The position numbers and the translations under genes were made by a program. A DNA stretch of 43,575 nucleotides, taken from contig VFYY01000011.1 of assembly GCA_016871375.1 (NCBI GenBank), positions 1-43,575 on the forward strand, read 5' to 3'. Origin of the DNA: Acidimicrobiia bacterium. Lineage in GTDB: Bacteria > Acidobacteriota > Vicinamibacteria > Vicinamibacterales > UBA2999. Shown in pieces: positions 1-43,575 of this stretch. The notes under the pieces were generated by a model. The model was not told the origin of the DNA. It saw only the letters and a program-made list of their open reading frames with translations, and searched no databases. The stretch's first letter is position 1, and each line of letters opens with the position of its first letter.

Positions 1-2871
1 CTCGCGTCGGCGCTGACGCGCGCCGCCGCGATGCGCTCGCCCGGCGCCCTCGGCGTGCTGCGCCGCGTCACGCGACGGCTCGAGCGCGCGCTCCCGCCGG
101 GCGAGGGGTTCGAGCGCCTCCTGAAGGCCGAAGCGCCCGACCTGCTGCTGCTCACACCGCTGCTGTACTTCGGATCGCCGCAGGCGGACTACGTCCGCGC
201 GGCCCGGCGGCTCGGCATTCGCACGGCACTGGGCGTCGGCAGCTGGGATCATCTGACGACGAAGGGACTGATTCACGAGGTTCCCGACCGGCTGCTCGTC
301 TGGAACGAGGCGCAGCGGGTCGAGGCGGCGGAGCTGCACGGGATCCCTGCCGAGCGTGTCACGGTGACCGGAGCGCAGTCCTACGATCACTGGTTCGTGC
401 AGCGGCCGAGCACGTCGCGCGAGGCGTTCTGCGCCGCGGTCGCACTGCCGGCCGATCGGCCGATCCTGCTGTACCTGTGCTCGTCGCCGTTCATTACCCC
501 GCACGAAGTGCCGTTCGTGCGCCGCTGGATCCAGGCGGTGCGCGCCGCGTCCGACCCCGAGGTGTCGCGCGCCGCGATTCTGATTCGCCCGCATCCCCAG
601 AATGCGCTGCAGTGGACCGCCTTCGACGAACAGGAATACGAGGCGGTCGCGGTCTGGCCGCGCCAGGGTGCGAACCCGGTCGACCGCGATGCCCGCGCCG
701 AGTACTTCGATTCGATGTTTCACAGCGCGGCCGTCGTCGGCGTCAACACGAGCGCGTTGATCGAATCGGGCATCGTCGGCCGCCGGGTGTACACGATCCT
801 GACCGACGACTTCGCCGGGCAGCAGGAAGGCACGCTGCACTTTCAGCACCTCAAGAACGTCAATGGCGGCCTGCTGCATGTTGCCGGCACGCTCGCCGAG
901 CATGTCGCCCAGCTCTCCGGCGCCATCCGGAACGCGGGCGCGGACGATCGGAGCGGCGCGTTCGTCCAGGCCTTCGTCCGGCCGTACGGCCTCGATGTGG
1001 CCGCCGCCCCGTGCTTCGTCGAAGCGCTCGAACAGCAGGTTCGCGAGCCGGCGCCGATGCCGGTCCGGGCGCGCGCCGCGGATGTGCTGCTTCGGAGCAC
1101 CCTCTGGCCGTTCGCCGCGATGGCACGCGCCGCGGCCAGGGCGAAGAAGGGCAGGCGCAAGGACGATGGGGCGCCGCGGCCGTTGCGGGTGATGTTCGCG
1201 TTCCTCTCGCCCGAGTTCCTCCGGTTCTACGACTCGACGATGAAGGAGCTGGCGGACCGCGGGCACGAGGTCAGCGTCGGGGTGACGCGGCTCCGGGAGC
1301 GGAAGGAGGCGCGGCTCGAAGGGCTCGCCGACGAGCGCGTGCGGCTGGTCGGCCTGATCCCGAAGCGGACCGATGTGTGGACACCCACGGCGAGGGCCGT
1401 GCGGGGCACGTTCGACTTCGTGCGCTACTTCCATCCGCGGCTCGCCGAGGCCTCGAGCCTGCGCGCCCGCATGAAGCGGAAAGTGCTGCCGTCGTGGTTG
1501 TCGGCGCTCGATCGCATCGAGTCGCTCGACGATCGGGCCCTGACACGTCTGTTCGGCGTCCTGGCGGCGCTCGAGTCCGCCATTCCGATCAGCCGTCGCC
1601 TGCGCCGTTTCCTCGACACGCATCGGCCCGATCTCGTCGTCGTCTCGCCGCTCGTCGATGCGGCGTCCGACCAGGTGGATCTGGTGCGCGCGGCACAGGC
1701 GAAGGGAATCCCCGTCGCGGCGGCGATCGCGAGCTGGGACAACCTGACGAACAAGGGCCACCTGCGGGTGCAGCCCGACCTGGTCACGGTCTGGAACGAA
1801 CAGCAGAAACGCGAGGCGCTCGAGTATCACGCCGTCGAGCCGGAGCGGGTCGCCGTCACCGGCGCACAGCTGTTCGACCGCTGGTTCGAGCGCCGGCCGG
1901 GCCAGTCGCGCGAGGAGTTCTGCGCGATGGTCGGATTGCCGGCGGAGCGGCCGATCATCCTCTACACGGGATCCTCGGTGTTCATTGCCCGTTCAGAGCT
2001 GGAGGAGCCGTTCGCCCGCAGGTGGATTGCGGCACTGCGGGCGAGCGACGATCCGGCGCTCCGCGACGCCTCAATCCTGATCCGGCCGCATCCGTACAAC
2101 ACGGCGGCCTGGGAAACGGCGGACTATCGCGAGTTCGGCGCGGTCGCGGTGTATCCCCGGCAGCGGTACACGCCGTCCGCCGAATCGGCGCGGTCGAGCT
2201 TCTTCGATTCGCTCTATTACTCCGCGGCGGTGGTCGGCGTGAACACCAGCGCGATGATCGAGGCCACGATTCTCGGGCGTCCGGTCTTCGCGATGCTGAC
2301 GCCCGACTTCGCGGGCACGCAGGAGGGGACCGTTCATTTTCACTATCTGCTGCCCGAGAACGGTGGATTCCTGTACGTGGCGCGGTCGGTGGAGGAGCAC
2401 ACGGCGCAGCTGTCGGACGTGCTGCGGCACCCGGACGTGGCGCGCGCGCAGAGCGAGCGGTTCGTCGCGGCGTTCCTCCGTCCGCACGGCGCGGCGCGGC
2501 CGTGCACACCCATCCTGGCCGACGCGCTCGAGCGTGCGGCGCTGGCCGGACGCGCCGAGGCGCGGGAGACGGCTGGTGTGCGCCTGCGGCGCGTGGCCGT
2601 GTGGCCCTTCGCCGTTGCGCTGAAGATTGCGTCGCTCGGTGACCAGGCCGGAAGTGCGCTCGGCCGAGGGGCGTTCGAGGCCTATCGCGGCGTGAGTCGA
2701 GGGCGCCGCATCCTGCTGAAGGCCGTGACGCCGAGCCGGGCCGGCATCAGGGCACGGTTGCAGGACGTGCGCGCGCGGGTGGCGAGGCTGCCGAAGCAGG
2801 CCCTGCGCGCGGCGCGGCACGTGCGCTATCACGCGGCGGTCTGGATTCGCGGCGAGGCCCACGAGCGCTGA
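1..2871 (+). CDS. Double-module GT-B-like glycosyltransferase (5'-partial)
   Basis: The reading frame is open to the left edge, so the gene begins outside the window; the ATG at 31 is internal. The protein holds two copies of one module. The first lacks about its first 125 residues compared with the paralogues downstream. It shows SWDHLTTKG, VWNEAQ, VTGAQSYDHWF, IRPHP and VGVNTSALIE. The second begins near nt 1177 with a fresh Rossmann-like start (RVMFAFLSPEF) and repeats the set as SWDNLTNKG, VWNEQQ, VTGAQLFDRWF, IRPHP and VGVNTSAMIE. The RPHP and NTSxxIEAxxxGRPV blocks resemble the donor-binding half of GT-B enzymes and of CDP-glycerol glycerophosphotransferase-like proteins. Donor and acceptor are unknown. 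The C-terminus is basic and probably helical. It overlaps the next gene by one base (TGATG). Family assignment is by motif only; the tandem duplication is plain in the sequence. Confidence 0.8.
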   Translation, partial: LASALTRAAAMRSPGALGVLRRVTRRLERALPPGEGFERLLKAEAPDLLLLTPLLYFGSPQADYVRAARRLGIRTALGVGSWDHLTTKGLIHEVPDRLLVWNEAQRVEAAELHGIPAERVTVTGAQSYDHWFVQRPSTSREAFCAAVALPADRPILLYLCSSPFITPHEVPFVRRWIQAVRAASDPEVSRAAILIRPHPQNALQWTAFDEQEYEAVAVWPRQGANPVDRDARAEYFDSMFHSAAVVGVNTSALIESGIVGRRVYTILTDDFAGQQEGTLHFQHLKNVNGGLLHVAGTLAEHVAQLSGAIRNAGADDRSGAFVQAFVRPYGLDVAAAPCFVEALEQQVREPAPMPVRARAADVLLRSTLWPFAAMARAAARAKKGRRKDDGAPRPLRVMFAFLSPEFLRFYDSTMKELADRGHEVSVGVTRLRERKEARLEGLADERVRLVGLIPKRTDVWTPTARAVRGTFDFVRYFHPRLAEASSLRARMKRKVLPSWLSALDRIESLDDRALTRLFGVLAALESAIPISRRLRRFLDTHRPDLVVVSPLVDAASDQVDLVRAAQAKGIPVAAAIASWDNLTNKGHLRVQPDLVTVWNEQQKREALEYHAVEPERVAVTGAQLFDRWFERRPGQSREEFCAMVGLPAERPIILYTGSSVFIARSELEEPFARRWIAALRASDDPALRDASILIRPHPYNTAAWETADYREFGAVAVYPRQRYTPSAESARSSFFDSLYYSAAVVGVNTSAMIEATILGRPVFAMLTPDFAGTQEGTVHFHYLLPENGGFLYVARSVEEHTAQLSDVLRHPDVARAQSERFVAAFLRPHGAARPCTPILADALERAALAGRAEARETAGVRLRRVAVWPFAVALKIASLGDQAGSALGRGAFEAYRGVSRGRRILLKAVTPSRAGIRARLQDVRARVARLPKQALRAARHVRYHAAVWIRGEAHER

Positions 2872-4670
2872 TGCGGATCCTGTTTTCCACGCGCAACTTC
2901 TGGTACACGAGGCTGTTCGAGCCCGTCATCCGCGAGCTCGCCGAGCGCGGCCACCAGGTGCACGTGCTCGCCGAGCGCGGCGAGCGCAACCTGCTCTCGC
3001 GCGACTGGAACGCCGCCATGGCACGGCTGGCGGGCAGCCACCCCAACATCTCGTTCGACTGGGCGCCGCTGCGCATCGAGAACGACTGGATCGACTTGCG
3101 CCAGATGATCCGGCTGGGCATCGACCACCTGCGGTTCCTCGAGCCGGCGTACGCGGCCGCTCCGAAGCTGGCGGAACGGGCGCGGGTTCGCACGCCGGTG
3201 TGGGTCGTGCGGCTGGCTGACGCGCCCGTGCTGCGCACGCGCGCCGGACGCCGGCTCATCAAGTTCCTGCTCCGCCTGGCCGAGCGTGCCGTCCCCATCG
3301 ACCCGGACCTGGCGGACTACATCGAGGCGCATCGCGCCGATGTGATCCTCGTGACGCCGCTGGTCGTCCTCGGATCCGAGCAGCAGGATGTCGTCCGGAT
3401 CGCTCGCCGCATCGGTACCCCGACCGCGCTGTGCGTGGGCAGCTGGGACCATCTGTCCAGCAAGGCGCTCGTGCGCGATCAGCCGGATCGGATGTTCGTG
3501 TGGAACGAGACGCAGCGGCAGGAGGCCGTGGCGCTGCACCGCGTCCCGGCGGAGCGCGTGATCGTCACCGGCGCCCAGTGCTTCGACATCTGGTTCGGCC
3601 GGACCCCGACGCTCGATCGCGAGGCGTTCTGCCGCAAGGTGGGTCTCGACCCCTCGCGGCCGTTCCTGTTGTGGGTCTGCTCGGCGCTCTTCGAGGGAAG
3701 CCCGAGCGAAGCCGAGTTCGTGGCGCGGTGGATCGGAGAGCTGCGGGCGAGGGGGAACCCGATGCTGCGCGAGGCGGGGATCCTGGTACGGCCTCACCCC
3801 AAGCGCAAGTCCGAGTGGGACACCGTCGATCTCGGCGGCTTCGCGAACGTGGCGCTGTGGCCGCCGCGCGGCGCGGCGCCGATGGATCCGCCGACGCAGT
3901 CCGATTACTTCGATTCGATGTACCACGGCGCGGTGACTGTCGGCCTCAACACCAGCGCGCTCATCGAGGCGGGCATTGTCGGGCGCGCCGTGCACACGAT
4001 TCTGCTGCCCGAGTTCTACGAGAATCAGGAAGGCACGCTGCACTTCCACTACCTGCTGCAGCAGGGACTGCTGCGATCGGCGCGCGACATGGCGTCGCAT
4101 GTCGCGCAGCTCGATGCGTCGCTGGCCGGGGCCGACCCCGGCGTGCATCACAACCGCGCCTTCGTCGAGGGCTTCGTTCGTCCGCGCGGCCTCGACGTCG
4201 CCGCCACCCCCGTGTTTGCGGACTTCGTCGAGTCGATGGCGTCGCTGCCGATCCACCCCCGGCCCGATCCCGCCTGGGTGCCGGCCGTGCGCTGGGCACT
4301 GACGCCGCTGGCGCGCACCACGAGCGGCACCTTCGCCGAGCAGATCAGCCGCGAGCGGCGGCGGCGTGAAAAGCGCCGCCGGACGGACGAACGGCGGGCG
4401 GCGCTCGAGGACGCGCGCGCGGCGCAGAAGGCCCGCGTGGCCGACGAGCGGCGGCTGCGGCGCGAGGCCGAAGTGCGTGAGCGGCAGGAGCGCATCGCGC
4501 GCGAGCGGCAGGAGGCGCTGCTCGCCAAACAGCGGAAGCGCGAGGCGAAGCTGCAGCAGAAAGAGGAGCGGATGGCGCAGTGGCAGCGCGAGAAGCGGCG
4601 CCGCGCGTTCAACGCGCGGCTGGCCGGCTTCTACCGGCGCCTGCTGCGGCCCTTCTCGGCACATCAGTGA
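2871..4670 (+). CDS. GT-B-like glycosyltransferase with charged helical tail
   Basis: 599 residues. The N-terminus (RILFSTRNFWYTRLFEPVI, then ELAERGHQVHVLAERG) is the first beta-alpha unit typical of GT-B glycosyltransferases. Family hallmarks follow: SWDHLSSK at about 191, VWNETQ, VTGAQCFDIWF, RPHP near 307, YFDSMYHGA near 346 and NTSALIEAGIVGR near 360. From about residue 483 the protein changes to a roughly 115-residue tail dominated by Arg, Lys, Glu, Gln and Ala with almost no hydrophobic core. It probably forms a long helix or coiled coil and may serve membrane or partner binding. The ATG overlaps the preceding TGA by one base, so translation is probably coupled. A sugar transferase is inferred from fold-like motifs; the sugar cannot be read from sequence. 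Confidence 0.82.
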   Translation: MRILFSTRNFWYTRLFEPVIRELAERGHQVHVLAERGERNLLSRDWNAAMARLAGSHPNISFDWAPLRIENDWIDLRQMIRLGIDHLRFLEPAYAAAPKLAERARVRTPVWVVRLADAPVLRTRAGRRLIKFLLRLAERAVPIDPDLADYIEAHRADVILVTPLVVLGSEQQDVVRIARRIGTPTALCVGSWDHLSSKALVRDQPDRMFVWNETQRQEAVALHRVPAERVIVTGAQCFDIWFGRTPTLDREAFCRKVGLDPSRPFLLWVCSALFEGSPSEAEFVARWIGELRARGNPMLREAGILVRPHPKRKSEWDTVDLGGFANVALWPPRGAAPMDPPTQSDYFDSMYHGAVTVGLNTSALIEAGIVGRAVHTILLPEFYENQEGTLHFHYLLQQGLLRSARDMASHVAQLDASLAGADPGVHHNRAFVEGFVRPRGLDVAATPVFADFVESMASLPIHPRPDPAWVPAVRWALTPLARTTSGTFAEQISRERRRREKRRRTDERRAALEDARAAQKARVADERRLRREAEVRERQERIARERQEALLAKQRKREAKLQQKEERMAQWQREKRRRAFNARLAGFYRRLLRPFSAHQ

Positions 4671-6334
4671 ACGTTCTCTTCCTCGGGCGCCACTACACCT
4701 ACTTCCGCAACTTCGACTCCGTGATCCGCGAGCTCGCCTCGCGGGGGCACAGGATCCACCTCGTCGTCGAGCGCGGCGACCCGGAAGGGCTCGGCGGGAT
4801 CAAGCTGGTCGAGGCGATCGCCGCGGATCACCCCGCCGTCACCCATGGCGAGGCGCCGGGACGTACCGATGATCGCTGGGCGTGGACGGCGGGGCGGCTG
4901 CGCCTCGGCATCGACTACCTGCGCTACCAGCAGTCGCTGTTCGACCGCTCGCCCAAGCTGCGGGAGCGGTCACGCGAGCGGACGCCCGCGGTGTTTGTCG
5001 CCGCCGCCGCACCGCTGCGCGCGCTCGGCGGGTGGGCGCTCGACGCGTGCGCACGTCTGGTGCGCCGCCTCGAGGCCGCCATTCCGGAGGATCCGGCGGT
5101 TGGCGCGTTCCTCGACGCGCAGCACCCGGACCTGGTGCTGGTGACGCCGCTGCTCAGCCTCGGCTCGTCGCAAATCGACTACCTGCGTGCGGCCCGGGCG
5201 CGTCGCATCCCCACGGCCCTCTGCGTATGGAGCTGGGACCACTTGTCGAGCAAGGCGCTGATCCGCGAGCGGCCGGACCGCGTCTTCGTCTGGAACCAGA
5301 CGCAGAAGCGCGAGGCCGTCGAGCTGCACGCCATGCCCGCCGACCGCGTCGTCGTCACCGGCGCGCAGTGTTTCGACCAATGGTTCGACCGCGCGCCATC
5401 GCGCACGCGCGAGGAGTTCTGCAGGCAGGTCGGACTGCCCGCAGACCGGCCGTTCGTCCTGTACGTGTGCTCGGCGCTGCTCTACGGCAGTCCGCCTGAG
5501 GCGCCGTTCGCCGTGGAATGGATTCGCCGTGTGCGGGCCAGTTCATCCTCGCGCCTGCGCGACGCCGGCATTCTCGTCCGGCCGCATCCGTCCCGGACGG
5601 CGGAGTGGCAGGGCGTCGAGACGCGCGACCTGCAGGCCGTCGTCTGGGGGGGCAATCCGGTCGACACGCAATCGAAGGCGGACTACTACGACTCGCTGTA
5701 TCACGCCGCCGCCGTGGCCGGCATCAACACGAGCGCCTTCATCGAGGCGGCGATCGTCGGCCGCCCGGTTCACGCCCTGGTCCTGCCGGAGACCGAGGAG
5801 AACCAGACGGGCACGGTTCACTTCGAGTACCTGTTACGAGTTGGCGGCGGGTTCGTCGAGGTCGCACACAGCTTCGACGAGCACCTGGCGCAGCTCGACC
5901 GCGCCCTCGCTGCACCTCGCCACGAGGTGAAGCCCTTCGTCCGCGAGTTCGTCCGCCCGCACGGCCTGGACCGGCCGGCCACTCCGCTGTTTGCCGGTGA
6001 GGTCGAAGCGCTCGCCGGACGCGCGTCCGCGCCGCTGCGTCAGGATCGGCTGGCTCCGCTCTGGGCCTGGCTGCTCGAACGGATCGCGCGGCTGCAGGGC
6101 AGTGAACGGGCCGAGCGCTGGGTGTTGTCGCCGCGCGAGTACGAGAGCGCGCAGGGCCTGCGGCACATGCGGGAGGTCAAGGCAATCAGGCGAGCCCAGG
6201 CGCGCGCCGCCAAGGACGCCACGCGACTCGCCGATCTCGAGGCACGCGAGGCGCGGCTCGCCGAACGGCAGCGGCAGCGCGACGAGTGGCGCCGCGCGAA
6301 GCGCGAGGCAGAGGCACGAGGCTCATCGCGATGA
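4667..6334 (+). CDS. GT-B-like glycosyltransferase with charged helical tail
   Basis: 555 residues from a GTG at 4667 that overlaps the previous TGA by 4 bases. This start puts NVLFLGRHYTYFRNFDSVI at the N-terminus exactly as in the paralogues; the longer frame from 4580 only reads through the neighbour's tail. Hallmarks are WSWDHLSSKAL, VWNQTQKREAVELH, VTGAQCFDQWF, VRPHPSR, YYDSLYHAA and INTSAFIEAAIVGRPV. From about residue 498 there is a shorter Arg/Glu/Ala-rich helical tail. It sits mid-way in the tandem array and presumably acts in the same polymer pathway on the cytoplasmic side, since there is no signal peptide or membrane segment. Donor and acceptor are unknown. Confidence 0.82.
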   Translation: MNVLFLGRHYTYFRNFDSVIRELASRGHRIHLVVERGDPEGLGGIKLVEAIAADHPAVTHGEAPGRTDDRWAWTAGRLRLGIDYLRYQQSLFDRSPKLRERSRERTPAVFVAAAAPLRALGGWALDACARLVRRLEAAIPEDPAVGAFLDAQHPDLVLVTPLLSLGSSQIDYLRAARARRIPTALCVWSWDHLSSKALIRERPDRVFVWNQTQKREAVELHAMPADRVVVTGAQCFDQWFDRAPSRTREEFCRQVGLPADRPFVLYVCSALLYGSPPEAPFAVEWIRRVRASSSSRLRDAGILVRPHPSRTAEWQGVETRDLQAVVWGGNPVDTQSKADYYDSLYHAAAVAGINTSAFIEAAIVGRPVHALVLPETEENQTGTVHFEYLLRVGGGFVEVAHSFDEHLAQLDRALAAPRHEVKPFVREFVRPHGLDRPATPLFAGEVEALAGRASAPLRQDRLAPLWAWLLERIARLQGSERAERWVLSPREYESAQGLRHMREVKAIRRAQARAAKDATRLADLEAREARLAERQRQRDEWRRAKREAEARGSSR

Positions 6335-8079
6335 AGCTGCTGTTCATCGCGCGGCATGCCGGCTATTTCCGCAACTACGACTCCGTGCTGCGCGAACTGG
6401 CACGGCGCGGCCACCACGTCCACCTCGCCGTCGAAAAGCAGGATTCGCTCGGTGCCCTCGAGGTCGTCGAGGCGCTGGCCCGCGACTGCCCCGGGATCAG
6501 CTCCGCGATGGTCCCCGAGGAGCGCATCGACATCTGGAGCACCGTCTCGAGGTTCCTGCGTCTCGGCCTCGACTACGTGCGCTACCTGGATCCGTTTTTC
6601 GACACGGCGCCGCTGCGCCGGCTGCGCGCGTACAACCGGACGCCGCGCTGGCTCACGCTGCTGGCCGATCCACCGCTGCTGCGTGGCCCGCGGTGGCGGC
6701 GCGTCGTCGGCCGGTTGCTGCACGGGATTGACACGTCCGTCGCGCCTCCGCCGGCCATGATCGAGTTCCTCCAACGGGAGCAGCCCGACGCCGTCCTGAT
6801 CACGCCGTTCGTGGATCTCGGTTCGCTGCAGGTCGATTACCTCCGCGCCGCGCGCATGCTCGGCATTCCGTGCGGGCTGCCGATCTGGAGCTGGGACCAT
6901 CTGACGACCAAGGCGCTGATCCGCGATCGGCCCGATCGCGTGTTCGTCTGGAACGACATCCAGCGGCGCGAGGCCGTGGACATCCACGGCATTCCCGCCG
7001 ATCGCGTGGTCGTGACCGGGGCGCAGTGCTTCGACCACTGGTTTGCGCGCCGGCCGTCGCGCAGCCGGGAGGCCTTCTGCGCCAGCCTCCGGCTGCCGGC
7101 GGACCGGCCCCTGCTGCTGTATGTCTGCTCGGCCGTCATCGAGGGCAGCGCGCCCGAGCACGAGTTCGTGCCGGAGTGGCTGGAGTGGGTGCGTTCGAGC
7201 CCGGATCCGCGCGTCGCCGGCGCCGCGGTGCTCATTCGGCCGTACCCGACGAAATTGACGGTGTGGCACGACGTCGATCTCAGCGCGTACGGGCCGGTGG
7301 CGGTCTGGGGCGGCAACCCATTCGACGAACAGGCGCGCAGCGACTATTTTGACTCGCTCTTCCACAGCGCGGCCGTCGTCGGGCTCAATACCAGCGCGTT
7401 CCTCGAGGCGGGCATCGTCGGCCGCGACGTGCTCGCCATCCTGGTGCCGCGCTACCACGACAGCCAGGAAGGATCGCCGCACTTCAACTACCTGATGAAG
7501 ATCGGCGGCGGCCTGCTGCAGGTCGCGAGGGACCGCGAGGGTCATCTGGGACAGATTGGTGCGGCGGTTCGACGTCCGTTGGCCGGGCCGCATCCGTACC
7601 GCGCGTTCGTCGAGACATTCATCCGGCCCGGCGGGTTCGACACCGACGCGACCACCGCGCTGGCTCAGGGGATCGAAGATCTCGCTGCATGCACCGTCAC
7701 CGTCGACGCCGCGAGCCCGGCGGCGGTTCGGCGGCGCGCCGCGCTGGAACGGATCGTATGGATGTCGTCGCGACTGTTCTCGCCCGCGGCGAGCGAGTGG
7801 TCCCGCAAGGTCGGCGGGATGGAGCGGAAACGGCGCTTCAAGGAAGGGAAGGAGCGCGCCACCGAAGCGCGCCGGGCCGAGCGTCTTCGCGCCCACCAGG
7901 CGCGCCGTGCCGAGAAGGAGCAGGCGCGTGAACGCCGCACGCGCGAAAAACAGCAGCTACGCGAGGCTCGCCTGCATGAACAGGAGCGGCGTCAGCGCGC
8001 GGAACGGCAACGGGCCGCGCGCAGGCGCCGCACCGAGTTGAAACAGTTGATCAAGAAGAAGCTGGGGCTGGCGTCCTGA
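6331..8079 (+). CDS. GT-B-like glycosyltransferase with charged helical tail
   Basis: 582 residues; the ATG at 6331 overlaps the preceding TGA (ATGA). It begins KLLFIARHAGYFRNYDSVL and carries WSWDHLTTKAL, VWNDIQRREAVDIHG, VTGAQCFDHWF, YFDSLFHSA and LNTSAFLEAGIVGR. The usual RPHP is RPYP here, a change at a normally fixed histidine that may matter for activity. From about residue 490 there is a tail of some 90 residues, almost wholly Arg/Glu/Ala/Gln and ending in a lysine-rich KKKLGLAS. It is the last gene of the first plus-strand array, and its 3' end overlaps the convergent methyltransferase by 29 bases. Confidence 0.82.
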   Translation: MKLLFIARHAGYFRNYDSVLRELARRGHHVHLAVEKQDSLGALEVVEALARDCPGISSAMVPEERIDIWSTVSRFLRLGLDYVRYLDPFFDTAPLRRLRAYNRTPRWLTLLADPPLLRGPRWRRVVGRLLHGIDTSVAPPPAMIEFLQREQPDAVLITPFVDLGSLQVDYLRAARMLGIPCGLPIWSWDHLTTKALIRDRPDRVFVWNDIQRREAVDIHGIPADRVVVTGAQCFDHWFARRPSRSREAFCASLRLPADRPLLLYVCSAVIEGSAPEHEFVPEWLEWVRSSPDPRVAGAAVLIRPYPTKLTVWHDVDLSAYGPVAVWGGNPFDEQARSDYFDSLFHSAAVVGLNTSAFLEAGIVGRDVLAILVPRYHDSQEGSPHFNYLMKIGGGLLQVARDREGHLGQIGAAVRRPLAGPHPYRAFVETFIRPGGFDTDATTALAQGIEDLAACTVTVDAASPAAVRRRAALERIVWMSSRLFSPAASEWSRKVGGMERKRRFKEGKERATEARRAERLRAHQARRAEKEQARERRTREKQQLREARLHEQERRQRAERQRAARRRRTELKQLIKKKLGLAS

Positions 8080-9025
8080 CCGTCGCGACGACTTCGATCG
8101 TACCGCTCCGGCCGGCGAGCGCCGCTGCCGCCGACAACGCCACGGCGACGACCGCCGCGGCCGGCGCGATCGCATAGCTGAGCACGGAGCAGATGGTGGA
8201 CCGCCACCGTGAGCCACGCGCTGGCTGCGGCATCCGCTGCCGCCAGCGCCTGTACAGGTAATTGCGCTCGGGGACGACGCGGTTCAGCAGCGTCTGCCAC
8301 GCGCCGAACACGTTGTAGATCCACGAAAAGAAGTCAATCCGATCCACCGTGAAGCCGTGGTCGTCGAGCAAGTGGCTCAGCGTCTCGGGCGTGAAGTGAT
8401 AGAGGTGCCGCGGCAGGTCGAGATGAAACCAGCGGGTGCCGCCGATGGCGGCTTCCCAGCTGGCGAAGTTCGGCACCGCGATGAACAGCGCGCCGCCCGG
8501 GCGCAGCAGCGTTGTCAGCTTCTCGATATCCGCCGCCGGTGACGGCAGGTGCTCGATCACGTGCCACAACGTGATGACGTCGAACGGGGCACCGGAAACG
8601 GCATCGAGGGTGTCCACGATTCGCTCTTGAAGCGACGCAGGCGCCCGGCGTCGTGCCTCGGCATTGGGTTCCACTCCGGCAACATCCCAGCCGGCCTCGT
8701 GCATCACGTTGAGGAAGTCTCCGGTTCCGCATCCGACGTCGAGCAGCCGGCGGCCGCGAGCGAGCCGTTCGATGCGGCGCTTGCGGGCGGTCAGGAAGAG
8801 CCGGGCACCCCACGTCGCGATGAGGCTCGCTCCAGTCGCGGCCGTGGCCGGCGAATACTGATCCCGGTAGGCGGCGGCGAGCTGTGCTGCGGATGGCGGA
8901 GGGTCGAGACGTACGAGGCCGCACCCCTGACAACGCACGAGCAGGAACTCGGGTCCGTCGCTGGCTTCCGGGCTGGTGGCCCCGAACAGCGGCAGGACGG
9001 GGCTCTTACCGCAGATCGGGCACAC
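8051..9025 (-). CDS. Zinc-ribbon class I SAM methyltransferase
   Basis: 324 residues from a GTG that overlaps the end of the upstream glycosyltransferase by 20 bases. The N-terminus has two CxxC pairs (Cys2/Cys5 and Cys32/Cys35), the zinc-binding element seen in many sugar or polysaccharide methyltransferases. Motif I is LLDVGCGTGDF at 94-104, followed by VEPNAEA as the likely ribose-binding acidic turn and by LWHVIEHLP. A hydrophobic stretch near residues 285-310 suggests a C-terminal membrane anchor. It is probably a methyltransferase acting on a lipid-linked or membrane-delivered sugar; the methyl acceptor is unknown. It is the third gene of a minus-strand operon with a radical SAM protein and a family 2 glycosyltransferase, and converges on the glycosyltransferase array. 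Confidence 0.85.
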   Translation of the reverse strand: MCPICGKSPVLPLFGATSPEASDGPEFLLVRCQGCGLVRLDPPPSAAQLAAAYRDQYSPATAATGASLIATWGARLFLTARKRRIERLARGRRLLDVGCGTGDFLNVMHEAGWDVAGVEPNAEARRRAPASLQERIVDTLDAVSGAPFDVITLWHVIEHLPSPAADIEKLTTLLRPGGALFIAVPNFASWEAAIGGTRWFHLDLPRHLYHFTPETLSHLLDDHGFTVDRIDFFSWIYNVFGAWQTLLNRVVPERNYLYRRWRQRMPQPARGSRWRSTICSVLSYAIAPAAAVVAVALSAAAALAGRSGTIEVVATVRTPAPASS

Positions 9026-9752
9026 GAGAGGGAAGCGGGCGGACGGCCGTCAGGATGCGGTACTTGGCGATCAGCACGAGCATGCTGAGCCCCACGCGCA
9101 GCGCCACCAGCTTGTTTCCCGTCACCGACGACGTGCCGACGCGCGGCTGGTAATTGAGCGGCACCTCCACGAAGCGCAGCCCCGCCGCCTTGGCGAGAAT
9201 CACCATTTCCGGATTGAACTGCGAACCGCCGATGGTGAAGTGCGGCGCGAGGGCGCGCAGCGCCTCGCGCCTGATCAATCGCATCGTGCACCCGACGTCG
9301 GTCAGCGACGGCGTGTTGAACAGCACCTCGACGAGCTTGGCGACGCAGTAGTTCCCCAGCCGAAGAAACCACCCCATGTTCGCGCCTTCCCAGATCATCT
9401 CGCGCGTCGTCCTGGTGCCCAGCACCAGGTCGAAATCGTCGGCGAACGCCAGCAGCTTGATGATGTCCTTCGGGGCGAACGTCCCATCCGGCTCCGACAG
9501 CACGATCAGATCGCCGCGCGCCTCGCTCAGCCCGCAGCGGACGCTGTAGCCGAATCCCTGCCGCCGCTCGTACGCAATCCTCGCGCTCGTCTTCCGCACT
9601 TCATCGTCGGTCCCCGCAATGGCGTTGTTGTTCACCACGACGACTTCGTCCACATAGCCGGTGGCGACAAATCCCTGGATCACCGCCGCGATCGAGTCTT
9701 TCTCGTTGTAGGTCGGCAGGACGACGGAGACGGACTTACCGTGCCAGGCCAT
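9006..9752 (-). CDS. Family 2 glycosyltransferase (DPM1-like)
   Basis: 248 residues. The N-terminal VSVVLPTYNEKDSI is the classic GT-A family 2 start. The metal/nucleotide motif is EPDG (residues 87-90) in place of the usual DADG, followed by TF. The order of blocks, including GCTMRLIRREAL and NPEMVILAKAAG, matches dolichyl-phosphate-mannose-synthase-like enzymes that move a sugar onto a polyprenyl phosphate. There is one hydrophobic stretch near the C-terminus but no clear paired anchor. It starts 15 bases after the radical SAM gene and overlaps the methyltransferase downstream. A polyprenyl-phosphate acceptor is an inference from family resemblance. Confidence 0.85.
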   Translation of the reverse strand: MAWHGKSVSVVLPTYNEKDSIAAVIQGFVATGYVDEVVVVNNNAIAGTDDEVRKTSARIAYERRQGFGYSVRCGLSEARGDLIVLSEPDGTFAPKDIIKLLAFADDFDLVLGTRTTREMIWEGANMGWFLRLGNYCVAKLVEVLFNTPSLTDVGCTMRLIRREALRALAPHFTIGGSQFNPEMVILAKAAGLRFVEVPLNYQPRVGTSSVTGNKLVALRVGLSMLVLIAKYRILTAVRPLPSRVPDLR

Positions 9753-9767
9753 CGGGAGGATCTGCTC

Positions 9768-11195
9768 TCAGAAGCGGCCGCCGGCGGCGACGAAACGCAG
9801 GAAGTAGTAGATGTCGTAGAAGAACTCGCCCGACCGCAGGCCGTGCACCAGCCGCCGCCAGTAGAAGGCCGGGTTCAGCAGAATCATCTTCTGGTACGCC
9901 CTGCGGTAGTACAGCTCGATCGTCTCCCACGACAGCGTCGGGTGCCGGTACATCTGCTTCGGGTTGTAGACGTTGTACTTGTCCCAGTCGAAGTCGTTCA
10001 ACAGGCCGTGTTCCTTGAGCTCGTCGTACATCCGCGTGCCTGGAAACGGGATGCAGATGCTGATCTTGAGGATGTCGGTCGCCAGCGATCGCCCGAGCTC
10101 GATGGTTTTCTCCATCGTGTCCTCGGTGTCCTGGAGCAGGCCGACCATGAAGAACCCGAACACGTCGATGCCGGCCTTGCGTGCCATGCCGACGACGTTC
10201 CGCGCCGCTTCCACGGTGGCCTTGCCGCCTTTGCCGAACTCCTTGAGCACGCGATTGTCGCCCGACTCGAAGCCGAACGCCACCTTGTAGCAGCCGGCCC
10301 GCCGCATCAGGTCGAACAGTTCCTGATCGCCGCAGTCGACGCGGATCCCGTTCGTGCACGACCAGGTGACGTCCAGCTCCTCGCGGATGATCCCTTCACA
10401 GATCGCCTTGGCCCGCGGCACGTCGGTGGTGAAGATGTCGTCGACCAGATACAGCTCGCGGAATCCCCAGCTGCGGTGGTACTTGATTTCGTCGATCACG
10501 CGCTCGACCGACTTCTTGCGGAACGTCCGCCCGAACTGGTTCTTCGATCCGCAGTAGTTGCAGGCAAACACGCAGCCGCGGGTCGTCTCGAAGAAGCAGA
10601 CCGGTCCCTGCCGCGCGATCAGCCGCGAGAAGTACTTGTCGTACTGCCGCAGGTCGAAGTGCTCCCAGCTCGGATAGGGCAGGTCGTCGAGATCCTTCAC
10701 CCACGACTTCGGCGCGTTGCGCACGATCCGTCCGGAGCCGTCACGGTGGACGATCCCGCCGATGTCCTGCGGGGTCGTGCCGTCGGCGATCTCGGCCAGC
10801 GTGAAGTCTCCCTCGCCGTAGCAGACGAAGTCGAGATTCGCTTCCTCGAGCGACTGTTCGGGCACCGCGGAGCAGTGCGCGCCGCCGCCGACGGTGACGA
10901 TGCCCGGCGAGTACCGCTTGACGGCGTGGGCGATCGTTCGGACCTGCGAGAAGAGCGGCGTCGTCCCCGTCAGCCCGACGACATCGGGCTTGTAGGATCG
11001 CAGTCGATCTTCGATGAGCCGCAGGTCGAAGTCCTCGTAACAGAGGTCGATGACCTGCACGTCGTGGCCGGCAGCCTTGACCTGGGGGATGATGGTCGCC
11101 AGCGAGAGAATCGGATAGAACGGGACGCACAGCTTGGCCATCGCGTTCGTGTACGTGGCCTTGTACGACGGGTTGATCAAGAGCACGCGCGCCAT
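9768..11195 (-). CDS. B12-binding radical SAM protein
   Basis: 475 residues from the ATG at 11195; an upstream in-frame extension to 11234 would run into the divergent gene and adds no conserved sequence. Residues 1 to about 140 look like a cobalamin-binding Rossmann domain (VLLINPSYK, VVGLTGTTPLF, VTVGGGAHCSAVPE, YGEGD). The radical SAM cluster motif is CVFACNYC with Cys208, Cys212 and Cys215. Such proteins do hard C-methylations or ring rearrangements. Next to a sugar transferase and a SAM methyltransferase, a role in making an unusual methylated or rearranged sugar or lipid is plausible but unproven. The domain order is that of the BchE-like B12 radical SAM superfamily. Confidence 0.88.
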   Translation of the reverse strand: MARVLLINPSYKATYTNAMAKLCVPFYPILSLATIIPQVKAAGHDVQVIDLCYEDFDLRLIEDRLRSYKPDVVGLTGTTPLFSQVRTIAHAVKRYSPGIVTVGGGAHCSAVPEQSLEEANLDFVCYGEGDFTLAEIADGTTPQDIGGIVHRDGSGRIVRNAPKSWVKDLDDLPYPSWEHFDLRQYDKYFSRLIARQGPVCFFETTRGCVFACNYCGSKNQFGRTFRKKSVERVIDEIKYHRSWGFRELYLVDDIFTTDVPRAKAICEGIIREELDVTWSCTNGIRVDCGDQELFDLMRRAGCYKVAFGFESGDNRVLKEFGKGGKATVEAARNVVGMARKAGIDVFGFFMVGLLQDTEDTMEKTIELGRSLATDILKISICIPFPGTRMYDELKEHGLLNDFDWDKYNVYNPKQMYRHPTLSWETIELYYRRAYQKMILLNPAFYWRRLVHGLRSGEFFYDIYYFLRFVAAGGRF

Positions 11196-11218
11196 TGGTT
11201 CGAGTGGAACAGTGTAGC

Positions 11219-12865
11219 GTGAGATCGCGCACATTGCTGGTGGCGGTGCTCGCCGCGGCAGCCGGACTGGCCGCCCTCTGGATCGTCATTCCCCCGATCT
11301 ACCTCGCCAACGACGACGCCGCGATTCGTCTGACGGTCACGGGCGGGGACCTGCCGGGGGAGCCGGCCACGAGCTATCTCGTCTTCACCCACGAAGCGCT
11401 GGCGCGCGTCGTCGTCGCGCTGCAGCGCCTGCTGCCGGCTGTCTTCGTCTGGGATGTCCTGCTCGCAGCAGCGCTGGCAGTTGGCGTTGGCGCACTGCTG
11501 GCAACCGCGGCGGCGGCATGGCCGCGTGGATCTCCAAGGGTCGGGGCCCTCTGTGCTGTGCTGGTGACTGTGGCTCCGTTTGCGGCCGGACTGCAGTTCA
11601 CGATCAGCGCGGTGATGTGCGCCGGGGCTGCCCTCGTAGTCGCTGTCTGCGAGATGTTGTGGAGCGAGCGGCCGCGGCGCTCCGTGTTGATCGCGGCGGC
11701 TGTTCTTGTGGTCGCCGGCTACACCCTCAGGCCGATGGCCGTCGAAGGCGCGGTCGTCGTGCTGCTCGCCTGTCTGGTGCCCGTCGCGGCGGCGCACCGT
11801 TGGTGGCGGGCACGATTGCTTCGTCTCGCCGCGGTCGCCGCGATCGTCGGAGGGACGTTCGTGGCGCTCGACCTTCTCAATCGCGCGCTCTACCCGGAGC
11901 GCGACGGCTGGGCCGAGTTCTACACGCACACCTGGCAGTTCGTCACCCTCATCGACTGGAACAGCGCCGCCCGCGACGCGCAGCGCGAGGCGATTCGCGA
12001 GGCCGCCGGCTGGACCCCGAACGACTGGGACATGCTCTGGAAGGGATGGGCCGGGACCGACTGGACGCTGTTCGGTCCGGACCGCGTGGCGAATGCGTAC
12101 GAGGTGCTCAGCGGCAGCAGCTCGGTGATCGATCGCGCCCGTGCCGCGGTTGTCGGCTTCGACCGGCGCGTGCTTGCCGAGCTCCTGAACGCACTCGCCG
12201 TCCCGTTGGGGGTCGCGCTCCTGTTCGCCGCCGGAGTGGGGACATGGCGCGGCATCCTCCTCGCCGCCGTGCTGGTCGTCGAGTTCCTGGCCATCTGCCT
12301 CGCCATTCAGGGCGGGTTCAAGGAATTGCCGTTCCGGTTGCTGGCGCCGCTTGTCGCGTGCTTCGTCGCGGTCGTCGTCGTCGCCGTCGCGGAACACCGC
12401 CGCGCGTCGCACACCTGGTTCGGGTGGGTAGCGGCCGCCGCGATCGTGGCGCTGTTCGCGCAGCAGGGGTGGGCCGCGGTGCAGCAGGCCAGGGCCGAGA
12501 TCAACCACGCCCGTTCGGTCGAGGAACAGGTGCAGGCGATGCTTCGTCTGAAGCCCTCAGTCGTGGTCCTTCACGGCGACGCGTTTCCGATGGAGCACTG
12601 GTGGCGGCCGTTCCACGAGCCACCGGTCCGCTTTTCGATGATTCGTCTCGGCGGCAATAACGGGAACCCGAGGCTGCGGCATTTCCTGAACCGGACCGGC
12701 CGCTCCCGCCTCCTGGTGTCCGTCTGCGACGATCCGTCGATCTTCGTCGTCGCCGAGGCCGGGACGATTGAGATGGTGCCCCAGTACATGCTCGAGCACG
12801 CGGACCGGCGGGTGACCGTCGAACCGGTGTTCGAGGGGTCTTTTACCGCGTGGCGCTGTCGCTGA
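11219..12865 (+). CDS. Polytopic membrane protein, possibly GT-C-like
   Basis: 548 residues from a GTG at 11219; a TTG at 11195 and a GTG at 11204 are other possible starts, and none has a clear ribosome binding site. About ten hydrophobic segments lie in residues 5-410, the first at 5-25, followed by an acidic NDDAA loop near residue 31, the position at which GT-C glycosyltransferases carry their catalytic acidic residue. The last ~120 residues are soluble. I do not recognise the family. A polyprenyl-phosphate-sugar-using transferase or an O-antigen-modifying membrane protein fits the surroundings. It starts 23 bases from the divergent radical SAM gene, and its 3' end overlaps the convergent glycosyltransferase by 23 bases. 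Confidence 0.7.
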   Translation: MRSRTLLVAVLAAAAGLAALWIVIPPIYLANDDAAIRLTVTGGDLPGEPATSYLVFTHEALARVVVALQRLLPAVFVWDVLLAAALAVGVGALLATAAAAWPRGSPRVGALCAVLVTVAPFAAGLQFTISAVMCAGAALVVAVCEMLWSERPRRSVLIAAAVLVVAGYTLRPMAVEGAVVVLLACLVPVAAAHRWWRARLLRLAAVAAIVGGTFVALDLLNRALYPERDGWAEFYTHTWQFVTLIDWNSAARDAQREAIREAAGWTPNDWDMLWKGWAGTDWTLFGPDRVANAYEVLSGSSSVIDRARAAVVGFDRRVLAELLNALAVPLGVALLFAAGVGTWRGILLAAVLVVEFLAICLAIQGGFKELPFRLLAPLVACFVAVVVVAVAEHRRASHTWFGWVAAAAIVALFAQQGWAAVQQARAEINHARSVEEQVQAMLRLKPSVVVLHGDAFPMEHWWRPFHEPPVRFSMIRLGGNNGNPRLRHFLNRTGRSRLLVSVCDDPSIFVVAEAGTIEMVPQYMLEHADRRVTVEPVFEGSFTAWRCR

Positions 12866-13796
12866 AGCCGACCGTCTCGCGGACGACGTAGTTCGGCTTG
12901 CGCTTCACTTCGTCATAGATCCGCCAGACGTACTCGCCCACGATTCCCAGCATCAGCATCGTCATCCCGCCGATCACGAGGATCAGGATCATGATCGGCG
13001 CCTGCCCGGGGAAGGCCAGCCCGTACCGCAGCCGCCAGTAGGCGATGTTCACCGCGTAGAGAAAGCCCAGCAGCGCGAGCAGGGCTCCGGCGCCGCTGAT
13101 GAAGCGGATCGGCAGGTAGGAGGAGTCGAGGATCGCGTCGAGCGAATTCTTCAGCCGCTTCGCGAACGTGTATTGCGACCGGCCGATCGTCCGGCGCGCT
13201 CGCGTGTAGGGGATGAACGTCGTCTTGTAGCCGAGCCAGAGCAGGTCGCCCTGAAAGAAGCGGTTGCGGACCTCGATGCTGTTGAAGGTGTCCACGACGC
13301 GCCTCGCCATCAGGACGTAGTCGAAGCCGCCCGCCGGCAGCTGCGGGAAGGACAGGCGGATGATTCCGTAGAAGATGCGGGAGGTCACGCGCGAGGTCCA
13401 CTTGTCCTCGCGTTCCGCGCGATGGGCGACGACCAGCTCGGATCCGGCCTCGTAGTCGCGCACCATCCGCGGAATCAGATCCACCGGATCCTGCAGGTCG
13501 GCCGAGAGGTGGAGCACGACGTCGCCGGCGGCGCCCTTGAGGCCCGCCAGGATCGCCGCCATCTGCCCGAAGTTGCGCGTGAACGAGATGACGCGCACGC
13601 GCGGGTCGCCGCTCCGCAGCGCCAGGATCTCCTGCAGCGAGCCGTCGTCGGAGCCGTCGTCGACGAACACGAACTCGTAGTCGTAGGCCGGGAGCTCAGC
13701 CGTGAGGGCTGCCCTGATCTTCTGATACGTGAGCGAAATCGCGCCCTCGTTGCGATATACCGGAATGACGAATGAGATCGTGGGCGTCTTCATCAT
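12843..13796 (-). CDS. Membrane-anchored family 2 glycosyltransferase (GtrB/ArnC-like)
   Basis: 317 residues. The N-terminal ISFVIPVYRNEGAI and VFVDDGSDDGS are GT-A family 2 blocks. The acceptor-side motif reads SADLQDP (98-104) where DADLQDP is usual, so one acidic residue is replaced. Two C-terminal membrane segments (about 228-255 and 264-290) match GtrB/ArnC-type undecaprenyl-phosphate glycosyltransferases, which load a sugar onto the lipid carrier at the inner face of the cytoplasmic membrane. The first ATG (13796) overlaps the aminotransferase stop by 4 bases; a second ATG at 13793 is equally possible. It is the last gene of the seven-gene operon, so it may load the sugar made by that operon (inference). 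Confidence 0.88.
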   Translation of the reverse strand: MMKTPTISFVIPVYRNEGAISLTYQKIRAALTAELPAYDYEFVFVDDGSDDGSLQEILALRSGDPRVRVISFTRNFGQMAAILAGLKGAAGDVVLHLSADLQDPVDLIPRMVRDYEAGSELVVAHRAEREDKWTSRVTSRIFYGIIRLSFPQLPAGGFDYVLMARRVVDTFNSIEVRNRFFQGDLLWLGYKTTFIPYTRARRTIGRSQYTFAKRLKNSLDAILDSSYLPIRFISGAGALLALLGFLYAVNIAYWRLRYGLAFPGQAPIMILILVIGGMTMLMLGIVGEYVWRIYDEVKRKPNYVVRETVGFSDSATR

Positions 13797-14926
13797 CCGT
13801 GCGTCTGGATATGCCGGATCATGTCGCAGACCGCGTCAACCGCTGGCAGCGGCAACGTGCCATAGAGCGGCAGGCACAGCACTTCCTGCACGACGCGCGT
13901 GGCCACCGGCAGGTGCGCGGGGGACGCCGACGGCAGGTCGCGGTACGCGTCGTAGGTGGAGCAGAGCGGGTGGAAGTACTTGCGCGCAAACACATTGTAG
14001 TGCTTGAGGCGGTCGAACACGGTGTCGCGCGAGCAACCGAACGACACCGGATCGATCCGCACGACGAAATACTGGCAGCTGCTCTCGACGCCGCCGGGTT
14101 CGCTGACCACCGTGAGGCCGCGGATGCCCTCGAGGCGCTCGCGGTAGCGCGCAATCACCGCGCGCCGGCGCTCCAGTTCGGCGGGGACGCACTCGAGGAC
14201 GGCGAGGCCGAGCGCCGCCTGCAGCTCGTTCATCTTCCCGTTGATGCCGATGCCGCTGACCTCCTCCTGACTGAGGATGCCGAAGTTCTTCAGGTCGTCG
14301 AAGGTTTTGCGCAGCGACGCGCTGCGGCAGGTCAGCGCGCCGCCTTCGGCGCTGTGAAACAGCTTGGTCGCGTGAAAGCTGAACATCGAGGCGTCGCCGA
14401 AGTTGCCAATCCCCACCCCGCCGATCTTCGTGCCGAAGGCATGCGCCGCGTCGTACAGGACCTTGAGGCCGTGGCGATCGGCGATGTCCTGCAGCGCGTT
14501 CACGTCGCACGGGATGCCGTAGACGTGAACGGCGAGGATGCAGGAGGTGTCGCGCGTGATGAGCGCCTCGACGCGCGCGGGGTCGAGCGTCAGCCGCACC
14601 GGGTCGATGTCGCAGAACACCGGCCTGGCGCCGCTCCAGCTGATGGCGTGCGGCGTGGCCGGAAACGTGAACGGCGTCGTGATGACCCCGCCGCGGATTC
14701 CGAGCGCGCGCAGCGCCACGAGCAGCGCGATGGTGCCGTTGTTGAAGAGCGACACCTGCGGCACGTCGAGGTAGCGGCCGATGGCGGCTCCCAGGCGCTC
14801 GTGCTGCTCGCCGGCGTTGGTGAGCCAGCGCGACGACCACACCTCCGCCAGGCGCCCCTGCAGCGCGTCCAGCGGCGGCAGCAGCGGGCGCGTGACGTAG
14901 ATGGGCTCGTCGAAAGGACGAATCAC
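13793..14926 (-). CDS. DegT/DnrJ/EryC1/StrS sugar aminotransferase
   Basis: 377 residues from a GTG at 14926 that overlaps the WbqC stop by 4 bases; the open frame continues upstream but that part is a shadow of the WbqC gene. Family features: NNGTIALLVALRALG near residue 62, Asp159 in YDAAHAFG (pyridine-nitrogen partner of PLP) and the PLP-binding Lys188 in FSFHATKLFHSAEGGAL. Such enzymes transaminate a keto-sugar nucleotide to an amino sugar using glutamate. No matching 4,6-dehydratase lies in the window, so the keto-sugar must come from elsewhere. Neighbours (WbqC, GNAT, methyltransferase) suggest that the amino sugar is then acylated or otherwise decorated. Confidence 0.92.
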   Translation of the reverse strand: MIRPFDEPIYVTRPLLPPLDALQGRLAEVWSSRWLTNAGEQHERLGAAIGRYLDVPQVSLFNNGTIALLVALRALGIRGGVITTPFTFPATPHAISWSGARPVFCDIDPVRLTLDPARVEALITRDTSCILAVHVYGIPCDVNALQDIADRHGLKVLYDAAHAFGTKIGGVGIGNFGDASMFSFHATKLFHSAEGGALTCRSASLRKTFDDLKNFGILSQEEVSGIGINGKMNELQAALGLAVLECVPAELERRRAVIARYRERLEGIRGLTVVSEPGGVESSCQYFVVRIDPVSFGCSRDTVFDRLKHYNVFARKYFHPLCSTYDAYRDLPSASPAHLPVATRVVQEVLCLPLYGTLPLPAVDAVCDMIRHIQTHG

Positions 14927-15618
14927 AACAGGTCGTAGGCCCCGAGCATCTCGCGCACGGCCTCGCTGGAGTTGAACATCATCACGTCCACGATCGAGAG
15001 GCCGGCCACGAACGGGTGGTCGTACTGCTGGTAGGGCAGCAGCCGCGGGCGGAGGAATGTGAGCTCGATGCCGCGCTGCTCGAAGGTGCGCGGCGAATAG
15101 AGGTCGCGACCGCCGATCGAATTGACGTAGCGCGTCGCCCCGAGCGCACCGCACAGGGCCAGCACGCGCTGTTCCGAGGCGAGCCGATGGTCGGCGTCGA
15201 CGGTGGACGACACGATGATGGGCGTGGTGATGCCCAGATACCGCGCGACCACCGTCAAGCTGTGGTGCAGGTACGCGAACAGGTTCCGCGGCGCCGCGGT
15301 CACCACCTCCTGGAGCACCGGGAAGACGGCCCCGAAAAACGGCGCCTTGCGGTACGCCGCCGCCAGCGGCTGCAGCAGCGTGTCGGGCCGGAAGTCGTCG
15401 GCGATGGCGCGCTCGACGACCTGCGACGCGTGCGGGCCCTGCTTCACGGGCAGTGTGAACACGGCCGCGCTGCCGTTGCGGAGAAAGCGGTTGCGGTTGA
15501 TCCAGCCCTTCTTGGTGAATTGAACGTTGTCGTAGACGACGAAGCGATCGGCGGCTGCCATCAACTGCCAGTACCCGATGTACGGCAGGAAGTATGGCTG
15601 CATGATCGCGACCGTCAC
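14923..15618 (-). CDS. wbqC: WbqC-like family protein
   Basis: 231 residues from a GTG directly abutting the upstream TAG. The diagnostic blocks of the WbqC family are present: QPYFLPYIGYWQL at 7-19 and YDNVQFTKKGWINRNR at 29-44. WbqC proteins recur in O-antigen and capsule loci, often beside sugar aminotransferases, but their reaction is not firmly established. A role in modifying the amino group of the aminotransferase product is a reasonable guess from this pairing, no more. There is no membrane segment or signal peptide, so it is cytoplasmic. Confidence 0.88.
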   Translation of the reverse strand: MTVAIMQPYFLPYIGYWQLMAAADRFVVYDNVQFTKKGWINRNRFLRNGSAAVFTLPVKQGPHASQVVERAIADDFRPDTLLQPLAAAYRKAPFFGAVFPVLQEVVTAAPRNLFAYLHHSLTVVARYLGITTPIIVSSTVDADHRLASEQRVLALCGALGATRYVNSIGGRDLYSPRTFEQRGIELTFLRPRLLPYQQYDHPFVAGLSIVDVMMFNSSEAVREMLGAYDLL

Positions 15619-16359
15619 CTACCGGGCACCTCGTTCGCAGAGCAGGAAGATGCTCGAGCACAGATCGGGGTAGACCAGGCCGAGCTGGTAGCACCCTTCG
15701 AGGTATTCGGGCGAGATGATGTCGGTCGCCAGCAGCCGGTCCCACTGAAAATTGGCGAATGCCTTGAAGAAGATTCCCGACCGGTGGACGACGTTCAGGC
15801 CGGCGGCGCGGGCGTCGCGCTCGAGCGTGTCGAGGGAGTAGGTGATCCGATGTCCATGCTCGTGCTCAGCCGGCGTCACCGCCGCGTTGTGGGGAATCAG
15901 CCCCATGTGGACGGCGATCTGGCGCGAGGGCGCGTGCGCATTGGGGCAGGCGAGGAACAGCCGTCCCGATTCGGACAGCCATTCACGGTTCACGCGCGCC
16001 AGCACCCGCACCGGGTCGTCGAGGTGCTCGAGCACGTGCGTCAGGATGACGTTGTCGAACGTGCGGTCGAGCGCGACGGTCTCGAACGTTCCCTGCACGA
16101 AGGCGACGTGCGGCCCGGCCACGGACCGTGCCGCCGCGATGGCCTCGGCGGACGCCTCCACGCAGGTGATGTCGGTGAAATGCCCGGCCAGCCGCTTCGT
16201 GAAATCCCCGCGGAAGCTTCCGAGCTCCAGCACGCCGCCGGGACGAAAGTACGGCGCGAACGACCGCAGCATGAACGGGTGCATGACGTCGAGATCGAAC
16301 GTGTAGGCGTACTTGTGGCCCGGCGCGTCACGCGACTCGCGGTCGTAGTCTCTCTGCAC
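15619..16359 (-). CDS. Class I SAM methyltransferase
   Basis: 246 residues from a GTG at 16359, 8 bases after the upstream gene. The longer open frame to 17316 is a shadow of the beta-propeller gene and is rejected. Motif I is VLELGSFRGDF (43-53), then CVEASAEAI as the acidic loop and ILTHVLEHLDDP as motif IV. Unlike the other two large methyltransferases here it has no N-terminal zinc ribbon. The likely role is methylation of a sugar or sugar nucleotide in the operon's product; the acceptor is not readable. Its stop abuts the WbqC start with no gap. Confidence 0.85.
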   Translation of the reverse strand: MQRDYDRESRDAPGHKYAYTFDLDVMHPFMLRSFAPYFRPGGVLELGSFRGDFTKRLAGHFTDITCVEASAEAIAAARSVAGPHVAFVQGTFETVALDRTFDNVILTHVLEHLDDPVRVLARVNREWLSESGRLFLACPNAHAPSRQIAVHMGLIPHNAAVTPAEHEHGHRITYSLDTLERDARAAGLNVVHRSGIFFKAFANFQWDRLLATDIISPEYLEGCYQLGLVYPDLCSSIFLLCERGAR

Positions 16360-16367
16360 GCGTCTCG

Positions 16368-17321
16368 CTAGCGCTCCAGCGCGGCGACGCCGAACCCGCC
16401 GCGCCCGAAGGCGTTCCCGTTGTAGAGCATGTACGCCTGTCCCCCGGACCAGAACACGTGAGGATAGCAAAGCATGTCCGAGTCCCACCCGGAGGGCGAG
16501 ACGTCGATGCCCGCCGCCGCGTCGTCGCGCCTCCACGCGTGTCCGTCGCGTGACCACGCATACCCGAGGCGATAGCCGCGGCGCGGGTTCGTCCGGAAGT
16601 CGGTGGCATGCCGGTAGCAGAAGTACATGTGCCACAGGCCATCGCATTCGAAGACCGTCGGCAGCGCCTGGCATTCGTCGGCACCGATCCGGTCGGCGAT
16701 GATCCGCGTGCCGGTGCGCTCCCACGCGATGCCATCCCGCGACGTCGCACGGGCGATCTTGTAGACGCGGGCCGGTGCGGGCTCCGACGGTGTGTCCATC
16801 CAGGCGGTCCCGTAGATGTACCACATGTGCCACAGGCCGTGGCGCACGAGCACGAACGGATCGCCGACCAGAAACGGTTCGTCGTGCGACGCGGTCATCA
16901 CCGGTCCGGTGCCGACGCGCTCGAACGTCGTCCCACCGTCGTGGCTGACCGCGAGGCCGATCGCGGTCTCCACGGGTACAGACACCCTCCGGCTCCAGCC
17001 GCACGTGAACGCATAGATGTTGCCGTCGTGCCGGACGACATTCATGGGGAAGATCCCGTGCTCGTCGAAGGCGCCGAGCGCACCAGTCGGGGTCACGGTG
17101 CCGGTGGAGACGCGAAGCACGCGGCGCACCTGTGTGTCCACGTCGGCGAACGCGATGTGGCTCACGTACTCGCCCTGTTCGTCGCGATTCCGCGTCGAGA
17201 AGTAGATGCGGACGAAGTCGTCGAAGACGAGCGCCTGCGGCGCCTGGGCGAACTCCGTGCACCCGTTCGGCAGCGTGTGATGGCGAGGCTCGAACAGCAG
17301 ACCCCGCTTCGCCCACTTCAC
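16368..17321 (-). CDS. GH43/GH32-like beta-propeller protein, copy 2
   Basis: 317 residues from a GTG at 17321 overlapping the previous stop by 4 bases; this start aligns KWAKRGLLFEP with VWHKRGHIFDP of the paralogue. Repeated blades contain AIGLAVSHDGGTTFER, KIARATSRDGIAWER and GYRLGYAWSRDGHAWRRDD, typical of five-bladed glycosidase-like propellers. Conserved blocks include DECQALP, FCYRHATDF and GWDSDMLCYPHVF. There is no signal peptide, so it appears cytoplasmic, which is odd for a true hydrolase. Relatives often sit in O-antigen loci and include propellers associated with sugar-nucleotide or transferase chemistry. Whether it cleaves, transfers or binds sugar is unknown. Confidence 0.8.
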   Translation of the reverse strand: MKWAKRGLLFEPRHHTLPNGCTEFAQAPQALVFDDFVRIYFSTRNRDEQGEYVSHIAFADVDTQVRRVLRVSTGTVTPTGALGAFDEHGIFPMNVVRHDGNIYAFTCGWSRRVSVPVETAIGLAVSHDGGTTFERVGTGPVMTASHDEPFLVGDPFVLVRHGLWHMWYIYGTAWMDTPSEPAPARVYKIARATSRDGIAWERTGTRIIADRIGADECQALPTVFECDGLWHMYFCYRHATDFRTNPRRGYRLGYAWSRDGHAWRRDDAAAGIDVSPSGWDSDMLCYPHVFWSGGQAYMLYNGNAFGRGGFGVAALER

Positions 17322-18280
17322 GACAACGTGCCCTGCAGCTCGGCGAGGCCGAAGCCGTGACGCCCGACGTCGTTGCCCAGATACAGCATCAGCGTGCGGC
17401 CATCGACCTCGAATACGTGCGGATAGCTGACCATCTCGGAGTCCCACCCCTCATCCGACACGTCGATGCCCGCCCTGTCGTCGTCGCGCACCCAGGTGGT
17501 CAGGTCCGTCGAGCGCGCGTAGCCGATGCGATAGCCGCGCTCCCGTCCGCGGTACCCAAGGCTGTAGCGGTAGCAGAAGAACATGTGGTACGCGCCGTTG
17601 GCGAATATCACGTCGGGGCTCGCCTGGCACTCGTCCGCTTCGAGCCGTGGAGGAATCAGCTCCCGGTGCGATCGCGTCCACTGGACGCCATCGTCAGACG
17701 TTGCCATGCGGATGCGGTAGACCGGCTCGGGGCGGCCGTCGGTCGGAATCCATTTCGTGCCGGCGATGTACCAGAGGTACCACCGGCCGCCGAAGCGCCT
17801 GATCTTCGGTCCGCTGATCACGAACGGCTCGTCAGGATCCGCAGGCAGCACGGGCCCGGGCGCCTGTTTCTCGAAGCTGACGCCGCCGTCGCGGCTGATG
17901 GCAAGACCGATCGCGACATTGAACGGCACCGAGACGCAGCGGGTCCAGCCGCCGTAGTAGGCGCGGATCTCGTCGCCGTGGCGGATCACGGACATCGGAT
18001 AGGTGCCGAACTCGTCAAAGGTGCCGCGGGCGCCGAGCTCGAGAACCGGCCGGCCGGCGACGGCGGTGATCCTCGTCAGCGTCGCGCGATCGAAGTCGAC
18101 GTACGCGGCGTGGCTGACGTACTGCCCCTGGGCATCCGGCCGCGGACGGCAGGAGAAATACACCCGCACGAACGTGTCGAACACCAGCGTGGCCGGCGCC
18201 TGCGCGAACGCATGCATCCAGCCGGCACGAGCGTGCGCCGCCGGATCGAAGATGTGGCCGCGCTTGTGCCAGACGAACAC
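17318..18280 (-). CDS. GH43/GH32-like beta-propeller protein, copy 1
   Basis: 320 residues from a GTG directly after the GNAT stop. It is a clear paralogue of the next gene, with the same blade repeats (AIGLAISRDGGVSFEK, RIRMATSDDGVQWTR, GYRIGYARSTDLTTWVRDD) and blocks DECQASPDV, FCYRYSLGY and GWDSEMVSYPHVF. No secretion signal is visible. The pair most likely arose by tandem duplication and diverged, and may act on two different sugars or as a heterodimer. Assignment to the GH43/GH32 fold superfamily rests on the repeated SxDGxxW blade signature; the catalytic function is unproven. Confidence 0.8.
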   Translation of the reverse strand: MFVWHKRGHIFDPAAHARAGWMHAFAQAPATLVFDTFVRVYFSCRPRPDAQGQYVSHAAYVDFDRATLTRITAVAGRPVLELGARGTFDEFGTYPMSVIRHGDEIRAYYGGWTRCVSVPFNVAIGLAISRDGGVSFEKQAPGPVLPADPDEPFVISGPKIRRFGGRWYLWYIAGTKWIPTDGRPEPVYRIRMATSDDGVQWTRSHRELIPPRLEADECQASPDVIFANGAYHMFFCYRYSLGYRGRERGYRIGYARSTDLTTWVRDDDRAGIDVSDEGWDSEMVSYPHVFEVDGRTLMLYLGNDVGRHGFGLAELQGTLS

Positions 18281-18694
18281 TCAGAGCCCGATCTCGAGGA
18301 CGTCGGTGCGGCTGCGCGTTTCAACCACGCGGAATCCGAGCGACGCGTACAAGTCGTGCGCCGTCTCGTTGTGCCTGGCCACTTCCAGGCGGCACGACGT
18401 GAAGCCGCGCTGTCGGGCGAGCTCCAGGACGCACGACACCAGCGCGCGCCCGATTCCGAGGCGACGGTCGCGTGGATCGACCAGGACCAGCGTGATGAAC
18501 GCCTGCCGGGTCGCCTCGTCGTTGCAGTAGAAGGCGACGACGCCGCGGCAGCGTCCCGCCGCCCAGTCGCATAAGACTTCCGCGCGGTCGGCCAGCTTGG
18601 CCAGATACGCATCGACGTCCACGCCATCGAGAAAGTGCTGCGGTTCTCGCGCGTGCTCGTCCAGGACGAGTGACCGGATCGCGTCGGGAAGCAT
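18281..18694 (-). CDS. GNAT-family N-acetyltransferase
   Basis: 137 residues, a normal length for a single GNAT domain. The acetyl-CoA pyrophosphate-binding motif is RRLGIGRA (77-84), preceded by the beta-4 strand ITLVLVDP and followed by NETAHDLYASLGF, the usual C-terminal GNAT block. It probably N-acetylates the amino sugar made by the downstream aminotransferase, though GNAT substrates are hard to predict. It is the first gene of the minus-strand operon, its ATG only 26 bases from the start of the divergent membrane-protein gene. Its stop directly abuts the next GTG. Confidence 0.87.
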   Translation of the reverse strand: MLPDAIRSLVLDEHAREPQHFLDGVDVDAYLAKLADRAEVLCDWAAGRCRGVVAFYCNDEATRQAFITLVLVDPRDRRLGIGRALVSCVLELARQRGFTSCRLEVARHNETAHDLYASLGFRVVETRSRTDVLEIGL

Positions 18695-18704
18695 GAGTCA
18701 CACG

Positions 18705-18711
18705 TAATATA
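18705..18711. promoter_or_regulatory. AT-rich core of a candidate bidirectional promoter
   Basis: Only 26 bases separate the divergent starts at 18694 and 18721. They contain TAATATA, a rare AT-rich run here. Read leftwards it gives TATATT, a fair -10 about 12 bases before the GNAT ATG, with a weak CGAACA 17 bases upstream. Read rightwards TAATAT is a 4-of-6 match. Either would give transcripts with leaders of only a few bases. Confidence 0.28.
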
Positions 18712-18720
18712 CCCTTCGAA

Positions 18721-20697
18721 ATGCGGAGTGTTCGGTGGCGTGTGTCGGTGGTGCTGATCGCCTTCCTGATTGGCGCCGCGGCCTTCGTGTATCGCTTCAA
18801 CACGCTCGGCGGGCCGCTGGCCGGCTTCGACAACGAGCACTTCTTCCTGCTCGTGCGCGCCGAGGCGATGCTCGACGGCGAGCTGCCGCTCCGCGATTAC
18901 GCCGACACGGAGCTGCGGTCGCTGTGGCCGCCGCTGTCGTACGCCACCTCCGCGATCGCGATGCAAGCGGGTGGCCGCTCGCTGCTCAGTGAGGCAGTCA
19001 TGACCGTCGGGTTGCTCGCCGTGGGCGCCGCGCTCGTGTTCTGGGCGGCGGCGACCTTCGCGCAGGCAATCTGGCCCGCTGTGCTGACGACGGTCGTCGC
19101 CGTGGCGCTCGGGCCCACGCTCTACAACTACCCGAAGATCACCCCGTACGCGTTCGCCGTCGTCGCGATGCTTGCGTATGCGCGGCGGCCCGACGCCTGG
19201 CGGCTGCTGTTCCTGGCGGCGGTCGTGGCCGTGGCGACGCTCTACCGGCACGATCACGGCGTCTATCTCGGCGTGTCAGTCGCGGTGCTGATTCTGCTCG
19301 TCAACGGCCGGCGCGCCGCGCGGCCGCTCCTCGCGTGCGCGGCGCTGGTGCTGGCCGGATTGACGCCCGGGATCGTATTTGCGCAGCAGCACGGCGGCTT
19401 CCTGTCGTACCTGCGCGAGTGCCTGACCCTGAGCCGTCGCGAGGTCTCCCGGACCGTGAGCGGCGGCGCCCGTTTTCAGGTCGACTGGTCGCAGCCGCTG
19501 CTCGCGCGCGTGCCGCCCGCGGAGCCGCCTCCGCCGCGCATTGCCGTTCGATGGGCTGACACGATCACCGCCGATCAACGCGTACAGGCCGAACAGGAGC
19601 TGGCGCTCCTGGACCGAAGTCCGCGCGGCGACGAGCGGAACTGGAGCTACGTGATCGACGATCCCTCGCACGAGCGGCTCGGCAGGATCGTGCAGGATGC
19701 GCGCGTCGCGGACACCGATGGCATCGATCGTCGGGAGTTCGTCATCACGGCAGCGGCGCCGCCGCCTCCGCCGCGCGGGGGCGTGTTTGGGTGGGTCGTG
19801 GCCCCCGGAGTGCTGCGCGCCGGCAACGCGGTCCCGTGGCTGCGGCTGATCGCGTGGTCCGTCGTGATCGTCTCGATCGGGTGCGTCGCGTGGGCACCGT
19901 TGCGTCGCGCCGTCGCTCATCCGGCGGTGCCGCTTTCGGTGGTTGCCGCGCTGGCGGTTCTCGGCGCGCTGCTCTGTCTCGTCTTTCTTCGAAATATCGC
20001 CGCGTATCGTCTGCCGGACGTCGCCGTTCCCATCGCCGTGCTGGGGGCGTGGGTGCTGGCCGCCACCGCTCGAGCCACGCAGGCCGCGCCGGTCGCGGTG
20101 CGAGTGACCGTGGCAATGATGCTCGCCGTGGTCGTCGGACTCACGGTCTTCAGCGCGGCGGTGGTCGACGCCGCGCCCGAGCAGGTTCGCGCAACGGGCA
20201 TCGGCGCCGGACCCGTGGGCCTGGAGAATCGGTCGCGCGAGGTGCGGGACGTCCTCGCCGCGCTTCCCGCGTCGATGAACGCCATCGATCAGAAGCTGGC
20301 GGGTGCCGCCGCCTATCTGGGCCGATGCACGCGTCCCTCGGATCGCCTGCTGGTGGCGGACTACGTGCCCGAGCTCTACTATTTCGCGCGGCGTGGCATC
20401 GCCGCCGGGCAGATGGTGTTCTTCGGCGGGTTCTATACGTCCACCGACGCGCAGCGCGCGACCATCGACCGCTGGTCGGGGCAGTCCGTTCCGATCGCGC
20501 TGGTGCAGCCGGCGGAGCGCTTCAGCAGCGAGTTTGGCGGCGACTACCCGCAGCTGGCCGAGTATCTGCGGACGCATTACGAGCGGGCCGGTCAGCTCGA
20601 AGTGCGTGAGGGCCTGCCGCTCGACGTCTGGGTCGCGGCCGCCCAGCCCGGCCGGACCGACACCGAAACGGGTCTTCCGTGCTTCGATGCCCGGTAA
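18721..20697 (+). CDS. Polytopic membrane protein, GT-C-like glycosyltransferase candidate
   Basis: 658 residues. The first membrane segment (about 7-24) is followed by a loop with FDNEHFFLL and RDYADTE, acidic residues placed like the catalytic Asp/Glu of GT-C enzymes such as the ArnT/PMT families. Many further hydrophobic segments follow. Two proline-rich stretches (PPAEPPPP and APPPPPRGG) flank a soluble mid-domain. The last ~190 residues are soluble and contain ADYVPELYYFARRG and FFGGFYT, like the outer domain of membrane glycosyltransferases. It would use a polyprenyl-phosphate sugar at the outer face of the membrane. The family is not firmly identified. It is divergent from the GNAT operon and monocistronic by layout. 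Confidence 0.72.
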   Translation: MRSVRWRVSVVLIAFLIGAAAFVYRFNTLGGPLAGFDNEHFFLLVRAEAMLDGELPLRDYADTELRSLWPPLSYATSAIAMQAGGRSLLSEAVMTVGLLAVGAALVFWAAATFAQAIWPAVLTTVVAVALGPTLYNYPKITPYAFAVVAMLAYARRPDAWRLLFLAAVVAVATLYRHDHGVYLGVSVAVLILLVNGRRAARPLLACAALVLAGLTPGIVFAQQHGGFLSYLRECLTLSRREVSRTVSGGARFQVDWSQPLLARVPPAEPPPPRIAVRWADTITADQRVQAEQELALLDRSPRGDERNWSYVIDDPSHERLGRIVQDARVADTDGIDRREFVITAAAPPPPPRGGVFGWVVAPGVLRAGNAVPWLRLIAWSVVIVSIGCVAWAPLRRAVAHPAVPLSVVAALAVLGALLCLVFLRNIAAYRLPDVAVPIAVLGAWVLAATARATQAAPVAVRVTVAMMLAVVVGLTVFSAAVVDAAPEQVRATGIGAGPVGLENRSREVRDVLAALPASMNAIDQKLAGAAAYLGRCTRPSDRLLVADYVPELYYFARRGIAAGQMVFFGGFYTSTDAQRATIDRWSGQSVPIALVQPAERFSSEFGGDYPQLAEYLRTHYERAGQLEVREGLPLDVWVAAAQPGRTDTETGLPCFDAR

Positions 20698-20707
20698 GCC
20701 CGAAAAC

Positions 20708-20737
20708 TTGCCGCAACCCTTCCAAATCATTTAGTAT
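20708..20737 (+). promoter_or_regulatory. Candidate sigma70-type promoter for the neuC-led operon
   Basis: TTGCCG (20708-20713) and TAGTAT (20732-20737) are spaced 18 bases apart, in the only AT-rich patch before the 16-gene operon. The match is 4 of 6 at each box. It would leave a leader of about 195 bases, room for control by the repeat and palindrome downstream. Confidence 0.3.
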
Positions 20738-20922
20738 TCAGAAGTTACGGCGCACCGCGTCTCTGGCATTCGACCTCCGGCGCCATTGGCCTGCACTTCC
20801 ATCGGACCCTTCTCTTTCCGCATGTAAGCTGCGGTGTGGCCCCCGTTGAGGGGGAGATGGCAGCGCCCTATCCGGAGGTCCCAGGGCTGGTTTTCGCTCG
20901 AATGTGAGTGAGAGGGCGGTAG

Positions 20923-20932
20923 CCTGTACAGG
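20923..20932. promoter_or_regulatory. Palindrome CCTGTACAGG overlapping the neuC translation start region
   Basis: A perfect 10-bp inverted repeat ends 9 bases before the ATG at 20942 and overlaps the only Shine-Dalgarno-like bases (AGG at 20930-20932). It could be a repressor site or merely chance; the same 12-mer GCCTGTACAGGT also occurs inside the methyltransferase gene at 8248-8259. Confidence 0.22.
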
Positions 20933-20941
20933 TCCCAACTG

Positions 20942-22096
20942 ATGCGAAAAGTGCTCGTTGTCATCGGCTCGCGAGCCAACTACAGCAGCATCAAGTCGGT
21001 GATGCGCGCCGTGCGGGCGCATCCGGCGCTCACGCTCCAGCTCGTCGTCGGCGCCTCGGCGCTGCTGGACCGCTTCGGGTCGGTGATCGACGTCATCGAG
21101 GCCGACGGCTTCGCCGCCGACGCGAAAGTCACGATGATCGTCGAGGGCGAGACGCCGGCCACCATGGCCAAGTCGACCGGCCTCGGCCTGCTCGAGTTCC
21201 CGACGATGTTCGAGATGCTCGACCCCGACATCGTCGTCAGCGTCGGCGACCGCTTCGAGACGATGGCCACCGCCATTGCGGCCGCCTACATGAACATTCC
21301 CGTCGCGCACACGATGGGCGGCGAGATCAGCGGGACGATCGACGAAAGCATCCGCCACGCGGTCACCAAGCTCGCGCACCTGCACTTCCCGGCGAACACG
21401 CAGGCGGCCGAGCGGATCATCCGCATGGGCGAGGACCGCGCGGCGGTCCACGTCGTCGGCTGCCCGCGGATCGACGTGGTCGCCGAGATCGCCCGGACCA
21501 ACGGCCACGTCAGCAATGCGGACTGGCTCGAGACCGACGGCGCGGGCGCGCACATCGGACTCGACAAGCCGTTCCTGCTCGTCAGCCAGCATCCGGTGAC
21601 GACCGAGTACGGCGCCGGCGAGCAGCAGATCACCGAGACGCTGATGGCGCTGCACGAGCTGCGCATGCCGACGATCATGCTGTGGCCGAACGCGGATGCC
21701 GGCTCCGAGGACATCGCGCGCGGCATGCGGAAGTTCCGCGAGCGGTACCGGCCCGACTACATCCGCTTCTACAAGAACTTTCCGGTCGAGACCTACGTGC
21801 GTCTGATGCTGAGCTGCGCGTGCGCGGTCGGCAACTCGAGCGCACCGCTGCGCGAGGGCGCCTTCATCGGCGTGCCGACGGTCAACATCGGCAGCCGGCA
21901 GCGCGGCCGCGATCGTGCGGGCAACGTGATGGACGCGGACTACGATCGCCGCGAGATTGTCGAGGCCGTGCGCCGGCAGCTCGCCCGGGGCCGCTACGCG
22001 CCGGACCACCTGTACGGCGACGGACAGGCCGGCGGGCGCATCGCCGACATCCTGGCCAGCGCGCCGCTGCGCGTGCAGAAACGCCTCTGCTACTGA
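20942..22096 (+). CDS. neuC: NeuC-type UDP-sugar 2-epimerase (hydrolysing), copy 1
   Basis: 384 residues, the normal NeuC length. Active-site-like blocks are present: GDRFE with Asp103, GGEISG with Glu128, and DESIRHAVTKL with Glu135 and His139, as in the WecB/NeuC fold. SQHPVTTE and CAVGNSSAPLREGAFIGVP form the UDP-binding C-terminal half, and the protein ends QKRLCY. The known reaction is hydrolysis of UDP-GlcNAc (or a UDP-diacetyl-bacillosamine-like sugar) with 2-epimerisation, giving the free hexosamine for NeuB. Which substrate is used cannot be told from sequence alone. It is the first gene of the long plus-strand operon, and its TGA is directly followed by the neuA ATG. Confidence 0.92.
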   Translation: MRKVLVVIGSRANYSSIKSVMRAVRAHPALTLQLVVGASALLDRFGSVIDVIEADGFAADAKVTMIVEGETPATMAKSTGLGLLEFPTMFEMLDPDIVVSVGDRFETMATAIAAAYMNIPVAHTMGGEISGTIDESIRHAVTKLAHLHFPANTQAAERIIRMGEDRAAVHVVGCPRIDVVAEIARTNGHVSNADWLETDGAGAHIGLDKPFLLVSQHPVTTEYGAGEQQITETLMALHELRMPTIMLWPNADAGSEDIARGMRKFRERYRPDYIRFYKNFPVETYVRLMLSCACAVGNSSAPLREGAFIGVPTVNIGSRQRGRDRAGNVMDADYDRREIVEAVRRQLARGRYAPDHLYGDGQAGGRIADILASAPLRVQKRLCY

Positions 22097-22792
22097 ATGC
22101 TCGCTAGCGTGCTGGCCGTGATCCCGGCGCGAGGCGGTTCGAAGGGTATTCCCAACAAGAACCTTGCGCCGCTGTGCGGCCGCCCGCTGCTGGCGTATAC
22201 GGCAGATGCCGTCAGGCACAGCCGCCGCATCGGACGCGCCGTGGTCAGCACCGAGAGTGCGGCGATCGCGGACGAGGCGCGACGGCTCGGTCTCGAAGTG
22301 CCGTTCATGCGGCCGGCCGCGCTCGCAGACGACGACACTCCCATGTTGCCGGTCCTGCAGCATGCGCTCGCGGAGGTCCGTCGCGGAGGGTGGGCGCCGG
22401 ATGCCGTCGTGCTCCTGCAGCCGACGTCGCCGTTGCGGCGCGCCGAGCACGTCGACGCGGCCATCGAGCTGCTCGACGCGTCCGGGGCGGACTCGGTCGT
22501 CAGCGTCATCGAGGTGCCCCATCAGTTCAATCCGGCTTCGGTGTTGTCGCTCGACGGCGATCGGCTGCGGCCGTTTCTCGAGCAGGACACGCCCGCGGCG
22601 CGCCGGCAGGACAAGCCGCGGGTGCTCGCGCGGAACGGCCCGGCCGTGCTCGCTGTGCGTGCGGGTACGATCGACGCCGGGTCGCTCTACGGGGATGACT
22701 GCCGGCCGCTGATGATGCGTCCCGAGGAATCGCTCGACATCGATTCCGCCTGGGACCTGACCGTGGCGGAATACGCGCTCAGCCGTCGATGA
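22097..22792 (+). CDS. neuA: CMP-nonulosonic acid synthetase (NeuA), copy 1
   Basis: 231 residues. The nucleotide-binding loop is IPARGGSKG with a following PNKN, then LLQPTSPLRRAEHV and SLYGDDCRPLMM, all standard for CMP-sialate and CMP-legionaminate synthetases. It activates the NeuB product with CTP, giving CMP-sugar and pyrophosphate. The ATG follows the neuC stop with no gap, and its own TGA overlaps the next ATG by 4 bases, so neuC, neuA and the following glycosyltransferase are probably translated together. The matching neuB is not adjacent: the nearest candidates are at 29871 and 40373. Confidence 0.92.
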   Translation: MLASVLAVIPARGGSKGIPNKNLAPLCGRPLLAYTADAVRHSRRIGRAVVSTESAAIADEARRLGLEVPFMRPAALADDDTPMLPVLQHALAEVRRGGWAPDAVVLLQPTSPLRRAEHVDAAIELLDASGADSVVSVIEVPHQFNPASVLSLDGDRLRPFLEQDTPAARRQDKPRVLARNGPAVLAVRAGTIDAGSLYGDDCRPLMMRPEESLDIDSAWDLTVAEYALSRR

Positions 22793-24504
22793 AAGTCCTG
22801 TTTTCAGCGCTGCACTTCGGCTACTTCCGCAACTTCGAGTCGGTGATCCACGCGCTCGTCGAGCGCGGGCATCACGTGCACCTGGCGGCTGACGAACCCG
22901 ACATCGCCGGCGGGCAGGGGCTGGTGGAACGGCTCGCCGCCACGCACCGGTCGGTCACCTTCGGCTGGACGCCGGGTATCGAACGCGAGCCGTGGTGTGC
23001 GGCCGCGCAGAAGCTCCGCTACGCGCTCGATTACGTGCGGTTCCTCGACGCGCGCTATGCCGATGCGCCGAAGCTGCGGCTGCGGAGCATCGAGCGGACG
23101 CCACGGATCGTCCGCTGGCTGACGACGCCGCTGGCGGGCATCAGCCCGGGACGGCGTCCTGTCGAAGCGGGCTTGAAGTGGGCCGAGCGGATGATGCCGC
23201 GCAGCGCGGCCATGGAACGCTGGCTGGAGGACGAGGCGCCGGATGTGCTCCTGCTCGCCTCGCTGACGTATCCGCGATCGACGAACATCGAGCAGCTGAA
23301 GATCGCGCGCTCGTTCGGCGTGCCCGTGGCGGCGTGCATCATGAGCTGGGACCATCTGTCGAGCAAGGCCCTGCTGCACATCGCGCCGGACGCCACGATC
23401 GTCTGGAACGACGTGCAGCGCCGCGAGGCCATCGACCTCCACGGCCTGCCGGCCGACAGCGTCGCCGTCACCGGCGCCCAGTGCTACGACCAGTGGTTCT
23501 CGCGCCGGCCGGATCGTTCGCGCGAGGAGTTCTGCCGTGCCGTCGGCCTGCCGGCGGATCGGCCGTTCGTCCTCTACGTCTGCTCGGCGATGAGTCCGTC
23601 GCCGGAGCCGCCGGAACCAGCGTTCGTCAAGCGGTGGGTCGAGGCGGTTCGCTCGTGTCCCGACCCCGTCCTGCGCAATGCCGGACTCCTGATCCGGCCG
23701 CATCCGGAGCGGCTGAAGGAGTGGCGCGGCATCGAGCTGCACGGCCTGGAGCACGTGGTCATCGCCGGGCGCAATCCGATTGACGATGACGCGAAAGCTG
23801 ACTACTTCGACGCGCTGTTCTACTCCGCGGCCGTCGCCGGCGTGTGCACGAGCGCCTTCATCGAAGCGGCCATCATTGGCCGGCCGATCCTGACGCCGCT
23901 GCTGCCGGAGTTCGCCATCCACCAGAACGGCATGGCGCACTTCCGGTACCTGCGCGACGTCGAAGGCGGCGTGCTGCGGATGGCGTCGTCGCTCGACGAG
24001 CATCTGTCGCAGCTGGCCACCGCGCTGGCCGAGCCGCCCGGGCGTGACGAGCGGAATCGCCGGTTCCTGACCGCGTTCGTCAGGCCCGCCGGCCTGGATC
24101 GTCCCGCCACGCCCCTGTTCGTCGACGAGGTCGAGCGGCTGGCGCTGTCGGATCCGCGGGCTCCCGAGACCGCGAGGGAGTCCTCACCTGCCGCTCGCAC
24201 ATTCGTCGAGCGGCTCGCCGTCTCCGCCACGACGGGCGTCGGCCGCTGGCTCCTGATGGACGCGATCGACGACGCGCGCGCCCGCAGCGAGCGGCAGAGC
24301 GACGAGCGCCGGCGCGCGATCGAGCAGCAGCGTGCGGACTACCGCGCCGCGAAGCGGCGCAAGCGCGACGCGATGGTGCAGGCCACCGAAGACGAGCGGC
24401 GCGCCAAGCACAGGCGGAAATGGCGCCGCGGCCTCAACCCGCGCAAGCAGGTGGCGCGCCTCAAGGGCGGCGTCAAGCAGCTGATCGGAGCGCGGCATCA
24501 GTGA
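22789..24504 (+). CDS. GT-B-like glycosyltransferase with charged helical tail
   Basis: 571 residues; the ATG at 22789 overlaps the neuA stop. It is a member of the family expanded at 1-8079: KVLFSALHFGYFRNFESVI, MSWDHLSSKAL, VWNDVQRREAIDLHG, VTGAQCYDQWF, IRPHPERL, YFDALFYSA. The usual NTSAFIEA block is CTSAFIEAAIIGRP here. A basic helical tail runs from about residue 494. Being directly coupled to a CMP-sugar synthetase makes a CMP-nonulosonate donor an attractive but untested idea for at least this copy. Confidence 0.82.
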   Translation: MKVLFSALHFGYFRNFESVIHALVERGHHVHLAADEPDIAGGQGLVERLAATHRSVTFGWTPGIEREPWCAAAQKLRYALDYVRFLDARYADAPKLRLRSIERTPRIVRWLTTPLAGISPGRRPVEAGLKWAERMMPRSAAMERWLEDEAPDVLLLASLTYPRSTNIEQLKIARSFGVPVAACIMSWDHLSSKALLHIAPDATIVWNDVQRREAIDLHGLPADSVAVTGAQCYDQWFSRRPDRSREEFCRAVGLPADRPFVLYVCSAMSPSPEPPEPAFVKRWVEAVRSCPDPVLRNAGLLIRPHPERLKEWRGIELHGLEHVVIAGRNPIDDDAKADYFDALFYSAAVAGVCTSAFIEAAIIGRPILTPLLPEFAIHQNGMAHFRYLRDVEGGVLRMASSLDEHLSQLATALAEPPGRDERNRRFLTAFVRPAGLDRPATPLFVDEVERLALSDPRAPETARESSPAARTFVERLAVSATTGVGRWLLMDAIDDARARSERQSDERRRAIEQQRADYRAAKRRKRDAMVQATEDERRAKHRRKWRRGLNPRKQVARLKGGVKQLIGARHQ

Positions 24505-25640
24505 ATCCGCGCGTGGTGCTCGGGATGACGCTCTACAACAACGCCCGTCATCTGGCGGAGGCCGCCGACTCGCTGCTGGCGCAGAGCAATGGCGATTTCG
24601 CGCTGTTGATGCTGGACGATGCGTCCAGCGACGGAACCGCGGAGCTCGCACGTGAGTACGAACGCCGCGATGCGCGCGTGCGCTACCGGCGGCACGAACA
24701 GCGCCAGGGCATGGTCCCGACATGGCGCGGCGTCGCCGAATGGGCGCGCCAGGAGTATCCACGCGCCGAGTTCTTCGCCTGGGTCAGCGATCACGATCGC
24801 TGGCACCCTGAGTGGCTGCAGCACCTCGTCGTCGCGCTCGACGCCCACCCCGACGTCGTCCTGGCGTATCCCCTCTCACCGCGCATCGACGACGACGGCA
24901 GTCCCGGTCCCAAGGCGCCGCGCATGTTCGACACGCTTGGCGTGACTGACGGGGCCGCGCGCTGGTCGCGGTTTTGTCACGAGGGCGTGGGCGCGGGTGA
25001 CATGGTGTACGGCGTGATCCGGATGCCGGCGCTGACGGCGGCGGGCACGTTCCGCCCCGTGCTGCGTCCGGATCGATTGCTGATCGCCGAGCTGACGCTG
25101 CAGGGACAGATTCATCAGGTGCAGCGCCCGCTCTGGTTCCGCCGCCACTCGAGCGTCAGCAGCGTCGCGCGCCAGAGCGTCACGCTCTTTGCGGGCGCGC
25201 CGCCGCGCTGGTTCCTGCTGCCGGCATGGCTGCAGCACGCGGCCGTGGTCGTGCGCCGCTACGGCACCGGCGCGGCGCCCGTCCGCATTCCGGCAGCGCA
25301 GCTGGCGCGGATGCTCGTCCTCTACAGCACGACGTATGCGTGGCGGCACGTCAAGAAGTCCGAGACCGCGCACAGCATCGGACGCGGGGTCGACAACGCG
25401 CACTGGGTCAAGAAGGTCATCAAGAAGGGGTTTCACGTCTCCGTCTACTGGACGCTGGTGACGGGCCGGCGCGTGTGGGGCCGCACCCGGCGTGCGTACC
25501 GGCGCGCCGTCTACGAGACGCTGATGACGATGCACGCGCTGCGGGGGCGCGCGCGGCGCCTCGTCCGCGGCGGCGTTCGCGATCTGCTGATCCTGTCGCA
25601 CCGGCTCGGGCTGCGCGGGGGAGGGGGCGGCGAGCGGTGA
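24501..25640 (+). CDS. Family 2 glycosyltransferase
   Basis: 379 residues from a GTG at 24501 overlapping the previous stop by 4 bases; the earlier in-frame start at 24420 lies inside the neighbour's tail. VVLGMTLYNNARHLAEAADSL and LMLDDASSDGT are GT-A family 2 signatures, and SDHDRW supplies the acidic metal-binding motif. The last ~150 residues are basic with several long helices (for example WVKKVIKKGF), reminiscent of the tails of the GT-B-like neighbours. It is probably a cytoplasmic sugar transferase acting on the same glycan; donor and acceptor are unknown. Confidence 0.85.
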   Translation: MNPRVVLGMTLYNNARHLAEAADSLLAQSNGDFALLMLDDASSDGTAELAREYERRDARVRYRRHEQRQGMVPTWRGVAEWARQEYPRAEFFAWVSDHDRWHPEWLQHLVVALDAHPDVVLAYPLSPRIDDDGSPGPKAPRMFDTLGVTDGAARWSRFCHEGVGAGDMVYGVIRMPALTAAGTFRPVLRPDRLLIAELTLQGQIHQVQRPLWFRRHSSVSSVARQSVTLFAGAPPRWFLLPAWLQHAAVVVRRYGTGAAPVRIPAAQLARMLVLYSTTYAWRHVKKSETAHSIGRGVDNAHWVKKVIKKGFHVSVYWTLVTGRRVWGRTRRAYRRAVYETLMTMHALRGRARRLVRGGVRDLLILSHRLGLRGGGGGER

Positions 25641-27193
25641 GGGTGCTGTTCGCGGCGCTGCACGGCGGCTACTTCCGCAATCTCGAGTCCGTGATCGAGG
25701 AGCTCGCGCGCCGCGGGCACCAGGTGCACCTCGTGTCGGAGCGCGTCGAGTCGGCGGCCGGTGGCGGCGGCATCGTGGAGCGTCTCGCGGCAAGCTCGCC
25801 GAACGTGACCTTCGGCCCGGTTCCCCAGCGCGAACCCGACCAGATCACGTTCCTCGCCTCCAAGATCCGGCTCGGCCTGGCGTACCTGCGCTATCTCGAG
25901 CCGCCCTACAACGAGACACCCGCGCTGGTCCGCCGCGCCGAAGAGCGGACGTCTCTGGCGGTGGTGCGCGCCACGCGGTCGGCGATGTTCGCGACGGGGA
26001 AGGCGCGCCGGCGCCTGGCGCGCCTGCTCGACGCGCTGGATCACGCGCTGCCACGCAGCCGGGCCATCGAGCGGTTTCTCGACGAGCAGCGGCCCGACGT
26101 CGTCCTGGTGACGCCGCTCGTGGGCGTCGTCGCCTCGTCGCAGCTGGACCTGGTGCGCAGCGCCGCGGCGCGGCGCCTGCCGACCGGCGTCTGCGTGTGG
26201 AGCTGGGACCATCTCTCGAGCAAGGCGATCATCCGCGACGCACCGGACCGGCTGTTCGTGTGGAACGAGACGCAGAAGGACGAGGCGGTTGCGATGCAGG
26301 GCCTGCCGCCCGAGCGCGTCGTCGTCACGGGCGCGCAGTGTTTCGACCGCTGGTTCGCCCAGCAGCCGGCGCGCGAGCGCGCGGCGTTCTGTCGCCGCGT
26401 CGGTCTGCCCGACGATCGGCCGTTCGTGCTCTGGGTGTGCTCGGCGCTCTTTCCGGGCAGCCCGTCGGAGGCGGAGTTCGTCAGGCGATGGATCGCGCAG
26501 CTGCGCGCGTCCGCTGACGCTGCCGTGCGCGAGGCGGCCATCCTGATCCGCCCGCACCCGTCCCGGACGGCCGAATGGGACGCCGTCGACTGGCGGACCG
26601 CTCCGAACGTCGCGCTCTACGGCGGCAATCCCATCGATGCCGAGTCCCGGGCCGACTACTTCGACTCGCTGCATCACAGTGCGGCGGTCGTCGGCCTGAA
26701 CACGAGCGCGTTCATCGAGGCCGGCATTGTCGGCCGCCCGGTGCTGGCCGTCCTGCCGGAGGAATTCCACGCCAACCAGGAAGGCACGCTGCATTTCCAC
26801 TATCTGACCGACGGCGGTCTGTTGACCACGGCGCGCACGCTGCCCGAGCACGAGCGCCAGCTGGCCGGCGTGCTGGCGGGGCATTCGCGCGAGATGCTCG
26901 ATCGGCAGCGCGGCTTCATTCAGGCGTTTGTCCGTCCGCAGGGACTGCAGCAGGCCGCGACGCCGGTGATGGCCGACGCCATCGAGCAGCTGCCGCGCGT
27001 CGCCGCCACGCACGTCCGCGGCCGCCGGCGATCGCTGGCGGCGTCCGCCGCGCTGCGCGTGCTGCTGGTGCTGCAGCAGACGCCTGGCGTGAAGCACCTG
27101 TTCCTGGACGAGCGCGAGGTGCGCCGCGAGGCCGCGCTGCGGGAGAACCGCCGGCGGCGCCGTGCCGAGGAGCTGGCGAGGCGGGCGTCGTGA
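25637..27193 (+). CDS. GT-B-like glycosyltransferase
   Basis: 518 residues from a GTG at 25637 (overlap GTGA), giving RVLFAALHGGYFRNLESVI at the N-terminus; the longer frame from 25226 is a shadow of the family 2 gene. Hallmarks: VWSWDHLSSKAI, VWNETQKDEAVAMQG, VTGAQCFDRWF, IRPHPSR, YFDSLHHSA, LNTSAFIEAGIVGRPV and QEGTLHFHYL. Only about 30 residues of the charged tail remain (EREVRREAALRENRRRR), the shortest among the single-module copies. It lies between a family 2 transferase and the fused gene. Confidence 0.82.
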   Translation: MRVLFAALHGGYFRNLESVIEELARRGHQVHLVSERVESAAGGGGIVERLAASSPNVTFGPVPQREPDQITFLASKIRLGLAYLRYLEPPYNETPALVRRAEERTSLAVVRATRSAMFATGKARRRLARLLDALDHALPRSRAIERFLDEQRPDVVLVTPLVGVVASSQLDLVRSAAARRLPTGVCVWSWDHLSSKAIIRDAPDRLFVWNETQKDEAVAMQGLPPERVVVTGAQCFDRWFAQQPARERAAFCRRVGLPDDRPFVLWVCSALFPGSPSEAEFVRRWIAQLRASADAAVREAAILIRPHPSRTAEWDAVDWRTAPNVALYGGNPIDAESRADYFDSLHHSAAVVGLNTSAFIEAGIVGRPVLAVLPEEFHANQEGTLHFHYLTDGGLLTTARTLPEHERQLAGVLAGHSREMLDRQRGFIQAFVRPQGLQQAATPVMADAIEQLPRVAATHVRGRRRSLAASAALRVLLVLQQTPGVKHLFLDEREVRREAALRENRRRRRAEELARRAS

Positions 27194-29874
27194 AGATTCT
27201 CTTCTTCGCGCGGCACTACTCGTACCTGCGGCTGTTCGAGTCGGCGATTGCCGGGCTCGCGGAGCGCGGGCACCAGGTGCACCTGGCCGCGCATCGGGAA
27301 GAGCGCATGGGCGGCCGGCGCATGGTCGAGGCGCTGGCGGCGCGATACCCAGGCCTCGTCACCCTCGGGAGCGCGCCCGCGCGCCCTGGCGGCCCGTGGG
27401 CCGAGCTGGCGCGGCGGCTGCGCCTGGGCCTCGACTACCTGCGCTACCTGGATCCGCGCTACGCCCGCGCGCCACACCTGTTCAACCGCTCGAAGGAGCG
27501 GGCGCCGCGCATCGTCATCGGGTTGTCGAACCTGCCAGGACTGCGCTCGCCGGCGGGCCGCAGGATGCTGTTGTCCGTGCTGCGGGCGCTCGAGCGCGGT
27601 CTGCCGATGAGCGCCGAGATCACCGAGTACATCCGCGCGCAGCAGCCCGATCTGGTCATGATCACGCCGCTCGTCGATCTCGGCTCGCCGCAGCTCGATC
27701 ACCTGGCCGCGGCGAAGGCGCTCGGGCTGCGCACGGTGCTGCCCGTCGCGAGCTGGGATCATCTCTCCAGCAAGGCGCTCCTGCGCAGCATGCCGGACCG
27801 CGTCATCGTCTGGAACGACGTGCAGAAGGACGAAGCGGTCGGGATGCACGGCGTGCCGAGCGAACGCGTGGCGGTCACCGGCGCCCATCCGTTCGATCTC
27901 TGGTTCGTCCGCCGGCCGGCGCGCAGCCGCGAGGAGTTCTGCGCGCGCGTCGGGCTCCGTCCGGATCGGCCGTTCGTGTTGTATCTCTGCTCGTCGCTGT
28001 TCCGCGGGACCGCCGACGAGGCCGCCTTCGTCGAGCAGTGGGTCGAGGCGCTGCGCGGCAGCGACGATCCCCGCCTCGCGGACATCGGCATCCTCATCCG
28101 GCCGCATCCCGCGCGCCGCGACGAATGGACGAACGTCGACCTGTCCGGGTACCGCAACCTCGCGTTCTGGGGCGCCCATCCGATCGACGACGAGGCGAAG
28201 GACGACTACTTCGACTCGATGTACTACAGCGCGGCGGTGGTCGGCCTGAACACGAGCGCGTTCATCGACGCGGCCGTGGTCGGCAAGCCGGCGCACACGA
28301 TCCTGCTGAACGACATCTCGAAGCACAATCAGGAAGGCACGATTCACTTCCACTACCTGCTCGACCTGAACGGCGGCCTGCTCCGCGCCGCGCGCAGCTT
28401 CGGCGAGCACCTGACGATGCTCGCGGATTCGCTGGCGGCAGAGGGCGGCGGAGACGAACGGGCCGCGCGCTTCGTCGAGGGTTTCATCCGCCCGTTCGGC
28501 CGCGACGCGGCGGCCACGCCGCGGTTCGTGAGCGCGATCGAGGACGCCGGACGCCTGCCCTCGCCGGCGCCGGTCGGCGGCGGCGTGGCCGAGCAGGCAC
28601 TGCGATTGCTGCTGTATCCGCTGGTGGGCGCGCTCTACGCCCTGCTGGCCACGCAGCCCTGGCGCAAGCGGACGCGGCTCGCCCTCAAGAAGGTGTGGCA
28701 GGACGGCCATCGGCGCACGTTCGTGCTGCTGAAGCAGTTCGCGCAGTCGCAGCTGGGGGAAAAGGAAGTGGCGCCGGGACCGCCCGCCGTGTCGTCGGCG
28801 TTGACGCCGAAACCCGGACGGCCGCGCGATCCGGCCAAGAAGCTCGCCGGCTGGAACCTGCCCGAGGCGCTCGAGGCCCGCGAGCTCGTGACCGTCCTCG
28901 GCCGCAGCGGCAAGCCGATTCTGCTCGGGCCGTGGCTGTCCGAGACCGGCTTCGAGCTGATGTACTGGATTCCGTTCCTCGCCTGGGCGCGCACCTACGG
29001 CAACCTCGACCCCTCGCAGATCGTCGTGGTCTCGCGGGGAGGCGCGGCATCCTGGTATCGCCACATCACGCCGAACTACGAGGACATTCTCAGCTTCTAC
29101 ACGCCCGACGAGTTCCGGCGCCGCAACGAGGCGCGCATCGTCGAGCAGAAGGGGCGGCTGAAGCACGTCGACGTCGGCAGCTTCGACCGCGAGATCATCG
29201 CGAAGGTCAGCGAGCGTCGCGGACTGCGCGGCGTGAAGGTGCTGCACCCGTCGGTGATGTACCGCCTGTTCGACCCGTTCTGGTTCCAGCGCTCGCCGAT
29301 TACGCTCGTCGAGACCTTCACCGCGTTCAGCGCGATGCCGCCCGCGCCGCTCGGCGCGCTGCGCGATCAGCTCCCGGAGCGTTACGTGGCGGCGAAGTTC
29401 TACGGCAACACGGCGCTGCCCGACACGCCAGAGAACCGCGCGTTCACGAGCGCCTATCTGCAGCAGCTCACCGAGCACACCGACGTCGTGCTGCTGAACA
29501 CCGGGCATCAGTTCGACGACCACGAAGACCTGCCGGCGGCGGCGCGCCGTCGCCTCCACACCGTGGAGCACCTGATGACACCGGAGACGAACCTCGACGT
29601 CCAGACGCGCATCATCAGCGGCGCCGAGGCGTTTGTCGGCACCTACGGCGGATTCTCGTACCTCGCGCCGCTCTGCGGCACGGACACGCTCGCGTTCTAC
29701 TCGCACGCAACCGGGTTCCGCTTCGATCACCTGGAGCTCGCCAAGCGCGTCTTCTCCGGCCTGCGCAAGGGCGCGTTCGTCGAGCTCGACGTCCGCGCCG
29801 TCGATCTGCTGCAGCTGGGGTTCGGCGGCCAGGCGGCATCCGCGGCGGCGCTGACGGGGGCGGTGAAACCATGA
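27190..29874 (+). CDS. Fusion of GT-B-like glycosyltransferase and GPW-family domain
   Basis: 894 residues from a GTG at 27190 (overlap GTGA). Residues 1 to about 480 are a complete copy of the expanded module: KILFFARHYSYLRLFESAI, ASWDHLSSKAL, VWNDVQKDEAVGMHG, VTGAHPFDLWF, IRPHPARR, YFDSMYYSA, LNTSAFIDAAVVGKP. A basic, proline-containing linker follows. From about 575 comes a second domain starting LLGPWLSETGFELMYWIPF, with VVSRGGAASWYR, VLHPSVMYRLFDPFW, VAAKFYG, NTGHQFDDHEDL and FVGTYGGFSYLAP. That domain exists as separate proteins at 33709, 34748 and 38184. The fusion implies that the two activities work on the same or consecutive linkages. Neither specificity is known. Confidence 0.82.
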   Translation: MKILFFARHYSYLRLFESAIAGLAERGHQVHLAAHREERMGGRRMVEALAARYPGLVTLGSAPARPGGPWAELARRLRLGLDYLRYLDPRYARAPHLFNRSKERAPRIVIGLSNLPGLRSPAGRRMLLSVLRALERGLPMSAEITEYIRAQQPDLVMITPLVDLGSPQLDHLAAAKALGLRTVLPVASWDHLSSKALLRSMPDRVIVWNDVQKDEAVGMHGVPSERVAVTGAHPFDLWFVRRPARSREEFCARVGLRPDRPFVLYLCSSLFRGTADEAAFVEQWVEALRGSDDPRLADIGILIRPHPARRDEWTNVDLSGYRNLAFWGAHPIDDEAKDDYFDSMYYSAAVVGLNTSAFIDAAVVGKPAHTILLNDISKHNQEGTIHFHYLLDLNGGLLRAARSFGEHLTMLADSLAAEGGGDERAARFVEGFIRPFGRDAAATPRFVSAIEDAGRLPSPAPVGGGVAEQALRLLLYPLVGALYALLATQPWRKRTRLALKKVWQDGHRRTFVLLKQFAQSQLGEKEVAPGPPAVSSALTPKPGRPRDPAKKLAGWNLPEALEARELVTVLGRSGKPILLGPWLSETGFELMYWIPFLAWARTYGNLDPSQIVVVSRGGAASWYRHITPNYEDILSFYTPDEFRRRNEARIVEQKGRLKHVDVGSFDREIIAKVSERRGLRGVKVLHPSVMYRLFDPFWFQRSPITLVETFTAFSAMPPAPLGALRDQLPERYVAAKFYGNTALPDTPENRAFTSAYLQQLTEHTDVVLLNTGHQFDDHEDLPAAARRRLHTVEHLMTPETNLDVQTRIISGAEAFVGTYGGFSYLAPLCGTDTLAFYSHATGFRFDHLELAKRVFSGLRKGAFVELDVRAVDLLQLGFGGQAASAAALTGAVKP

Positions 29875-30929
29875 GCGTCGATTCGTCGCATCCGGCGCTG
29901 ACCGGGCTCGGACACGGGCGGTGCCTGGTCATCGGCGAGGTGGCGCTGACCCATGACGGCAGCCTCGGCCTGGCGCACGCGTTCATCGACGCGATTGCCG
30001 CGGCCGGCGCCGACGCGGTCAAGTTCCAGACGCACATCGCGGCCGCCGAGAGCACGCCGTCCGAGCCGTTTCGCGTCAAGTTCAGCCGCCAGGACGCGAC
30101 GCGCTACGACTACTGGACGCGCATGGGGTTCACGGCGGAGCAGTGGGCCGGGCTCGCCGAGCACGCCCGCGAGCGCGGCGTCCTCTTCCTGTCGTCGCCG
30201 TTCTCGATCGAAGCGGTCGATCTGCTGCACCGCATCGGGATGCCGCTCTGGAAGATTCCGTCGGGTGAGACGCCGAACACGTTCCTGCTCGATCGCATCC
30301 TCGAGACCGGTGCGCCGGTGCTGCTCTCGACGGGCATGAGCCCGGTCGCGGAGATCGATGCGGCGGTGGCACGGGTCCGCGCGCGCGGCGTGCCGGTCGG
30401 CGTGTTCCAGACGACCACCGCCTATCCGTGTCCGCCCGAGAAGATCGGGCTCAACCTGATGGCGTTCTATCGCGATCGCTACCAGTGCTGGGTCGGGCTG
30501 TCGGACCACTCGGCGACCATCTATCCGGGTCTTGCCGGCGTCGCGCTCGGCATGGACCTGCTCGAGGTGCACGTGACGCTGTCGCGCGAGATGTTCGGCC
30601 CCGACGTGATTGCGTCGGTGACGACGCAGGAGCTGCGCCAGCTCGTGGACGGCGTCCGCTTCATCGAGCGGATGCGCGCCAACCCCGTGGACAAGGAGCA
30701 GTCCGCGCGGGAGACGGCGCACCTCCGCACAGTGTTCACGCGCAGCCTGGTCGCGCGCCGCGACCTGCCCGCCGGCACCGTGCTGACGGCGGAGCACCTC
30801 GCGATCAAGAAGCCGGGGACGGGACTGTCTCCCGACCGGCTGTCCGACGTCATCGGCCTCCGGCTGGCCCGCGCCGTCGCCGCCGACCAGCTCCTCGCCG
30901 CCGACGACATCGAAGGACTCGCGCGCTGA
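29871..30929 (+). CDS. neuB: NeuB-type nonulosonic acid synthase, copy 1 (divergent)
   Basis: 352 residues from an ATG overlapping the previous TGA; the long open frame before it is a shadow. The TIM-barrel part has AVKFQTH (49-54), IPSGET, LLSTGMS and a C-terminal SAF (antifreeze-like) domain (ARRDLPAGTVLTAEHLAIKKPG). The metal-ligand histidines appear kept: His213 in SDHS and His234 in EVHVTL. However, the usual IAExGxNHxG is IGEVALTHDG, EKHFT is EVHVT and GPDH is GPDV, so the substrate end differs from copy 2. It condenses a hexosamine-type aldose with phosphoenolpyruvate. The next gene is neuC copy 2. Confidence 0.9.
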   Translation: MSVDSSHPALTGLGHGRCLVIGEVALTHDGSLGLAHAFIDAIAAAGADAVKFQTHIAAAESTPSEPFRVKFSRQDATRYDYWTRMGFTAEQWAGLAEHARERGVLFLSSPFSIEAVDLLHRIGMPLWKIPSGETPNTFLLDRILETGAPVLLSTGMSPVAEIDAAVARVRARGVPVGVFQTTTAYPCPPEKIGLNLMAFYRDRYQCWVGLSDHSATIYPGLAGVALGMDLLEVHVTLSREMFGPDVIASVTTQELRQLVDGVRFIERMRANPVDKEQSARETAHLRTVFTRSLVARRDLPAGTVLTAEHLAIKKPGTGLSPDRLSDVIGLRLARAVAADQLLAADDIEGLAR

Positions 30930-32087
30930 ATGCCCAGACGAAAGATCTGCGTCGTCGTCACCGCCCGCCCGAGCTACTCGCGCATCCGCACGGCGCTGGC
31001 GGCCATCAGCCGCCATGACGGTCTCGAGCTGCAGCTCGTCGTCGCCGCCTCCGCGCTGCTGGACCGCTACGGCAGCGCGATTCAGTCGATCGAGCACGAC
31101 GGGTTCGACATCCGCCACCGCGTCTACATGGTGCTCGAGGGGGAGAACCTCGTCACCTCCGCCAAGTCCACCGGCATCGGCCTCTCCGAGCTGGCGACGG
31201 TGTTCGACAACCTGAAGCCCGACGCCGTCGTCACGATTGCGGATCGCTACGAGACGCTGGCCACGGCGGTTGCCGCGTCGTACATGAACATTCCCGTCGT
31301 GCACGTGCAGGGCGGGGAAGTGACCGGGTCGATCGACGAGAAGGTGCGGCACGCGGTCACCAAGCTGTCGAATCTCCACCTCGTGTCGACGATGCTCGCG
31401 GCCGAACGCGTGCGGAAGCTGGGCGAGGAGCCGGAGACCATCGTGGTGACGGGATGTCCGTCCATCGACATTGCCGCCGACGTCGCCGCGCGGCCGGCGC
31501 TGGACTTCGATCCGTTCGAGCGATACGGCGGCGTCGGCCCCACGTCGGACCTGTCGGGCGGATACCTCGTCGTGATGCAGCATCCGGTCACGACCGAGTA
31601 CGACGAGGCGCGCCAGCAGGTGGACGAGACGCTCTACGCGGTCAAGGACCTCGGCCTGCCGGTGCTGTGGTTCTGGCCGAACGTGGACGCCGGCTCCGAC
31701 GGCACCTCGAAGGGCATCCGCATGTTCCGCGAGCGCGAGAAGCCCGACAACCTGCATCTGTTCCGCAACATGCTGCCCGAGGATTTCCTGCGGCTGCTCT
31801 GCGGCGCGACGGCGATCGTCGGCAACTCCAGCGTGGCCATTCGCGAGGGCTCGTTCCTCGGGGTTCCGGCGGTGAACGTCGGGACGCGCCAGCAGGGCCG
31901 CGAGCGCGGGAAGAACGTGGTCGACGTCGGCCACGACCGGGAGGCGATCACGGCGGCCGTCTGCGAGCATCGCCGCCGCGGCCGGCCCGACCGCGATGTC
32001 CTCTACGGCGACGGCAAGGCCGGCCTCCGGATCGCCGAGACGCTCTCGGCCGCCGACCTGCGCATCGAGAAGCGCCTTACGTACTGA
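30930..32087 (+). CDS. neuC: NeuC-type UDP-sugar 2-epimerase (hydrolysing), copy 2
   Basis: 385 residues; the ATG follows the neuB stop with no gap. It is the same family as the gene at 20942: ADRYE with Asp105, GGEVTG with Glu130, DEKVRHAVTKLSNLH with Glu137 and His141, MQHPVTTE, IVGNSSVAIREGSFLGVP, ending EKRLTY. The first block is ADRYE here versus GDRFE in copy 1. Divergence across the whole length suggests an old duplication or separate acquisition rather than a recent copy. With neuB and neuA nearby it forms a complete set for one CMP-nonulosonic acid. Confidence 0.92.
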   Translation: MPRRKICVVVTARPSYSRIRTALAAISRHDGLELQLVVAASALLDRYGSAIQSIEHDGFDIRHRVYMVLEGENLVTSAKSTGIGLSELATVFDNLKPDAVVTIADRYETLATAVAASYMNIPVVHVQGGEVTGSIDEKVRHAVTKLSNLHLVSTMLAAERVRKLGEEPETIVVTGCPSIDIAADVAARPALDFDPFERYGGVGPTSDLSGGYLVVMQHPVTTEYDEARQQVDETLYAVKDLGLPVLWFWPNVDAGSDGTSKGIRMFREREKPDNLHLFRNMLPEDFLRLLCGATAIVGNSSVAIREGSFLGVPAVNVGTRQQGRERGKNVVDVGHDREAITAAVCEHRRRGRPDRDVLYGDGKAGLRIAETLSAADLRIEKRLTY

Positions 32088-32089
32088 TC

Positions 32090-33019
32090 GTGACCATGAC
32101 CGGGTCGTCCGCGTCGCGCGCCGAGCGCATTGCCGCTCTCGGCTATGACTACGCGTCACAGCCGAAGGACGCCGTCACCGCGTGCAACCTGTGCGGCGCG
32201 TCGACGTTCGTCATCCTGACGCATCGCGATCGCTACGGCTATCCGGCCGAGGCGCACGCCTGCACGCGATGCGGGCTGGTCTTCCTCAACCCGCGCATGA
32301 CCGCCGACGCGTACGGCCGCTTCTACGACGGCGTGTACCGCCCGCTCGTCAGCGCGTTTCACGGCCGGTTGATCGACGCGCGGACGATTCAGGCGGAGCA
32401 GCGCGAGTATGCGGCCGAGCGGGCGGCGTTCATCCAGCCGTTCGTCGCCGGCCGCGCCTTCAGGTCGATGCTCGACATCGGCGGCTCGACGGGCGTCGTC
32501 GCGCACCACTTCGCGCGCGAGTTCGGCCTGCAGGGCACGCTCATCGATCCGGCGCCGCTCGAGGTCGAGGAGGCGCGCCACTTCGGCCTCGAGACGATCA
32601 CCGGCCTCGTCGAGCGCCACGACTTCGGCGGCCGCCGCTTCGACGCCGTCATCGTCTGCCAGACGGTGGACCATCTGCTCGACGTCCGCGGCACCCTCGC
32701 GCGCGTGCGGCAGCTGCTGACGGAGGACGGCATCCTGTTGGTCGACATCGTCGACTTCCGCGCGGCGTATCTCCGCCACCGTTCGGTCGACGCGGCGGTC
32801 AAGATCGATCATCCGTACTACCTCACCGAAGCGACGATGAGCGCGTATCTGGCGGCGACCGGGTTCGACATCGCGCGCGCGGACTACGCCGCCGATCGCC
32901 TGCATGTCGGGTACGTGTGCCGCCCGGCCGCGCCCCGGCCCGATGCGCTGCCGGCGCCGGCCTCGGCGATGGAGATGCTGCGCGAGATCCGCTACGTCCA
33001 GAACGCGCCCCAGCCATGA
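32090..33019 (+). CDS. Zinc-ribbon class I SAM methyltransferase
   Basis: 309 residues from a GTG two bases after the neuC stop; an ATG two codons later (32096) is equally possible. Two CxxC pairs (Cys32/Cys35 and Cys58/Cys61, CNLCG and CTRCGLVFLNPRM) form the zinc-binding N-terminal domain. Motif I is MLDIGGSTGVV (127-137), and CQTVDHLLD occupies the motif IV position. It lies inside the neuB-neuC-neuA set, which suggests methylation of the nonulosonic acid or its precursor; O-methylated nonulosonates are known in nature, but this link is inference. Its TGA overlaps the neuA ATG. Confidence 0.86.
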   Translation: MTMTGSSASRAERIAALGYDYASQPKDAVTACNLCGASTFVILTHRDRYGYPAEAHACTRCGLVFLNPRMTADAYGRFYDGVYRPLVSAFHGRLIDARTIQAEQREYAAERAAFIQPFVAGRAFRSMLDIGGSTGVVAHHFAREFGLQGTLIDPAPLEVEEARHFGLETITGLVERHDFGGRRFDAVIVCQTVDHLLDVRGTLARVRQLLTEDGILLVDIVDFRAAYLRHRSVDAAVKIDHPYYLTEATMSAYLAATGFDIARADYAADRLHVGYVCRPAAPRPDALPAPASAMEMLREIRYVQNAPQP

Positions 33020-33708
33020 GCCGCGTGCTCGGGCTCGTGCCGGCGCGTGGCGGCTCGAAGGGTGTGCCGGGAAAGAACGTCCGGCCGCTCGCCGGACGGA
33101 CGCTGATCGAGTACACGGCGCGCGCGGCGCGGGACTCGGGCGCGGTCGACAGGCTCGTGCTGTCGACCGATTCGCAGGAGATCGCGGACGCCGGCCGGCG
33201 TGCCGGCCTGGAGGTCCCGTTTCTCCGCCCGGCGGCACTGGCCGCGGACGAGACGCCGATGCTCCCCGTCATCCGACACGCGCTCGAGGCGCTCGCCGCG
33301 GACGGTTGGCACGCGGAGATCGTGGTGCTGCTGCAGCCCACGTCGCCGCTGCGCCGGGCCGAGCACATCGGTGACGCGGTGCAGCTGCTCCGCGAGACCA
33401 ATGCCGACTCGGTCGTGACGGTCGTCGAAGTCCCGCGGCACCTGTCGCCCGACTACGTCATGAAGATTGAGGACGGCCGGCTGCGGCACTTTCTCCCGGA
33501 GGGCGCACGCCTGATGCGGCGGCAGGATGCGCGCCCGGCCTATGCGCGCGAGGGGACCGTGTATGCCTGCTGGGCGCGCACGATCGAACGCACCGGCAGT
33601 CTCTACGGCGACGATTGCCGCCCGCTGGTCATCGATTCCCGTGATTCGCTGAGCATCGACACTCCGGCTGACTGGGAAGCGGCCGAGCGGCTGCTTGCGG
33701 CGCGCTGA
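33016..33708 (+). CDS. neuA: CMP-nonulosonic acid synthetase (NeuA), copy 2
   Basis: 230 residues from an ATG overlapping the previous TGA by 4 bases; the earlier open frame is a shadow of the methyltransferase. VPARGGSKG with following PGKN, LLQPTSPLRRAEHIG and SLYGDDCRPLVI match copy 1 block for block, so both are CTP-dependent sugar-acid cytidylyltransferases. It differs clearly in the substrate-facing middle part (HLSPDYVMKIEDG versus HQFNPASVLSLDG). It closes the second nonulosonic set and is followed without a gap by a GPW-family gene. Confidence 0.92.
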   Translation: MSRVLGLVPARGGSKGVPGKNVRPLAGRTLIEYTARAARDSGAVDRLVLSTDSQEIADAGRRAGLEVPFLRPAALAADETPMLPVIRHALEALAADGWHAEIVVLLQPTSPLRRAEHIGDAVQLLRETNADSVVTVVEVPRHLSPDYVMKIEDGRLRHFLPEGARLMRRQDARPAYAREGTVYACWARTIERTGSLYGDDCRPLVIDSRDSLSIDTPADWEAAERLLAAR

Positions 33709-34755
33709 GTGGGCGTACGGGCGCTGCTGCGCCGTACGCTGCCGCGCTGGGTGCGCGTGCAGGCCAGCGCCGCGTTCGCGCACGCCGACAGCGCGCGGCT
33801 CGACAAGGAGCTCGCCGCGATGGCGGCGAGCGGCCACACGATCGTCGCCGGCCCCTGGCTGGGCGAAGTCGGGTTCGAGCTCCTCTACTGGGTTCCGTTC
33901 CTGGCGTGGGTGGCGGATCGAGCTTCGCTGCCGCCGGAGCGGCTGCTCGTCATCTCGCGCGGGGGCACCGCCGGCTGGTATGCGCCATTCGCCGGCCGCT
34001 ACGCGGACGTCTTCGAGCACGTCTCGCCCGATGCGTTCCGGGCCGCGCACGACGCGCGGGTCGCAGAGATCGGCGAGCAGAAACAGACGCGCGTCACCGA
34101 CTTCGAGCGCGGCCTCGTGGAGACGCTGGCGGGGCGCGCCGGCGTCGGGCGCTGGACGCTGCTGCACCCGTCGCGCATGTACCAGTCGTTCAACCCGTAC
34201 TGGTGGGGGCATCTCCCGCCCGGATGGGTGCACCGCCATGCGATCTACCGGCCGCTCGCGGGCGCGCGAACGGATGCGCTCAGGCTCCCGCCGTCGTATG
34301 TCGCCGCGAAGTTCTACTTCAACGACTGCTTTCCGCCGACCGAGGCGAACAGGGCGTTCACGCGCGAGGCGCTGGCGCGGCTCGCGCGCAGCGGGCCGGT
34401 GGTGGCGCTCTCGACCGGCTTGAACATCGACGATCACCACGGCGAGCGTGTGGACGAAGACGGCGTACGCCACTTGCCCGAGGGAATCGACCCGGCGCGC
34501 AACCTCGCCGTGCAGAGCGCCGTCGTCGCGGGCGCGCGCGCATTCGTCGGCACCTATGGCGGCTTCTCGTATCTGGCGCCGTTCCACCTCGTGCCGGCGT
34601 ACGCGTTCTACAGCGACCCGGCCGGCTTCTCGCCCAGGCACCTGGCCATGGCGCGGTCGGCGTTCGAGCGGATTGGCGCGGCCGGCCTGCTTCGCCTGCA
34701 TGCGGTGACGGAAGGGGCAGCGGTCGTGGACGGCATTGGAGCGGCTCGTGACTGA
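33709..34755 (+). CDS. GPW-family protein, putative glycosyltransferase (stand-alone)
   Basis: 348 residues from a GTG directly after the neuA stop. The family signature starts at residue 48 (GPWLGEVGFELLYWVPF), followed by VISRGGTAGWY, LHPSRMYQSFNPYWW, VAAKFYF, STGLNIDDHHGE, NLAVQSAVV and FVGTYGGFSYLAP. The last block is the same as in the fused copy at 27190, so these two form one subgroup. There are no membrane segments. I do not recognise a named family; the alternating beta/alpha pattern and the glycine-rich C-terminal block suggest a GT-B-like transferase. Location after neuA makes a nonulosonate-transfer role possible. Confidence 0.72.
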   Translation: MGVRALLRRTLPRWVRVQASAAFAHADSARLDKELAAMAASGHTIVAGPWLGEVGFELLYWVPFLAWVADRASLPPERLLVISRGGTAGWYAPFAGRYADVFEHVSPDAFRAAHDARVAEIGEQKQTRVTDFERGLVETLAGRAGVGRWTLLHPSRMYQSFNPYWWGHLPPGWVHRHAIYRPLAGARTDALRLPPSYVAAKFYFNDCFPPTEANRAFTREALARLARSGPVVALSTGLNIDDHHGERVDEDGVRHLPEGIDPARNLAVQSAVVAGARAFVGTYGGFSYLAPFHLVPAYAFYSDPAGFSPRHLAMARSAFERIGAAGLLRLHAVTEGAAVVDGIGAARD

Positions 34756-35944
34756 TCCGTGGGCGGCCATCGACACGCGGGCGCGCGAGGTCAAGCGGGC
34801 GGCGTTCGCGGAGTCCCGCCGCGGCTGGAAGATGGCCCGGGAGCGTGCCTTCAATGCGCTGACCGCGGCCTGGAATCTGAGCGCCCGGCAGCTCCGGCGC
34901 GTTCGATCGGCGCCGGCGCGCGCGCAGCACGAGCTGCGGCGCCTCGACGACACGCGGCGGCGGTTCGAGACGTATCGCGCCGAGTGGGCAGTCGAGCGGG
35001 AGCTGGCGCGGCTGGTGCGCGGCACCGATCCGATCATCGTTGGACCGTGGCTGTCTGAAGTCGGCTACGAAGTCCTGTACTGGGTTCCCTTCGTCAGGTG
35101 GATCAAGTCGACCTACCACGTGAAGTCCGACCGGCTGCTCGTGGTCACGCGCGGAGGCGCGTCGGCGTGGTATCGCGACATCACGCCGCACGCGGTGGAG
35201 CTGTTCGACCTGGTGTCGCCGGAGCAGTTCGTGCAGCGCAACACCCAGCGCGCGGCAGAGGGCGGCGGGACGGTGAAGCAGCGGGGCCAGACGCCGATGG
35301 ACGAAGAGATCGTCGGCGAGGTGATGCGGCGCGAAGGGCTGCGCTCGGCGCGGGTGCTGCACCCGTCGTTCCTCTACCGCCTGTTCCAGCAGTTCTGGCT
35401 CGGGCATCGCGCGCCGTCGTTTCTGGAGCGCCGCACGAAGTACCGGCTGACTGAGCCGCCCGCCGTCGCGCTGCCCGCGCTGCCGCGCGACTACGTCGCC
35501 GTGAAGTTCTACACCGCGGCGTCGCTCCCGCCGACCGTGCCGCACCGTCGGCTCCTGCAGTCGATCGTCCTGCGGCTGGCGGCCACCGGCGACGTGGTCA
35601 TGCTGGATACCGGCCTGACGCTCGACGACCACGAGGACTACACCTTCGACGCGGCCTCGCGGATCCACAGCCTGCGCGGCGCGCTGCGGGCCGAAGACAA
35701 TCTGGCAGTGCAGACGGCGGTCATCGCGCGGGCGCGGTCGTTTGTCGGCACGTGCGGCAGCCTGGCGTGGCTGGCGCCACTGCTCGGCGTCGAGACCACC
35801 GCCGTCTTCGCCGACCCGCAGTTCCTGCACGGCCACCTGCAGGTGGCGCGGCGCGTCTATCAGGTCTGCGGGGCGGCGCGGTTCACGCCGTTCGACATTT
35901 CCGCGCTCGACCCGCTCGGCATCGAGGTACACACCACATCATGA
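34748..35944 (+). CDS. GPW-family protein, putative glycosyltransferase
   Basis: 398 residues from a GTG at 34748, overlapping the previous gene by 8 bases; a TTG at 34736 is an alternative. Residues 1 to about 90 are basic and helical, unlike the gene before. The signature starts at 99 (GPWLSEVGYEVLYWVPF), then VVTRGGASAWYRD, VLHPSFLYRLFQQFW, VAVKFYTA, DTGLTLDDHEDY, NLAVQTAVI and FVGTCGSLAWLAP. The final block places it with the gene at 38184 in a second subgroup. The function is inferred to be sugar transfer. It is coupled by ATGA to the epimerase. Confidence 0.72.
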   Translation: MTDPWAAIDTRAREVKRAAFAESRRGWKMARERAFNALTAAWNLSARQLRRVRSAPARAQHELRRLDDTRRRFETYRAEWAVERELARLVRGTDPIIVGPWLSEVGYEVLYWVPFVRWIKSTYHVKSDRLLVVTRGGASAWYRDITPHAVELFDLVSPEQFVQRNTQRAAEGGGTVKQRGQTPMDEEIVGEVMRREGLRSARVLHPSFLYRLFQQFWLGHRAPSFLERRTKYRLTEPPAVALPALPRDYVAVKFYTAASLPPTVPHRRLLQSIVLRLAATGDVVMLDTGLTLDDHEDYTFDAASRIHSLRGALRAEDNLAVQTAVIARARSFVGTCGSLAWLAPLLGVETTAVFADPQFLHGHLQVARRVYQVCGAARFTPFDISALDPLGIEVHTTS

Positions 35945-37077
35945 GCATTCGCGACGTGCTGGTCACCGGGGGCGCCGGCTACATCGGATCGCACCTCGTC
36001 GACGCACTCATCGGGCGCGGCTACCGGGTGACCGTGCTCGACAATCTGGAGCCGCAGGTGCACCGGTCGGGCACGTGGCCGTCGTATGCCAACCCGAAGG
36101 CGACCTACGTCCGCGGCGACGTTCGCGACCGCGGCACGTTCGAGCCGCTCGTGCTGGCGTCGCAGGCCGTCGTGCACTTCGGCGCCGCCGTCGGCGTCGG
36201 CCAGAGCATGTACCAGATCGATCGGTACGTGGACGTGAACACCCGCGGGACGGCGCTGCTCCTCGACATCCTCGTGAACGCGACGCACCACGTCGAGAAG
36301 GTCATCGTCGCGTCGTCGATTGGCGTCTACGGCGAGGGGGCGTACACGTGCGAGGCGCACGGGATGGTCGCACCCTCCATCCGCCCCGAGGCGCAGCTGG
36401 CGGCGCGTGACTGGGAACAGCACTGCCCGGTCTGCCACCGCCATGTCCGTTCCGTGCCGACGCCGGAGCACAAGGCGCTCTACCGCGACAACATCTACTC
36501 GATGACCAAGTACCACCAGGAAGAGATGGTGCTGCTCATCGGCAAGACCTACGGCATTCCGGCGGTGGCGCCGCGGTTCTTCAACGTGTATGGCCCGCGC
36601 CAGAGCCTCAGCAACCCGTACGCGGGCGTCGCGGCGATCTGGCTCAGCCGGCTGCTGAACGGCAGGCAGCCGGTCGTCTTCGAGGACGGCGGACAACTGC
36701 GCGACTTCGTGTCGATTCACGACGTCGTCGACTGCCTGGTGTTGATGCTCGAGAAACCGGGCGCGGATTACCTGCCGGTGAACATCGGATCGGGGCAGAC
36801 GGTCACGATTCTCGACATCGCGCGGCTGCTGGCGCGCCTGCTCGGGTCGAGCATCGAGCCGCTGGTGACCGGCACCGGCCGCAAGTTCGACATCCGCCAC
36901 AACACGGCCGACATCACCCGCGCGCGCGAGACGCTCGGCTTCGCGCCCCGCGTGCCGCTCGAAGAGGGCTTCGCCGAGCTCATCGAGTGGGCGAAGACGA
37001 CGCCGGACGCGGCCGTCGATTTCTTCGACAAGGCGCTCGGCGAGCTGCAGGAGAAGGGACTGCTCGTCAAGTCGTAG
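35941..37077 (+). CDS. NAD-dependent NDP-sugar epimerase (dTDP-L-rhamnose 4-epimerase-like)
   Basis: 378 residues from an ATG overlapping the previous TGA. It is an extended SDR: the NAD-binding TGGAGYIGSH at 9-18, catalytic Tyr186 and Lys190 in YSMTK, and FFNVYGPRQ. An insert with CPVC (162-165) before the catalytic tyrosine is a feature I associate with dTDP-L-rhamnose 4-epimerase-like members of this superfamily, so that is the best guess; a UDP-glucose/GlcNAc 4-epimerase is possible. It acts in the cytoplasm on the sugar nucleotide. The stop is followed after 4 bases by the nucleotidyltransferase gene. Confidence 0.87.
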   Translation: MSIRDVLVTGGAGYIGSHLVDALIGRGYRVTVLDNLEPQVHRSGTWPSYANPKATYVRGDVRDRGTFEPLVLASQAVVHFGAAVGVGQSMYQIDRYVDVNTRGTALLLDILVNATHHVEKVIVASSIGVYGEGAYTCEAHGMVAPSIRPEAQLAARDWEQHCPVCHRHVRSVPTPEHKALYRDNIYSMTKYHQEEMVLLIGKTYGIPAVAPRFFNVYGPRQSLSNPYAGVAAIWLSRLLNGRQPVVFEDGGQLRDFVSIHDVVDCLVLMLEKPGADYLPVNIGSGQTVTILDIARLLARLLGSSIEPLVTGTGRKFDIRHNTADITRARETLGFAPRVPLEEGFAELIEWAKTTPDAAVDFFDKALGELQEKGLLVKS

Positions 37078-37081
37078 CGGC

Positions 37082-37528
37082 GTGATTCTCGAGTTCGATC
37101 GGCTCCAGGAATACCGCGGGCGCGTGGCCATGGTCGACGGCGCGTTCGACCCGCTGCACCGCGGCCACGTCGAGTACTTCAAGGCGGCGGCGGAACGGCT
37201 CGACGTGCCCCTGCTGTGCAACGTCGCCTCCGATCGCTACGTGCGCACCAAGCACGCGCCGCTGCTCCCGGAGGACCAGCGCGCGGCCGTCGTCGACGCG
37301 ATCCGCTTCATCACCTACACGCACATCAACCAGTTCGACACCGAGACCATCCTGCGCGAGCTGCGGCCGAAGTACTACGTCAAGGGACGCGACTGGGACG
37401 GCCGCCTGCCGGCCGACCAGGTGGCGATCTGCCGCGAGCACGGCATCGAGGTCGTCTATCTCGACACCGTGCTCGACTCCTCGAGCCGCATCCTGCGCGA
37501 CTTCTGCGAGCACCAGAATCGACGATGA
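37082..37528 (+). CDS. Small nucleotidyltransferase (RfaE-C/TagD-like)
   Basis: 148 residues from a GTG, the size of a single cytidylyl/adenylyltransferase domain. The HxGH signature is FDPLHRGH (22-29, His26 and His29), with VKGRDWD at 100-106 and SSSR at 133-136 in the place of the ISSTR motif. Blocks resemble the C-terminal half of HldE/RfaE (heptose-1-phosphate adenylyltransferase) and glycerol-3-phosphate cytidylyltransferase. It should couple a nucleotide to a small phosphorylated sugar or polyol. No partner kinase or heptose gene lies in the window, so the substrate is open. Its stop overlaps the methyltransferase ATG. Confidence 0.87.
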   Translation: MILEFDRLQEYRGRVAMVDGAFDPLHRGHVEYFKAAAERLDVPLLCNVASDRYVRTKHAPLLPEDQRAAVVDAIRFITYTHINQFDTETILRELRPKYYVKGRDWDGRLPADQVAICREHGIEVVYLDTVLDSSSRILRDFCEHQNRR

Positions 37529-38187
37529 CCATCACCGAGTTCGAGCGACAGGTCCTGCGCCAGACGGCGGTCGGCGCCGGGCACTACGATGCCGACTACT
37601 TCGCCGGCGAGTGGCGCGCCGAGGGCAACAAGTACGACCTGGAGACGCGCCGCCAGATCGAGGCGCGCAACCCGGCGCTCATCAAGGAGGTCTTCCAGCC
37701 GCGGCGCGTGCTCGACCTGGGGTGCGGCCCGGGGGCGCTCATGCACCTGCTGTGGGAGCTCGGTGTCGACGTCGACGGCATCGACTTCGCCGAGAGCAGC
37801 CGCCACCTCGCCACCCCCGAGGTGCGCGGCCGCATCACCATCGGACAGGTGACGGACTCGACGCTCAAGCCGGCGAACGCCTACGACCTGGTGATCTGCC
37901 GCGAGGTGCTGGAGCACCTGACCGTGCTGCAGGTGAAGCAGGCGGTCGCCAACATGGTCCGCATGACGTCGACGTTCGTCTACGTGACCACGCGCTTTCA
38001 TCCGAACCCGTCGACGCTGCTCGACTTCAACCAGAAGGACGACCTGGATCCGTCGCACATCACGCTCCTGAACAAGGACATGCTCCGGCTCATGTTCGTG
38101 CTGGAAGGGTGTCGGTCGCGCCCGGACCTCGAGTCGCGCATGGACTGGGGCGGCAAGGGCCGCGTGCTCGTGCTCGAGAAGGTGTGA
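37525..38187 (+). CDS. Class I SAM methyltransferase
   Basis: 220 residues from an ATG overlapping the previous TGA (ATGA); the longer frame from 37216 is a shadow. Motif I is VLDLGCGPG (62-70), GIDFAESS is the acidic loop, and CREVLEHL lies at motif IV. No zinc ribbon and no membrane segment are present. It is probably a small-molecule or sugar methyltransferase acting with the epimerase and nucleotidyltransferase directly before it; the acceptor is unknown. It is followed, with a 4-base overlap, by the fourth GPW-family member. Confidence 0.86.
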   Translation: MTITEFERQVLRQTAVGAGHYDADYFAGEWRAEGNKYDLETRRQIEARNPALIKEVFQPRRVLDLGCGPGALMHLLWELGVDVDGIDFAESSRHLATPEVRGRITIGQVTDSTLKPANAYDLVICREVLEHLTVLQVKQAVANMVRMTSTFVYVTTRFHPNPSTLLDFNQKDDLDPSHITLLNKDMLRLMFVLEGCRSRPDLESRMDWGGKGRVLVLEKV

Positions 38188-39413
38188 GGATCGCCAACCT
38201 CCCGTTCGTCGCCGTCAACGTCGGGTCGCTCCTCCGCAACCGGCTGGCGAAGCTGTATCGCCACTATGCCGGCCGCACGCGGCGCGCGGCGAAGCTGTCG
38301 GCGGAGCACGCGAAGAACGCGCGCAGCGGACTCCGGCAGGCGGCCGACCGGCGCCGTGACGACCTCGAGCACGCGCGCGCCGCGGCTGTCCACTCGGCGC
38401 GCTACTGGCAGCGCGTGCGCGAGCAGCTGATCGAGCCCCTCCGCCAGGACACGTCGATCAGGCGCGAGCTGCGGCGGGTCGCCGCCGGCGAGGGGCCGAT
38501 CCTCGTCGGCCCCTGGCTGTCCGAAGTCGGCTACGAGGTGCTCTACTGGGTGCCGTTCGTCCGCTGGTTCGTGCATCAGTACCGCGTCGACCCGCGGCGG
38601 CTGGTGGCCGTGTCGCGCGGCGGCGCCGGCGCATGGTACGCGGACGTCGCCGGGCGCTCCATCGAGCTGCTCGATCTGTTCGCGCCCGACGAGTTCGCGC
38701 GCCGCAACGCCGATCGGCAGGCGTCCGGCGATCAGAAGCAGCTGGCCGCTGTCGATTTCGACGCGGAGATCGTGCGCCGCATAGGGGCACGGCACGGCAT
38801 CGCGGATGCCACGCTGCTGCATCCCTCGCTCATGTTCCGGTTGCTGCGGCGGTTCTGGCTCGGGACCGCGACGCTCGAGTACGCCCTGCAGCAGCTGCGG
38901 TATGCGCCCGTCGGCCCGCGTGCGGACGTCACGCTGCCGGACCTGCCGCCGCAGTTCACGGCCGTGAAGTTCTATACAGGCACGGCGATCCAGGACACGC
39001 CGGAGCATCGCCGGCTGCTGCGGGCGATCGTCGAGCGCCTGGCGGACCGGGGCCCGGTCGTCACGCTCGGCGCGGGCGTACAGCTCGACGAGCATGAGGA
39101 CTTCCTGTTCGGCGGGCTGCCCAACGTGAGGGGTCTCGGCGACGGCGTCACGCCGCAGAGCAACCTGGCAGTGCAGACCGAGGTGATCCGGCGGTCATCG
39201 CTGTACGTCGGGACGGCCGGCAGCCTCGCCTGGCTGGCCCCGATGCTCGGGGTCGATACGGTCGCGGCGTATGCCGATGATCGCTACCTGGGCCCCCACC
39301 TGTATGCCGCCCGGTATGCCTACGCCTCGATCCCGGCTGGCCGGTTCATGCCGCTCGACCTGCAGGCGGCGGCGCGGTTCGAGCGTGCCGGGGTTTTCGC
39401 AAACGTAAGGTAA
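38184..39413 (+). CDS. GPW-family protein, putative glycosyltransferase
   Basis: 409 residues from a GTG at 38184 (GTGTGA junction, 4-base overlap). Residues 1-100 are basic and helical (RTRRAAKLSAEHAKNAR), similar in character to the tails of the GT-B-like family. The signature begins at 109 (GPWLSEVGYEVLYWVPF), followed by AVSRGGAGAWYAD, LLHPSLMFRLLRRFW, TAVKFYTG, GAGVQLDEHEDF, NLAVQTEVI and YVGTAGSLAWLAP. It is closest in its blocks to the gene at 34748. It is the last gene of the 16-gene run before a short gap. Sugar transfer is inferred, not proven. Confidence 0.72.
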   Translation: MRIANLPFVAVNVGSLLRNRLAKLYRHYAGRTRRAAKLSAEHAKNARSGLRQAADRRRDDLEHARAAAVHSARYWQRVREQLIEPLRQDTSIRRELRRVAAGEGPILVGPWLSEVGYEVLYWVPFVRWFVHQYRVDPRRLVAVSRGGAGAWYADVAGRSIELLDLFAPDEFARRNADRQASGDQKQLAAVDFDAEIVRRIGARHGIADATLLHPSLMFRLLRRFWLGTATLEYALQQLRYAPVGPRADVTLPDLPPQFTAVKFYTGTAIQDTPEHRRLLRAIVERLADRGPVVTLGAGVQLDEHEDFLFGGLPNVRGLGDGVTPQSNLAVQTEVIRRSSLYVGTAGSLAWLAPMLGVDTVAAYADDRYLGPHLYAARYAYASIPAGRFMPLDLQAAARFERAGVFANVR

Positions 39414-39416
39414 AAT
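39411..39416 (+). promoter_or_regulatory. Candidate -10 box before the last gene group
   Basis: TAAAAT is a 5-of-6 match to the -10 consensus and lies at the end of the preceding gene, 22 bases before the ATG at 39439, in a rare AT-rich spot. No good -35 hexamer is found at 16-18 bases, so this may be a weak or activator-dependent promoter that lets the last five genes be expressed apart from the long operon. Confidence 0.3.
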
Positions 39417-39438
39417 TGCACTTCCCCCGATTACAGGC

Positions 39439-40362
39439 ATGATCGACTGCATAGCTGGCTACCACCTCAACCCCTGGACCTGCGGGATCGCCAAGTTCAA
39501 CGACATCCTCGCCACGCACCTCGCCGTCCCGGTGGTCGGGATTCGCGCGGTCGAGCTGGGGAGCTACCGCCGTCCGCTGCTGTCCCTGAAGCTGTCCGAG
39601 TTCAGCACCGCCGATGCGGCCGATCTGGACACCTGGGCGGGCGCGCACGCCGGACGCTTCGAGCTGTTCCTGCACGCTTTCGACGGCACCGAGGTCGAGC
39701 AGCGTCTCCTCGCGCGTGCCGATCGCGTCTACTGCGGGAACCGCGAGCTGTTTCACCACCTGCTCCCGGTGCGGCCCGACATCCAGGAGCTCTTCTGCCC
39801 GGGCACGATCCTGAGCCCGCAGCGGTTCCAGCGGACCGACCTGTCGATCTTCACCTTCGGCATGGCGCACAAGATCCGGGTGCCGATGTACCGCCGGCTG
39901 CGGGATCTGCTGGACGCGACCGGCAGGAGCTACTCGGTGTACGTGTCCACGGCGCTGCACGAGAACACCAGCTTCGACGCGTCGTTCGTCGTCCGCTTCG
40001 AGGAGCTGCAGGCGATCTTCAACGGGCAGATCTACTTCATGGGGTACCTGTCGGACACGGCGGTGTTCAACCAGCTGATGGACTGCACGTACCTGGCGGC
40101 GTTCTTCGAGAAGGGGCTGCGCGCGAACAACACGACGGTCAACGCGGCCATGGAGTGCGGCTGCGCCGTCATCACCAACCTCGACGAGCACTCGCCGGGG
40201 GGCGTGGCCCACATGACGAACGTGATCGACATCAACCGCTGCGAGCGCCTGCCCGACCTCGAGCAGGCGCAGCTGATCGGCCGCGCCGCGCGCGATATCG
40301 CGCGCCAGCGCTACGGCTGGGATCAGCTCGTCGCCCAGCTGCGGCCCGTCGTCCACACGTAG
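39439..40362 (+). CDS. Glycosyltransferase-like protein (GT-B type suspected)
   Basis: 307 residues starting MIDCIAGYHLNPWTCG, with no good ribosome binding site. CGIAKFNDILATHL resembles the first helix of GT-B enzymes. RADRVYCGNRELF, IFTFGMAHKI and NNTTVNAAMECGCAVITN, followed by DEHSPGG, look like the donor domain of retaining GT-B transferases, though the usual EX7E motif is not obvious. It belongs to neither expanded family. It is followed after 10 bases by the second neuB, so transfer of that product or of a related sugar is possible. The family is not identified with confidence. Confidence 0.68.
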   Translation: MIDCIAGYHLNPWTCGIAKFNDILATHLAVPVVGIRAVELGSYRRPLLSLKLSEFSTADAADLDTWAGAHAGRFELFLHAFDGTEVEQRLLARADRVYCGNRELFHHLLPVRPDIQELFCPGTILSPQRFQRTDLSIFTFGMAHKIRVPMYRRLRDLLDATGRSYSVYVSTALHENTSFDASFVVRFEELQAIFNGQIYFMGYLSDTAVFNQLMDCTYLAAFFEKGLRANNTTVNAAMECGCAVITNLDEHSPGGVAHMTNVIDINRCERLPDLEQAQLIGRAARDIARQRYGWDQLVAQLRPVVHT

Positions 40363-40365
40363 GAG
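40361..40365 (+). promoter_or_regulatory. Ribosome binding site supporting a TTG start for neuB copy 2
   Basis: AGGAG lies 7 bases before the TTG at 40373, the best Shine-Dalgarno match seen in the plus-strand cluster. It supports TTG as the true start, since the next ATG in frame lies far inside the conserved barrel. Confidence 0.6.
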
Positions 40366-40372
40366 AACCGGA

Positions 40373-41449
40373 TTGCCAAGGACATTGCACATCGGCGCCC
40401 GCGGGATCGGCGACGACACCGGGTGCTACGTCATCGCCGAGATCGGGCACAACCACCAGGGCAGCCTCGAGAAGGCGCGCGAGCTGTTCCGCGAGGCGAA
40501 GCTGGCCGGCGCCCACGCCGTCAAGCTGCAGAAGCGCGACAACCGCGGGCTCTACACGCGTGCGGCGTACAACAAGCCGTACGACAACGAGAACAGCTTC
40601 GGCGCCACCTACGGTGAGCACCGCGAGTTCCTGGAGTTCGGCCGGTCGGAGTACCGCGAGCTGCAGGCGTACGCGCAGGAGCTCGGCATCGACTTCTTCT
40701 CGACGGCGTTCGACATCGCCAGCGCCGACTTTCTCGAGGAGCTCGAGATCCCGGCGTACAAGATCGCGTCCGGGGACCTGAAGAGCACGCCGTTGCTCAC
40801 GCACGTGGCGCGGTTCGGCAAGCCGATCATCATTTCGACCGGTGGCGCCCTGATGGACGACGTGCAGCGGGCGTACGACACGATCATGCCGATCAACCCG
40901 CGGCTGGCGATTCTGCAGTGCACGGCCGGCTACCCGGCCTCGTTCGATGAGCTCGATCTGCGCGTGATCACCGCCTACCGCGAGCGGTTCGCCGACGCGG
41001 TGATCGGCTTCTCGAGCCATGACAACGGCATCGCGATGCCGCTGGCCGCCTACGTGCTCGGCGCGCGGATCGTCGAGAAGCACTTCACGCTCAACCGCGC
41101 GATGAAGGGGACCGACCACGCGTTCTCGCTGGAGCCGGTCGGGCTGCGGAAGATGGTGCGCGACCTCGATCGCATATGGAGGGCGCTCGGCGACGGGGTC
41201 AAGAAGGTCTACGACAGCGAGCGCGCGCCGATCCTCAAGATGGGCAAGAGCCTCGTCGTGGCGCGCGATCTGCCGGCGGGTCACGTGGTGCGGGCGGAGG
41301 ACGTCGTCATGAAGTCGCCGGGCGGTGGGATTCCGCCCTGCGAGCTCTCGCGCGTGATCGGCCGCGCCACGCTGAAGGCGCTGCACGAGGACGAGTTCCT
41401 GTCCTACGAGGTCCTCAGCGAGCCGAGCGCCGCATTCGCCCGTTCGTGA
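40373..41449 (+). CDS. neuB: NeuB-type nonulosonic acid synthase, copy 2
   Basis: 358 residues from a TTG with a good upstream AGGAG. Standard blocks are kept: IAEIGHNHQG (21-30), AVKLQKRDNRG (49-59), KIASGDL, STGGALMDD, FSSHDNG with His216, EKHFTL (235-240, His237) and GTDH (246-249). A C-terminal SAF domain (VVARDLPAGHVVRAEDVVMKSPG) completes the family architecture. The KRDNR...ENSFGATYGEHREFLEF insert marks a subtype different from copy 1. It condenses a hexosamine-type aldose with phosphoenolpyruvate. The stop overlaps the SDR GTG. It may serve the neuC-neuA pair at 20942-22792, which lacks an adjacent neuB (inference). Confidence 0.93.
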   Translation: MPRTLHIGARGIGDDTGCYVIAEIGHNHQGSLEKARELFREAKLAGAHAVKLQKRDNRGLYTRAAYNKPYDNENSFGATYGEHREFLEFGRSEYRELQAYAQELGIDFFSTAFDIASADFLEELEIPAYKIASGDLKSTPLLTHVARFGKPIIISTGGALMDDVQRAYDTIMPINPRLAILQCTAGYPASFDELDLRVITAYRERFADAVIGFSSHDNGIAMPLAAYVLGARIVEKHFTLNRAMKGTDHAFSLEPVGLRKMVRDLDRIWRALGDGVKKVYDSERAPILKMGKSLVVARDLPAGHVVRAEDVVMKSPGGGIPPCELSRVIGRATLKALHEDEFLSYEVLSEPSAAFARS

Positions 41450-42255
41450 GCCAGCTGTTCCGCCTCGACAACCAGGTCGCGGTCGTCACCGGCGCCTGCG
41501 GCAAGCTGGGGCCGGTCTGGACCGAGGCGCTGCTCGGCGCCGGCGCGCGGGTCGCCGCGCTGGAATTGCCGGGTGCTCCGCCGTCGGCCGCGTTCACGGC
41601 ACTGACCAGGGCCGCGGGCGGCCACCTGCGGCGCTTCGACTGCGACATCACCGATCGTGCCTCGATCGAGTCCACCGCGCGCGCCGTCGTCGAGGCGCTC
41701 GGCGAGCCGGCCGTGCTGGTCAACAACGCGGGAATCGACCAGCCCCCTGATACCGGCGGGAACCGGTCGGCCATCGACCACCTGCCGATCGAGCAGTTCC
41801 GGCGGATGGTGGAAGTGAACCTGCTCGGCACGTTTCAGGTGACGCAGGTGTTCGGCGGCCGCATGGCGGCGAGAGGGCAGGGGTCGATCGTCAACATCGG
41901 CTCGCTCTACGCGTCGGTGTCGCCCGATCAGCGCTTCTACGATCACCTGCCGGGCGACCTGCCGTTCCTGAAGACCCCCGCCTACGGCGCGTCGAAGGCG
42001 GCTGTCGTCAACATGACGAAATATTTCGCGACGCTGTGGGGCTCGAGCGGCGTGCGTGTGAACACGCTGTCGCCCGGCGGCGTGCTCGGCGGCCAGGACG
42101 CGGAGTTCAAGGCGAAGTACGGCGCGCGCGTGCCGCTGCGGCGCATGGCGCGCGACGAGGATCTGCAGGGTCCGCTGCTGTTTCTCGCGTCGAGCGCCGC
42201 GGCGTACGTCACCGGGCACGAGCTTCGCGTTGACGGCGGGTTTACCGCCTGGTGA
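41446..42255 (+). CDS. Short-chain dehydrogenase/reductase (PtmA-like)
   Basis: 269 residues from a GTG overlapping the previous TGA (GTGA). The NAD(P)-binding TGACGKLG lies at 15-22, NNAG at 91-94, catalytic Ser151 in NIGSLYASVSPD, and Tyr178/Lys182 in YGASK. The NIGSLYxxVxPD, LSPGGV and VDGGFTAW blocks resemble PtmA-type SDRs, which in Campylobacter belong to the legionaminic acid route next to a Gfo/Idh-type partner (PtmF). A Gfo/Idh/MocA gene is indeed two genes downstream. The exact oxidised sugar is unknown. Placing it right after neuB supports a role in nonulosonate precursor supply. Confidence 0.88.
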   Translation: MSQLFRLDNQVAVVTGACGKLGPVWTEALLGAGARVAALELPGAPPSAAFTALTRAAGGHLRRFDCDITDRASIESTARAVVEALGEPAVLVNNAGIDQPPDTGGNRSAIDHLPIEQFRRMVEVNLLGTFQVTQVFGGRMAARGQGSIVNIGSLYASVSPDQRFYDHLPGDLPFLKTPAYGASKAAVVNMTKYFATLWGSSGVRVNTLSPGGVLGGQDAEFKAKYGARVPLRRMARDEDLQGPLLFLASSAAAYVTGHELRVDGGFTAW

Positions 42256-42268
42256 GCGCGCGCCGCTG

Positions 42269-42742
42269 ATGCCCGTTGACGCCACCGCGCGCCTCGGCCG
42301 CGACGTGGTGATTCACCACCCGGACCTCGTCAACCTCTACGGCTGCACCGTCGGCGACGAAACCCGCATCGGCGCGTTCGTGGAAATCCAGAAGAACGCG
42401 ACCATCGGCCGCCGTTGCAAGATCTCCTCACATACGTTCGTGTGCGAAGGCGTGACCATCGAAGACGAGGTCTTCGTCGGTCACGGCGTCATGTTCATCA
42501 ACGACCGCCATCCGCGGGCGACGGCCGGTGATCGGCTGCAGACCGAGGCCGACTGGACGGTGGTGCCGACGCGCGTCGGCCGCGGGGCGTCCATCGGCAG
42601 CGGCGCGGTCATCCTGTGCGGCGTCAGCATCGGCGAACGCGCGATGGTCGGCGCCGGCGCCGTCGTGACGCGCGACGTCGAGCCCGACGCGGTCGTCGCG
42701 GGCGTGCCGGCGCGTCTGCAGCGGCGGCTCGAGGTCCGGTGA
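42269..42742 (+). CDS. Left-handed beta-helix acyltransferase (WbpD/WlbB-like)
   Basis: 157 residues from the ATG at 42269, 13 bases after the SDR stop; the earlier in-frame ATG at 42230 lies inside the SDR gene. Imperfect hexapeptide repeats run through the protein (TRIGAFVEIQKNATIGRRC, VTIEDEVFVGHGVMFIND, ASIGSGAVILCGVSIGERAMVGAGAVVT), and it ends VVAGVPARL as in this family. The FINDRHPRA loop resembles the acceptor loop of WbpD/WlbB, which N-acetylate 3-amino sugars with acetyl-CoA. The neighbouring Gfo/Idh/MocA gene matches the WbpB/WlbA partner, so a WbpB-WbpE-WbpD-like branch is plausible. The aminotransferase would be downstream of the window or the one in region D. Confidence 0.9.
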   Translation: MPVDATARLGRDVVIHHPDLVNLYGCTVGDETRIGAFVEIQKNATIGRRCKISSHTFVCEGVTIEDEVFVGHGVMFINDRHPRATAGDRLQTEADWTVVPTRVGRGASIGSGAVILCGVSIGERAMVGAGAVVTRDVEPDAVVAGVPARLQRRLEVR

Positions 42743-43572
42743 TTGCCGTCGGCGTGATCGGCTACGGGTACTGGGGACCCAACCTCGTCCGCAATTTCGC
42801 CGATCAGCGGGAGTGCCGCGTCGTCCACGTGGCTGACGCCGACGCGGATCGCCTCGCCCACGCGGTCCGTCGGTATCCCGGAATCGCGACGTCGCGAGAC
42901 GCGGGCGAGCTCCTCGCCGACCCCGCCGTCGATGCGGTGGCGATCGCCACGCCGGTCTCCACGCACTACGCGCTCGGCATGGCCGCGTTGCGGGCGGGCA
43001 AGCACGTCCTCATCGAGAAGCCGCTCGCCGCGACGTCCGAGGAGGCCCGGCGGCTCATCGACGAGGCGGGCCGCCGCGGGCTGGTCCTGATGGTGGACCA
43101 CACGTTCGTCTACACGCCCGCGGTGCGCAAGATGCGTGAGCTGACCGCCGCCGGTGAGCTCGGCGACCTCTATTACTACGATTCGGTGCGCATCAACCTC
43201 GGCCTCTTCCAGCGTGACGTCAACGTGCTGTGGGATCTCGCGGTCCACGATCTGTCGATCATGGACTACGTGCTGCAGCGCCAGCCGGCGGCCGTGTCGG
43301 CCACGGGGCTCGCGCATGTTCCGGGCCGGCCCGAGAACATTGCGTACATGACGGTGTTCTTCGAGGGGACGCTGATCGCGCACGTGCACGCGAACTGGCT
43401 GTCGCCCGTGAAGGTGCGCCGCACGATCCTGGGCGGCAGCCGCCGCATGATCCTGTTCGACGACCTCGAGGCCAGCGAGAAGATCAAGGTCTACGACCGC
43501 GGCATCTCCATCGACCCCAGCCCGGAGAGCATCTACCAGATGCTCGTCGGCTACCGGACCGGCGACGTCTAG
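42739..43572 (+). CDS. Gfo/Idh/MocA family dehydrogenase, short at the C-terminus
   Basis: 277 residues from a GTG overlapping the previous TGA (GTGA). The N-terminal VGVIGYGYWGPNLVRNF is the NAD(P)-binding start, EKPLA (positions 93-97) is the family hallmark, and DLAVHDLSIMDY holds the catalytic-type histidine region. Typical members run to about 320-350 residues and continue past SYRTGD into a final helical segment. Here TAG follows ...VGYRTGDV, three bases before the window end, so about 40-60 residues seem to be missing. It probably oxidises a UDP-HexNAc or uronic derivative together with the acyltransferase. A premature stop or an edge effect is discussed in the findings. Confidence 0.85.
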   Translation: MIAVGVIGYGYWGPNLVRNFADQRECRVVHVADADADRLAHAVRRYPGIATSRDAGELLADPAVDAVAIATPVSTHYALGMAALRAGKHVLIEKPLAATSEEARRLIDEAGRRGLVLMVDHTFVYTPAVRKMRELTAAGELGDLYYYDSVRINLGLFQRDVNVLWDLAVHDLSIMDYVLQRQPAAVSATGLAHVPGRPENIAYMTVFFEGTLIAHVHANWLSPVKVRRTILGGSRRMILFDDLEASEKIKVYDRGISIDPSPESIYQMLVGYRTGDV

Positions 43573-43575
43573 ACG

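Follow-up and report, generated by a model that had tools for sequence, protein, structure and literature searches.

We propose, tentatively, that the long charged C-termini of four glycosyltransferases (GTs) encoded in one array of an uncultured bacterium are orthologue-specific, mostly single alpha-helical arms—stiff tethers that hold the catalytic heads at a set reach—an interpretation that we regard as quite possible, though short of probable. The head, arm, and tip architecture, the inheritance of tail type and length, and the trace of selection were computed; from these we infer the tether role.

Gene array and fold of the glycosyltransferases

The GT array lies on contig VFYY01000011.1 of assembly GCA_016871375.1 (Table 1); "the window" denotes the whole 43,575-nt stretch analysed. 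NeuB, NeuC, and NeuA genes found near the array predict an acidic sugar donor. The AlphaFold2 model of P0002 resembled NeuC (5zlr; Z 22.2, rmsd 4.3, 341 aligned) and MurG (1nlm; Z 19.7, rmsd 3.5, 323 aligned), and the protein as modelled has the GT-B / UDP-GlcNAc 2-epimerase fold with two Rossmann-like domains. Among named families, NCBIfam NF046086 (BFO_1060 family glycosyltransferase) matched the GT domain best (E 5.9e-20 to 6.2e-4), but all seven GT proteins scanned scored 19-72 bits, far below its cut-off of 200 bits, and so fall outside the family. No other domains were detected in P0002-P0005 with Pfam or NCBIfam, where both the large GT family and the GPW family are unnamed, and a search of the PDB with the GT family profile gave three matches that were not credible (E 0.096 or worse). 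Searches of the PMC literature found no paper on BFO_1060 glycosyltransferase, nothing on Acidobacteria nonulosonic acid gene clusters, and, among papers on charged single alpha-helix glycosyltransferases, none on such tails, going by their titles and the opening lines of their abstracts.

Table 1. Positions of array genes and tail features within the window
Feature	Position	Strand	Description
P0001	31..2871	+	Two fused GT copies, truncated by contig start
P0002	2871..4670	+	GT-B glycosyltransferase, longest tail: 142 aa past GT domain
P0002 proximal helix	4278..4322	+	Residues 470-484, predicted structure
P0002 arm	4335..4643	+	Residues 489-591, predicted helix
P0002 basic amphipathic tip	4602..4667	+	Final 22 residues, amphipathicity p 0.01
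P0003	4667..6334	+	GT, tail 105 aa past GT domain, basic tip not clear
P0003 charged core	6179..6316	+	Assigned by composition
P0004	6331..8079	+	GT, tail 127 aa past GT domain
P0004 charged core	7846..8037	+	Assigned by composition
P0005	22789..24504	+	GT, tail 116 aa past GT domain
P0005 charged core	24283..24411	+	Assigned by composition
P0005 basic tip	24436..24501	+	ARxKGGxKxLxG pattern, also in P0005 orthologues
GT6	25637..27193	+	Same GT family, tail 65 aa with 20-residue charged core
GT7	27190..29874	+	GT fused to GPW domain via hydrophobic/basic linker
GPW protein 34748	34748..35944	+	N-terminal extension, helical by likeness only
GPW protein 38184	38184..39413	+	Predicted 92-residue helix (residues 10-101), then GT-B-like domain

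Composition and authenticity of the tails

The four tailed open reading frames, which lie with their tails where the first-pass annotation had placed them, share one layout: a proximal segment leads into a proline-free charged arm of Arg, Glu, Lys, Gln, and Ala (43-80 residues), followed in three of the four by a basic tip. The charged cores span 80, 46, 64, and 43 residues in P0002, P0003, P0004, and P0005, and the five residue types make up 82, 80, 86, and 72% of them; the annotation's description of tails made almost only of these residues therefore applies to the cores, and its length of 55-120 residues is roughly correct. Positive charges outnumber negative ones in every core (R+K to E+D of 31:17, 15:9, 25:12, and 15:9, in the same order), and large hydrophobic residues account for 5-12% of the GT arms. 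In the four tails, the richest 36-residue window had an R/E/K/Q/A share of 86, 78, 89, and 75%; across 143 GT bodies the maximum was 69% and the median 50%. Among 878 six-frame open reading frames of at least 200 aa elsewhere in the loci, many of them spurious, 14 attained at least 75% and three at least 80%—two of these three being split copies of the same GT family—and P0005, at 75%, has a tail that would be unexceptional if judged on this share alone. Fused and short copies had been said to carry only traces of such tails, which is accurate for the window, where GT6 has its short core and neither P0001 nor the GT-GPW fusion has any (the second GT copy of P0001 ends in a 108-aa hydrophobic/basic tail of the uncharged type), but not for relatives, in which a charged linker is present in 6 of the 45 domains that are trailed by over 200 residues.

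GC content by codon position in the tails resembles that of the coding body, and in three of the four genes the stop codon overlaps the start of the gene that follows. Tandem Repeats Finder detected no tandem repeats in 2871-8079, and a repeat origin of the tails was rejected on this basis. On sequence grounds, the tails are in frame, genuine, and maintained by selection.

Predicted helix and tests for coiled coils

In the AlphaFold2 model, the P0002 tail forms one helix (residues 489-591), about 15 nm long at 1.5 A per residue. Confidence was high along most of the arm (pLDDT 86-97 at residues 511-580) and lower at its ends (55 at 491-500, 75 at 581-590, and 49 in the final block, tip included), values to be read in the light of a known tendency of AlphaFold2 to render low-complexity charged sequence as extended helices of high confidence. 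Single alpha-helix (SAH) domains are charged, proline-free helices, and the arms are predicted to be of this form: 28 pooled charged cores (1522 residues) contain 0 proline and 1.4% glycine. Across these cores, E was followed by R/K more often than by chance both three residues on (i+3; z 2.8) and four residues on (i+4; z 2.7), although the pooled cores and tails are mutually related and the pooled z values thus overstate. The enrichment belongs to the pool and not to single arms (i+4 z -0.1 to 1.8 in the window, insignificant); R/K-to-E pairs showed no enrichment at i+4 (z -0.3), and opposite charges were also enriched at i+1 (z 3.1), a spacing that is not helix-specific. As read from the pooled residues, the spacing of opposite charges in the arms is as in an SAH.

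The annotation had instead suggested coiled coils. We found no hydrophobic heptad seam in the arm set (3.5-residue period z 1.1, 28 cores), and the best a/d registers of the four window arms were no better than shuffles (p 0.07-0.61); the coiled coil was therefore dropped as the main reading, with the P0003 arm and the linkers of two fusions in relatives (L061 and L093) as exceptions. Taken singly, the P0003 arm shows a 3.5-residue period (z 3.0), and its five orthologues gave z 1.5 in one and <=0.6 in four. Over the arm set, like charges recur at i+7 (net opposite charge, z -4.0), which also leans towards a coiled coil. Good a/d registers were obtained for the GT-FkbM fusion linkers L061:12655 and L093:13659 (p 0.00 and 0.01), so that coiled coils are possible among the fusion linkers. 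A phmmer search of the PDB with the arm gave no match at E 0.01, and at the same threshold the P0002 arm matched only itself in the genome, low-complexity sequence being hard to search.

Conservation among orthologues and relatives

Tail type and length track the orthologue group in relatives. Tail identity was 0.38-0.66 over 19 orthologue pairs, while fourfold-degenerate third bases in the same tails agreed at chance (0.409 vs 0.386, 716 sites); because residues are retained where silent sites are not, we conclude from these alignments that the tail residues are under purifying selection. In every one of 26 pairs, taken from 8 groups chosen by the analyst, arm classes scored above shuffles made within the arm (z 2.3 to 10.6). 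Tails differed in length from their nearest relative by a mean of 12.4 aa, against 41.6 +- 3.6 when shuffled (94 tails), although shared descent alone would also suffice; in the P0005 group, aligned lengths step by 11 and 33 residues. The annotation had held that disordered, unconserved tails would speak against its proposal; the tails are instead predicted to be helical, common to orthologues, and under purifying selection.

These data make it very improbable that the tails are neutral low-complexity extensions, the functionless product of GC-rich coding drift past the last domain. Tails do evolve faster than the GT domain (identity 0.45 vs 0.70), and both P0004 orthologues found (tails of 63 and 60 aa) lack an arm, so that the arm is dispensable there; yet residues are retained over silent sites at chance, proline and tandem repeats are absent, and lengths, register, and tips are kept.

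GT order is conserved in three relatives (G012, G014, and G027). A progressive ruler along gene order was rejected as a simple model, as arm lengths are not monotonic.

GPW proteins, fusions, and docking

Fused GT-GPW proteins occur in 18 of 22 genomes (fetched stretches), alongside stand-alone GPW proteins with N-terminal extensions. The extensions of the two window GPW proteins had been likened to the GT tails as similar basic helices, but they are of another kind, with about 23% large hydrophobics; a long N-terminal helix is predicted for 38184 only, and it bears a 3.6-residue stripe. In the L061 and L093 fusions of relatives, a charged arm joins the GT to an FkbM methyltransferase, and in L084 the GT-FkbM linker is Ala/Arg/Lys-rich with fewer acids. 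Five charged-linker fusions were scanned with Pfam (L061:6964 and L084:9615 lie outside this set), and the C-terminal domains of three matched FkbM methyltransferase and those of two had no match. A GPW domain at this position proved wrong, as the GPW profile does not list these fusions.

That the transferases might assemble into one machine is no more than hinted at by the fusions and the conservation of gene order. Docking, in which the charged helices would pair mutually or with GPW N-terminal helices to assemble the enzymes into one complex, accords with both, with the presence of extended stand-alone GPW proteins, and with arm residues conserved position by position beyond the need of a pure spacer, the P0003 period, and the i+7 recurrence of like charges. 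We nonetheless consider it somewhat unlikely: the arm set has no heptad seam, the P0003 period fades in orthologues, the GPW arms differ in kind, and the four window cores, all net positive, would repel one another. Placement of a charged arm between GT and FkbM within a single protein speaks more for a spacer or a tether of the WbdD sort than for a coil that pairs subunits.

Basic tips and contact with membrane or glycan

Amphipathicity of the tips varied among copies (p 0.01 in P0002, 0.08 in P0005, 0.40 in P0004, and 0.44 in P0003, whose orthologue group has no clear basic tip). The final 30 residues were amphipathic over 38 related tails (z 4.6, pooled and likewise overstated; p <=0.06 in 10 of 38), and the signal in the proximal segment was weak (mean z 0.46; p <=0.06 in 4 of 38). 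As for the membrane-surface anchors put forward by the annotation, some copies may touch the membrane, plausibly through their basic amphipathic tip only.

The basic arm and tip might alternatively bind the nascent anionic glycan or its lipid pyrophosphate, limiting or guiding chain growth like the PglH ruler helix. The net positive cores and the predicted acidic donor would fit, and precedents exist in the lipid pyrophosphate binding of that helix (PMC5792488) and the effect of the KpsC C-terminal helix on product length (PMC10148158). The arm is, however, much longer than a few phosphate contacts should require, and some 20% acidic residues should weaken polyanion binding, which leaves this explanation decidedly unlikely.

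Under the tether reading that we favour, a stiff arm of up to ~15 nm would fix how far the catalytic head stands from a partner module or from the surface of the inner membrane; the basic tip would make the membrane or docking contact, and many enzymes could thereby act on one long lipid-linked glycan, probably containing nonulosonic acid. A more elaborate and, in our estimate, unlikely version is an assembly line of at least four syntenic GTs, each with a single-helix arm whose inherited length places the active site at a distance particular to that enzyme—parallel rulers of single helices rather than coiled coils—with the GT-arm-methyltransferase fusions of relatives as terminators. For the question of how membrane-peripheral glycosyltransferases are spatially ordered on one growing glycan, an array of paralogues with differing heritable arm lengths and methyltransferase or GPW fusions offers a natural series for varying reach and reading out the glycan.

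Comparison with known systems

Classical SAHs are charge-balanced and located between domains, whereas the arms here are basic and mostly C-terminal. SAH domains are described as semi-flexible linkers in prokaryotic and eukaryotic proteins (PMC5378345). In the C. jejuni PglH, according to the available text, an amphipathic ruler helix with basic side chains serves membrane attachment and glycan counting and binds substrate or lipid pyrophosphate; that text does not describe it as a long C-terminal charged arm, unlike the tails here (PMC5792488). KpsC, a CMP-Kdo capsule transferase, has a basic linker and an amphipathic C-terminal helix behind its GT modules, a layout that part of the tails here resemble, and removal of the helix alters product lengths; its linker, however, has 13 residues of low confidence, and a long charged helix is not described in the accessible sections (PMC10148158).

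A further likeness is to chain terminators (PMC11231755, PMC5082667): WbdD of E. coli O9a and K. pneumoniae O3 combines a catalytic head, a helical rod of ~200 A, and a membrane-associated amphipathic C-terminal helix, and in the K. pneumoniae O7 terminator a single coiled-coil protein bears both a methyltransferase and a GT module. Like WbdD and the K. pneumoniae O4/O7 terminators, the proteins here would set a catalytic head on a long, in our case predicted, helical rod. In WbdD, a kinase-methyltransferase, the rod is built as a three-stranded coiled coil, whereas the present arms lack a heptad seam and occur on several paralogous GTs within one array; with Pfam and NCBIfam, no WbdD-type terminating kinase or methyltransferase was detected in P0002-P0005, and FkbM appears only in the L061, L093, and L084 fusions of relatives.

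Charged tails on the paralogous glycosyltransferases

The window, one whole contig of 43,575 bases from a 4.2 Mb assembly in 295 contigs, encodes a family of paralogous glycosyltransferases (GTs), P0001-P0005, GT6 and GT7. Scans of these proteins returned only sub-threshold matches in Pfam and in NCBIfam (BFO_1060 and others), and the predicted structure of P0002 is a GT-B fold, nearest to NeuC-type UDP-GlcNAc 2-epimerases, then to MurG and other GTs. We compared them with 40 fetched stretches (37 from relatives, three from other contigs of the same genome), giving 150 open reading frames with GT matches and 143 GT domains in the tree.

The long charged tails described on four of these GTs in the first-pass annotation are real—P0002, P0003, P0004 and P0005 extend 142, 105, 127 and 116 residues beyond the GT domain, with charged cores of 80, 46, 64 and 43 residues, respectively. 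In the best 36-residue window, Arg, Glu, Lys, Gln and Ala make up 75-89% of the four tails versus a maximum of 69% among the 143 GT bodies. Codon-position GC of the tails resembles that of the bodies (third positions, 0.79-0.93 versus 0.88-0.91), and the stop codon overlaps the start of the next gene in three of the four tailed genes.

Coordinates of the features discussed
Feature	Position	Remark
P0001, two fused GT copies		cut by contig start
P0002, GT	window 2871-4670	
P0003, GT	window 4667-6334	
P0004, GT	window 6331-8079	
P0005, GT	window 22789-24504	
GT6, GT	window 25637-27193	
GT7, GT fused to GPW domain	window 27190-29874	
NeuC-like, NeuA-like and NeuB-like genes, apparently two of each	window 20942-22792, 29871-33708, 40373-41449	Pfam and by eye
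GPW family proteins	window 33709-34755, 34748-35944, 38184-39413	
GT-FkbM methyltransferase fusions, charged or basic helix between	L061:12655-15153, L093:13659-16472, L084:12119-15142	Pfam
Longer-tailed P0005 relatives	L075:9158-10969, L078:1606-3405, L076:10222-11967, L066:7226-8968	alignment

In the window, Pfam identified a single NeuC-like epimerase, a single NeuB and a pair of cytidylyltransferases (NeuA); reading by eye adds one more NeuC-like and one more NeuB-like gene, and the nonulosonic-acid pathway is apparently partly doubled. These Neu-type genes make a glycan containing nonulosonic acid likely. Some 13-14 kb of other genes (8051-22096: methyltransferase, radical SAM protein with B12-binding domain, GT2 enzyme and hydrophobic proteins) separates P0004 from P0005; in one relative (L075), the GT genes lie close together at the corresponding place. 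A GT2 enzyme in the same gene run (24501-25640) also has a long basic tail, as judged by eye.

Conservation and spread of the tails

A charged stretch follows the GT domain in 43 of 139 domains with complete C-ends (22 genomes), 37 having at most 200 residues after the GT and six having more; its presence requires 13 changes on the GT tree, a count made without a shuffled control. Tail length differs from that of the nearest relative by a mean of 12.4 residues, compared with 41.6 ± 3.6 after shuffling (94 tails), a likeness that would also be expected from shared descent alone. Whole-tail identity of P0002, P0003 and P0005 to their orthologues is 0.37-0.55, versus 0.26-0.34 for shuffled tails. 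Across 26 orthologue pairs drawn from eight chosen groups, identity is 0.70 for the GT, 0.48 for the proximal segment, 0.45 for the charged arm and 0.54 for the tip, and arm residue classes exceed within-arm shuffles in all 26.

Fourfold-degenerate third bases, compared in 19 of these pairs, agree at chance in the tails (0.409 versus 0.386; 716 sites) and little above it in the GT bodies (0.459 versus 0.406; 3609 sites), while tail residue identity is 0.38-0.66. With silent sites randomised and tail residues still in agreement, the tails are under purifying selection; the lack of conservation in orthologues that, together with predicted disorder, would have counted against the first-pass annotation's reading is not seen in these 19 pairs. 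That the tails are neutral, already improbable to us, is on the same grounds now very improbable.

Among the paralogues, P0004 has no arm in either orthologue found (tails of 63 and 60 residues), and its tail identity to them (0.30 and 0.31) is at shuffle level (0.29); that of GT6 is also near it (0.35-0.43 versus 0.32-0.37). Within the fetched stretches, the order P0001-P0002-P0003-P0005-GT6-GT7 is kept in two genomes (G012 and G027) and, minus P0002, in a third (G014), P0004 being absent from the stretches of all three. The P0002 orthologue of G027 (L066, about 13442-15084) is split over two frames, reflecting a frame break or an assembly error. Some P0005 relatives have tails 33 and 11 residues longer in alignment.

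More widely, 149 genomes were sampled from the class; 25 of them carry the GT family at E 1e-30, and these fall into four family groups within a single order. By eye, stand-alone GTs of the outer group f8 end with a hydrophobic stretch and then a basic one, and in the single f5 copy a hydrophobic stretch is accompanied by an end that is basic and partly acidic. Two charged tails, 67 and 100 residues long by eye, occur in group f4 (genome G135), and charged tails are therefore found outside the window's family group as well. Judging from these few genomes, the hydrophobic-plus-basic tail may be the older form.

Physical character of arms, tips and fusion linkers

Charged cores of at least 35 residues occur in 28 of 140 GT domains with a stop; pooled (1522 residues), they contain no proline and about 10% large hydrophobics. 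Pairs of Glu followed by Arg or Lys exceed shuffles at i+3 (z 2.8) and i+4 (z 2.7). In the AlphaFold2 model, P0002 residues 489-591 form one helix, with pLDDT of 86-97 at 511-580 and lower at both ends. The docking of such arms through coiled coils, as first proposed, is not supported for stand-alone arms. In the pooled cores, a hydrophobic period of 3.5 reaches z 1.1 (3.67, z 2.2). Opposite charges are enriched at i+1 too (z 3.1), and an excess of like charges appears at i+7 (z -4.0), so that, taken by itself, the pattern of charges is compatible with charged coils as well.

Of 22 genomes, 18 have a GT-GPW fusion within their fetched stretches. Three stretches encode a GT fused to an FkbM methyltransferase (PF05050, E 1.5e-16 to 4.5e-13). 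Two of the linkers, those of L061 and L093, qualify as charged; the L084 linker is rich in Ala, Arg and Lys and contains fewer acids. The position of a charged helix between two catalytic modules favours a role as spacer or tether. Both charged linkers show good a/d registers and could be coiled coils. On account of these registers and the i+7 enrichment, we rate docking of the arms slightly higher than before, though still as unlikely. Two further proteins (L086:8590 and L093:11128) are arranged in much the same way, their C-terminal domain lacking a Pfam match. On other contigs of the same genome, L073:5085-7232 and L072:6983-9226 read by eye as a GT followed by an apparent FkbM-type methyltransferase.

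The GPW family, with nothing in Pfam or NCBIfam at E 0.1, has six matches in the genome, one with an internal stop. In the protein at 38184, a helix predicted for residues 10-101 precedes a GT-B-like domain, and the best PDB match is a GT9 enzyme (TM 0.39-0.45). The hydrophobic stripe of this protein, every 3.6 residues (z 3.8), fits an amphipathic helix, not a charged rod, and the likeness once drawn between GPW N-terminal helices and the GT arms does not hold: the two kinds differ.

Taking the C-terminal 30 residues of each of 38 charged tails, amphipathicity exceeds shuffles (pooled z 4.6, for non-independent tails), individually at p 0.06 or less in 10 of the 38. The basic tip pattern KQLARxKGxxKxxI apparently occurs twice at the C-terminus of L057:608-2359 (by eye).

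Comparison with known systems

The best reading, which we hold tentatively, is that each tail would be a single-helix tether ending in a membrane or docking tip; all of this past sequence and structure prediction is what we infer. Published accounts of WbdD, the K. pneumoniae O4 and O7 terminators, KpsC and PglH describe helices on such bacterial enzymes as rulers, membrane anchors and scaffolds.
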